Positions 1 to 64,000 of a DNA stretch of 64,000 nucleotides are shown piece after piece. The stretch covers positions 7,765,501-7,829,500 of the forward strand of contig NC_092572.1 of NCBI RefSeq assembly GCF_037975245.1, in the 5' to 3' direction. The notes under the pieces were generated by a model, which worked only from the letters and a program-made list of their open reading frames with translations, had not been told where the DNA came from and made no database searches. Source of the stretch: Apostichopus japonicus. Its lineage: Eukaryota > Echinodermata > Holothuroidea > Aspidochirotida > Stichopodidae. The position numbers were made by a program, and so were the translations under genes. Position 1 is the first letter of the stretch. Each line of letters starts with the position of its first letter.

Positions 1-210
1 ACTACTTTGCAGGAGGGGTTGTTCAGACAGGTGATTAATTTTATATATTTAGTAGCCTGTTGCCCTTCATTTTGTTCTACTTAAAGTTCGGGAAAAAAAT
101 TGGGCCCCTCTTAGAAATCCTGTGCACGCCACTGATTATAGATCATTTAGCTGCCGTCCTCACTTTGAGATAAATGGTAAATATTACAAATGTAATTTTT
201 AATGTCTTAC

Positions 211-303
211 CTCCAACATTCATGAATGACATTAGTAAGACCGCAACGGGAAGAATTTTCTGTTGCATCAAATCCATCATGTTCTTGAAATATATGAAGA
301 TCA
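211..303 (-). CDS. Signal-peptide exon of Ig-NLR copy 0 (rest of gene lies left of window)
   Basis: On the minus strand an acceptor (tacacag/tgatc) opens an exon whose ATG is at 278-280. It encodes MMDLMQQKILPVAVLLMSFM then Asn-Val-Gly and ends in phase 1 at the donor ggag/gtaagac (exon end 211). The hydrophobic run is a typical secretory signal. The same exon occurs at 55401-55470 with an identical peptide and at 24494-24560 with a related one; there it is followed by Ig, TM and NACHT exons. The remaining exons should lie beyond position 1, so this gene is cut by the window edge. Confidence 0.75.
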
Positions 304-329
304 CTGTGTATCTAGAAGATAACAATATA

Positions 330-1150
330 TATAGTATTTAGACAATTACAAAAAAATGACTCTTCTCATTCACATAAACGTTGAACATCTATTTGATATA
401 CAAGTAGTCGTCGGGAAATAAGAACAAGGAATAGGTTCCTGTCCGAATTCTCTGTTTCAAAGTTGTAATGGCTGTTTCAAATGAACTAATGTAATAGGCC
501 GCACGTTTGTGGGTTATTGCAAAATGGAAAGTAAGTTCCCATTAATAATATTTAGTTCTAAACTCACTAAAAGATTATATCGTAACATGATGATATTCAC
601 CAGTTCTAACCCTATACCTTAACGAGTTAACGAGACTAAACATCGCTTCTTCCTAACAGGACACGGAACAAATACTCTAAATATAGAGTAAGTAAATATT
701 TCATTGAGGAAAATCCTAACGTTTTCCATGGAAAATTTGACTAGGAATTAGTTCATGCTATATGCACCATTGTGTTCTAATGCATATTGAAAACAATATC
801 ACAGTCCATGAGTCCATGTATACACCTGCTAGAAAGGCCTTAATTAAGACAAACCACCGCCGACAAAGTTGACAACGTTCAGAGTATGACCGACCTTCGT
901 GTGTCTGATGACGTAAGCCATAATGACGAACATCTAAACAAGATTCACCTACAGAAAAGGGAACAGGTACTATTGTTACTATATGAATCATTCATTAACC
1001 TAATTCCAAAACTCTTGACAAAGAGCCACTTAATAAATGATTTAACGTCTTTTATTACCTACCTATTAATGAGTAATCTGCAAAGAAAGATCATGTGATA
1101 CAAATAAGGGCCTATTTTGAGCTCCATCAATTGTCATGTTTATAAAAACA
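330..1150. other. Flank upstream of NLR0, no gene recognised
   Basis: Between the NLR0 signal exon and the first K2-A exon I see no convincing exon. The segment is conserved in copies B and C, but only as part of the segmental duplication. Short open frames here have no recognisable domain and are not bounded by good splice sites. Confidence 0.4.
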
Positions 1151-1153
1151 ATT

Positions 1154-1177
1154 TATATATATATATATATATATATA
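1154..1177. repeat. (TA)12 microsatellite next to a splice acceptor
   Basis: Perfect TA dinucleotide run ending about 12 bp before the acceptor ctctctttcag of the K2-A beta1-beta3 exon. The same tract in copy C (56345-56422) has 39 units. Confidence 0.95.
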
Positions 1178-1189
1178 CCTCTCTTTCAG

Positions 1190-3267
1190 TGAATACGGAT
1201 ACCAAACCACTTTTGCAATTTGCTTTAAAACCAATACCATTGTGTTACATACGCAACGGGGAAAACAAAGATTTAAATTGTTGTGCAAAAACATTGTCAG
1301 GTAAGATAACATTCCCTTTAATCGACTCATCTAAAGTTGAGCTGTATCAAAAAACAAAAAAAAGTTTTTCGTTTCCAATGGTCAGCACAATAAAACCATC
1401 ATCGCCTAATTACATGTATAACTGTGACTCTAATGAAAAGATAATATTCCAGAGCATAACTTGCTCGTAAACTAACAACCAGCTATCAAATACATGTTCT
1501 ATTGATTTCATTTTCTAAAGGATCAGCTACAATGAACGATGCAAGATCCTCCCAGAAGCTGGCATTACCTTTCAACGCTCTTCGGGCACATTCCGGTCAT
1601 TTAATGTTACTTTGCATCTTCTTCAACGAACGTGTTTCCCCGATTCATTTTTCTTTGCCCAGGGAATTATTCAGTCACTTGCTACGTTAAAGAGGGGGAG
1701 AAGGAGCTGAAAGGGAGGGGGAGGGGATAAAAAAGGTTTTAATGTAAATACCATTGAATGATTATGTCAAGTATGTACTCCATAATGGGATAAGGTCTGA
1801 ATAACTTATTTTGGAGACCCTCGCGAAACTCGGATAAAGGGGCAAACTACATTCTTCATAAGAAAATACATGATACGAAAGGGGAGAAAGTCAAACCGAC
1901 GCCTGACCCTCCCCCACACCCTTTCCGAGCACCAACTTACACGATGAAGTATTTGTTCTAATGTTGTTTGACTGGTTAATTTATATTTTGCAGTACATTA
2001 TTTAATCTGTTACGTGCAGTCGTATTTGGGATCTTTAAGACAATCAATACTTCATACAAGGAAATATGAATATATATATATATTGATATATTTTGTATGA
2101 AATATAAGTTAAGGATTGCGTTTTTCCTTCGGGTTGAAAGGAACAACAACTGGAAATTATACTTGGATAACAAGTTTTTCAGGTGCTTAAACGAATACTT
2201 AAACGAGTACACATCCCCTCCACTAACGTATAATGGAACATTTGAGTGTCTGCGTTTCTTAAAGTTTCACTTTTCTTGTCATTGTATTACTGTTGAGTAC
2301 ACATCTTTTTGACTACGATAAAAAGCCCACAGCAGTACGTATATGAAAACACTGCTACTGGACCTCATATCCTAAACTTGTGATGTATACTAATACAAGG
2401 GTAAACGTTATTTCAAACTAACATATACACACAAAAATTGACGTGGATTAACAGAAATTGTCCCGTGCTTTGGTACAAGGAAGTTTTAAATTACATATAT
2501 TGGAGCACCACTATAAGCACCACTATAAGAACCTCACAGTAATTACTTTGTATCAAAATACCTTTACTAATTTCTATATATTCCAATATGTTATTATTTC
2601 TATATATTTCTATATATTTCCATATGACGTACGTACAATAAGACATAATTAGGTCATAATTAAGATCATGCGTTTGCTATTAAGTTGTCTAACTAAATAT
2701 ACTTATTTTTTGCTTTCGTCCTGCCTATGGTCTGTCTACCAGCGTTGTACCTGAACAATTTCTTCTCTGTTATTTGGACAGTGTTAGCGCTATGATCTAT
2801 GTCTTTTGACCGCAGCTATGACAAAGATTGAAAAACTCATGAAAAAGGAAACCTAATTCGTAACATTTATGAGGGATATATGAACAAATATTCTAAATTT
2901 ATTCGTGGGACCGAGCTCAATGAATATTAGTAGCTTTAATTTTATATAAAAGCTTGATCTGATGGAAAGGTATGTGAAGTCAGAGAATTGCGACTTTCAG
3001 TGCAACGGTTACGTTGTGATATATTATTCAAGAAATAACTTTGCTTCCTAATTACGGTAACCCATTTTGGTATTCCAAACAATGCTCATGTGACTACCTT
3101 TTAGGTTTCTTTGTGAATTGCCTAACATGTAAGTTTGCAGTTTTTCACTTCAACAGAAACGTCAACCAATTGCATGGATGGCTCCCGAGAAAATTTCCAT
3201 GCATGAATATTATCAAGGTAGCGATGCATGGGGATGTACCGAGCTATTATGGGAGTGTTTCCTCTAG
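1190..3267 (+). pseudogene. K2-A: diverged protein-kinase-like gene relic
   Basis: Three kinase exons are readable on the plus strand. Exon 1190-1300 (111 nt, phase 1 to 1, ctctctttcag acceptor, gtaaga donor) encodes a beta1-beta3 segment ending CCAKTLSG, so the beta3 Lys is kept. Exon 1521-1631 encodes alphaC to beta4 (ALRAHSGHLMLLCIFFNE). Exon 3157-3264 encodes the activation-segment end and alphaF: RQPIAWMAPEKI, then SDAWGC and LLWECF, then a stop at 3265-3267. The catalytic-loop exon expected near 2730-2847 has lost its acceptor AG and frame, although its homologue at 26546-26665 is intact. No signal, Ig or TM exon was found in front. Exon sizes and phases match Kin1 and Kin2, so this is a kinase paralogue, apparently dead. 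Confidence 0.62.
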
Positions 3268-6190
3268 TTATAACGATACTCTAAATATCACTTTCTCGAG
3301 TATAGTAATGAATGCGGTGATTGTGTTATTTTGCTATGTAATCGATCCCCAAGTATTGTATCTCTTTCTTATATATTTTATATTTCCTCTGTTAGTTTTT
3401 TTGTTTCTGAAATCATTGCTTGTTTAATATTAACTGGTGTTGGGGAAACATACAAGATAACATAGTTCACGATTCATGTGGAAATTATGATGGGCTCTAC
3501 GGTAATAACAAAACTTCTTATAGTAGTTTAGGCGATAACCAGTATCTTCTTGATATTTAAGCGCACTCGTATTGGGACAAAGGTCAATGGCAACTGATAA
3601 CATTAAAGGTATATATTCTCATACTGAAGATCACATGCGTTAAAGCATAAAGGCTTTCTTTATATTCTCATGGGAGAGAGCAATGGGAATAAATTAACAA
3701 GATAAATGTCTAACTTGATGTTTTTATCTTTACTGAAATCCTATTTTCAAGAGTTAGCGAATCTGAGGTCGACAAACAAACCATAGTGGGCAGTATCACC
3801 CCACAACCTCTTTGTTGACCTAGAGCTGTATAGGATATATTCAATTTTTACTTTGAACATTTTGTAGATTTAAAAACGCTGGAAGAAACATTTCTTTGCC
3901 TCCTTTTGCATAACTCTACCTTGCCATTAGCGGAAAAATTAATCCTTGTAGTCTTGTACGATCTTCTGACAAGTTATTCATATCATATCTGTAATTTGAA
4001 TTAATACATGAACCAGTTAGGCAGAAAGGGGCATGTCATAGCGGTATGATTTCAAACCGATATTTATGAGGGGCAGTAAAGTGCCCGTCCTTCCACCTCA
4101 CCACCATACCCCCCCCCCCCCCCACTACAACTCCATATCCTGACATCAAAACTGAATTGGCTGCAGAGTCAGCTACCCCGAAAATTGTAAAGAGCAAAAT
4201 TAAAAAGGAAGCTTCACGTAACTAAATGATGAGATTATTTATTGAACTTGGGGTTACAGATAGTTAGGGAATTTTTTACTTTTAGTCATTAGTATTACCG
4301 TTTACTTCGTAGGTATGGTATTCTGCTCTCTACTTGGCCTACCAGAAAAGGTAGCTAACTTACTTAGTATGATAGCAACTAAATAAAAAATATGGTGTCA
4401 ACATTGGAACAGGTAAGAATTGTAGGTCATACTACTACATACTACATGCATACTACATACTACATACATACTACTACTTCATATAGGTCTAATTAGTTAA
4501 AGTATTCGGACATGAACTATGAAGGCTTTTGACAAGTATAGTGAGATTATAAATGTACCAGGAACAATATATATATGTATACCAGTGATACTATCGACGA
4601 AATGTAGAGATGCATCTTGTTTCTTTGACTTTTAGTAAGGATAAAAATTACGATAATCAGCATGTAATGCAACTGTGCTATGACATCAAGTGACTTGCAA
4701 TGCACATTAAACAGGAAACAAAGTCAACCAGAGATATGTCGTTCATTTTGAAATGTTTTTTGGGGTCAGGTTACACTTCCGGGGGCCAATTGTCAAGTTG
4801 ACTCTGGCTCTCGAAGCCTCTTACGACGACAGGTTGTTAAACATGATCGGAAATGTTGTCTTGTTTCGAAGTAAGGACGTAAACGCATATGCTCAATGTT
4901 ATCCCTCATTAAAATTACATACACTTAGATTATTTCCATATGTAGACGGAACAACCACCGTTACACGCAGAAAGGAAGCAAGACACAGCCGAATCTAAGC
5001 CAGTGACCGATGTAGAAGAATCTGCCCATTCGATGTCATATTTCGTCCTCGAGTCAAAGTTACAAACACATAGTTATGTCTAGTTAACTATCATACATGA
5101 TCATTGCATTAAATACAATGTGACAGTTTACTACTTCAGAACGCTGCAACAATCAATCGTTCCATTAACTTGACACACTAAAGTCGTCACTTTCAGGGCC
5201 TGCCAAAGCATAGAAGTTTTCAACTGACATATCATACCACCTCGTGGTAGCTGATGTCTTGTCATGTCTCTTGCAAATTTTGCATATCATGCCCGTTTAT
5301 ATTTTCAACTAGAACTGGAGCAAGTTTAGCATACTGAACCCAAAACTGTCAATCTGCTCACCCGGATTAATATCAACATTTACTAAAGAATTTCTAAATT
5401 GGTTAAGTCTATAGGCTAGCACCTTCAGACCTCCTTATTTTTACACTAGCTGTATGCTACTTTGATTTATGCTATATCACATAAATTCACAAAAGCAATA
5501 AAGGTAAACTGTTAATATGCCAAAACAAGCATTACATTAGGTTATTTTAGCCACTTTTGTTTCGAGCGGATGAACATTAATTTCATCATGGTATGATACC
5601 TATATAAGAATAGTTCCATGCAGTGACGCAATAGGCCTACTCGTCTTAACACTAACGGCAGTGATTACAATGATAACTGCATATATCACATTTTATGCAC
5701 GGATGATTTACATGATACGTGTTAAACCGCCAGTATATTGAAATGAAATTAGAAATCCTATATGCATTAAGTAAATATTTAACATGGATACCCTGTTCAA
5801 AGTACACCCTAAAAATATAACAATGAGATTAACAATGTATGCGTGCTTCTACAACAGCAATTGTGTCAATTGCGTCTACATACTATATACTACATCCCAT
5901 TTTACACCATGTATGATTATATGACCAATGTGAGAGCCAGCCGGGAGACTCCTCTCATTTCCAACCAATAGCAAACTAGGGAAGCAGGGGAATGAGGGGG
6001 GGGGGGGGGTTAGGCATAGTCTCAGATGCCGGGGTTAGAATGTAGGCTGGAAAAACATGATGGATACTAGGAATACATGGAGATTACGAATGGGGACCAG
6101 GTGAAACATGTGGCATTTGTGCTTTCGACTCCTTGGAACTTGGAGACATACACCCATTATCCACGACTCCGCTCTTCTCCCCACTTTACC
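3268..6190. other. Intergenic stretch with homopolymers and ACATACT microsatellite
   Basis: Contains a C homopolymer of about 17 bases near 4110-4126, a degenerate ACATACT tandem repeat at 4430-4480 and a G run near 5998-6009. Positions 3532-3610 (sequence reading GDNQYLLDI then a stop, homologous to 27135-27213) could be the relic of the next kinase exon. Nothing else is recognisable apart from the candidate exon at 4944-5035. Confidence 0.4.
4944..5035 (+). other. Candidate acidic-tail exon conserved in all three copies
   Basis: After a plausible acceptor (tttccatatgtag) one frame reads an acidic peptide containing QDTAESKPVTDVEESAHS. The same frame is open at 28480-28580 (copy B) and 60060-60160 (copy C). 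This could be the C-terminal tail exon of the K2 kinase-like gene. No good donor is visible and the peptide matches no family I know, so it is only a suggestion. Confidence 0.25.
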
Positions 6191-6329
6191 ACACATATAT
6201 ATATACGCAGTTGTTTTCTCGTATGTTCCGACTCTTAGTCGAAATCACACCATAACCATAACACAAGTTAACTTATATTTTTGTAGCATATAGGTTAGAC
6301 ATATGAACCCAAAAGCTATGATGCTGAAT

Positions 6330-6385
6330 AACCCAGGCTTAACGGTCGATAATTCAGGATTGTCGCCGATAATGCATGTTTATCT
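6330..6385. repeat. Truncated 21-bp minisatellite
   Basis: Two to three degenerate units of the ~21-bp repeat (consensus about AATCCTGGTTTATCGGTTGAT) that is longer at 29690-29900 and 61465-61650. It stops abruptly where copy A has lost ~900 bp relative to copy C. Confidence 0.55.
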
Positions 6386-6389
6386 AAAT

Positions 6390-7460
6390 TATTTTCTCTA
6401 CTGTTAATATAAATCGCTATAGGTTACTAATCCCATGTTTAGAAGTTACAATTTTGGAATGAAAATGTTTTATTGAGTGGGTAGGAAAAATTCGTTCCGT
6501 GGTCAAAACAAATTTCCTATCAAACATATCTCAGCAGATGAGACGGAAAGTTGTATGGCTGGGTGTCACTGGCATGGCAGGTATTGCAATTGGGATTCAG
6601 AAAATTATGAAAATTATGATATCTCATAAGAGGTTGTCGATTCATTTTGAGCATATCCTTGCAGTATCGTTTAACAAAACCGTCAAGACAATATGGTTTT
6701 TTAACATGATTTAAACAGTTTTTAGTCGTTAACAGTTTAGTCAATTGAAAATGTCCTGGTTCGCTTTCTCATTTGTTTAAGAAAAGATGATTCCAAAGTT
6801 TCCAGAGAGAGAAATCGAAAAATTACCTTAATTTCATCAATACTTGGTTTAGATTAGGTGAAAAATGCAGCACAGTGGTAACCAAACGTTCAACGTTGTG
6901 TGAATATATTACGTTAACAGTGGCAGTAGAGCCTGGGGTTTGTGGCCCCTCCACTATCCTGTCCTTTGAAAAAGTCCCCACTTCATACATTAAAAGTGTG
7001 ACCCTCTTTGTCAATGAAAGGGATTTTTTTATGAATCTTAATGATTCTATCTTTATATGCAAATTTAGTATTACTATATTTTAGCACCATTTCGTACAAT
7101 ATAAACAAATATGACCTTTAATTTCTACGAAGTTAATATTTTCGTGTGCACTTGTTCATAAAGCAAAATCATGTAGTCACGCATTAATCATCGAATGCCA
7201 CAAACGTCTATATAACAAATATTCAGAATAGAGGCTCATTTAAGGATTTCACAACAGTTCCCTTATAACTTCCATCAAAAATATCCAAGACTTTCAACAG
7301 AGCCAGTACAGTGGATCTGTGAAGCTTCCAAATTCGCACTGTCGGTCTCCACTATACCCCTACCATGCCCACCCCCCCCTCCCCAACACACACATACACA
7401 TAATCTACCAAATAGAGCTAGAAATGTAAATGCGACAAAGAAACACATATTTTTTCTTGT
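6390..7460. other. Intergenic segment, no gene seen
   Basis: Nearly identical to 62430-63500. Open frames here overlap on both strands and carry no recognisable domain or splice structure. Confidence 0.4.
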
Positions 7461-7462
7461 CT

Positions 7463-7648
7463 TTTACAACTAAGTACTACAAGGACGTGTTGTGCATGAA
7501 CAATAGTAGTATGAGTACAACGAACAATTATAATCATTAACTGGATGAGAACTGGGAGTACACTGTGAGTAATCAACGTCGCAATTGGTGTCAATGATCT
7601 AAGGTAAACGTGTTGGAAAAAAGATCAACTGATCTTTTCATTTGTATA
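7463..7648 (+). repeat. Extra decayed fragment of a Kin exon 2 (Ig) tail
   Basis: About 185 bp nearly identical to 8171-8355. It contains the decayed end of the first Ig exon of the kinase gene (compare 38180-38266, for example caacgtcgcaattggt). At the corresponding point copy C (63500-63540) has an unrelated ~45 bp, so this fragment was inserted into copy A after the A/C duplication. Stops and lost splice sites make it non-coding. Confidence 0.75.
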
Positions 7649-7767
7649 ATGGAATGTTAACTACAAACATAATAATATAGTTAATCTCCTAAAGCAAACT
7701 TCATTTACTCTCCAAATTAGCGCTTTTTCCAATAACCATGGTCTTCCATCCAAATGATACGAACATT

Positions 7768-8078
7768 AGCGTAGCTAGGTTGGTGTCAATACCTGGGGCG
7801 CGGGTTGCAGGGGATTCGATGCGGGTTGGTGTTGGGCTTGGATGCGGTAATGTCAAACACAGGAAAGAAATAAGCGCTCATTTGCTGCATCTCAAACGGG
7901 TCCCATGTTCCTTTTGACTATGAAGGAGCCACATCCTTGTGGCTAGAGGTATCAGAAATCAAAACTTGATCATCCAAGCCCAGACAAATGGTTGGCCTTG
8001 TGTGAGTTGTATTTATACCATACTTTTATTGCTGTAATGGGGCACCATTGCTCTTTGCCACGCCACGCCACGCCACTT
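7768..8078. mobile_element. Possible small non-autonomous element ending in GCGTAGC / GCTACGC
   Basis: The segment starts agcgtagctagg and its copy at 63659-63960 ends gctacgccactg, an imperfect inverted repeat. In copy A the end has expanded to three cgcca units. A related end (cacgccactg) also occurs at 124-133 and 55312-55323. No coding capacity is visible. The family is not identified. Confidence 0.35.
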
Positions 8079-8170
8079 GCAAACCTACCTACGTTTTTGT
8101 GAAACATGATTCGAAACAACCAGTCTAAACTAGAAAACATGGAGATATACTATTTAAATTTAAGATCATG

Positions 8171-8395
8171 TTTACAACTAAGTACTACAAGGACGTGTTG
8201 TGCATGAACAATAGTAATATGAGTACAACGAACAATTATAATCATTAATTGGATGAGAACTGGGAGTACACTGTGAGTAATCAACGTCGCAATTGGTGTC
8301 AATGATCTAAGGTAAACGTGTTGGTAAAAAGATCAACTGATCTTTTCATGTGTGGTTCATGTCCAAGATAAATTTAAAGCATGCATCTACTTTCA
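8171..8395 (+). repeat. Direct-repeat partner of 7463-7648
   Basis: Second copy of the decayed Ig-exon tail, here continuous with the rest of Kin1. The pair forms a ~180-bp direct repeat about 710 bp apart. Confidence 0.75.
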
Positions 8396-11082
8396 GTGGT
8401 TGTTTAACAAATGTAGCTATTTGTCATCAATAAATTTCAAATCAGCTAATCATTGATATTTATCAGGGTTTATTTAATCATGATGATGAATATTTCATTG
8501 TGCGGAAGAACTTTCAATATAAATGTATATGTTTTCCTTATTATTAATTATAGTTACACCAGCAATTGAAATTGTTGGGGAAAACGTAGTTGTAAATACG
8601 TATACTAGCAGGACATTTTCGGCTATTGAGGTTTCGGATGTAGAGATACAATGTGCTATTTTCAACACAATCCTACCGTTAAACGCGACGTGGTTACAGA
8701 ACGGAATTTATAAAAAAAAACTGAATCTTTTAATGACGTCACGAAACTAGAGATGACTAATTTGACATCAAATTTCAAGTTCAAAATTAGAGTCAATATT
8801 CAAAATTTCACATGTAAAGTTAATGGCGGATATGTAGTCCACCAAGAGAGTGAAATTTTAATTCGCATCCAAAATCCAAACTCAGATACACCACACGACA
8901 CATCAGGTAATAATGTCGTTCATTTATGACTTCCATTTAATTATAGTTTGGACTCATAACGAGATACCTCAGTGAAACGTTATTGAAGCTCGGTACAGTT
9001 TTCTTCACTTTCTCAGACAAGCAAATGCTCTATTGATTGTTCGTTCCTTAAATCAGTGGTAATTTGGATCACGAAGAGAATACTAATATCAATTGTAAAC
9101 CGGCCTTTATTATTTAAAGGAACTATGTAATTAATGAAGTGCCATTAACACAAGCAAAAAAAACTTATAAAAATCTTTTTCTTTACTCAATTACTCTATA
9201 CAGATACTGATGAAGGCAAAATTGGCGCATATTATTTTATCGTTCCAATCCTCTTCACTATATCGACCGTGACGAGTTTACTGATGTTTTATAAAGTTCA
9301 GAGTACGTAAATATATGCTATGATGGTATTGTTATTGGATTAATCTATTCATACTGACTTATGAAAACAAACTACAAAGTTTGAAACGTCACTGAAAACG
9401 TATTAATTTAATGGGGCAAACGAAGCTTCAGAAGTAGTTTGCCACAAAATTGAGACTCAATTTGTAAATTTCACGTGGCCAGTATAATATTTGGACGATT
9501 ATCAAATTGCTGAACTGTCTATTTCCTGTCGCCCTTCTTTGCAATTGTTAATCTTTCAAAGGACCTGTTAGGTAAGTTTGGAGAATGCAAGTAGCTTAGC
9601 ATTACAGCCCACATGACTGAGATTAATTTCAAAATAAAAAAAAATGTTTCAAGAGCAACCCTCTTCTGTCAATTTTGTGTAACCGAAAATAGTTAATTGT
9701 TATAAACTTACTAACAATTCAATCCGACTTCGATATCAATTCCCCTCATCTTGATAATCATTTTCAAAGTAAATTAAAACTTAGTTTCACAATAAAAATA
9801 AACATTCCTGTTGGAATTAAACAAGTCATTATTTTGAAAAGGAAGGGAAAATGTAAGGATAAATTATTTCTGCAAATTAAAAACAAAACAAACAGAAAAT
9901 AAAAAAACGAAAATAAAGATAAAACTTTAGTCCATCTTAAAAATCAGGAGCTTAACGTGACGTCCTTTTCATTTCTGTGCTGTTACAGAATAGGTACATG
10001 TGATTATATTTCACACACTGTCTTATTTTTAGGGCTTAGATCACAGAGGATGGGCACTAAAGAGAGAACAGAGTAAGTCACTTCAACTTCCTTATCTGAG
10101 CTGTAAACACATATTCAAATTAACATGAAGTTTCCTAATGAAGTTATACTCAGCTATACTAAGCTCTTATAATTTGTACAATTTGGGATTTGTGTCCAAA
10201 TTTATGCTTCTTTCTTCACAATAACAGTTACATATTTTGTCTTCATATTATCGCATTTCTAAGAATTATATTTTGTTTCCGTTTGAGGTAGCAGTATACT
10301 GAAGTTTTCATTAAACCTATTTGTAATAGTCAATATTTAGTTAATTTAATGTTATTTCAAGGGTGACAACAACATAATTTGAAACAATCAGCATACCTGT
10401 AAGTGAAGAAGTACAATATGAATCTCCAGACGATATGCATGGTTGGTGGTAAGTTTCGTTTTCCTTCTAAAACCTGCTTATTTATCAATTCCGTACGATC
10501 AGAGTTGTGGGAAGGTCGATGATAACTATAATTCATTGTAACAAAACTGAGTTGATGACTAAAAATGTTATAGTAATAAAGAATGCTTGTTAAATATGTA
10601 TTGTAACGATTAATATGCAATATTGGTAAATTCCTAATCTATACACAGAGTACGCAAGATGCTGTGGGTTTTTAATGCCGTCCCTAGACAAATAAAAGGC
10701 AATATAGGTAACGAAAACAACCAATAGTTTGACAGTTTAGATGAGCAGTGTTTAAAACTGAGGTCACTGCTTCGACTACCGTTTTATCCATAAGTTTTTT
10801 TACTCTTTTCCATTTTCTCTTGGCTTTTCAAAGAGTTCTACTTCTATGGAGACAACACTGTGTTAAATCGAGGGGACATTATACTGACGAGCTCTATACC
10901 TTGTACGGGACGAATGAAGAGATGGATAGCATCTAGGAAAGGAAAAAATAGATCGCTTATAGTAGCAAATACTTTGTGTGGTATCTTAATGTATGTTGCA
11001 TAGCTTCCTGATTACTTCACTATACTCTAACTACTGTTTAATTAAATATATACAATGCTTGCATTACCAATATACTATGTAT

Positions 11083-11152
11083 GAAGAGATCGATGGCATC
11101 GAAATGAAAAGACAGATCCCCGTATAATAGCAAATAGGTTGTATGTTATGTA
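11083..11152 (+). repeat. Tandem relic of the Kin N-lobe exon 3' half
   Basis: A degraded second copy of the 3' half of the exon at 10834-10980 and its donor region lies in the following intron. The same relic exists in Kin2 at 41478-41552, so the partial exon duplication predates the Kin1/Kin2 split. Confidence 0.65.
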
Positions 11153-12549
11153 AATGTTTGTTGCATAGCTTCTTGGTTAATACAGTACACTCTAACTCTA
11201 GCAACTATGAAAAGAAACCGTTTGTTTGCAGGGCTCCTCCAGTGTATCAGAAACAGCAGCGGGTGCTATATCAGTCATGGAATCTAGATGAGTCGTCCAA
11301 CTTACTGCCCACTTATCTTAAACCTTGTACACTTTTCAAGCAAGACGATCAGTTTTAATGGTTTAGCAGGCTAACGACAACACATTTAAAGGTTAAAAAC
11401 AACACATTATTGGTGAACACAATAACTGAAAGGTGGAAGTGTGGGGGGGGGGGAGATTTTCCCAGGCTGGTCTGTATTTTAATGTAAAGACCAGCGGTGA
11501 ATGAAGGGTTTTATATTTTACTGAACTGAAATGGAATTCAGAGATATATATTTTGTTATTGCAGATAACTCAGCAAACGAAGACTGGCTTCATATCAGAT
11601 TGCTGGCTGAACATCTCAGACATATTCCGAAGCACAGAAATGTAGTAGAAATTGTGGCGGCTGACACAGTAAAACGTAGGCAATAAATTGCTTAAATTGT
11701 TTACATAAAATATGCACCTGTCATTGAGATTTGCCTTATCAACAATATCGTTTATTTCTTTATCTGATTCATGTTTGGAAAAATAAATGAACTTCTCGAT
11801 ATAATATATTCTTGTTCCACTTTCTATGATCCAAACACTGTAGTTCCTTACTACATTTACACGGAATACATCACAAATGGTACTTTAAGAGATGTCCTTT
11901 GTAAAGCGAAATACGACGATGTCTATTCCAAGACTATAAACATGCAGGGACTAAGTAGATCCGCTCAATCAACCGATGCCCTTCGGATTGGATCGTTTTA
12001 TTGGAACCCCTGAAGGCCTTATTCTTTCTTGAATCAATAGACGTGAGTATCAGTGTCATTTGTTATCAATCAACTTACTAAAGTAAGATGCCTATGCGAA
12101 TGGTTCTGACGTCGCCTCGAACTTCTCTCTGTTTTGTAACATATCTAACCCCAAGATTTCAGGATGAGCTATCAATGATAAAATAAGTCTTTATGAAAAG
12201 TCCTAAGCACTTAAGAACACTTTAATAAAAAATTATTTTACAGTGTGATCATCCTGCTATTTGTTCGAGAAAGGTTCTTTTAACACCTAACATGGTGTGC
12301 AAACTGTACGACTTCAACTTGCGATCAGCTACCAAGACAATGCTCTCAAATATCAAGTTTGAGGTGAGGAAAAAACTGTTTGGTTCTTCTTTTTCTTTTT
12401 TTTTTAACTTGTGCAAAATGCAACGATTATCTGAAAGTTCTTTCAAATGAATAAAACAGTACCACAATATTTAACAAGAGGACAATCCATGGAATTACAG
12501 ATCTCATCACCTCCGCACAATTTAGGGCAATTTGAACTTTTACCTCCGT

Positions 12550-12562
12550 TGACCTTTGACCT
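12550..12562 (+). promoter_or_regulatory. DR1-like nuclear-receptor half-site pair
   Basis: TGACCTTTGACCT is a perfect direct repeat of TGACCT spaced by one base, the DR1 form bound by HNF4/RXR-type receptors. It lies in a Kin1 intron. The Kin2 homologue near 42799-42815 has altered spacing. It may simply belong to a dispersed repeat. Confidence 0.2.
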
Positions 12563-14089
12563 CGATTCTTTGCACCCACATAAGTACTATTATAAAATTT
12601 ATTCTCTACATTACTTGCGGTATGATAAGCATGTGATGAAAAAAAAACGTTTTCACATCTGGCCGATGACGTTACCAATCATGTATGCATGAGTTTCGAT
12701 GGTCAGGGACATACCTACAAAGTTTGAAATTGATCAGAACTACAGTGTAGGTGGAGTCTGCGACACATTTTTTTTTTAACAATTTAGGCCAACATGACCT
12801 TTTACCTCAATTGACCCTTGACCCTGACCCAAAAAAGTGTCCTAATTTAAAATTTCTTCTCATCATTCCTTACATATCGTGGCTTTAAGTGTTGTTGACA
12901 AGCAGAAAAGTGGTAAACTAAATTTGGGGGGTTTGTTTGACCTTCGACATAAGACGCTTTCAATCTCTCAGACACGAGTTTACACCAATATACATCTAGC
13001 AAACAAATTTGTACTTGATCAGACTTGCGGTCTATGAGGAGTTTAGACACACGTTTTTCCTCACTTACTCACACTTATCCACGTACTCACATTTATGATA
13101 GTTAACAATTTCATATCCCTAGCCATCAATTGTAGGGAGGTACGATGATGAATTTATTTATAAATGAACATGCCATTGAATATTTTCTAAGTTATCATAA
13201 CATGTTCCATACTGTGTGAATTACATGAACGTGCTCAAAATTTGTATGAAACCTTCGTCTTCCATGGTTTGCCCCGGAGACTATCTTCAAGAAACATTAT
13301 GACCCAGAAAGTGATGTTTGGTCCTTTGCCGTTTTCATCTGGGAGATATTTTCTCAAGGTAAACGTTTTCAGTATTAAATTTGAAGTATACACTTCGAAC
13401 GCAATATACATAAAGATAGCTGTATATTATACATATAATGAATGATATGTTAAGTCTAATTCTTTTTTTTTCAAATTTATTTTTAATATTAACATGAAAT
13501 GCAAATTACTGTACAGTGAGAAGCAATTAATCTACTGTAAGAACATTCATTAAAGGAAATAGTGTCTTGTAATTGTTTCTGTTTTACTCAAGGTGCTTCT
13601 CCGTTTGATGGATTAGATATTATGAAGTTTGCTGCTCAGCCTGATGCTTTACCAGTTCTTTCAAAGCTTGTTTTATGTTCAGACGCTCTGTGAGTTATGT
13701 TCTATTTAGTTGTAGGTTTGTTACTATTGGACTGTTGAATTATATTATTTATTACTGCATATGAAAAATATACTTCACATGCTAAATATCTTGTTTGGAA
13801 TTTATCATACTCTAAATATTATTTACAATTATTTATTCTTAAGAGCAAATTTTTGGATTAAAATCACGCTGGAAATACATTACGATGCATCAGCTTAATT
13901 ATTTGAATTCATACTGATATTTGCTATATAAAAGTACAACGCAAGTTTACATTCTCTGTAATATGTTTTTCAATTCAGATACGAAGTTATGACGTCTTGC
14001 TTGAAGGTGGATCCTGCAGATCGAATTAGCCTTACGGCGTTAAAGACAAAGCTATTTCAGCTAATAGAAAATATCGATTGAAAATTATA

Positions 14090-17000
14090 AGTACAATGTA
14101 CCGTTCCGAAGTTCAAGGCGCTTAGGACATAAATCCTTTTTTTTATGACAACACAGCTAGTAAAATGATGAGAGGCACATAATACATGGGACCAGATTAA
14201 ATGGATTATTCGTCTTAAAGATTTTTGGTAACATCAGCTCTGTTCCTTTTTGCATCAGGTTAGTTGTGGTAAAGGACAGTTTTATGTAAAAAAGAGTTAC
14301 TTTGTTGCTGTAAGATGTATTTTCTGTCTTCACGTTTCCTTGTTCATTACCAGCATGTTCATACATATTGAAGAAGCTAATACTATTATTTTTTTAAGTT
14401 CAGAGTAGGACTATATATCAGAAGATATGCTAAACTACAGCAACTACAGTGGTCGATATTCAGATGAGATTTACCGACCTCCGAGCTACCGCAATTTTTT
14501 TCCATATTGCTACAATATTACATAGAACACTGATATCTTACAGGCAAGAGCAGCAAAGGCTATCAAAAAAAAACTACATATGAATAAATTATACTTGTCA
14601 TTTGGTATTACCTCAAGTTGCAGCAATCTGCTTGTATCAAGTCGTTTGTACCTGTACATAAAACGTTAACACATGTCCAGTTCCCTGATCGTGTAATAAA
14701 TACATATAAGATGGAAAAATTGTAGTATTTCCGCAATTTATTCAATCAATAACAAAAATTGTTGATTATGTTAGATCAATTGTTTAAACAATTTGCACAA
14801 GACAATAATTCTGAGGAAAAAAATGTACAAAGCGCAACAATTGGCTAGTATGCAACAACTTTAATCATTGGAAATACAAAAGGTGTAACCACGTATGCCA
14901 ATCTTGTTTAACATATTATCAGGCAGAGGGGAAATTAAAATAAGCAGGCAAGAGTGTGTAAGGGGACACTTTTAAACACCGTTCTCACCCACTTTTCGTA
15001 TCTCTATTAGTTAACCTTTACGTTGAATTGAAGTAGCAATAACATTATTTTTAGTTTAATACGTAAAACACTTCTGTTCTATAAGTATAGATACATTTCG
15101 TCGGTTGCGACCGTAGTTTGCACGTTTCCGTTCTCTGGATAAATTCAGGTTTATTACGGTCTGCTTAGTTTTTAGACAGTATATGTTTGTCATATTTACA
15201 TAATAGTGATACATATTACAATAGCTGCAGCTGTGGAATTGAACCAGGCAGTTAAAAAACAGTTGAGCAAAAACTACTAAAAAGAAGACAATATTTTACC
15301 CTTTTTTTTACTTGTTATCGTGTTATCAACTCAATTGGATGAATATTAAATAGGAAATGGCGATTAAAGTTATTCGATATTTAAAATACTGATGGAATTA
15401 AGTATTAAATCACACAGTTTTCATTATTCACTATTAATGCGTATCATAAAGCAATCACTGTCGATTTTTCAAAGTTCTCGCACTTTTCGTCATTAACACA
15501 AACTATAACTGTTGTAAGCTGTGATAAAGATGAGGTTTATTTTATTGATAAATTGTATTTATATGTTAAAAAAGCTCTTAGCAGTTGTTATTCTGGTTAT
15601 CAAGTGGTAAACATGATTGATTGTTGATACATTACCGAAAATTACTGAGCTATGAGCAATGTTTATCGGCCAATAATGTAGTTTTGATAATTAATGAGTA
15701 TTTGACTTCCACTACAGAACTTTTACGTAATAAATATGCTTTAAATATAATTCTATTATGACTCTTTGATAGAATTTGGAAGTATAATTTACCCGGCTTT
15801 AAAATATATGTATATCTACGTGAAGAATTACCGATATGTAACAAGATTGAATAGATGAAACCGGAATATGCAAATATAAAGACAAAAATTACCAGGTATT
15901 CGTCAAGACGCTAAAAACTACTACAACCATTTCCATTAACGCATTAAATGTTGTTTGTTTTCTCGTGATTTGGCAAAAGTGTTTCATAGACTTCAACAGA
16001 AACAAAAACTAGTGTTAATATACCTTTAGTCAGGGCGTCAATCATGGGGGATGTAGGGGGAAACGTGCCTCACTTTTTGAAGGGTGCATGGGGCACACAA
16101 TATCGAATGTCCCCCTCCCCCAGGTATAGTGACTGACTAGGATTATCAGGCTTATAAAGATTCGTGTATCTAATAAAAGGAGCTGAAACATTGTTCTATG
16201 AGATAACTAGTTATTACTGTCCCATATGCGCACCCCCCCCCCTCCCATCCCTGTTGCAACAAAATTCTTTCATAGGCATAAACAGAAACAAAAACTAGTG
16301 TCAATATACCGTCATTCAGGACTTCATACCCAATAATGCTCTTAACATGTACGTGTTTCACCATGTTTTCATATTGGAGACATCTTTATAACAAAGTGCG
16401 TTTAGTCTCGTGTGCAAACTTCAAGAATGTTTCCGACTTTTGCTTAGGTTTCAAGTTTACTAATAATGATGAAGGCCCTCAGAAACACCCGCATATTATA
16501 AAGATAATTTAAGTCTATTTCATTTGTAATATGTGATTATTGTTGAAATATATTTTGACTGACATATCAATTCAGGGACCAAACAGTTTCAGACTTACAT
16601 ATTTTTGGATGTGAGTCCGCCCCTTGGGCCCCGCCGGGGCTGCTCCCCACATCAGGTGCCTTTACTCGGGCCCCTGGACCTCACTCGATAATGGATTTGC
16701 ACAATGGAGCTCGCAGACGCCTTCAATGTTATCCATGATCAGTCCTTTATGCCCCCTCCCCCCACTTTTCAATTAGAATTAATGCCCCTTGCTTATATTA
16801 ATGTAACCCTTGATGTGTCTTGCTTAACAGTCATCTGTTAGAATTAAAACAAAAGATCCATGCTGATTGATTTCCTTCTCACACTTAATATCAGAAGGTT
16901 CTATTAATAATACGACGGATCCACCAACAACTTATAAAGTTCATTCAAGTTTGACCTTTGGAGTGTTTCCTGTTCACAAATAATTCGAGTCGGATGACCT

Positions 17001-17620
17001 AAAATGACCTCTGCATAAACAAGATGTGCCGTGTGCTCTCTGCATTGCATCCACATTCGTAGTAGGGCATTAATGAAACATTCAATTGTGAAGTCTCCAG
17101 GATCGGTTGATTTCAAACAACTGTAGCAACGCTCACGAAGACTTCACAAACTCCGGTAGTTAAGACATTCGTTTTGAGTACATTAAATGACGCATTAAAG
17201 ACTGATTACATTTACATATCTTTTGGAAACAATTCATTTCCCCATGTTCCTTTCTTTGGGTTGAATTTTGGTACACTCATGGTAGATTGCGAAGTCGTCC
17301 CACATTGATATACTAAAACGTAGATAAGAGAGAAGTGGAATAAGTTAATACAATGAACGTAACGATTCTGCAAGAAAAAAGAACGTAAAGAAGGCCTGTT
17401 ATTAGTAGGTTATGAACAGGTCCACACATGAATACACTTAATCGTAAACCGAAAAATACTAAATGTAATGGAGAGTTAGTTTAGTACATATTTTGAAAGT
17501 TAGTAACAAACATTTCATGAAAATTGAAAAAAAGAACATTAAAATGAACCAACTTCCAACTAAATGTACACACAATTAAGTTTCTTTATCTGGTTCTTGT
17601 ATATTGTCCAAAAAATCGTA
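14090..17620. other. Convergent intergenic region between Kin1 and NLR1
   Basis: The plus-strand poly(A) signal AATAAA at 14695-14700 is a reasonable 3' end for Kin1, 614 bp after its stop. The segment 14403-15530 is present once here but twice in tandem in the Kin2-NLR2 interval. GC-rich repeat-like patches occur at 16020-16135 (runs of G and C around cgtgcctcactttttgaag) and 16610-16700 (ccccgccggggc). No gene was recognised; open frames are short and unspliced. Confidence 0.5.
14695..14700 (+). terminator. Polyadenylation signal candidate for Kin1
   Basis: AATAAA downstream of the Kin1 stop codon. An equivalent motif occurs near 44801 downstream of Kin2. Confidence 0.35.
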
Positions 17621-17629
17621 TTCAGAATA

Positions 17630-17723
17630 TCACTCACTTTTCATGTCCAATCCCGTCAAAGCTGATTCCACTTTCTGTTTGTCTTCTTCTTTTAATTCCT
17701 TCGGTACCGAACATTTTACGAAC
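17630..17723 (-). CDS. NLR1 exon: C-terminal tail
   Basis: 94 nt from acceptor atgaag; charged tail (VPKELKEEDKQKVESAL) ending TGA at 17630-17632. The last codons overlap a possible donor (gtgagt), so a further exon cannot be excluded. Confidence 0.55.
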
Positions 17724-17755
17724 CTTCATAAGAGAATATAAAGAAATAAATATAT

Positions 17756-17786
<31 letters not shown>

Positions 17787-20700
17787 ACGAAACAAAAGTA
17801 ATAATTCATCACGATAACAAAAGATAACACTAATCACATTTCACAGATGATTATAACGAGGTATTATTAAACATTCTTACTGTATGATTTCTGGATATTT
17901 TCGAGTTGTAAGGCTGGTGATAATTGATACGAATTGGTTTTCGTTGATGTTCATTTCCAGAAATATCAGGATTTTTAATGAGGGCAGTGTTACGTCTTTT
18001 ATGAAGTCAATAGCACAATCTTCTCTAAGTGTCATTCGTCTCAGTCTTACCTGTTGGAAGACAAGTAATTAAAAAGACGTTAACATTAAGGAACGTCATA
18101 TATGTGCACGTTGAATAACTCAAAGAACAACACAAATTCAACAATAACCATTTATCGAGGCATATCACATTAATGCGTATTTTTACAAGAAACATAAATG
18201 TAGTAAAACTAAAACAAATGACCAATCAAATTACGATACGGTTACGATATAAAGAACATCCATTAGAGTAATATGTTAAATGAATAAAATAATTACGATG
18301 GACAATCAGCCGTTTCTTAAAACAAGCTTAGGAATCATTTTTTGACAAGTTGAACATAAATTCAAAAATTAAATGAACCACATTTTGTTTTAAAATAAAT
18401 TTACAGCGTTACCACTACTTACATCGGAAGCATTGCAAGCATCGCAGAATTCTGTTAAGGCAACTCTGTGGTGTTTCCTGTCAAGATGCTGTATGTTAAT
18501 GTTCATATAGCCACCCAGTGTACCCCTTTTGTCGTACATGCTGTTTATAATTGCCTGCCTCTTCTCGAGATTACTCATTTCATAAATACAGTCGATCAAA
18601 TTGTTCCACATTTTCTGATCCTCCAAGAGAGATTTTACTGCTTTATCCAATCTAGAATGATTCATGCCGAACATAAACTGTAATAACCTAACCGTTGCTT
18701 CGTCATTACTCTTTTTTATAAATTCATCTATCCACGCCCACTCTTTATCCTTTTCTGGCACATACTGAGCAGCTAGAAATTCCTGAAAGAATTCATGATA
18801 AAACATGATTCCAGCAAAGGACGAAAAAGCCAATTCTTCTAATTGACTTCCTCCGCTTCCTACCTTCTTTGAATACTTGAGCAAACCTACGTCTAAGGCA
18901 AGTTGGGTATCTTTATCACCAAGTTTATCATTCCAATACTCGCGTTTACCCAATGAAAGGCTCATTTTGTTTTCAAATGCTATTTTACCAAGTCTAGCTT
19001 CCAGACTCTTAATATCTTCTTGAATGGACTGGTTATTAACTTTCTGCACGTATCGGGATTCCAAACAGGTAATCACTAACCTTATTATTGTTGTCAGTTT
19101 GTTAACATTCACTTCTTTATATTTCCCTGTTGGATCTAACATTCTGCATGTAATTATATGAACAATCATAATCAGCAGGAGGGGTGTTTCAGAAAAATTT
19201 TGAGAAATTTCGTTTAATTCCATACAATCAGTAACCTTGTTTGAAAGTATTTCAAAAGTATCATAGGCTTCCGGGTTCTGTCCGTCGTTTCGTGGAACAA
19301 TGTTATCTTTCTGCTCTGATTCTCCTTGCATTATCTCGTCATGAGCAGCGGGAATTAACATTTTTGTTGCATCATCCGTCACCTTGTCAGGTTTAATGTT
19401 ACTTTCATTTGCTTCATTTATGCCATCTTCTGTAAAAATGTCCTCGTCTTTTCTTTCTTCGTTTTGAAGTTTTTCCACATCAACAGTTTGGGTTTGCTCC
19501 GTTATGTCTTGTTTTCTCTCTCCCGAGGTTTGTTTATTTTCTTCGTTAACCTCATTTATGTTTTTACCATTCTTTCCCCTATTCATCGGATTTTCATACT
19601 TTACATTTTCGGCATTTTTATATCCTTCATCTGTCACCGGCTGGCTGACGGTATTTGTCGTCATCTTTGATTCGTGGATCAAGGTTAGTTGGGGTATTAC
19701 TTGTGATTTAAAGTAATATTTGCAGGTTTTATGAATATACTCATTGACTTGAGAATTACTGAAACCATTCAATTTTACCTTAGAATATGGAAGGGCAAAT
19801 GAAGCCTTCATATCATCAACTTCACGAGACGTTACCCAAACCTTGATCTTTTTAAACTTAACAGTGTTTATTTTATCATGGAGTAAATTTTCGACCGTCA
19901 GATTAGCATCATTTTCACCCTCCTCTTGAAGGAGATTGACACGTTCTTCTTTATCGTTAGTAGGATTCTCAGGAGATGTACTGGTACTAATCGTAGACAT
20001 CGATAGCTCATCAAGCCCATCCAAGAGTACTTGAAACTCAAAATTCAGAAATATTTCAACAATATCTTCCACCATCAAATCGTTTCCAACAGGCATCATT
20101 TTTTGGACAATTTCGGAAAGTATCATCGAGGGATCAACCTCTTTAAGGTGAATATATATTAGTATAGGTTCACTGGTTTGATTTTTTCTGCCAATTTTCG
20201 GAAGTTTCATTTTTGATGCCCAATCGCTAACCAAGTGTTGAGTGTAGGTTGTCTTCCCGTAACCTAAATCTGCTATGATGATCACCCGATTATTATCGTA
20301 GTTAAACTCCGGTGTAGACAGAATGTCGCTGTCGTGATGACTGACGTCACCGTTCTCGTTAGTGACGGTGCACTGGCATGTAGTGTAAAGGGCATGTATT
20401 GGTATTGGTTCACTCCATGGTAGTGGTTTGATGAAGCAAAATTTCTCGTAGTATTTCATTAGCCCTTCTACTAATGTATTTTTCCTCTCTAAAGAAAATA
20501 ATAAGCATATCAATGACTACAAAGATTGTACAACGTTGTGATTTTATTAAAAGGAATGGTTTCAATGGGCAAGAAATTTATATTTTGCATTAAAATTTGA
20601 GTATGACAGGCAGGGATGACATCAGCAATAAACATAAAACTGTTATGTTATGACCACTATATGTATGATACCTGCATTGATGATGCGCTATCTTTTGTTA

Positions 20701-23700
20701 AAAATAGAAAACCTCTTTCATTCATTATCATCGTGTAGCTATGAAATCTCCTTGTTGCAATAATTCAGCAGCATACTTGTTTTCTCCTATTCTAGTTTTA
20801 AAGATCGACTCGTATGTTGTTGTTTTTAGCTTTTTCACATATGTTACTGAATGTGTAAGCTATAAAGTTGTACCTCATAATGGAGACTTGTTTTTTATAA
20901 TACCCGTAATTTCTTAGGGCAGTCGCGTCAAGTCTTCTTGCATTGGAATAATAATGTTGAAGATGAACAATTATCTCATACCTTCAAGGGATTTTTTCTT
21001 CGGCTTCGGTTTTGGTTTTGGTTTCGTATTTGTGGTCTGTGTTTCCTGCTGTAAGAACAGATATGGAATTTATTCAAACAGATGGATAACAGGAACACAT
21101 TGTGATTAAAGACTATAAAGTAAAAGAGATATAATATCCTTCTTACCACGTATGGAACCCGAGTTGCGATCTGTGTATACGTACCTAAATAAACAAAAAT
21201 TAGAATATGATCGGTTCAATTATTGTGGCTTTGATATTTTAATGTTCGTTGTTAATATGCAAAAGAATTTAATGCAGCTTTGTAAATTGTATTATTCTTT
21301 ATATGATTATATAAGGGGATATTCAACTGTCTATACCGGCGGCTATCGCAGGAGAAGCAATGAACGGCGGTACAACACAAGCGATCTCCCAGGCGGTAGG
21401 TTGCGTGCATCCAACGATAGCGTTATATCTCGGTTCATTCATACATCAGACTCATTAAACATCAATTTTCATCTGAAAATTTTACACTTGTCTTTTGCCA
21501 ATATTTAAATGAAATATAGCCAACAATGTGTGCAAACGCTGTAAAGATGTTCTCTACTTTTATAATAGTTAACAGTCTCAAAACAAATTAGATGCAGAAG
21601 TAAAATAACATGAACAACAGAAATAGGCTATAGTGTATGTAGTACGGTGAACAACACTACAAAGTCAGCCTGGATATGTCGCAAGGTATACTATATATGC
21701 AGTTGTCATAACAACATGATATAATTTTGTATCAGGACAGGAGTAGAAGTGCACTAACAAGGTCACTATATATACACTCACTACACTCAATTGTATGAAC
21801 TGGCAGTGGCGGCAAAAGAAATAGCAAGTTTGGGGTTGGCTAGGAACAGTTGGGGGAGGGGGAGGCATTTGAAATAAAAAAAAAGATACCTGAATAAAGG
21901 GCAAATCAGGAGAAAATTTAATGGGCAAGAGCACACGTCCTACCCACCCGATCCACCATCCCACGCCTCATCCGTTACGATAATTTAAATTGATAAATAT
22001 TTGCGACTTATTTACAATGACTAGCTCAGCAAAGTTTCGAGTGAAAAACAAGACAAAACTGTAACTTGCTCTATGATTGCAACTGTACACAGTTACTGTC
22101 TGCAAGTACATGACCATCAGAAGCTGCAGCACTATTATTTAGTTCTTGTTCGCCCTTGTGGAGATTATGGAGAGCACAAAAATATGTATGAAAGTATGCT
22201 TGAAATATTCTAGCTTTCTTGAGGTCAATATTATCTGTTGTGACAACGACTCAAATCATTATTTTCTCCTATGCAGATAGTGTGCTGCATAAAAGTTTGC
22301 AGTTGCCAGAATACTTTTTGCTACATATTTGGGAGTTGAGACGATCATGGTTTTCTCTGTTGTTGGTATATTCGGATTATTGAACGAAATTAGATCATTT
22401 CAAAACACCATACTTATCCTTACCTCTTCTTCGATACAAAAAGCAAGCAAATAGGACTAATACCACGAGGACGATAACAATTCCAATAACGACAAAGGGC
22501 CAGGCGACTGGACCTTTAGGGCTACTCGTGGGTTGCATTGGAGGAGAGTCTTTGCAGGCTCCTGAAACGATATAATCAAACAACGAAGATTGTACATGTC
22601 AGGTCACGTCAGGAATTTCAATGAAGATATATCTCAATGTTTCGTGTTATCGGCCACAACTGCGATGTTATCATATACACGCTTTGAAGCTGAAGAATGA
22701 CCTCCTTCCCATACTGCTTTCTACGCTGTCGCAATTTCATTTATCATTGGCAATTCCCCTTTATACCTGATAGAAGAAAAGTCACAAATCCTGGTTCTTA
22801 CACTATTGATATAGGTTTGTTTCTCCAAAGACCTATAATTTCACTATTGCTAAGGGTATACGTTTTGCCCTAATTGTGGGTAAAACAAGGACGTGTGTTA
22901 CATTTGCTTAATTCCAAGGGGTTAACCAAATGTGTCCAAATTTACGCTTCCAAATACAAATAAGACATAACTATGTATATCACTTCGTTATGAATATTCT
23001 ACACTGTCCGTCTGGTATGTTCAAAATGTGTACGTTATTCAATTCAACTGTAAAAAACTGAGTCTTTACGAATATTACTTCTGTAAAATCAAGGAACACA
23101 TTATAAACAGTCACGGTACCTGTCTTTATCCTAACAGTGCTGGAGTAAGTATCAAGGAGAGAGAGTAATGGAAAGTCTGAAAAGGAAGCAATGCATCTGA
23201 AAGTAGCATCTGCTCCACAATCAGGTGTTGTGTATTCAATGGTTTTCTCAGTGTACCATCTGTCACCCATTTCTTTATGAGTTTGCTCTTCTTTGGTGAA
23301 GCTCACTCCAGACTGGTTAGTTACAATCCAGTCTACGTCCATCATTGGTCGAGAGCCATTCACATAGCAAGTCAATGATCCATAAGTGGTAACATTCAGT
23401 TGACAGCCAGTACAGGTAGAACCACAGGCATCAATCAGTGGGCACGGGGGATCGGGTCGACCTGTCAGGATAAATTGTTCACGATATTTACTCAGTGTTG
23501 TTGACTACTGTGAAAATTTGTATTTCAATTGATACAACATTATATTAATATCAATGGATTCAAAATGTTACAACTGCACCGCAAACTAAATAATAAATAA
23601 TAAATAATATAGAAAAGGGATGTGTTTATTACTGTAAATTAAAAGCGCCGTGTTTGATGTATCTTGTTCAAAGTTTTCAAAGTAAGCTGTCAACGTATAG

Positions 23701-24560
23701 CTGTTTTCATGTTGTAACTGGCTATTAATGATTCTAAGAGATCCATTGACGGTTAACTCAAATTCCCCTTTCTGGTATTCGCTGCCACCTGATATGCCAT
23801 CTACGAGTGATAACAAAGGAACGGTGCTCGTTGTTAATCCTTTGTACCAATACAAGTCGTAGTTGGAGCCTAAAACATGGCATGGAAGCTCAAACGACTT
23901 TCCCATTTCTGCAGAACACTTGGGCTGACACTGAACATTGCTTGCATCTGTTAAGAAAACATAATATTTCATATACTTTATTTACATATTAACGGAATGA
24001 GACTCGGTGTTTTTAAAACAAATAGTTGATATATGCTAATTCAATAGTATCTTATAGAATGCAATCGACAGTGAAGATTGATTAAACAATCGTTAATCTG
24101 TAACTTTTAAAACATGAATTTGTTCCGTTGACCGGTGAATATAGAGCACTTCTTTATTTATGCTTTTGTATATATTACTTTACACATATCATATTTTATT
24201 CAGACTATTTTCCGATTATGTCTTGAATAGCTGTTATCGTTTAAAAAACAAGCAATTGTGCAGTTTTTAGTAATATTGGAAATCACAAAGAGGCGATTGT
24301 TCAGACTGGGGTTTAAGTTTATATTCAGTAGCCTCTTTCCTTCCATCATTCTTCCCAAACAGTTCGGAAACATTGTTTTTTTTTTTCCTACTTTGAAATC
24401 CTCTTGACGCCACTGATCAGAGATCAATTGCCATGCAGTCATTACTTTGATATATATGGTAAGCATTAACAAATTAATTCTTATTTGTCTTACCTCCAAC
24501 ATATATAAATGACATTATTAGAACTAAGATCGCAACTGTCTGGTGTATCAAGTCCATCAT
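17630..24560 (-). CDS. NLR1: signal peptide-Ig-Ig-TM-NACHT-LRR receptor (spliced, 9 exons)
   Basis: Minus-strand coding exons: 24560-24494 signal, 23947-23633 Ig1, 23461-23120 Ig2, 22561-22424 TM, 21184-21147, 21048-20982, 20488-18423 NACHT, 18050-17881 LRR-like, 17723-17630 end (TGA). All junctions are AG/GT and phases join without a stop (1,1,1,1,0,1,0,2), giving 3297 nt or 1098 residues. Predicted topology: secretory signal (1-22), Ig1 (about 23-127), Ig2 (128-241), TM (about 262-283) followed by YRRR, Lys/Pro linker (288-322), NACHT with Walker A GYGKTT near 398-403 and Walker B LLDGLDEL near 477-484, an acidic insert of ~120 residues, winged/helical region with HEFFQEFLAAQYV, one LRR-like segment. 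The ectodomain would be outside the cell and the ATPase in the cytosol. NLRs normally lack signal peptide, Ig and TM. There is no intact Death or CARD. Joining of exons is by eye; transcripts would settle it. Confidence 0.83.
17758..17784. repeat. (TA)n tract in NLR1 last intron
   Basis: Short AT/TA run directly upstream of the terminal NLR1 exon. The same interval is contracted in NLR2. Confidence 0.8.
17881..18050 (-). CDS. NLR1 exon: LRR-like segment
   Basis: 170 nt, phase 0 to 2, bounded by ccaacag and gtaagaat. Leucine spacing (LPSLKILIFLEMNINENQF) suggests one or two degenerate leucine-rich repeats, far fewer than in typical NLRs. Confidence 0.7.
18423..20488 (-). CDS. NLR1 exon: NACHT ATPase and helical region
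   Basis: 2066 nt, phase 1 to 0, open throughout. Walker A (ADLGYGKTTYTQ), Walker B (VLLDGLDEL), a TSRE sensor-1-like segment (VWVTSREVDDMK), a long hydrophilic insert rich in Glu/Asn/Lys, then SETPLLLIMIVHI and FFQEFLAAQYV, both typical of the NACHT C-terminal helical/winged-helix part of NLRs. NLR2 has exactly the same exon length. Confidence 0.93.
20982..21048 (-). CDS. NLR1 exon: Lys/Pro-rich linker
   Basis: 67 nt between ttcttacag and gtatgag; encodes alternating Lys-Pro (TKPKPKPKPKKKSLE) and enters the NACHT exon in phase 1. The NLR2 equivalent is 43 nt, 24 nt shorter, again in frame. Confidence 0.7.
21147..21184 (-). CDS. NLR1 exon: short juxtamembrane linker
   Basis: 38 nt between tttatttag and gtaagaag; reads GTYTQIATRVPYV and changes phase from 1 to 0. 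The NLR2 equivalent is 26 nt, a 12-nt difference that keeps the frame. Confidence 0.65.
22424..22561 (-). CDS. NLR1 exon: stalk and transmembrane helix
   Basis: 138 nt, phase 1 to 1. Pro/Ser-rich stalk, then about 22 hydrophobic residues (WPFVVIGIVIVLVVLVLF...) and a basic stop-transfer YRRR. Confidence 0.85.
23120..23461 (-). CDS. NLR1 exon: Ig-like domain 2
   Basis: 342 nt, phase 1 to 1. Canonical C-W-C pattern: SLTCYVNG, VDWIV, ATFRCIAS. Additional Cys-rich start (PCPLIDACGSTCTGC). Same length in NLR2. Confidence 0.82.
23633..23947 (-). CDS. NLR1 exon: Ig-like domain 1
   Basis: 315 nt, phase 1 to 1. Shows ELPCHV (first Ig Cys), YDLYWYKG (core Trp) and a Y-containing F/G strand (SYTLTAYFEN). 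The second canonical Cys is absent. Extra cysteines sit at the start (VQCQPKC). Confidence 0.8.
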
Positions 24561-24583
24561 GTTCTTGAAGTATCAAACGATCA
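24494..24583 (-). CDS. NLR1 exon: signal peptide
   Basis: Acceptor tacacag/tgatc, double ATG at 24560-24555, hydrophobic core (VAILVLIMSFIYVG), phase 1 donor ggag/gtaaga. The first of the two Mets is taken as start. The acceptor in front of the ATG implies an upstream non-coding exon. Confidence 0.8.
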
Positions 24584-25181
24584 CTGTGTATTTAGAAGAT
24601 AACAATATATATATATATATATTATTAAGACAATTACAACAATTTACAATCATATTTAATAAACAATGACCATTTATTTATTAATGAAGTAGTCGTCGGG
24701 AAATTAGTAGAAGGATTACGTTCCTGTCCGTATTCTCTTTCCTTATTTCAAAGTTTTAATGACTGTTTCAATGAACTAATGTTATAGGCCTCAAATTTTT
24801 GAGTTACTGCAAAATTGAAAGTAAGATCTTAATAAGAATACATAGTTCTAAGCTCACAAAGATTCAAGTTATCTTCAAAAGAAAAGTCACGTGATACAGG
24901 GGCCTATACGGGGCCTATTTTAAGCTCCTTCAATTGACATGTTTAGAATATTTGTTACCAATGTGTGTCAAGCAAAATGGCGTCGGGGTTTCATTCATTT
25001 ATGATATGTTTCTTACAAGATGCAAAAACAATCGACAGTGTTTTGGTCGAATTATTATAATGTATGCAACAACAGATAAACACCAAACATTTTAGTCCAC
25101 ACATACGGTTGACTTCAATCATGTCTATTTTAATATACTTAACAAGTAGAAAAAGCGTATATAAACTGCCTCTCTTTTTAG

Positions 25182-27213
25182 TAAATACGCATGACGGATA
25201 CCAAACTACATTAGCAATTTGCTAAAAAACAGTAGAATATTTTAATACAGTTGCGCTACGTACACAAAAGTGGAAAACAAAGATGTAAAATGGTTTGCAA
25301 ATACATTGTCAGGTAAATTGACATACGTTTAGTTTCGTCTCAGCTAAAGTTGAGCTGTATCAACAAAAGCAAATTAGATTTTCGATATAAATGTTAAGCA
25401 CAATAAAAGCACCATCGCCTAATAACCTGTAACTGTGACTGTAAAGTGAAGCTGATATTCCAATGCCTAACTTCCTAGTAAACTGACAACCAACCATCGA
25501 AACATTTTCTATTGATTTAATTTTCTGAAGGATCAGCTACGATGAAAGGTGCACTAGAAATACTCCTAAACTCTCTTCGGGCATATTCCAGTACCAAATG
25601 TTAATTTGCATCTCCATCGACAACTAAAGTGTTTCACCAATTAGTTATTTTTTGCCCAACGAATCATTTAGTTATTTGCTGCGTTAAAGAGGGGTAGGGC
25701 GACGCCTGACCCCCCCCCCCCCACTCCCGACACACACTTCCAGAGCACCAACTTACACGATGTAGTATTTGCTTTTATGTTGTTTGATTTGTTATGAGCA
25801 GTTTTGTGGATTTGTAGAGGAAATCCTGATGACGTCCCTTGCGACGTCAACGGGCACTGGAAATTAAGACTCAATATAAGGAAGTAAGAACTGAAAGAAC
25901 TGATATATTTTGTATAAAATATGAGTAAAGGATTGCGTTTTTCCTTCGGGTCGAAAGGTACAACAACTAAAATGTCAACGTTTCAGGTGCCATCATCTGA
26001 AGTACTTACAAATATCCACATTCTCCCTCCCCTTCCCACCAGTTACGTATATTGGACCATATAAGTGCACCTGGTGTATCTGGTTTACTACGATAACAAC
26101 CCACAGCAATCGTCTTTATCAAAATACAGCTACTTGACGTCACATTACATTCTTGCGATATGTACTAATACAAGGGTAAAGCTTATGTTATACTAGCATA
26201 TCAACACATAAAGGGGTGTGGTATAACAAAAAAATTCCCTTGCTTTGGTAAAGGGAAGTTTAAGATTACTTATATTGTAACATTTCTATGTCTGCAATCT
26301 TTAAAGTTTTACTTTTCCTATCAATGTATTAATGCTGAATAAAAAAATATATATAAAAAATACCTCTGTTTCACAACAATAAGAACCTCGCAGAAATTCA
26401 TCTGCATCAACATATCCTTAATATTTTCTATATAGTTCAATATGACGTACGTAATTAATGTCACTCAGACATAATTGAAGATCATTCCTTTGTTATTCAG
26501 TTGCCTTACTCAAATATTTCTTTATGGCTTTTCGTCCTGCCTAAGTTCTGTCACCCAGCATTGTGCCTAAAGAAAATTCTTCTCTCTAATAGTAGACAGT
26601 TTAAGCTCTATGGTAACTGTCCTTTGACCGCAGTTATGAGAAAGGTTGAAGAACTCATGAAAAAGGTAACCTTATTCGAAACATTTCTGAGGAAAATATG
26701 GAAAAAATATTGGAAATGTAGTGGTGGGACCGAGCTGAATTAAATGTAGTAGCTTAACTTTTATACTAAATCTCGATCTGATGGAAATGTATGTGAAGTC
26801 AGAGAAATGGCCGCCTTAAGTGCAAATGGTTCATGTTGGTATATCTATTGAATTTATGCTCCTGTGAGTACCATTTATTCTATTTCGTGAACTGCTTGAC
26901 ATACATAACTTTGCAGTTTCTACTTCAACAGGAACGTCCATCCATTGCTTGCATCGCTCCCTAGACAATTTCCATGCAAGAATAGTATCAAGCTAACGTT
27001 GCATGGGGATACGCCGAATCTGAAACCATTGTCTGTATAATTTTAACTTGCGGTATGCAGACTTACAAGATAAGATTACTGTATATATTAGTTTGGGCTC
27101 TACAGTATTTACAATACTTCTAATATCAGGTAAGGCGATAATCATTATCTTCTTGACATGTACACGCACTCGTATTGGGACAAAGGTCAATGGCAACTGA
27201 TAAAGTTGAAGCT
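25182..27213 (+). pseudogene. K2-B: kinase-like gene relic with an intact catalytic-loop exon
   Basis: Exon 26546-26665 (exactly 120 nt, phase 0 to 0, cctaag acceptor, gtaacc donor) is open and aligns codon for codon with the Kin catalytic-loop exon. HRDLAARN corresponds to HPALCLKK and the DFG region reads YGNC, so the catalytic Asp, Asn and DFG motif are gone. The N-lobe exon (25182-25312) and alphaC exon (from 25531) carry stops. The APE exon (from 26932) reads IACIAP then TAG. A tentative next exon at 27135-27213 starts GDNHYLLD. The gene is dead overall but shows that the HPA loop is shared by the K2 and Kin lineages. Confidence 0.62.
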
Positions 27214-27214
27214 A

Positions 27215-29650
27215 TATATTATCATGCTGAAGATCACATGTGTTAAAACATAAAGGCCTTCTTTATATTATCATAGGAAGAGAAATGGGAATAAATTAAC
27301 AAGAGAAATATCTAACTTGATTTCTTTATCTTAACCGAAATTCCATTTGCAAGGGTACAACAATCACCACAATCTCGTTGTTGTCCTGGAGCTGTATAGG
27401 ATATATTACATTTTTACTTTGAACATTTTGCAGAGTTGATAAAGCTTAAGAAACATTGCGTTGCCTTCTTTTGAACAAAATCTGCCTGCCTTTAGTGAAA
27501 CCAAAAGGAACTCCTTTTACTCGTGTTCTATCTTCTCACAGATTATTCATGCCATATGTGTAATGTGAATTAATATTTGAAAATGTGGAACGAAAAGGGG
27601 CATGTCATACCGGTATGATTTAAAACCGATATTTATGAGGGGCAGTAAAGTGCCCCTCCCGTGTACCTTCCCATCATACCATTCCTTCCCACCACAACCC
27701 CATACCATGACATCATAAATGGATTCGCTGCAGAGTCAGCTACCCCGAAAACTTTAAAGAACAAAATTAAAAAGGAATCTTCACGTAATTATACGATGAC
27801 GATTTTTTATTGAACGTGGTGTTACAGATAGTTAGGGCTTTTTAGCCTACTAGTCATTAGTATTTCAGTTTTTTTTCACATGTATGGTAATATGTTATCT
27901 TCTTGGAATACCAGTAAAGGGAGCTACCTAAGTTTAGTACGATAGCAATTAATGTAATACATATGATATCAAAATAAGCACAGGTAAGAATTGTAATTGA
28001 TACTGCCACAGCTCCTTAATATAGGTCTAATTAGTTAACATGTTTAGATTTGAACTTCTCTGAAGGATTTTGGCAAATGTAGTAAGATATTAAATTTACC
28101 GGAAACGCACTATACTTACTACCAAAGAAATGCAGAGGTGCATCTTGCTTTCTTTGGCTCACCACTGGCTTTTCATTAAGGATAACGGTAAAATAAGCAA
28201 AATGAAATACACCTGTGATATGAAATCAAGAAGCTTGCAATGCAACTTTAACAGGAAAGAAAATCAACAGGAGATATCGTTAATTTTGAATGATTTGTGA
28301 GGTCAGGTAACATTTTCCTTGGCTCTTTGTCAATTTGGCTCTGGTTCTCGAAGCCTCTGACGACGACAGGATGTTATACATTATTGGAAAGTGTGTCTTG
28401 TTTCGAAGTAGTAACGTTACCACATATGGTATTTAACATCGTACGTTAAAACTACATGTACTTTGGTTATTTCCATGTATAGCGGGAACAACCACCGTTA
28501 CCCACCGAAAGGAACCAAGACACAGCCGAATCTAACCCAGTGACCGATGTAGAGGAATCTGCTCATTCGACGCCATGCTTCGTCCTCGAGTCAAAGTTTC
28601 AAACTAATGATTATGTCTAGTTAACCTAATCAGACATGATCATAGCATTAATTACAATGTGACAGTTTACTACAGAAACTTTAGAACGCTGCAGCGAGTA
28701 ATCGTTCTATTAACTTGGCACACTAAGCGTTCAAGGCCTGCCAAAGCCTAGACAGAAATTTTCAACTGGCAAGTCCTACAATACCACATGATAGTTTAGG
28801 TATTGTCTTGCCATGGCACTTGAAAATGTCCATATAATGACCGTTTATATTCTGAACTAGAAGATGAGCAAGCTTAGCATACTCAACCCCAACCTTTCCG
28901 TCTGCTCGTACGGAGTAATATCAACAATTAACTAAAGAATTTCGTTTGGAAAATGGTTTAGCCTATAGACTAGCATCTTCAGACCTTATTTTCACACCAG
29001 CTGTACTTTGATTTATGCTCTTTCACATGAATGCAGAAAAGCAATAATGGTTGCTGATAATATGCCATCGAGCGGATGGATATTAATCTTATCATGGCAT
29101 GGTACCTATATATATATATATATATATAAGAGTAGTTCCCTGCAATGACGCAATAGACCTACTCGTCTTAATACTTACGTTACTGATACAATGATTACTG
29201 CATATCTTACATTCTATGCAAGGATGATTTACATACTACGTGTTAAACAGCAAGTATATTGAAACGAAAGTATATATTTATCTTAGGTAACCTGTTCAAA
29301 GTACACACTAAAGATACTCGAACTCACGATTAGATTAACAATGTATGTGTGCTTATACAACAGCAATTGTTTCAATAGCGTCTGCTTACGGCTACACACC
29401 ATTTTACACCGTGTAGGCCCTATGGTGATATGATCAATTAGAGAGCCAGCCGGGAGACTCCTCTCATTTCTTACTGATTGGAAAGGAGGGAAATATGGAG
29501 GTTAGGCATAGTCCCAGGTGCCGGGGTTAGCATGTAGGCTGGACAAAATATGGAGGAAACTAGGAATACACACATATACGCAGTTGTTTTCCCGTATGTT
29601 CCGGCTCTCAGTCGCATTCACACCACAACCATTACACAAGTTAACCTATA
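27215..29650. other. Intergenic copy-B sequence, no gene seen
   Basis: Parallels 3600-6300 and 58750-61460. Holds the copy of the acidic-tail candidate (28480-28580) and a short TA run at 29106-29128. No other supported feature. Confidence 0.4.
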
Positions 29651-29689
29651 TTTGTGTAGCCTATAGGCTAGACATATGAAACCATAACT

Positions 29690-29900
29690 ATGGTAATCCA
29701 GGTTTATCGGTCGATAATCCTGAATTGTCACCGATAAACCTATATTTCAGTTGATAATTCATGTTTATATAACTTACTTTGATTAACCTGGATTTATCAA
29801 TTGAAAATCTCGAATTTTCGGTTGAGATTCCTAATTTTATTCCAGTATCTAAGTTTACTGGTCGAAAATCCTGGTTTATCAGCAAAATTTTCTCCATTAA
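29690..29900. repeat. 21-bp degenerate minisatellite
   Basis: About nine imperfect units of roughly 21 bp, consensus near AATCCTGGTTTATCGGTTGAT. Because 21 is a multiple of three, the array stays open in translation, which is not evidence of a gene. Confidence 0.65.
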
Positions 29901-30183
29901 TCGATTGAGTATTTTGACAGTTCGTCCTAACGACACTGGTCTATAAATAGCGCTGTCTGACCAGCTTTAGCAGTCTCTATTCCATTACAGTAAATAGGCC
30001 TATATGATCGTGCGTGCTTGATAATATTATGATTATGTTCTCGTTCCCAGTTTGCCTGTAGTTTTGCGATATAAAAAGGCAGACGCCTGCTAAGTGAAAT
30101 ATGACAAAATATACAATGCAGAAGCACTTACAGAGTTTATAATAATTGAAATCATCATGTTTCCTCTAAAAATATAACTTACC

Positions 30184-30290
30184 CTTTAGAAAATGGCTCC
30201 TGTGAATTCACTTGTATTCCAACACATCGTGTACGTTACAAAGTATTCAAAATGGCGACGACGGCGTCTTTTGACATTATTGCACAATAG
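30184..30290 (-). promoter_or_regulatory. Putative non-coding first exon / promoter region of NLR1
   Basis: On the minus strand a conserved block containing aatggcgacgacggcgtc in plus orientation ends at a strong donor (aagg/gtaagtta, exon end 30183-30184). The equivalent is conserved at 61979-62090. The NLR signal exon begins with an acceptor and needs an upstream 5'UTR exon; this is the best candidate, though 5.6 kb away. Exact start unknown. Confidence 0.33.
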
Positions 30291-30689
30291 GGGAATTCCG
30301 GTAGCGGTCGCACTTCTATTATCAGTAAAACAGGATCAAATTTAAGTTTGAATGTACATCAATTGACGTATCGTGTCGGGCAAGTGAAACATGTCTCGCT
30401 GAAATAAAGAATATGGTACCCACTTAGACAATGCAGTCTGTATTTTTGGTTAGGTGTCTTTTAGGAGAATTTGTAAATTCAACAATGCATAACTAATAGG
30501 CTTACGTGTTTTCTTCTTTTCTTTTCTATAAACATTTTAGACAAATATGCACATATATTGTATGTAACGTAGGCTATGATATTGTCTACCTCCATTTGTC
30601 TACCTCGTTACGCAGGCTACATTAGTTGATGCTTTTGCTGCTGCCATTCCGTAACTAATTAAAAAAGGTAAAAAAAAAATACTACTAAC

Positions 30690-31105
30690 TCGTTTACTAC
30701 CATTGAATATTATTATACTGTTATATATGATAAAAAAAATATGCTTAATAATACATGCCTTACCTTAAAAATATAATATATATTATATACTTTATATGTA
30801 GATATACTTTATAATCTATGTTATACAAAATAAATTATATATTATATTATATACTGTAATATACTATGTACTATTCACTATATACTATAATATGTAGTAT
30901 ACACTTCATAAAAAATACATAACTATATGTTTAAAATACTTTATCAAATATAATATGATATATACCTTATACGGTATTATATATATTATGTAATACAAAC
31001 ATATATTTGTATCTATTATATACATATCATTAATAATATACACTAAACAATATATGCTATACACAATACATTATATACAAAGTAATACCATATACAATTA
31101 TATAC
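30690..31105. repeat. AT-rich low-complexity block
   Basis: About 400 bp of nearly pure A/T with imperfect TATAT/ATTATA motifs. No coding signal. Confidence 0.8.
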
Positions 31106-31106
31106 A

Positions 31107-31250
31107 ATCTACTGTTCTGTCGCTGCACCTGATCTATGGAACCGGCTACCTTCCGAAATTTGCATAATCACATGCTTTACCTCCTTAAATCACGCCTAAA
31201 AACGCATCTCTTTCACAAGCACTATGACGGTTTTCAAGTTTTGATTATTT
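31107..31250 (+). mobile_element. 3' end relic of a non-LTR retrotransposon reverse transcriptase
   Basis: Translation shows SVAAPDLWNRLPSEI followed, after a 1-nt frameshift, by LKSRLKTHLFHKHYD and a stop. The pattern 'S-A-A-x-x-L-W-N-x-L-P ... F-K-x-x-L-K-T-H-L-F' is the usual C-terminus of CR1/Jockey-like LINE polyproteins. Only the last ~45 codons remain. Confidence 0.75.
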
Positions 31251-31259
31251 AAGGATTAG

Positions 31260-32050
31260 TTGGTTTTTAAGATACATTTTTATTTTACTGGATAATTATC
31301 TTTTCATGATTTAAGTAGTAGACAGATCGTTTTATAACTTTTATGTTTTATCGGTACTTATTATCCTTTTTTTAAACTTATATTTATCAAAGGAGAAAGT
31401 ACTGCATAAACTGTGTAGGTGAAGATAGGTTGAAATTGCAGTTTAGTACCTTCTCACCTTCTTTGGTTCGAAACATTAACATGTCAATTATTGACCGAGA
31501 ACGCAACCTTGATGTACAGGAAGAGTGTAGCAAGTATTATCACATTCATGACAAATTGTGCATTGCACATCATCACTTGGTCTGGGCTAGCCAAGCCAAG
31601 CTGATTGTGGCTAAGAAAGTATTCTTACTACATACTGAGTCCAGGTATTGACCGTGGGAGACAATATTCATGTCCAAAGTCAAACGTGAATAGTTGATGT
31701 TAAATCTGAGGTGCATGGTGTTTTAAGGTTCTAAGATGTTGACAAACTTTATGTTGGTTTATGAGAAGCTTACTCAGATGATTACCGCTCTTAAGAACGA
31801 ATAATAATTAATCCGGTATCACACTTCAAAATAGTGCTTTAAAAAATAGTTAAATTGCTTTAAAACTAATACAAAGATGTATAGCAATTTTTGAACACAG
31901 GAAGCTTGATATTCTAAAGAGAGTAACTTCAGAACCTTCAAAACTGACACACAAATTTGAGCACAAAATGACTCCCTGAGAAGATCCAATAGTTACCTGC
32001 TATACAACCCAACAGACCCCCACTCCTCAGCATCGCTAAAAGCTTGCTTG
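31260..32050. other. Spacer, no gene seen
   Basis: AT-rich unique sequence between the LINE relic and the TA tract. One 73-codon frame at 31430-31651 has no recognisable motif or splice context. Confidence 0.4.
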
Positions 32051-32051
32051 G

Positions 32052-32275
<224 letters not shown>

Positions 32276-32279
32276 TGCA

Positions 32280-34130
32280 ATTTAGATATCTATTTTAATA
32301 GTTTGTGAATTTTCCTACTCAACTGTTATATTATGTGACAGTTTTTTGCTATGTACATGCCACCAAGCAAGACTTTAGTTAATTATCACATGATATCAAC
32401 TATGGAACCCTTAAACAGACTATTAACCATTAATCTCTTTAATTCAATAAACAATTAAACCGATTGCAAATACTTAATCACTTGTTTGTTTTCTTTGTAA
32501 TAAAGAAATGAAATATATCACAACTCCTTCATTTAACACGATAGATGCTAAATTCTCTAACTTCCCTAAGTAATAAATATGTTACCTATCAACTGAATTG
32601 TTTCCTAAATATATTTCGAAAAAAATCACATATGTTTTTTTTCTAAACTAACAAAGTTTTTCATGCATCTGCTTCTTTGTGCTTTACCTTTTGTTATCCA
32701 TACACATAATTACACTGAGTAGGCTGTAAATACTTACAGCAATGACTTCCTGTCAGCATGTATTCGCTTATCTAGTATACTCTCAGGAATTGCCAAAATA
32801 ACTGTCCTTTTTTGTTTATACGTTATAGAACCTGAGTCTTCTTCGGTGGTAATTTTTTTTGTTTCTCTACATCTTTGTTATTTCAGTATCTTTTTCTTTC
32901 TTTCTGTTATATGCATTTTATGTTAATCATGTACACCAGACACATGTGTAGTTTGCTTCATACATTTGAATATCTATGTCACTTAACGCCAAAGAATATG
33001 ATATAAGGGTACCTTACTTCATGGATAAGTAACATTTCATCAATAATTAATACTTAATTAACATTACTTTCACTGCCCTGTATCCACGAGTATTACTACT
33101 TTCCTGATCATTATTAAAAATGACTTCAATACTGGCTTAATTATATTGTAACTCAGAACATAGTTTAACCGAATTGTTTCTACACATCCCATAACCCTCT
33201 AATTGAGGGGGTTACTAGAAAATATTTACATACACTTGTAAATACTTACAACACATTGAGGGTATATTAACAAGTTCCATCGAATAGCAAAATTGAAATT
33301 TCCTGTTGAGTTTGTAAAAATGTTAATTAGAACATGGCTTCTTTCCTTTCGTTACCAAAATTGCTAATAAAAATTAAACTTTATTTTCCACTATGTTAAC
33401 ATCTTGTCATAAAACAATCATATTCTATTCATTGACAATTTGAAGATAAACCAAGTAACTAATCAATTTATTAACACCCTTGTCTTACTAAAAGGTGACT
33501 GTTTGCATAAAATTAATTTTGATATGTCGCAGAATGTTAGCACATATCTGCAATCAGTCTATGATGTATTTGTTTATTATTTCTTTTTATTTTGAGAAGT
33601 GTTAATTTTAATGTCCGATCAGGCTCATCACTTAAATCACTTAAAGTGGTTGGACTGCTTATACTGACCGACACAAACTATTGGATCAGTTCATCCGATG
33701 AAATGTAAGAGCCTAAAGATAACCATGAGTCAAATCATGACGTCATAGAAATATGATAACAATGTACTACAGATTAATTAATGTGGCCATATGCTACCGC
33801 GACATTCAAATGTAAAGATCACGATGAATATCACTGACATGTTTGGTATGAAAACCCAAACACTTACGGCATATGAATAACAGCTTAAGAACCATGAGTG
33901 CGATTCAAATATTCGTTCCTAAAAACAATCGATAGACTGTCTTTATTTGACAGTTTTGTTTTAATCGAAGTTTGGATTTTCGCATCCGAGTTGACTCTCG
34001 GTGTGGCGTCTATACTAGAGTCTTTCACAATTGAATAAGGAATCAAGGATTATTGGGTATTGCTTGTAAGTCTTATATTATTTACAAATTTCTGAATATA
34101 CTGAATATTTACTTTTGACTATTTACTTTT
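32280..34130. other. Spacer, nothing recognised
   Basis: About 1.85 kb of AT-rich single-copy sequence with no open frame of note, no repeat shared with other parts of the window and no RNA gene visible. Confidence 0.45.
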
Positions 34131-34134
34131 GAAT

Positions 34135-35165
34135 ACGGTAGGGAGAACGAAAATATCCTATCGTCAATTTACGAGACGTTAACCAACCCTTAAGCTTTTA
34201 ATATTGAACCATGTTTATTTTATTATCGAGTAAGTTTTTGACCGTCAGATTAACATCATATTCATTTCCCTTTTGGAGGAGATGGATATGTTCCTCTTTA
34301 TCGTTAGATGGATTTTCGTAAACATCGATAGTTCATAAAACCCATCCAGGAGTACTTGAAACTCATAATTCAGAAACATTTCGGCAATATCATTTACCAT
34401 CAAATCGATTTTAACAGGCATCATTGTCTTACAAGTTCGGAACTTATCTTCGAGTGATAAACCTTCCTAAATTAAGTATATAAATTTACTGATTATATTA
34501 TTTTGCCATCTTTCGGTGGTTTCATCTCTTTAAGCCAAACGCGGACCCAATGTTAAATGTACGATGTCTTCCCGTAACCTTAATTTGCTGTAATGAAGAC
34601 CCGATCTTTTATAGAAATTAGACTCCCGTGGAGACCATGTGAGTGTGGTACTGGCTCATCCTATGGAGCAACATTTCTCACAGTACGTTATCTATCTACT
34701 AAAAAAGAATGTTATTTTCTGAAGAAAAGTGTTAAAAATGTTAGTAACTTCTTGGTTTATACACATTATGGTGTATTAAAAGGACTGTTTCAATGGGTAT
34801 GGACTTTATATTTTGCATCTACATTTGACGATGACAGGTGGAGATGTCATCAGTACTGAACATAAAACTGTTTCGTCATGAACACTACAAGTACTATACA
34901 TACTTTTTTGAAGCAGTTGGGTAAAGTCTCTTGCTTCAGAATAGTAATGTGGAAGGAAAACATTTATACCGTACCTTCGAGAGATTTTACTTCGTGCTTT
35001 GGTTTTGGCCTTTTATTTGTGGTCTACATTTCCTGATATATCAGAACAAATATGTAATTTATTCAAATAAATGCATAAACAGGAACGCATTGTGTACAAA
35101 GACTACGCAGTAATATAGATATAATGTCCCTCTAACCATGTATGGGTTCGCAACGATGTGTGTGC
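34135..35165 (-). pseudogene. NLR relic: decayed NACHT exon start plus linker exons
   Basis: 34135-34725 matches the first third of the NLR1/NLR2 NACHT exon on the minus strand, with many frameshifts. The Walker A codons GYGKTS are still readable but stops flank them on both sides. 34725-34960 matches the following intron. The Lys/Pro linker exon (34975-35030) now contains TAG, and the juxtamembrane exon (35137-35165) remains as a trace. The rest of the NACHT exon is gone. This is a third NLR position in the spacer between the two complete units. Confidence 0.8.
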
Positions 35166-35298
35166 TCGTATCTATATACGATAATAATATATAATACAAA
35201 ACTATGGTCGCTTCAACTTCTGTGCCGCTGTCATTATACAACTTTATTTCGTGGAGCTTTGTAAAAACATTGTTCTTTTCATATGATTAAATTAGGGG

Positions 35299-36553
35299 AT
35301 AAATACGAGGGAAACAGGTCTTAAATTTGATTTGAGACCGATGATGACGTCATCGAGGAGGCTAAGCGGACCGAGGCGGACTCGATGACGTAATCAGAGT
35401 TTTTATCCCCATTCATAAATGACCCTCACAAATGTTAGAAAACGGCATTTTTTTCGCTAATTTTTGCTGATCTGTATTTAATTCTCCTTATGCCTCCCTT
35501 GATCTTTTTCCTGAATGACGTTATAGTCACCTCATGTAAAACAGCATTTTCTTCCCACGAACATTAAGAGTGAAAAATACGAATGAAGCAGTGTCGTTTG
35601 ATCTTAAATTTTGGTAGTTTAATCAATTCAAACACTAAACAATGGAGGGAAATGAAAGTTAAATAAGAACAGATGAACAAACTTCTAAAGATAACATTTT
35701 AAAACTTTTTTAACCTACCAGGTCAAATTGCGCAATAAACAGATGCTGAGTTGTGTGTGTTCTGGAAAGTCCGTAAACGCTACAACAGTTAGGCTAGCAA
35801 CGTTGCCTGTTGCTAACATTCTTTTGAGTAAAACTCGTCTATCCCTGGTCGGTAGATGAACCGTTCAGATAAACGTTACTGGGCCTGAAAATGAGCAGTT
35901 TTGAAGAGGTTCCGAGCCCCATTGTTCGACAGGTTTGGACTTGTAGTAACCGCATTGTTATTGCGAGTCTGAAAGATCGCTAGGCCTAGTCCCTGGTCAG
36001 TCATGTCGTTACCGCTAGTAGTAGTAGTACAGCTTACGTTATTGTTAGGCTTAGCGACAAGGTTTCTTCTGTTATACTTATAGTGTCATCATTGGACGCT
36101 TTACGCTTCGGTTCGTCGTTGAAGCACCTCGATAAGGTTGCTGACATTGACTCTAGCTCAAAATTAAGCTCAAAATTAATCCCTAAGTCATTCATGTTAC
36201 TCGAAGTATTTAGCTAAATGATTTAAGAAGTACGTACAGTGTGTATTGAGACTCGGTGTGTATGAAAACATATACAGTACCACTGTTGTAGCTCATTGCA
36301 AGTAGGCTATATATACTGTACAGTATTCTTTTGCAATTTGGAACATTTCTTTGCCCTTAAAAAAATGTATAGCAACGTTACACCATGTGTTCATTTCTTT
36401 TAATTATGACTTCATGATTGCCACGGCAACAAACCAGTGTTTGTCTAACATTTCGATGCTGAAGCAATTCTCCTCTCTATACACTCGACCAGTCTCGAAT
36501 CGCATTCGAGACTGGTCCAGTATACAGGAAGTTGGTTTAGGCATTTATGAATA
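35299..36553. mobile_element. 1.25-kb insertion in the NLR relic with palindromes near both ends
   Basis: Homology to the NLR intron (21300-21330, 52160-52190) stops at about 35298 and resumes at 36554 (ttaatcaacggtct), so the DNA between was inserted. Near the left end are two hairpins, 35317-35339 (10-bp arms, 3-base loop) and 35343-35395 (15-bp arms, one mismatch, containing gatgacgtcatc). Near the right end is a 13-bp-arm hairpin at 36488-36516. The left small and right hairpins share a GAGAC(T)/GTCTC core. No transposase frame is visible, so a non-autonomous element is likely. Candidate target duplication is ttaggggata / aagaggtta, weak. Confidence 0.5.
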
Positions 36554-36640
36554 AGAGGTTAATCAACGGTCTGGGTGCGTCTATGGCAGCATAATTCATG
36601 GACGACGGTTTAACGCAAGTGATGCACGAGGCACGAGATT
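36554..36640 (-). pseudogene. Continuation of the NLR relic intron after the insertion
   Basis: Matches 21330-21415 and 52190-52280 (tatcaacggtct ... gtgatgcacgag). It restores collinearity across the inserted element. Confidence 0.65.
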
Positions 36641-36644
36641 TGTA

Positions 36645-37212
36645 CTTTATCGAATGATTTGCTATCCTTTCCAGAAATGCCAACGAAGCATTTTGTTCAT
36701 CTCCAAAACCGTTTAAAGCTGGAAGATCACGTATTAATAAGACTAGCATCATCCAATGAAACTGTTTTATCCCTTTCAGGACTGACTAGCGTTCTTAAGT
36801 TCTAGTTGAGTCTTTGAGTTTGTAAGCCAAAAAGGCTGCAGATTCAGTGCTATACTTAGTATTTTGTATTAATTTAAGGATCTACCTTTGCAATACATTG
36901 TAAGTGAGCAAAATACCTCCAGTGTTTTTGACAGCATGTAGCTAAGTATGTTGGATGTGTTATACTGAACCACACATAGCGTTACTTTAATACAGTGATA
37001 ATGAGTGTACCGCCATCTCATGCTGTTATCCATGATTGTATTAATATGTACTTATTGAATGAACTTTTAGTTTCGTATTTACTTGTACTTTTGTGGCGAT
37101 GTCCCTGGCAATATAAAGTTTGAATATCATAGTAGAGCATAATCACTTAACGCTAGAAGTCACATATCTGAATCAGTCTTTGAGCGAAGTGTGCAGAGCT
37201 TGACAGAAAAAT
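36645..37212. other. 5' flank of Kin2
   Basis: No exon recognised. It should contain the Kin2 promoter; no clear TATA box or initiator can be singled out. Confidence 0.35.
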
Positions 37213-37267
37213 ATGGCCGTATTGAGTAACATTCTGAACAGCGATGGTTTACCGGCAATACTAATAG
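37213..37267 (+). CDS. Kin2 signal-peptide exon
   Basis: ATG with A at -3, 18 codons plus one base, donor atag/gtaaga. Joined to the exon at 37925 it produces a hydrophobic core typical of a secretory signal. Confidence 0.65.
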
Positions 37268-37924
37268 GTAAGAATTTTATTTCTGAAGGTTACATACAAA
37301 CAAAATGCTATCGGTAAACAATTTGTGGCTACTAGCTTAAATAAAATAACAATAAATGAATAACAAATTACCTCTTTCTAGTTTCACAATATGGCAACTT
37401 AACATCTGATTGGCATTGTCTGTTTTGCCGAGAGAATTTGCAGTAACATGTTAAGAAACACACAACATTAACCGTATAGTTAAATAATTCAGGGTGAAGT
37501 CACTTTATTTCAGAATGTAAAAATGTTAAACGAAATGTGGTGAATTATACAGTTAGATAATCAATGAGGTTTTCTGTTTACTTATGTTTACATTTGGTAT
37601 ATCATAATCACAGAATATCAACTCGTGATATTTCTGCAGGATTCTCTGTTCCGAACATTGTAATTTGTTTTGATACTTTATATAAATTTGTGTAGGAAAA
37701 TGTAATTTAACAAACTAGCATGTCTCGATGAGAGTGGCAAAATCTACAGATGAATGACAACCTTTCTTTCTGGCTTTGAAGAACTGCAAATGAGGCTCGC
37801 TTTCAAAACCCAATTGGTTAAGGCGACTACGTGTAGAGTTGGAGACTGAAGATTTTGCACTGTTCTGTAATTTCTAACTCATTACCGTTTCAACTATATT
37901 TATTCATATTATTGTTCTTTTCAG

Positions 37925-38266
37925 TGTTTTTGAGCATTTTAGGTTCCCCAAAGAACAAGACTAATGCCGAGGCGATTACAGATTCTAAAGTGATGGCAAA
38001 ACTTTACGAAAGTATATGTCTAAAATGTCCTGTCTTGTTTTATGAGAATACAGGGTTAATATGGAGACTTGGATTTAACCAATCGTATTTATTTAGAGGT
38101 GAAGCAAGAACTTACGACAACAGGGATTTTCCTTTGACGATAAACGAGTGTGATTCGATGCACTACGCACTGGGATTACTCAACGTCGCAATTGGTATCA
38201 ATGATGTAAGGTATACGTGTTGGAGAAAGGATCAACTGATATCTTCATTTGTGGTTCATGTCCAAG
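37925..38266 (+). CDS. Kin2 Ig domain 1 exon
   Basis: 342 nt, phase 1 to 1, acceptor cttttcag, donor gtaaat. Canonical Ig pattern: CLKCPV, GLIWRLG, DVRYTCWR. Confidence 0.78.
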
Positions 38267-38602
38267 GTAAATTTCAAACATAATTTTAGTGGTTGCTAAA
38301 CAAATATAGTTTTTTTCAACAATAAATTTCAAATAAGCAAATCATTGATATTTATCAGGGTTTATTTTAATCATGATGATGACTATTTCCTTGTGCGGTA
38401 GAACTTTGAATATACATGTATAAAATTGGGCAACAATTGAGCTATATGTTAAGACATTATAACATTCTAGCTAATTCCTTACATAAATTAAAGCACTTGG
38501 TTCCTTTCCCATCAAGGACATATCTGTTCATGATAACAATAGAGTTCTAAGGGTGCCCCTCATAATTGGCACATTCCATGTTTTCCTTGTTTTTAATTAT
38601 AG

Positions 38603-38955
38603 TAACACCAACAATTGAAATTGTTGGGGAAAACGTGGTTGTGAATACGGATACTAGCAGGACACTTTCGGCTATTGAGGGTTCGGATGTTGAGATACAA
38701 TGTGCTATTTTCAACACAATTCTACCGTTAAACGTGAAGTGGTTACAGAACGGAACTTTTAACAGAACTGACACTTTTACTGACGTCACGAAACTAGAGA
38801 TGAAAAATTTGTCATCAAATTTTAAGTTCGAAATGAGAGTCAATATTCAAAATTTCACATGTAAAGTAAATGGCAGATATGTAGTCAACCAAGAGAGTGA
38901 AATTTTAATTCACATCCAAAATCCTAAGTCAATTACACCGGACGACATACATCAG
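38603..38955 (+). CDS. Kin2 Ig domain 2 exon
   Basis: Acceptor aattatag, Ig pattern EIQCAIF, VKWLQNG, NFTCKVNG. A 2-nt insertion near its end makes it leave in phase 0 rather than phase 1, unlike Kin1. Confidence 0.78.
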
Positions 38956-39249
38956 GTAACAATTTCGTTTATTTGTGACTTCCGTATAATTATAGTTTGG
39001 ACTCGCAACGAGAAACCTCAGTGAAACATGAAGCTCGGTACAGTTTTCTTCACTGTCTCAGACAAGCAAATGCTCTTTTTGATTGTTCGTTCCCTAAATC
39101 AGTGGTAATTTGAATCACAAAGAGAATACTAATGTCAATTGTAAACCGGCCTTTATTATTGAAAAGAACTATGTAATTAATGAAGTGCCCTTAACACAAG
39201 CCAAGAAAACTTATAGAAATCTTTTTCATTACTCATTTAATCTAAACAG

Positions 39250-39348
39250 ATACTGATGAAGGCAAAATGGGCGTATATTATTTTATCGTACCAATCCTCT
39301 TCACTATATCGACCTTGACGAGTTTACTGATGTTTTATAAAGTTCAAA
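39250..39348 (+). CDS. Kin2 transmembrane exon
   Basis: 99 nt; in the ancestral phase reads VYYFIVPILFTISTLTSLLM, a single membrane helix. Kin1 has the same exon at 9204-9302. Confidence 0.75.
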
Positions 39349-41477
39349 GTACGTAAAAATATGCTATGTTGGTATTGTTATACGAGTAATCTATTCTTAC
39401 TGAATTAGGAAAACAAACTACAAACTTTGAAACGTCACTGAAAGCGTATTAATATAATGGGGCAAACGAAGCTTCAGAAGTGATTTGCCACAAAATCCAC
39501 AAAATTAAGACTATATTTGTATATTTCATGTGGCCAGTATAATACTTGGAAGATCATCACATTGCTGGAGTGTCTATTCCCTGTCGCCCTTCTAGCAATT
39601 GGTTATCTTCCAAGGAGCTATGAGGTACGTTGTGAGAATGTAAGTAACTTAGCATTGAAGCCCACATGACTGAGATTAATTTTAAAATAAAAACAATGTT
39701 TCAAGAGCAACCCCCTTCTGTGAATTTTGTGTATCCGAAAATAAGTCCGATTTCGACGTGAATTCACCTCATTTTTATAAGCATTTCCAAAATGAATTAA
39801 AACTCAGTTTCTGAATAGGAAATAAAAAACCCTGTTGGAATTAAACATGTCAATAGTAAAGGGAAAAAAAGAGAGAAAGTGAAAGGATATTTTAGTTCTG
39901 CAAAATAAAAATAAAACAAACATAAAAGAAAAAGCAAACACAAAGATAAAACTTTAGCACAATTTAAAAATCAGGAGCATAACGTGATATCCTTTCCATG
40001 TCTGTGCTGTGACAGACTCACCATGCATGGTCTGTGTGATTATATTTCACACACTGTATTATTTTTTAGGGCTTAGATCGCAGAGGATGGGAACTACAGA
40101 GAGAACAAAGTAAGTCACTTCAACTTCCTTATCTGAGCAGTAAACACATATTCAAAGTTAACATGAAGTTTCCAAATGAAGTTATACTCAGTTATACTGA
40201 GCTCGTATAAGTTTTACAATTTGGTATTTGTGTCCAAATGTATGCTTCTTTCTTCACAATAACAGTTACATATTTTGTCTTAATATTATCCCATTTCTAA
40301 GAATCATATTTTCTCCGTATGAGGTATCCGCATGCTTAAGTTTTCATAAAGACCCTTTGTAATAGTCAATATTTAGTTAATTCAATATACCGCCAATTAT
40401 CTAATGTTTCTAATTCAAGCGTGACTACGACAACATTCGAAACAATCAACATACCTGTTAGTGAAGAAGTACTATATGAATCTCCAGACGATATGGCTGG
40501 TGGTAAGTTCTGTTTCCCTTGTAAAACCTGCTGATTTATCAATTCCGTGCAATCAGAGTTGTGGGGAAGGTGGATTATAATTATAATTCATTGTAAGAAA
40601 AATAAATTAATTACTAAGAAAACTATTGTAATAAAGAATGTTCGTTAAATATGTGTTGTAACTTAAAGTGTACTAGACATATCGAGGGTTGGAGAGGGGT
40701 CCAGATTCTTCAATATTAACACTCTGCAAGATATATGGGTTCAAGATAAGTCACTGTTAAGAGACGTTTATCTACAAGTTCCATGGTCATTTACCGTTAT
40801 ATGACTTCGGTAGGATATATAGGTGTACTACTGGCGGCCTTTAAACAAGTATCGAGTACTATGCAATGCTAGTAAATTCAGTCCTTGCACAGAATCATCA
40901 AAGAGACTGTTGGATTTCTTCCTTATAAATGTTAAACAAGTAAATGTTAAACTAACTCTGGAGATGAAACTGAATTTATCTTACAACCCCTTCCCTTCCT
41001 CTATATGGGTTTTTCCGAATGCAATTGGACATGTTTCTGGTTGCACAGTACACAAGGTACTGTGGGTTTTGAATACCTTCCCTAAACAAATAAAATGACA
41101 ATATAAGAAACGAAAACAACCAATAGTTGGACAGCTCAAATAAGCAGTGTTTAATCCTCATGTCACTGCTTCGACTACAGTTCTATCCATAATATGCTTT
41201 ACTCTTTTCCATGTTCTCTTTAATCTTCACAGAGTTCTACTTCTATGGAGACAACACTGTGTTAAATCGAGGTGACATTATACTGACAAGCTCTATACCT
41301 TGCACAGGACGCATGAAGAGATGGATAGCATCAACGAAAGGAAAAGATAGATCCCTCATAGTAGCAAATACTTTGTGTGGTATGTTAATGTGTGGTGCAT
41401 AGCTTCCTGATTAATTCACTATACTCTAACTACTGTTCAATTAAATATATATAATGCCTGCATTAACCATTAGACTA

Positions 41478-41552
41478 GGTATGAATAGAGCAATGGCATC
41501 TACGAAAGGAAAAGACAGATCCCCCTTATAGTTGCAAATAGGTTGTGTGTTA
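41478..41552 (+). repeat. Tandem relic of Kin2 N-lobe exon 3' half
   Basis: Degraded duplicate of 41325-41395 in the next intron; also in Kin1 at 11083-11152. Confidence 0.65.
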
Positions 41553-42499
41553 TGTTAATGTTTGTTGCATAGCTTCCTGGTTAATTCAGTATACTCTAAC
41601 AACTGTTTAAGTACAAATTCTGCCTGCACTCAGCATCGGGTTTGAATATGAGAAGAAACCGGTTGTTTACAGTGCTCCTCCAGTGTATCAGAAACAGCAG
41701 CTGGTGCTATATCAATAATGAGATGGAATCTAGATGATACGTCCAAATTACTGTATGATAATTTTAGCAGCGGTGAATGAAGGGTTTATATTTTACTGAA
41801 CTGAAATGGAATCTCAGAGATATATATTGTGTTATTGCAGACAGCTCAACAAACGAAGACTGGCTTCAAATCAGATTGCTGGCTGAACATCTCAGGCATA
41901 TTCCGAAGCACAGAAATGTAGTAGAAATTGTGGCGGCTGATACAGTGATTGTTTAAAATAGTTGAAAACAATTATGCACATGATATCAATTATTTCTGTT
42001 TGATCAAAAATGTCATTTATTTGTTTTTATGTAATTAATTGAAACCAATTGAAATGTTTGTTATAATATATTCTTGTTCCACTTTCTATGATCAAAACAC
42101 TGTAGTTCCTTACTACATTTACACGGAATACATCACAAATGGTACTTTAAGGGATGTCCTTTGTAAAGCGAAATACGACGATGTCTATTCCAAGACACTA
42201 TACATACAAGGATTAAGTAGATCCGCTCAATCAACCGATGCCCTACGGATTGGATCATTTTTATTGGAACCTCTGAAGGCCCTATTCTTTCTTGAATCAA
42301 TTGACGTGAGTAACAGTGTCATATGTAACCAATCAACCTAAAGTAAGATGCATATGCGAATGGTTCTGACGTCGCCTCTATCTTCCAACTGTTTTGTAAC
42401 ATATCTATCCCAAAGATTGCAGGATGAGCTATCAATGAAACAATACGTATATTCTTATGAAAGCACTTAAGAACACTTAAATACAAGTTTATTTTACAG

Positions 42500-42619
42500 T
42501 GTGATCATCCTGCTATTTGTTCGAGAAAGGTTCTTTTAACACCTAACATGGTGTGCAAACTGTACGACTTCAACTTGCGATCAGCTACCAAGAAAATGCT
42601 CTCAAATATCAAGTTTGAG
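42500..42619 (+). CDS. Kin2 catalytic-loop exon (pseudokinase)
   Basis: 120 nt, phase 0 to 0, open. Aligning CDHPAICSRKVLL ungapped to the RTK consensus puts Pro-Ala where Arg-Asp should be and Lys in place of the metal-binding Asn. DFN replaces DFG. Kin1 (12244-12363) and K2-B (26546-26665) have the same length and the same HPA. Confidence 0.82.
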
Positions 42620-44189
42620 GTGAGGAAAAAACTGTTTTGGTTTACCTTGTCTTTGTTAATTTTCGTCAAATGCAACGATGATCTAAAAGTTCTTTCAAAT
42701 GTATAAAACAGTACCACAATATTTAACTAGAGGACAATTCATGGAATTACAGATCTCATCACCTCCGCACAATTTAGGGCAATTTAAATGTTGACCTACG
42801 TTGACCTTTTGACCTCGATCCTTAACAACCACATCAATACTATTATAAAGTGTGATCACTTATTCTTTCCATAACTTGCGGTATGATAAGCATGTGAAGG
42901 CAAAACACGTTTAAGTGAATTTCACATCTGACCTATGACATCACCAACCATGCATGCACGAGTTTCGATGGTCAGGGACCTACTCAGAAAGTTTGAAAAA
43001 GATTGGAGCTACAATGTAGGAGGAGTCCGAGACACACTTTTTCTCAATTGCCCCTTCACCCTGACCCAAATGCTGTCCTATATTAACATTTATTCTCATC
43101 ATTCTTTACATATCGTGTGTTCTAATGCTGTTGACAAGCAGAACATTGGCTAATTACAATTGTTTTCTTTGTTTGACCTTTGACATCAGACGCTTTCAAT
43201 CTCGTAGGATCACGTACTCAAATTTATGATGGGTGAAGTACAATATCACATCCCCATCCATTAAATATAGGGAGATGAGATAATGAATCTATTTATATAT
43301 GAATATGCCATTGACTGTTTTATAAATTAACATAACTTTTACCTTATTGTTTTGACTACATGAACGTGTTCAAATTTGTAGGAAAACCTTCGCCTTCCAT
43401 GGTTTGCCCCGGAGACCATTTTCAAGAAACATTAGACCGCGAAAGTGATGTTTGGTCTTTTGCCGTTTTCATATGGGAGATATTTTCTCAGGGTTAACGT
43501 TTCAGTACTAAATTTGGGGTATACACTTCGAACGCAATATACATAAAGATAACTGTATATTATAAATATAATATCTATTATGTTACGTCTAATTTATGTA
43601 TTTCTCCAATTTATTTTTAATGTGAAGGTGAAATGCAAAGTACTCATATTTTTAAGAAAGGAAGTAAGAATACAAAATATTGTATTCCCCATTTTTTTAA
43701 GAGAAGCAATGAATGTACATGAGCAATGAATGTACTGTAAGAACATACATTTAATGAAATAGTGCTTGTAATTTTTTTCTGTTTTACTCAAGGTGCTTCT
43801 CCGTTTGATGGATTAGATATTATGAAGTTTGCTGCTCAGCCTGATGACTTACCAGTTCTCTCAAAGCCTGACTTATGTTCAGACTCTCTGTGAGTTATGT
43901 TCTATTTAATTGTTGGTTTGTTACTGTTGGACTGTTGAATTATATTATATATTACTGAATAGGAAAAATATAGTTCACATGCTAAAACTCAACTTTGGAT
44001 TTTATCATACTCTAAATAACGTTTACAATTATTTATTCTTAGGAGCAAATGTTGATATAGAAACCATTTCAATGTTTGGAATAAAGTCACGCTGGAAATA
44101 CATTACGATGCATCAGCTGGATTATTAGCCTTACAGCGTTGAAGACGAAGCTATTTCAGCTCATAGAAAATATGTAGTGAATATTATAA

Positions 44190-47100
44190 GTGCAATCTAC
44201 CGTTCCGAAATTCAAGGTGCTAATTCAAGGTGATAAGGACACACATATTTTTTGGGATGGTAACGCAGTTAATAAAACAATGAGAGTATCAGAATGTATG
44301 GAACTGGATGTAATGGATTATTCGTTGGAAAGTATTTGTTAATATCAGTTCTGTTCCTTTTCCCATCAGTTTAGTTCGAGGTAAAACAAATAGTTTTGTG
44401 TACAAAGGAGGTTACTTTGTTACTGTAAGATATATTCTCTGTCTTCACGTTTCCTTGTTCATACATGTTGAAGTATATTACATTCCTTTATTGTTATTTT
44501 TTAGTTAAGATTAGGAATATATATCAGAAGATATGCTAAATACAGCAACGCTGTCTAAAAGTGGTCGAAATTCATGTGAAATTCACCCATCTCCGAGTTA
44601 CCGGAAGTTATTCCATATTGCTGCAATGTTACATGGAACACTTAAGTCATACATGCGAGCGGAACAAAGGCTATTAACAACTACATATATCAAGTTCATA
44701 CTTGTCATTTGGTATGACCCCAAGTTGCAGCAACCTGCTTGTATCAAGTTGTATGTACCAGTAAATAACAAATTATCGCATGCGCAATGACATGATCGTT
44801 TAATAAATACGTATTAGATGGAATAATTGTAGTATTTCCTCAATTTAATCAATCAATCAACCAAAACGTCGACTTAGTTAGAACATTTTTTTTAAACAGT
44901 ATATGCAAAAAACAATACTTCTTAAAAAGAAACTGTACAAATCACAATATTGTATTAACTATGAACACATGTTTAACTGCAAACAATTGTCTTGAATACA
45001 AAAGCTTAAACAATTTGACGTATATTTACGAAGCCTATCTTCTTTAACATGTTCTCATACAGAGAGGGAATTAAAATAATGACGCAAATTATGCAATTGT
45101 AATTGAAAGTTTCAAAACCGTTCTCATCACTTTATTAGTCAACTTTTACGTTGAATCGAATTTGCTATATCTATCACTTCTATTTTGATATGTAAAAAAT
45201 TTCTGTTTCACTAGTTTATATATATTTTTTCGGTTGCGAGTGTAGTTTTGCACTTTTCCGTTGTCTGGATAAATGCAAGTTATTTACGATCTGCTAAGTT
45301 TCTAGATGGTATTTTTTATTAGTTTTTTTCTTCTCCAAGTATTGATGCATTTTGCAATAGCTACAGCTGTAGAATTCAACAAGGCAGTAAAAAAAAATGA
45401 GCAAATGAAGATAATATTTTTCCTTGTATTATGTTATCAACTCGATTGATGAATGTTAAATAGGAAATGAAGATTTAATTCATTCGATATTTACAATATT
45501 GATGAAATAAAGTATTTAAACAAACAGTTTTCATTATTCACTATTAATGCGTATCATAAAGCAATCACTGTGGAATTTTTCAAAGTTCACGCACTTGTAT
45601 TCACTAACACAAACTATAACTGTTGTAAGCTGTGGTTTATGGTAGGACTATATTTCAGAAAATATGCTAAACTACCGAAACGCGGTCTAAAAGTGGTCAA
45701 ATTCAGGTGAATTAACCCATCTCCGAGCTACCGGAAGTTATTCCATACTGCTACAATATTACATGGAACACTTATGCCATACAGGCGAGCACAACAAAGG
45801 CTTAAAAAACTAGATATTAATAGTTTATACTTGGTATTTGGTATGAATTCAAGTTGTAGCAATCTGCTTGTATCAAGTCATTTGGACTTGTAAGTATAAA
45901 AGTTAACAAATGCACAAAAAAAACGTATGAGATGGAATAATTGTAGTATTTCCTCAATTTCATCGATTAATAAACAAAAATATCGACTAAGTTAGAACCT
46001 TTGTTTTAACATAATATGCAAAAAACAATAATTCTGAAAAAGAAACTGTACAAATCATAATATTGTATTAACTATGAACACATATTTAACCGCAAACAAT
46101 TGTCTAGCATGCAAAAGCTTAAACCATTTGACGTATATTCACGAAGCCGATCTTCTTGAACATATTCTCTGACAGAGAGGGAAGTAAAACAAGGACGCAA
46201 ATTATGCAATTGTAAATGGACACTTTTAAAAACCGCTCTCGTCCACTTTATTAGTTAACTCTAACGTTGAATCGAAATAGCTATATCTATCACTTTTATT
46301 TTGATCTGTAAAACACTTCTGTTTTATAAATATATATTTATATTTTCTGTTGCGAATGTAGTTTTTCACTTTTCGGTTTGCTGGATAAATTCAAGTTATA
46401 TAAGGTCTGCTAAGTTTCTAGACGGTATTTTGTATTCCTTTTTTTCCTCTCATAATAGTGATGCATATTACAATAGCTACAGCTGTAGAATTGAAAAAGG
46501 CAGTTAGAACACAGTTTAGCAAAATGAAGACAATATTTTACTTTTTATCATGTCATTAACTCGATTGGATGAATGTTAAATAGGAAATGGAGATTAAAGT
46601 TATTCGGTATTTACAACATTGATAGAATAAAATATTAAAAACACACAATTTTCATTATTCACTATATGCGTTGTTTGTTGATACACTGACGGAAATTATT
46701 GAGCAATGAGCAAAGTTTATCGGCCAATATATAGGTTTGGTAATTAACGAGTATTTGTCTTTCACTACAGAATTGTTATGTCATTAATATTCTTTAAATA
46801 TTATTCTATGATGACCCTTTGATAAAATTTTGAAATATAATTTACCCGGCTTTGAAATATATTTATATCTACGTAAAGAATTACCGTTTTTTTTAACAAG
46901 ATGAAAGAGATGATACCGTAATATGCAAATATAAAGACAAAAATTGCCAGGTATTCGACAAGACGCTAAATACAAGTTCAACCATTTCTATTAACGGATT
47001 TAATGTTGTTTGTTCTCTCGTGATTTGGCAAAAGTATTTCATCGGCTTCAACAGAAAAGGAACTAGAGTCACTATACATATAGCCAGGCGTCAATCATGG

Positions 47101-48650
47101 GGGAGGTAGAGGGACACGTGCCTCACTTTTTGAAGGGTCGGGGCATATCAAATGTCCCCCTCTCCCAAGTATAGTCACTGACTCGTGTAGGCGCTAGGAT
47201 TATGAGGCTCATAATGACTTGTGTATCTCATAAACTGATCTGAAATATTGTGCTATGAGATGACTAGTAATTAATGTCTCATTTGCGCACCCCCCCCCCA
47301 CCCCCTCGCAACAGGAGTGATGGACTTTATACCCAATAATGCTCTTCACAAGTACGTGTTACACCATGTTTTCATATTGGAGACTTATGTATAACAAGGT
47401 TTGTTTATTCTTGTGTGCAACCTTAAGAATGTTTCCGACTTTGGTTTAGGTTTCGAGTTTATTACTAATGATGAAAGCCCTTAGTAAAACCCGCATGTTA
47501 TATAGATAATTCTTACTTAATTTAAGTCTAATTTCTTTGTAATATGTGATTATTGTTGAAATATATTATGACTGACATATCAATTTAGGGACCAAACAGA
47601 TGCAAACTTACAGATTTCTGGATGTGAGTCCGCCCCTGGGCCCCCGCCGGGGCTTATCCCCTGTACCACATCAGGTGTCCTAAGTCGGGCCCTGGACCTC
47701 ACTCGATAAAGGCTTTGCACAAAGGCGCTCGCAGACGCCTGCAATGTTATCCATGTTCAGTCATTTATGCACACCTCCTACACTCCTCAATTAGGATTGG
47801 CGCCCCTGCTTATATTAATGAAACCCTTGATGATTTTAATAGCTTACAAGCCATCAGTTAGAATAAGCATAACAAAATCAATGCCGATGGACTTCCTTTT
47901 AACATTTCATATCAGAAGGTTCTCGAAATAATACGACGGATCCACCAACAACATATAAAGTTCATTCAAGTTTGTTTTGTTTTTTGAGTTTTTCTTGTTC
48001 ACATAGTAATCCGAGTCGGTTGACCTAATATGACCTTTGCATAAACATTATGCCTTGTGCTCTCTGCATTGAATCCACATTCGTAAAAGGTAATTCATGA
48101 AACATTCGCTTGTGAGGTCTCCAGGATCGGTTGATTTCAAACAACTGTAGCCACGATTACGAAGACAATACAAACTCCTTTATTTTGGAATTTCGGTTTG
48201 AGTACATTAAATGACACATAAAAGTATGATAACATTTACAAGCCTTTTGGAAAGAATTCCTTTTCCCATTTTCCTTTCTTTGGGTTGAATTTTGGTACGC
48301 TCACGGTAGCAGGCGATGTCTCCTCACAGTTATATACTAAAAACGTAGGTAACAGAGAAGCGGCAAAAGTTAATAACCTGAATGTAACGATTCTTTGCTA
48401 TAAAATATATACTACAAGAAAAAATAACTTAGAGAAGGTCTGTTATTAGTAGCGAATGAACAGGTTCATACATGAAAGCATTTCATCGTGAACCGAAAAC
48501 AAAGTAAATTTAATGGAGAGTTGTGTTAGTACATATTTTGAAAGCTAGTGAGAAACATTTCATAAAAATTGAAAAAAAAGAACCAACTTCCAATGTACAC
48601 ACAATATTGTTTCTTTATCTGGTTATTGTATGTTGTCCAAATATCGTGAT
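44190..48650. other. Convergent intergenic region between Kin2 and NLR2
   Basis: Counterpart of 14090-17620, longer because of the tandem duplication at 44513-46690. GC-rich repeat-like patches recur at 47085-47190 and 47625-47715. A poly(A)-like AATAAA occurs near 44801. No gene recognised. Confidence 0.5.
44513..46690. repeat. Tandem duplication of ~1.1 kb (44513-45640 and 45648-46690)
   Basis: Both halves contain the same ordered blocks (cagaa.atatgctaaa, ctccgag.taccggaagttattcc, ttcattattcacta). The Kin1-NLR1 interval has a single copy at 14403-15530, so the duplication is specific to this unit. Confidence 0.8.
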
Positions 48651-48657
48651 CTGCACA

Positions 48658-48742
48658 TTACTCACTTTTCATGTCCAATCCCTTCAAAGCTGATTCCACT
48701 GTCTGTTTGGATTTTCCTTTTAAGAAAGTATATATAAAGAAA
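48658..48742 (-). CDS. NLR2 exon: rebuilt C-terminal tail
   Basis: The acceptor used in NLR1 is deleted here. An upstream gactttag acceptor gives the right phase and a tail ending KQTVESALKGLDMKSE, TAA at 48658-48660. The first eight codons derive from what is intron in NLR1. Confidence 0.5.
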
Positions 48743-51700
48743 CTAAAGTCATAATTCATCACGACAAAAAAGATAACACTAATCACATTTCACAGATGAT
48801 TTTAACGGGATATTATCAAATATTCTTACTGTAGGATTCCTGGATATTTTCGAGTTGTAAGGCTGGTGATGATTGATACGAATTGGTCTTCGTTGACGTT
48901 CATTTCCAGAAAAATCAGGAATTTTAATGAGGGTAGTGTTACGTCTTTAATGAAGTCAATAGCACACTCTCCTCTAAGTGTCATTCGTCTCGGTTTTACC
49001 TGTTGGAAGAAAAGTAATTATAAAGACGTTAACATTAAGGAATGTCATATATATCCATGTTGAATAACCCAAACAATAACACAAATTCAACAATAACCAT
49101 TTATCGAGGCATATCACATTAATGCGTATTTTTACAAGAAACATAAATGTAGTAAAGCTAACACAAATGACCAATCAAATTACGATACGGTTACGATATA
49201 AAGAACTTACATTTAGAGTAATATGTTAAATGAATAAAATAATTACGATGGGCAATCAGCCGTTTCTTAAAACGAGCTTAGGAATAATTTTTTGACAAGT
49301 TGAACATAAGATTCAAAAATTAAATGAACCACATTTTGTTTTAAAATAAATTTACAGCGTTACCACTACTTACATCGGAGGCATTGCAAGCATCGCAGAA
49401 TTCTGTTAAGGCATATCTGTGGTGTTTCTTGTCAAGATGCTGTATGTTAATGTTCATATAGCCACCCAGTGTACCCCCTTTGTCGTACATGCTGTTTATA
49501 ATTGCCTGCCTCTTCTCGAGATTACTCATTTCATAAATACAGTCGATCAAATTGTTCCACATTTTCTGTTCCTTCAAGAGTGATTTTACTGCTTTATCCA
49601 ATCTAGAATGATTCATGCCGAACATAAACTGCAATAATCTGATCGTTGCATCGTCAGTACTGTTTTTTATAAATTCATCTATCCACGCCCACTCTTTATC
49701 ACTTTCTGGCGCATACTGAGCAGCTAGAAATTCCTGAAAGAATTCATGATAAAACATGATTCCAGCATAGGACGAAAAAGCCAGTTCTTCTAATTGACTT
49801 CCTCCGCTTCCTACTTTCTTTGAATACTTGAGCAAACCTACGGCTAAGGCAAGTTGAGTATCTTTTTTACCAAGTTTATCGTTCCAATACCCGCGTTTAC
49901 CCAGTGAAAGGCTCATTTTATTTTCAAATGCTATTTTACCAAGTCTAGCTTCAAGACTCTTAATATCTTCCTGAATGGATTGGTTTTTAACTTTCTGCAC
50001 GTATCGGGATTCCAAACAGGTAATCACTAATCTTATTATTGTTGTCAGTTTGTTAACATTCACTTCTTTATATTTCCCTGTTGGATCTAACATTCTGCAT
50101 GTAATTATATGAACAATCATAATCAGCAGAAGGGGTGTTTCAGAAAAATTCTGAGAAATTTCGTTTAATTCCATACATTCAGTGACCTTCTTTGAAAGTA
50201 TTTCTAAAGTGTCATAAGCTTCCGGGTTCTGCCCGTCGTTTCGTGGAACAGTGTTATCTTTCTGCTCTGATTCTCCTTGCTTTATCTTGTGATGAGCTGC
50301 GGGAATTAACTTTTTTGTTACATCATCCGACACCTCGTCAGCTTTAGTGTTACTTTCATTTGCTTCACTATTGCCATCTTCTGTAAAAATGTCCTCGTCT
50401 TCTCTTTCTTCGTTTTGAAGTTTTTCCACATCAACAAATTGGCATTGCTCCGTTATGTCTTGTTCTTTCTCTCCCGAGATTTGTTTACTTTCTTCGTTAG
50501 AATCATTTATGTTTTCATCAATCTTTTCCCTATTCATCGGATTTTCATACTTTACATTTTCGGCATTTTTACATCCTCCATCTGTCACCGGCCGGCTGAC
50601 GGTATTTGTCGTCATCTTTGATTCGGGGATCAAGGTTAGTTGGGGTATTGCTTGTGATTTTAAGTAATATTTGCAGGTTTTATAAATATACTCATTGACT
50701 TGAGAATTCCTGAAACCATTCAATTTAACCTTTAAATATGGTAGGGCAAATGAAGCTTGCATGTCATCAACTTCACGAGACGTTATCCAAACCTTGATCT
50801 TATTAAACTTAACAGTGTTTATTTTATTATCGAGTAAATTTCCGACCGTCAGATTAGCATCATTTTCACCCTCCTCTTGAAGGAGATCGACACGTTCTTC
50901 TTTATCGTTAGTAGGATTCTCAGGAGATGTATTGGCACTAATCGTTGACATCGATAGCTCATCAAGCCCATCTAAGAGTACTTGAAACTCAAAATTCATA
51001 AATATTTCAACAATATCGTCTAAGGTCAAGTTGATTCCAACAGGCATCATATTTTTGACAAGTTCGGAAAGTATCATGGAGGGATCAACCTCTTTAAGGT
51101 GAATATATATTAGTATAGTTTTCCTGGTTTTATTCTTTTTGTCAGTTTTCGTTGGTTTCATCTTTGATACCCAATCGCTCACCACGTACTGAGTGTAGGT
51201 TGTCTTCCCGTAACCTAAATCTGCTATAATGAAGACCCGATTATTATCGAAATTAAACTCCGGTGTAGACAGAAAGTCGCTATCTTGATGACTGACGACA
51301 CCGTTGCCGTTAGTAACAGTGCACTGACATGTAGTGTAAAGGGCATGTATCGGTATTGGTTCACCCCATGGTAGCGGCTTGATGAAGCAAAATTTCTCGT
51401 AGTATCTCATTAGCCCCTCCATTAAAGTATTTCTCTTCTCTAAAGAAAACAGTAAAAATATCAATGACTGCCAAGATTGTAAAACGTTATGACATGATGG
51501 AAAGGAATGGTTTTAAAGAGCAAGATATTTATATTTTGAATTAAAACGCTATATGTATGATATATGTATTGATGAATGTAATTCATTTCTTACATATAGA
51601 AATTACCTTCATTTATTTTCGTGTATCTATGAAATTTCCTTTTTGCAATAATACAGCAGCAAACTGGTCTTTCTCCTTTTCCAGTTTTAAAGATCGACTA

Positions 51701-54700
51701 GGATGTTTTTGTTTTTAGCTTATTCACACATGTTACTGAATGTGTACACATTACTTAAGTTGTACCTCATAATGGAGACTTGTGTTTTACTATATCCGTA
51801 AGTTTTTACACCAGTCGCGAAAAATCTTCTTGCTTTGGAATAATAATGTTGAAGATGAAAAATTATATCGTACCTTCGAGAGATTTTTTGTTTGGTTTTT
51901 GTTTGGTCTGCATTTCCTGATATAAGAACAGATATGAAATATATTGAAACAAATTGATAAATGGGACCACATTGTGGAAAAGAATATGAAGGTATAAAAC
52001 TATAACGTCCTTCTTACCGTGTTTTGATCCGAAGTTGTCGTATCTAAATCAACAAGAACAAAAATAATAAAATAATGGTCGGCTCAATTTTTTGTGGTTT
52101 TGATATATCAATGTCCGTCATTAATATACTTAATTATTAAATGCACCTTTGTTAAGTGCGTTGTTTCATATATGATTACATAAAGGGTTTATCAACGGTC
52201 TACCATGCTGCCAACACAGGATAATACATGAACGATGGTATCACGCATGTGATGCACGAGTCTGTAGGTCGTGTGAATCCAGCAATAGCGTTGCACCTTC
52301 GTTCATTCATACAACACACTCCATAAACATACATTTTCAATACAAATATTGCCATTTTTGTAAACTTTAAAGGAAAAATAACCAACAATGTGTCCAAACG
52401 GTACAAAGAAGTTCTCTACATTTATGATAGTTAACAGCCTCAAATCAAATTAGATGCAGAGGTAAAATAACAAGAATAACAGAAATAGGCTATAGTGTAT
52501 GTAGTGCGCTGAACAACACCACGTTATTCAATGAAGTCAGCCTGGATCTGACCCAAGGTGTACTATACATGTAGTTGCCATCACAGCATGATATAATGCT
52601 GTATCAGGACAGGAGTACAGTGCACTAACAAGGTCACAATATCTACGTTCTGAATACACTAAACTGTTTGAACTGGTAGTGGCGGCACGAGAAATCCAAA
52701 GAAAGTGTGGCAAGTTTGGGGATGGACAGTTGGGGGGGGGATATGAAATTAAAAAAGGGTACCTGAATAAAGAGCCAATCACGAGAACATTTAGGGGCTG
52801 GGGCACACGTCTTATACCTACCCAATCCCCCATCCCACGCTTCATCCGTTACGATAATTAAAATTATGAATATTTGCGATTTACAATGACTAGCTGAGCA
52901 ATGTGTCAAGAAGAAAAAGGAGAACAATCTTTAACTTTCTTTATCATTACAATTGTTACATTTACTACCTGCGAGTGCATGACCCTAAGAAGCTACAGCT
53001 CTATTAGATAGTTCTTGTTCGCCCTTGTACTGTAGCGCAAAGCTACGTATGAAAGTATGCTAGACATATTCTACTATTCATGAGATAAATATCATCTGTT
53101 GTAACACCAACTAACATCGTTCATTTCTTCATTGCATAAATTGTGTTGCATGAAAGTTTGCCAGAATATTACCTGTTACATATTTGGGAGTTGCAGCGAT
53201 AATGGTTCCCTATGTTCGTGGTATGGTCGGATTATTTAACGTTACTAGATCAATTCAAAACACCATACTTATCCTTACCTCGTCTGCTGCACAAACGGCA
53301 AGCAATGAGAATGGCGCATATTACAAAAAAGAAGATTATAATTCCAATAACGACGATGAGCCATGCACTCCCTTTAGGGCTACCCGTGGGTTCCACTGAA
53401 GGAGGCTCTTTGCAAGCTTCTGAAATGACATAATTAAGACAACGAAGATTGTACACGTCAGGTTACACAATCTTGCAAGTATAAGGGTTACGGGAGAGGA
53501 ATTAAATAAAGACATATCTGAGAGCTACGCCTTTCCTGTGTTATTGGCCACAATTGCGTTGTTATCATAAACACGCTTTCAAGACCTACTACTTTGTACG
53601 CTGTCGAAATTACAATAACCCAAGGTTCTATAGTTATAGAATAATTTGCTATTTGCAAAGTAGTTAATTTATAGGTTTGAATATCCAAAGAAAAGACCTA
53701 TAATTTTAGTTTTGCTTACGGTATACGTTTTGCTCTAATTGTGGATATATAGTAATACAAAAACGTGGGTTGTATTTTATTACTGGTACAGAAGTCTTCC
53801 TTATCTGTTCCAGTTTATAGCCACTAAATACCATTAAGACATAACTATGCATAAAGCTATGCATTATGTTCATATCCTTTCGTTATGAATGTTCTACAAT
53901 GTCCGTCTGGTATGTTCCAAATGTGTTCGTAATTCAGTTACACTGTACAAAAATAAATCTTAATGAAGTTTTGTAATATACATATCACTTACGTAAACTC
54001 AACGGACAAATTATAAACTGCCAAAGATAAGCATGGGAAATGGTTCAATAAACAGCAATACATTACTAATACCATCACGAATTTGCCAGTCAGTATATAC
54101 CACCATACCTGTATTAATCCTAACAGTGCTGGAGTAAGTATCAAGAAGAGAAGCAAAAGAAAAGTCTGACAAGGAAGCGATGCATCTGAAAATAGCATCT
54201 GCTCCACAATCCGGTGTTGTGTATTCAATGGTTTTCTCAGTGTACCATCTATCATCCATTTCTTTATGAGTTTGCTCTTCTTTAGTGAAGCTCATTCCAA
54301 ACTGGTTAGTCACCACCCAGTCTACGTCCATGATTGGTAGAGAGCCATTCACATAGCATGTCAATGATCCAGAAGTGGTAACGTTCAGTTGACATCCAGT
54401 AAAGGTCGAACCACATGCATCAATCAGTGGGCACGGAGGATCGGGTCGACCTGTCAGGACAAAATGTTAACGATACTTACTCAGTGTTGTTGACTACTGA
54501 AAAGTTGCTTTTCAATTGATACACCAATATATATATATGACTGGATTCGAAATGTTACAACTGCACCGCTAACTAAGTATTAATTTAGAAAAGGTTATGT
54601 TTATTACTGTAAATCAAGCGCCGTGTTTGAGGTATATTGTTCAAAGTTGTCAAAGTAAGCTGTCAGAGTATAGCTGCCTTCGTGTTTTAACTGGCTTTTA

Positions 54701-55470
54701 TTGATTCTAAGAGATCCATTGATGGTTAACTCAAATTCCCCTTTCTGGTATTCGCTGCCACCTGATATGCCATCTACGAGTGATAACAGAGGAGTGGTGC
54801 TCGCTGTTAATCCTGTGTACCAATATAAGTCGTAGTTGGAGCCTAAAACATGGCATGGAAGCTCTAACGACTTTCCCAATTCTGCAAAACACTCGGGCTG
54901 ACACTGAACACTGCTTGCGTCTGTCAAGAAAACATAATATTTGTATTTACCTGTATTTACATATAAACGGATTGAGCTGATAGTTGATATATAGAAGTAG
55001 TTGAAGTAGTTGATGAAGTAGTTGAAATATGTTGACTAGATAGTATCCTATAGAATGCAAAAGACAGTGAAGATTAATTAAACAAACGTTAATCGTTTAA
55101 AACATGGACTTTTTGCGTTTAGCGGTTAATTTGGAAGACGTTTGTTTTCATATTTTGGCATATATCAATGTGAAAATCACATATATCATTCTGACACCTT
55201 CTAGGAGGGGTTGTTCAGACTGGTGATTAATTTTATATTCAGTAGCCTGTTGCCCTTCATTTTGTTCTACTTAAAGTTCGGAAAAAAAATTGGGCCCCTC
55301 TTTGAAATCCTGTGCACGCCACTGATTATAGATCATTCAGCTGCCGTCCTCACTTTGAGATAAATCGTAATTATTACAAACGTAATTTTTAATGTCTTAC
55401 CTCCAACATTCATGAATGACATTAGTAAGACCGCAACGGGAAGAATTTTCTGTTGCATCAAATCCATCAT
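48658..55470 (-). CDS. NLR2: signal peptide-Ig-Ig-TM-NACHT-LRR gene with one frameshift
   Basis: Minus-strand exons: 55470-55401 signal, 54920-54608 Ig1, 54450-54109 Ig2, 53419-53279 TM, 52043-52018, 51916-51874, 51439-49374 NACHT, 48999-48830 LRR-like, 48742-48658 tail (TAA). Splice sites and phases match NLR1, with in-frame length changes in the TM (+3), juxtamembrane (-12) and Lys/Pro (-24) exons. The exception is the Ig1 exon, 313 nt instead of 315: two bases are missing just before its donor, so normal splicing would shift the frame and stop early in Ig2. Skipping Ig1 (phase 1 on both sides) would restore the frame. The NACHT exon is fully open (Walker A GYGKTT, Walker B LLDGLDEL). The gene is either alternatively spliced, recently inactivated, or carries a sequencing error. 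Confidence 0.78.
48830..48999 (-). CDS. NLR2 exon: LRR-like segment
   Basis: 170 nt, phase 0 to 2, as in NLR1; LPSLKFLIFLEMNVNEDQF. Confidence 0.7.
49374..51439 (-). CDS. NLR2 exon: NACHT ATPase and helical region
   Basis: 2066 nt, the same length as in NLR1 and open. The ATPase core and the C-terminal helical part are very similar to NLR1. The hydrophilic insert (roughly 50160-50610) differs at many more residues. Confidence 0.92.
51874..51916 (-). CDS. NLR2 exon: Lys-rich linker
   Basis: 43 nt, atatcag acceptor, gtacg donor, reads EMQTKQKPNKKSLE and enters NACHT in phase 1. Confidence 0.65.
52018..52043 (-). CDS. NLR2 exon: juxtamembrane micro-exon
   Basis: 26 nt between gatttag and gtaagaa; reads DTTTSDQNT, phase 1 to 0. 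Confidence 0.55.
53279..53419 (-). CDS. NLR2 exon: stalk and transmembrane helix
   Basis: 141 nt, phase 1 to 1. Pro-rich stalk then WLIVVIGIIIFFFVICAILI and a basic CSRRG end. Confidence 0.83.
54109..54450 (-). CDS. NLR2 exon: Ig-like domain 2
   Basis: 342 nt as in NLR1, with SLTCYVNG, VDWVV and IFRCIAS. Confidence 0.8.
54608..54920 (-). CDS. NLR2 exon: Ig-like domain 1 (2 nt short)
   Basis: Homologous to 23633-23947. Ends GCG CTT GAT TTA CA before the donor instead of GCG CTT TTA ATT TAC A, leaving in phase 2. The second Ig Cys is missing here too. Confidence 0.78.
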
Positions 55471-55493
55471 GTTCTTGAAATACATTAAGATCA
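55401..55493 (-). CDS. NLR2 exon: signal peptide
   Basis: ATG at 55468-55470, peptide identical to that of NLR0 (211-280), donor ggag/gtaagac. Confidence 0.8.
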
Positions 55494-56341
55494 CTGTGTA
55501 TCTAGAAGATAACAATATATAACGTATTTAGACAATTACAACAAATGTCTCTTCTTATACACATAAACGTTGAACATCTATTCGATATACAAGTAGTCGT
55601 CGGGAAATAAGAACAAGGAATAGGTTCCTGTCCGAATTCTCTGTTTCAAAGTTGTAATGGCTGTTTCAAATGAACTAATGTAATAGGCCGCACGTTTGTG
55701 GGTTATTGCAAAATGGAAAGTAAGTTCCCAATAATAATATTTAGTTCTAAACTCACTAAAAGATTATATCGTAACATGATGATATTCACCAGTTCTAACC
55801 ATATACCTTAACGAGTTAACGAGACTAAACATCGCTTCTTCCTAACAGGACACGGAACAAATACTCTAAATATAGAGTAAGTAAATATTTCATTAAGGAA
55901 AAATCCTAACGTTTTCCATGGAAAATTTGACTAGGAATTAGTTCATGCTATATGCGCCATTGTGTTCTAATGCATATTGCAAACAATATCACAGTCCATG
56001 AGTCCATGTATACACCTGCTAGAAAGGCCTTAATTAAGACAAACCACCGCCGACAAAGTTGACAACCCTCAGAGTATGACCGACCTTCGTGTGTCTGATG
56101 ACGTAAGCCATAATGACGAACATCTAAACAAAGATTCACCTACAGAAAAGGGTACAGGTACTATTGTTACTATATGAATCATTCATTAACCTAATTCCAA
56201 AACTCTTGACAAAGAGCCACTTAATAAATGATTTAACGTCTTTTATTACCTACCTTTTAATGAGTAATCTGCAAAGAAATATCATGTGATACAAATAAGG
56301 GCCTATTTTGAGCTCCATCAATTGTCATGTTTATAAAAACA

Positions 56342-56344
<3 letters not shown>

Positions 56345-56422
<78 letters not shown>
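56345..56422. repeat. (TA)39 microsatellite next to a splice acceptor
   Basis: Expanded version of the tract at 1154-1177, ending 12 bp before the K2-C exon at 56435. Confidence 0.97.
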
Positions 56423-56425
<3 letters not shown>

Positions 56426-56434
56426 CTCTTTCAG

Positions 56435-58399
56435 TGAATACGAATACCAAACCACTTTTGCAATTTGCTTTAAAACCAATACCATTGTGTTACATACGCA
56501 AAGGGGAAAACAATGATTTAAATTGTTGTGCAAAAACATTGTCAGGTAAGATAACATTCCCTTTAATCGACTCATCTAAAATTGAGCTGTATCAAAAAAC
56601 AAAAAAAGTTTTTCGTTTCCAATGGTCAGCACAATAAAACCATCATCGCCTAATTACATGTATAACTGTGACTCTAATGAAAAGATAATATTCCAGACTT
56701 GCTCGTAAACTAACAACCAGCTATCAAATACATGTTCTATTGATTTCATTTTCTAAAGGATCAGCTACAACGAACGATGCAAGATCCTCCCAGAAGCTGG
56801 CATTACCCTTTAACGCTCTTCGGGCACATTCCGGTAATTTAATGTTACTTTGCATCTTCTTCAACGAACGTGTTTCCCGATTCATTTTTCTTTGCCCAGG
56901 GAATTATTCAGTCATTTGCTACGTTAAAGAGGGGGAGAAGGAGGTGAATGGGAGGGGTGGGGGGGGGGGGGGATAAAAAAGGTTTTAATGTAAATACCAT
57001 TGAATGATTATGTCAAGTATGTACTCCATAATGGGATAAGGTCTGAATAATTTATTTTGGAGACCCTCACGAAACTCGGATAGACGGGCAAACTACATTC
57101 TTCATAAGACAATACATAATACGAAAGGGGGAGAAAGTCAAACCGACGTCTGACCCTCCCCCACACCCTTTCCGAGCACCAACTTGGAAATATGAATATA
57201 TATATATATATATATATATTGATATATTTTGTATGAAATATAAGTTAAGGATTGCGTTTTTCCTTCGGGTTGAAAGGAACAACTGGAAATTATACTTGGA
57301 TAACAAGTTTTTCAGGTGCTTAAACGAATACTTAAACGAATACAAATCCCCTCCACTAACGTATAATGGAACATTTGAGTGTCTGAGTTTCTTAAAGTTT
57401 CACTTTTCTTGTCATTGTATTACTGTTGAGTACACATCTTTTTGACTACGATAAAAAGCCCACAGTACGTATATATGAAAACACTGCTACTTGACCTCAT
57501 ATCCTAAACTTGTGATGTATACTAATACAAGGGTAAAAGTTATTTCAAACTAACATATACACGCAAAAATTGACGTGGATTAACGGAAATTGTCCCGTGC
57601 TTTGGTACAAGTAAGTTTTAAATTACATATATTGGAGCACCACTATAAGCACCACTATAAGAACCTCACAGTAACTACTTTGTATCAAAATACCTTTACT
57701 AATTTCTATATATTCCAATATGTTATTATTTCTATATATTTCTATATATTTCCATATGACGTACGTACAATAAGACATAATTAGGTCATAATTAAGATCA
57801 TGCGGTTGCTATTAAGTTGTCTAACTAAATATACTTATTTTTTGCTTTCGTCCTGCCTATGTTCTGTATACCAGCGTTGTACCTGAACAATTTCTTCTCT
57901 GTTATTTGGACAGTGTTAGCGCTATGATCTATGTCTTTTGACCGCAGCTATGACAAAGATTGAAAAACTCATGAAAAAGGAAACCTAATTCGTAACATTT
58001 ATGAGGGATATATGAACAAATATTCTAAATTTATGCGTGGGACCGAGCTCAATGAATATTAGTAGCTTTAATTTTATATGAAAGCTTGATCTGATGGAAA
58101 GGTATGTGAAGTCAGATAATTGCGACTTTAAGTGCAACGGTTACGTTGTGATATATTATTCAAGAAATAACTTTGCTTCCTAATTACGGTAACCCATTTT
58201 GGTATTCCAAACAATGCTCATGTGACTACCTTTTAGGTTTCTTTGTGAATTGCCTAACATGTAAGTTTGCAGTTTTTCACTTCAACAGAAACGTCAACCA
58301 ATTGCATGCATGGCTCCAGAGAAAATTTCCATTCATGAATATTATCAAGCTATCGATGCATGGGGATGTACCGAGCTATTATGGGAGTGTTTCCTCTAG
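56435..58399 (+). pseudogene. K2-C: kinase-like gene relic
   Basis: Same structure as K2-A: exon 56435-56545 (CCAKTLSG), exon 56759-56869 (alphaC-beta4, SGNLMLLCIFFNE), degenerate catalytic-loop exon near 57861-57979 lacking its acceptor, and exon 58289-58396 (RQPIACMAPEKI, DAWGC, LLWECF) followed by a stop. It differs from K2-A by only a few substitutions. Confidence 0.6.
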
Positions 58400-61280
58400 T
58401 TAAAACGATACTCTAAATATCACTTTCTCGAGTATAGTAATGAATGCGGTGATTCTGATATTTTGCTATGTAATCGATTCCCAAGTATTGTATCTCTTTC
58501 TTATATAGTTTATATTTCCTCTGTTAGTTTTTTTGTTTCTGAAATCATTGCTAGTTTAATATTAACTGCTGTTGGGGAGACATACAAGATAACATAGTTA
58601 ACGATTCATGTGGAAATTATGATGGGCTCTACGGTAATAACAAAACTTCTTATAGTAGTTTAGGCGATAACCAGTATCTTCTTGATATTTAAGCGCACTC
58701 GTATTGGGACAAAGGTCAATGGCAACTGATAACATTAAAGGTATATATTCTCATACTGAAGATCACATGCGTTAAAGCATAAAGGCTTTCTTCATATTCT
58801 CATGGGAGAGAGAAATGGGAATAAATTAACAAGATAAATGTGTAACTTGATGTTTTTTCTTTACTGAAATCCCATTTTGCAAGAGTTAGCGAATCTGAGG
58901 TCGACAAACAAACCATAGTGGGCAGTATCACCCCACAACCTCTTTGTTGACCTAGAGCTGTATAGGATATATTCAATTTTTACTTTGAACATTTTGTAGA
59001 TTTAATAACGCTGGAAGAAACATTTCTTTGCCTCCTTTGCATAACTCTACCTTGCCATTAGCGGAAAAATGAAATCCTTGTAGTCTTGTACGATCTTCTG
59101 ACAAGTTATTCATATCATATCTGTAATTTGAATTAATACATGAACCAGTTAGGCAGAGAGGGGCATGTCATAGCGGTATGATTTCAAACCGATACTTATG
59201 AGGGGCAGAAAAGTGCCCGTCCTTCCACCTCACCACCATACCCCCCCCCCCCCCCACTACAACTCCATATCCTGACATCAAAACTGAATTGGCTGCAGGG
59301 TCAGCTACCCCGAAAATTGTAAAGAGCAAAATTAAAATGGAAGCTTCACGTAACTAAATGATGAGGTTATTTATTGAACTTGGGGTTACAGATAGGGATT
59401 TTTTTACTTTTAGTCATTAGTATTACCGTTTACTTCATAGGTATGGTATTCTGCTCTCTACTTGGCCTACCAGAAAAGGTAGCTAACTTACTTAGTATGA
59501 TAGCAACTAAATAAAAAATATGGTGTCAACATTGGAACAGGTAAGGATTGTAGGTCATACTACTACATACATACTACATACATACTACTACTTCATATAG
59601 TTCTAATTGGTTAAAGTATTCGGACATGAACTATGAAGGCTTTTGACAAGTATAGTGAGATTATAAATGTACCAGGAACAATATATATATATACCAGTGA
59701 TACTATCGACGAAATGTAGAGATGCATCTTGTTTTTTTGACTTTTAGTAAGGATAAAAATTACGATAATCAGCATGTAATGCAACTGTGCTATGACATCA
59801 AGTGACTTGCAATGCACATTAAACAGGAAACAAAAACAACCAGAGATATGTCGCTCATTTTGAAATGTTTTTTGGGGGTCAGGTTACACTTCCGCGGGCC
59901 AATTGTCAAGTTGACTCTGGCTCTCGAAGCCTCTTAAGACGACAGGTTGTTAAACATGATCGGAAATGTTGTCTTGTTTCGAAGTAAGAACGTAAACGCA
60001 TATGCTCAATGTTATCCCTCATTAAATTTATATAAACTTTGATTATTTCCATATATAGACGGAACAACCGCAATTACACGCAGAAAGGAAGCAAGACACA
60101 GCCGAATCTAAGCCAGTGACCGATGTAGAGGAATCTGCCCATTCGACGTCCTCGAGTCAAAGTAACATACACATAATTATGTCTAGTTAACTAAATCAGA
60201 CATGATCAGAGTATCAATTACAAGGTGACAGTAATTACTATTTCAGAACGCTGCAGCAAGTAATCGTTCCATTAACTTGACACACTAAACTCATCACGTT
60301 CAAGGCCTGCCAAAGCATAGAAGTTTTCAACTGACATACCATACCACCTCGTGGTAGCTGATGTCTTGTCATGTCTCTTGCAAAATTTGCATATCATGAC
60401 CGTTTATATTTTCAACTAGAACTGGAGCAAGTTTAGCAAACTGAACCCAAAACTGTCCATCTGCTCACCCGGATTAATATCAACATTTAACTAAAGAATT
60501 TCTAAATTGGTTAAGTCTATAGGCTAGCATCTTCAGACCTTCATATTTTTACACTAGCTGTATGCTACTTTGATTTATGCTATTTCACATAAATTCACAA
60601 AAGCAATAATGGTAAACTGATAATATGCCAAAACAAGCATTACATAGGGTTATTTCAGCCACTTTTGTTTCGAGCGCATGAACATTAACCTTATCATGGT
60701 ATGGTACCTATATAAGAGTAGTTCCATGCAGTGACGCAATAGGCCTACTCGTCTTAACACTAACGGCAGTGATTACAATGATAACTGCACATATCACATT
60801 TTATGCACGGATGATTTACATGCTACGTGTTAAACCGCCAGTATATTGACATGAAATTAGAAATCCTATATGCATTAAGTAAATATTTAACATGGATACC
60901 CTGTTCAAAGTACACCCTAAATATATAACAATGAGATTAACAAAGTATGCGTGTTTCTACAACATCAATTGTGTCAATTGCGTCTACATACTGCTACACC
61001 CCATTTTACACCATGTATGATTATATGATCAATGTGAGAGCCAGCCGGGAGACTCCTCTCATTTCCTACTAATAGCAAACTAGGGAAGCAGGGGAATAAT
61101 GGGGATTAGGCTTTGTCTCAGATGCCGGGGTTAGAATGTAGGCTGGAAAAACATGGTGGAAACTAGGAATACATGGAGAGTACGAATGGGGACCAGGTGA
61201 AACATGTGACATTTGTGCTTTCGAATCCTTGGAACTTGGAGACATACACCCATCATCCACGACTCCGTTCTTCTCCCCAC
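58400..61280. other. Intergenic copy-C sequence, no gene seen
   Basis: Parallels 3268-6190, including the C homopolymer near 59241-59255, the ACATACT repeat near 59565-59595 and the acidic-tail candidate at 60060-60160. Confidence 0.4.
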
Positions 61281-61285
61281 ATTAC

Positions 61286-61286
<1 letters not shown>

Positions 61287-61345
<59 letters not shown>
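61287..61345. repeat. (CA)n(TA)n microsatellite
   Basis: Compound CA then TA run; the copy A equivalent near 6191-6206 is much shorter. Confidence 0.95.
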
Positions 61346-61346
<1 letters not shown>

Positions 61347-61464
61347 GCAATTGTTTTCTCGTATGTTCCGGCTCTTAGTCGAAATCACACCATAACCATT
61401 ACACAAATTAACTTATATTTTTGTAGCCTATAGGTTAGACATATAAACCCAAAAGCTATGATGC

Positions 61465-61650
61465 TGGATAACCCAGGCTTAATAACGGTCGATAATCCAG
61501 GATTGTCGCCGATAATGCATGTTTATCTAAATTAGTTTGATTAACCTGGATTTACAATTGAAAATCTCTAATTGTCTTTTGATATTCCAATTTTATTCTA
61601 TAATTCAGGTTTACCAGTCGAAAATCCAGGTTTATAGGCGACATTTTCTC
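61465..61650. repeat. 21-bp degenerate minisatellite
   Basis: Same repeat as 29690-29900, with fewer clear units. Confidence 0.6.
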
Positions 61651-61978
61651 GATCAATCGATAGAGTATTGGGCATTTGGCTTGCCATACACGTCCAAATT
61701 ATCAGTTTCGATCCCACTCCCTCCCTTTCCCAACCCGTTCGTCCTATCGGCACTTGTCTATGAATAGCGCTGTCTGACCAGCTTTAGTAGTCTCTATTGC
61801 ATTACAGTGAATAGGCCTATATGATTGTGCGTGCTTGATAATATTATGAATATGCTCGCGTTCCCAATTTGCTTTTAGCTTTGTGATATAGAAAGACAGG
61901 CGCCTGCTAAATAAAACATGACAACATATATAATGCAGAGGTTTATACAGAGTTTTATCCTTTAAAAATTAACTTACC

Positions 61979-62090
61979 CTGCAGAAATGGCTCCTGTGAA
62001 TTCACTTGTATTTCAGCACATCGCATACATTATAAATTATTCAAAATGGCGACGATGGCGTCTTGTGACATTTTTACACAATAGAGGAAT
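61979..62090 (-). promoter_or_regulatory. Putative non-coding first exon / promoter region of NLR2
   Basis: Conserved counterpart of 30184-30290 with donor cagg/gtaagtt (exon end 61978). Copy A has lost this block. Confidence 0.33.
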
Positions 62091-62449
62091 TTCGGTTGCG
62101 GGCGCACTTCTGTTATTGGTAAAATCGGATCAAGTTGAAGTTTGAATAAACATGACTTGACTTATCGTGTCGGGTAAGTGAAACATGTCTCGCTGAAATG
62201 AAATATGTAACTTTAAAGACACTGCAGGCTGTATTTTGGTTTTGGGTCTTTTAAGAGAATATGTAACTTCAACAATGACAAATAATACGTGTTTTTTTTT
62301 AAACGTTTCTAAAAAAACGCACATATATATCTTATATATAGTATGTTGAAGATCCTATTGTTAATTTTAAAAGCCATAATATTCCACTCGCTGTTTCCAC
62401 TATCACCTCAAATATAGCCGAATCTTCTTATTTTCTCTACTGTTAATAT

Positions 62450-63650
62450 AAATAGGTTTCTAATCCCATGTTTAGAAGTTACAATTTCGGAAATGCAAAT
62501 GTTTTATTGAGGGGGTAGGTAAAATTCGTTCCGTGGTCAAAACAAATTTCCTATCAAACATATCTCAGCAGAAGAGACGGAAAGTTGTATGGCTGGGTGT
62601 CACTGGCATGGCAGGTATCGTAATTGGGAAATTATGAGATTCAGAAAATTATGAAAATTATGATATCTCATAAGAGGTTGTCGATTCATTTTGAGCATAT
62701 CCTTGCAGTATCGTTTAACAAAACCGTCAAGACAATATGGTTTTTTAACATGATTTAAACAGTTTTTATTCGTTAACAGTTTAGTCAATTGAAAATGTCC
62801 TGGTTCGCTTTCTCATTTGTTTAAGAAAAGATGACTCAAAAGTTTCCAGAGAGAGAAATCGAAAAATTACCTTAATTTCATCAATACTTGGTTTAGATTT
62901 GGTGAAAAATGCAGCACAGTGGTAACCAAACGTTCAACGTTGTGTGAATATAATACGTTAACAGTGGCAGTAGAGCCTGGGGTTTGTGGCCCCTCCACTA
63001 TCCTGTCCTTTGAAAAAGTCCCCACTTCATACATTAAAAGTGTGACCCTCTTTGTCAATGAAAGGGATTTTTTATGAATCTTAATGATTCTATCTTTATA
63101 TGCAAATTTAGTATTACTATATTTTAGCACCATTTCGTACAATATAAACAAATATCACCTTTAATTTCTACGAATTTAATATTTTCGTGTGCACTTGTTC
63201 ATAAAGCAAAATCATGTAGTCACGCATTAAAAAAACGTCTACATAACAAATATTCAGAATAGAGGCCCATTTAAGGATTCCACAACAGTTCCCTTATAAC
63301 TTCCATCAAAAATATCCAAGACTTTCAACAGAGCCAGTACAGTGGATCTGTGAAGCTTCCAAATTCGTAACTGTCGGTCTCCACTATACACCTTCCATGT
63401 CCCCCCCCCCCCCACACACACACATACACATAATCTACCAAATAGAGCTAGAAATTTAAATGCTACAAAGAAACACATATTTTTTCTTGTCTTTTCAATA
63501 GCATAAACATGTAATGGCAGAAAATACATACATATATATAATGGAATGTTAACTACAAACATAATAATATAGTTAATCTCCTAAAGCAAACTTCATTTAC
63601 TCTCGAAATTAGCGCTTTTTCCAATAACCATGGTCTTCCATCCAAATGAT
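62450..63650. other. Intergenic copy-C sequence, no gene seen
   Basis: Near-identical to 6400-7760 apart from the missing Ig-exon fragment. No supported gene. Confidence 0.4.
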
Positions 63651-63658
63651 ACGAACAT

Positions 63659-63960
63659 TAGCGTAGCTAGGTTGGTGTCAATACCTGGGGCCCGGGTTGC
63701 AGGGGTGTCGGTGCGGGTTGGTGTTGGGCTTGGATGCGGTAATTTCAAACACAGGAAAGAAATAACCGCTCATTTGCTGCATCTCAAACGGGTCCCATGT
63801 TCTCTTTGACTATGAAGGAGCCACATCCTTGCGGCTAGAGGTATCAGAAATCAAAACTTGATCATCCAAGCCCAGACCAATGGTTGGCTTTGTGTGAGTT
63901 GTCTTTGTACCATACTTTTATTGCTGTAATGGGGCACCATTGCTCTTTGCTACGCCACTG
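63659..63960. mobile_element. Possible small non-autonomous element (copy of 7768-8078)
   Basis: Begins gcgtagctagg and ends gctacgccactg, an imperfect terminal inverted repeat. Confidence 0.35.
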
Positions 63961-64000
63961 ATAAAAACCTATCTACGTTTTTGTGAAACATGATTCGAAA

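What the first reader, a model, noticed from the sequence alone, without database searches (positions are those of the whole stretch)
17630..24560. A membrane-anchored NLR: signal peptide-Ig-Ig-TM-NACHT-LRR in one gene
Nine exons join on the minus strand with correct AG/GT sites and continuous phase to give a 1098-residue type I membrane protein with Ig domains outside and a NACHT ATPase inside. Known NLR families are cytosolic and carry Death/CARD/PYD effectors, not a signal peptide and TM. This would couple extracellular recognition directly to NACHT oligomerisation. I know of no standard family with this order.
Basis: partly seen in the sequence, partly recalled or inferred. Interest (0 to 1): 0.95.

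Follow-up and report, generated by a model that had tools for sequence, protein, structure and literature searches.

The report
Sea cucumber membrane Ig–NACHT receptor gene
This sea cucumber gene encodes a predicted cell-surface receptor with antibody-like domains outside and a NACHT immune switch inside; that kind of receptor was already described in this animal, but the gene lies in an array of about a dozen relatives in which one outer domain seems to have been swapped while the rest stays the same.

Summary
The gene is real. No LRR family was found. Tandem copies keep the splice sites and, through in-frame indels, the frame of the small TM-to-NACHT exons, so one fused gene is favoured. Two neighbouring copies carry breaks.

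The claim of an unknown architecture fails. Published primers place the genome as Apostichopus japonicus or a very close relative, and AjNLRC4 (Ig-Ig-TM-NACHT, membrane receptor; PMC8699970, 2021) maps to another chromosome of it. AjNLR-new (PMC13133943, 2026) is a second published member, and V-set NLRs are reported in Chiridota (PMC8913654).

Not found in print in my searches: the gene sits in a same-strand array of 13 near-full-length NACHT loci. The distal V-set exon falls in three classes (58% mean DNA identity between, 92% within), while C2 and NACHT identities ignore those classes (91 vs 91%, 88 vs 88%). Two loci with 99.7% identical NACHT DNA carry different V classes. This looks like V-exon swapping on a constant chassis. 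No RNA was examined.

The parts
24494..24560 (-). exon 1: start codon and signal peptide-like hydrophobic segment
   Evidence: ATG and GTAAGAC donor also in copies B and D; KD19 2.03
23633..23947 (-). exon 2: V-set Ig domain (phase 1-1)
   Evidence: Pfam V-set 6.8e-8 on the exon, 3.8e-7 in the protein
23120..23461 (-). exon 3: C2/C1-like Ig domain (phase 1-1)
   Evidence: weak Pfam C1-set/C2-set_2, below cut-off; dN/dS 0.26 against copy B
22424..22561 (-). exon 4: stalk, TM helix, RRR after it
   Evidence: KD19 3.56 at aa 265-283; hydrophobic segment kept in copies B, D, F
21147..21184 (-). exon 5: linker
   Evidence: 38 nt; 26/26/35 nt in copies B/D/F, same frame
20982..21048 (-). exon 6: basic KPKPKPKPKKK linker
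   Evidence: 64 nt counted from the second acceptor; 43/43/52 nt in B/D/F, same frame
18423..20488 (-). exon 7: NACHT ATPase with an acidic insert of about 150 aa, then helical region
   Evidence: Pfam NACHT 4.6e-8; 86% aa identity to copy B; insert pI 4.4
17881..18050 (-). exon 8: C-terminal segment, no LRR family matched
17638..17723 (-). exon 9
   Evidence: aligned in D and E, its start missing in B
17213..17312 (-). exon 10: last codons; stop TAA at 17214-17212
   Evidence: copies at B, D and E
48237..55470 (-). paralogue B, same exon order; exon 2 is 2 nt shorter (frameshift at its end) and the start of exon 9 with its acceptor is missing
34124..35062 (-). copy C: degenerate NACHT and linker fragment with stops
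211..280 (-). exon 1 of copy D, whose other exons lie left of the window (L013, L014), about 7 kb away

Best explanation
One protein-coding gene for a type I membrane pattern-recognition receptor of the sea cucumber Ig-TM-NACHT class. Shown from sequence: exon order, phases, domain matches, one TM, conservation in copies. Inferred: the signal peptide is cleaved; the V-set domain (with C2 as a stalk) binds a microbial or self ligand outside; the basic linker lies on the inner face of the membrane; clustering brings NACHT domains together, nucleotide-dependent oligomerisation (Walker A ADLGYGKT, Walker B LLDGLDE, sensor-1 TSR; motif names recalled) follows, and the complex acts on cytoskeleton and caspase partners as reported for AjNLRC4 (actin-dependent phagocytosis, caspase-1-like recruitment). 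Across the array the V-set exon is the variable recognition part and C2-TM-NACHT the constant chassis.
For: Exon model with all sites and phases. Domain matches. In copies A, B, D and F, exon 5 is 38/26/26/35 nt, exon 6 64/43/43/52 nt and exon 4 138/141/141/141 nt, each keeping its frame and splice sites. Genome-wide, 41 of 118 merged NACHT loci have a same-strand V-set exon within 10 kb upstream, against 6 of 118 downstream and 8.3 on average (maximum 16) in 500 local-jitter controls (both input lists hold only the best-scored candidates). AjNLRC4 primers locate that gene in the same genome, and the paper reports membrane location and microbe binding by the Ig part. Window V-set against AjNLRC4 V-set: BLASTP 2e-7; NACHT against NACHT: 1e-8, 24% identity over 196 columns. 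dN/dS A against B: exon 3 0.26, exon 7 0.48.
Against: No RNA or protein data for this gene. Exons 1, 4, 5 and 6 are no more conserved in DNA identity than introns (0.73, 0.74, 0.54, 0.80), though exon 5 was misaligned there. dN/dS is high in exons 2 (0.74) and 8 (0.66) and 1.1 in the tiny exon 5. Copies B and D carry breaks, so the local subfamily is partly decaying. The first Walker A glycine is alanine. A 20-row NACHT tree does not join this gene with the AjNLRC4 clade, with long branches that make its place unsure, so function need not transfer. No PDB sequence match for exon 7 at E<=1; no structure model could be made.
Confidence: 0.78

Rival explanations
1. Two genes: an Ig-TM receptor (exons 1-4 or 1-6) and a separate cytosolic NACHT protein starting in exon 7 (an in-frame ATG lies about 10 codons into the exon).
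For: Exon 7 is open over its whole length, 688 codons, with an early methionine; no RNA available, and promoters before exon 7 were not scanned.
Against: Small linker exons keep frame and splice sites in four copies; V-set and NACHT stay paired at about 2-6 kb over 41 of 118 loci; the published family members are described as single ORFs (PMC8699970, PMC13133943). An extra short isoform is not excluded.
Confidence: 0.07
2. A decaying, largely non-functional array; copy A is a recent survivor and not expressed.
For: B has a 2-nt deletion in exon 2 and lost the start of exon 9, D an exon 3 acceptor AG->AC and a stop in exon 7, C and E are fragments. Locus 7943 has a TGA in its NACHT and a broken C2 exon.
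Against: Copy A and the fetched part of F (exons 2-7, exon 7 only in part) are intact; exon 7 dN/dS 0.48 and exon 3 0.26 between A and B; 11 of the 13 array NACHT matches lie in open frames of 618-773 aa.
Confidence: 0.1
3. Inverted topology as proposed for AjNLR-new: N-terminal hydrophobic segment is a TM, Ig inside, NACHT outside.
For: PMC13133943 reports cell-surface binding of its recombinant NACHT and a two-TM prediction.
Against: The first hydrophobic segment is at the extreme N terminus and weaker than the TM (2.03 vs 3.56), as expected of a signal peptide; RRR and KPKPKPKPKKK follow the TM (positive-inside rule, recalled); four N-glycosylation sequons lie in the Ig part. The words 'signal peptide' do not occur in that paper's main text.
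Confidence: 0.05

Closest known systems
AjNLRC4 of Apostichopus japonicus (PMC8699970; MN607598 per PMC11932488)
   Same: Ig-like + Ig outside, TM, NACHT inside, no LRR, no CARD; V-set exon related (2e-7); gene found in the same genome
   Different: other chromosome (C16 vs C12); NACHT 24% identical; by my reading of its frames its locus has two V-like and two C2-like domains where the window gene has one of each, while the paper counts one Ig-like and one Ig plus a second TM at 776-795; no comparable acidic NACHT insert seen by eye; different NACHT clade
AjNLR-new of A. japonicus (PMC13133943, PIK48001.1)
   Same: N-terminal hydrophobic segment, Ig-like, Ig, TM, C-terminal NACHT; 1197 aa, pI 5.34, near the 1129 aa and pI 5.30 predicted here
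V-set NLRs of Chiridota heheva (PMC8913654)
   Same: NACHT with an Ig V-set domain in another sea cucumber; [quoted passage not shown]
   Different: no TM or topology statement in the passages seen
Vertebrate NLRs (NLRC4 and others; recalled and as described in PMC8699970)
   Same: NACHT module
   Different: cytosolic, death-fold effector and LRR; neither found here

Membership tests
sea cucumber Ig-TM-NACHT receptors (AjNLRC4 class) | two N-terminal Ig domains | tested here: met
   V-set over cut-off; second Ig sub-threshold in Pfam but alignable with AjNLRC4 C2-like segments at 23-27%
sea cucumber Ig-TM-NACHT receptors (AjNLRC4 class) | TM between Ig and NACHT | tested here: met
   KD19 3.56 at aa 265-283
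sea cucumber Ig-TM-NACHT receptors (AjNLRC4 class) | NACHT C-terminal to the TM, no CARD, no LRR | tested here: met
sea cucumber Ig-TM-NACHT receptors (AjNLRC4 class) | NACHT in one clade with AjNLRC4 (stricter than the published use of the class) | tested here: not met
   20-row tree: AjNLRC4 with L012 (99/100), window copies apart on a long branch whose place is unsure; so same architecture class, apparently a different subfamily
sea cucumber Ig-TM-NACHT receptors (AjNLRC4 class) | surface location, microbe binding, actin interaction | not testable with these tools
   needs bench work
canonical NLR | C-terminal LRR | tested here: not met
   no LRR family at E<=1
canonical NLR | N-terminal death-fold effector | tested here: not met
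   Ig and TM instead

The most novel reading that the evidence does not exclude
The C12:7.55-8.15 Mb array is a germline-diversified receptor set: one distal V-set exon is exchanged among copies by recombination in intron 2 while C2, TM and NACHT are homogenised, giving many ligand specificities on one NACHT signalling chassis. This would be an antigen-receptor-like division into a variable and a constant part, attached to an inflammasome-type ATPase.
Probability: 0.45. Interest if true: 0.78.

Novelty: new member of a known kind. Interest (0 to 1): 0.5.

Why it matters
It supports that the odd architecture is real and belongs to a large sea cucumber receptor class that the papers I found treat as single genes. 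The array gives a natural experiment: closely similar NACHT exons behind three V-set ectodomain classes, which makes it testable whether ectodomain identity sets ligand specificity while NACHT sets output. It also offers a reason to recheck the inverted topology proposed for AjNLR-new.

Tried and rejected
LRR: looked for in the whole protein and in exon 8; none. Two-gene model: lowered by frame-preserving linker exons. Common NACHT origin with AjNLRC4: not supported in a 20-row tree with long branches; rows L006-L008 were counted as lacking Ig although their upstream DNA was not examined, L041 was dropped because no frame passed my filter, and copies D and F were not in it, so the label counts are not used. 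PDB sequence search with exon 7: no hit. My first exon boundaries were off and gave a broken frame; one search stopped on a mistyped motif; corrected. The pairing count used 64 of 125 NACHT rows and 70 of 150 V rows of my choice; one search repeated it with all rows (125 rows merged to 118 loci) and is the one to use. The 13 array loci leave out six shorter, stop-ridden loci of the region (19 after merging) but keep locus 7943 (one TGA) and copy D. Pairing of NACHT 7579 with the V exon at 7599 (19 kb) is doubtful, yet it was used. The gap count is from one MAFFT alignment; the deletion that removes the start of exon 9 in B begins in the intron and was counted there. The 15 loci were chosen by me from the 106 places, not at random. 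A genome-size search for a matching paper found nothing.

Full report
Setting. The window is C12:7,765,501-7,829,500 of a 671.6-Mb, 35-contig genome. Of seven AjNLRC4 oligonucleotides printed in PMC8699970 that I compared with L010-L012 and the window, four match L010 in the expected order: both qPCR primers exactly and both ectodomain primers with one mismatch. The two intracellular-part primers gave no match within four mismatches, and the siRNA target matched only with four mismatches, at L010 and equally in the window. Only the ectodomain forward primer was searched in the whole genome, with one place found. I take the genome to be Apostichopus japonicus or a very close relative, and AjNLRC4 to lie at C16:about 4.497-4.503 Mb.

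The gene. Ten exons on the minus strand give 1129 aa. Pfam finds V-set (3.8e-7) and NACHT (4.6e-8) over the gathering scores and no LRR. The second Ig matches Ig families only below cut-off. One strong TM is followed by RRR and KPKPKPKPKKK. The NACHT carries ADLGYGKTT, LLDGLDE and TSR motifs (names recalled) and an acidic insert of about 150 aa (pI 4.4). Between A and B, codons 300-400 of exon 7 show 28.5 nonsynonymous to 1.5 synonymous changes, which suggests diversifying or relaxed selection in that insert.

One gene or two. Paralogue B (55470-48237), copy D (left of the window) and copy F (C12:7.85 Mb) have the same exon order over the parts seen. Exon 5 measures 38/26/26/35 nt, exon 6 64/43/43/52 nt and exon 4 138/141/141/141 nt in A/B/D/F, always in the same frame and with usable splice sites. 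Between A and B, 10 of 57 gaps placed in introns but 5 of 6 placed in exons are multiples of three; the sixth is the 2-nt deletion in B exon 2, and the loss of the start of B exon 9 was counted with the introns. Against this, DNA identity of exons 1, 4, 5 and 6 is no higher than that of introns. Copy D lost the exon 3 acceptor and has a stop in exon 7; its exon 1 lies about 7 kb from its exon 2, against about 0.5 kb in A and B. C and E are fragments. Copy A is intact, F is intact over exons 2-6 and the fetched part of exon 7.

Family in the genome. The window V-set exon has at least 150 matches, its NACHT at least 125, its C2 exon at least 81; each list holds only scored candidates. After merging, 41 of 118 NACHT loci have a same-strand V-set exon within 10 kb upstream, 6 of 118 downstream; moving V exons by 15-60 kb gives 8.3 on average, 16 at most in 500 trials. 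In a separate sample of my choice, 6 of 15 upstream regions of other NACHT loci held V and/or C2 exons, 9 of 15 none (L019 C2 only). A TM exon was looked at only in A, B, D, F and AjNLRC4.

The array. C12:7.55-8.15 Mb holds 13 near-full-length NACHT loci on one strand, 11 of them in open frames of 618-773 aa; 12 of 13 have a V-set exon 2.3-5.8 kb upstream. The V exons fall in three classes: mean DNA identity 91.7% within and 57.8% between; C2 91.3 and 90.8%; NACHT 88.4 and 88.4% (13 V, 12 C2 since locus 7943 has a broken C2, 13 NACHT). In the V tree each class is one side of a branch (support 100/100, 84/97, 99/98). In the NACHT tree starred branches force at least four changes for classes I and II, only one for class III; the C2 tree is poorly resolved and forces only one for each. 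NACHT of loci 7627 (class I) and 7728 (class II) are 99.7% identical, the strongest single point. In the one class II and one class III locus examined, DNA similarity to gene A resumes four bases before exon 3; upstream of that only a 108-nt stretch of the class II V exon and a simple repeat align. This fits exchange of the V exon, or homogenisation of the rest by gene conversion; assembly error is not excluded.

Prior art. PMC8699970 (abstract; introduction, four results sections, discussion, primer table, supporting-information list): AjNLRC4 with Ig-like, Ig, TM and NACHT, on the membrane, binding microbes by its Ig part, dimerising, acting through actin. It states that, to the authors' knowledge, proteins with both Ig and NACHT had not been reported. 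PMC13133943 (abstract with introduction, one results section, discussion, one methods section, passages): AjNLR-new, proposed with NACHT outside. PMC11932488 (12 of 24 passages found): AjNLRC4 binds a caspase-1-like protein through its Ig part. PMC8913654 (passages): V-set NLRs in Chiridota. I found no account of the array or of V-exon swapping in searches, seen mostly as listings; subscription papers and supplements were not searchable.

Verdict. A real gene, a new member of a published receptor class; the array-level mosaic is the part a specialist would want to follow.

Noticed in passing
window 37837-44126 (+), related copy 8269-13903 (+): Ig-like exons (Ig_3 1.5e-4, below cut-off) followed by tyrosine-kinase-like exons (PK_Tyr_Ser-Thr 1e-5 on 43336-43494, 0.016 on 42461-42703); the catalytic HRD motif is not evident by eye, so perhaps an Ig-TM pseudokinase receptor beside the Ig-NACHT genes.
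   Followed up: partly
window 11-8116 and 55203-64000: Recent block duplication at about 94% DNA identity, with breaks, covering exon 1 of copies D and B.
   Followed up: partly
C12:0.7-2.3 Mb: A second array: 21 of 31 merged NACHT loci have a related V-set exon 1.8-5.1 kb upstream on the same strand, 5 of 31 one downstream.
   Followed up: no
window 18423-20488, codons 300-400 of exon 7: Acidic low-complexity insert in the NACHT with 28.5 nonsynonymous against 1.5 synonymous changes between A and B.
   Followed up: no
L011:6665-7024: Reading frame that resembles a retroelement integrase core, downstream of AjNLRC4 (resemblance recalled).
   Followed up: no
window 31938-32308: Long TA dinucleotide run.
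   Followed up: no
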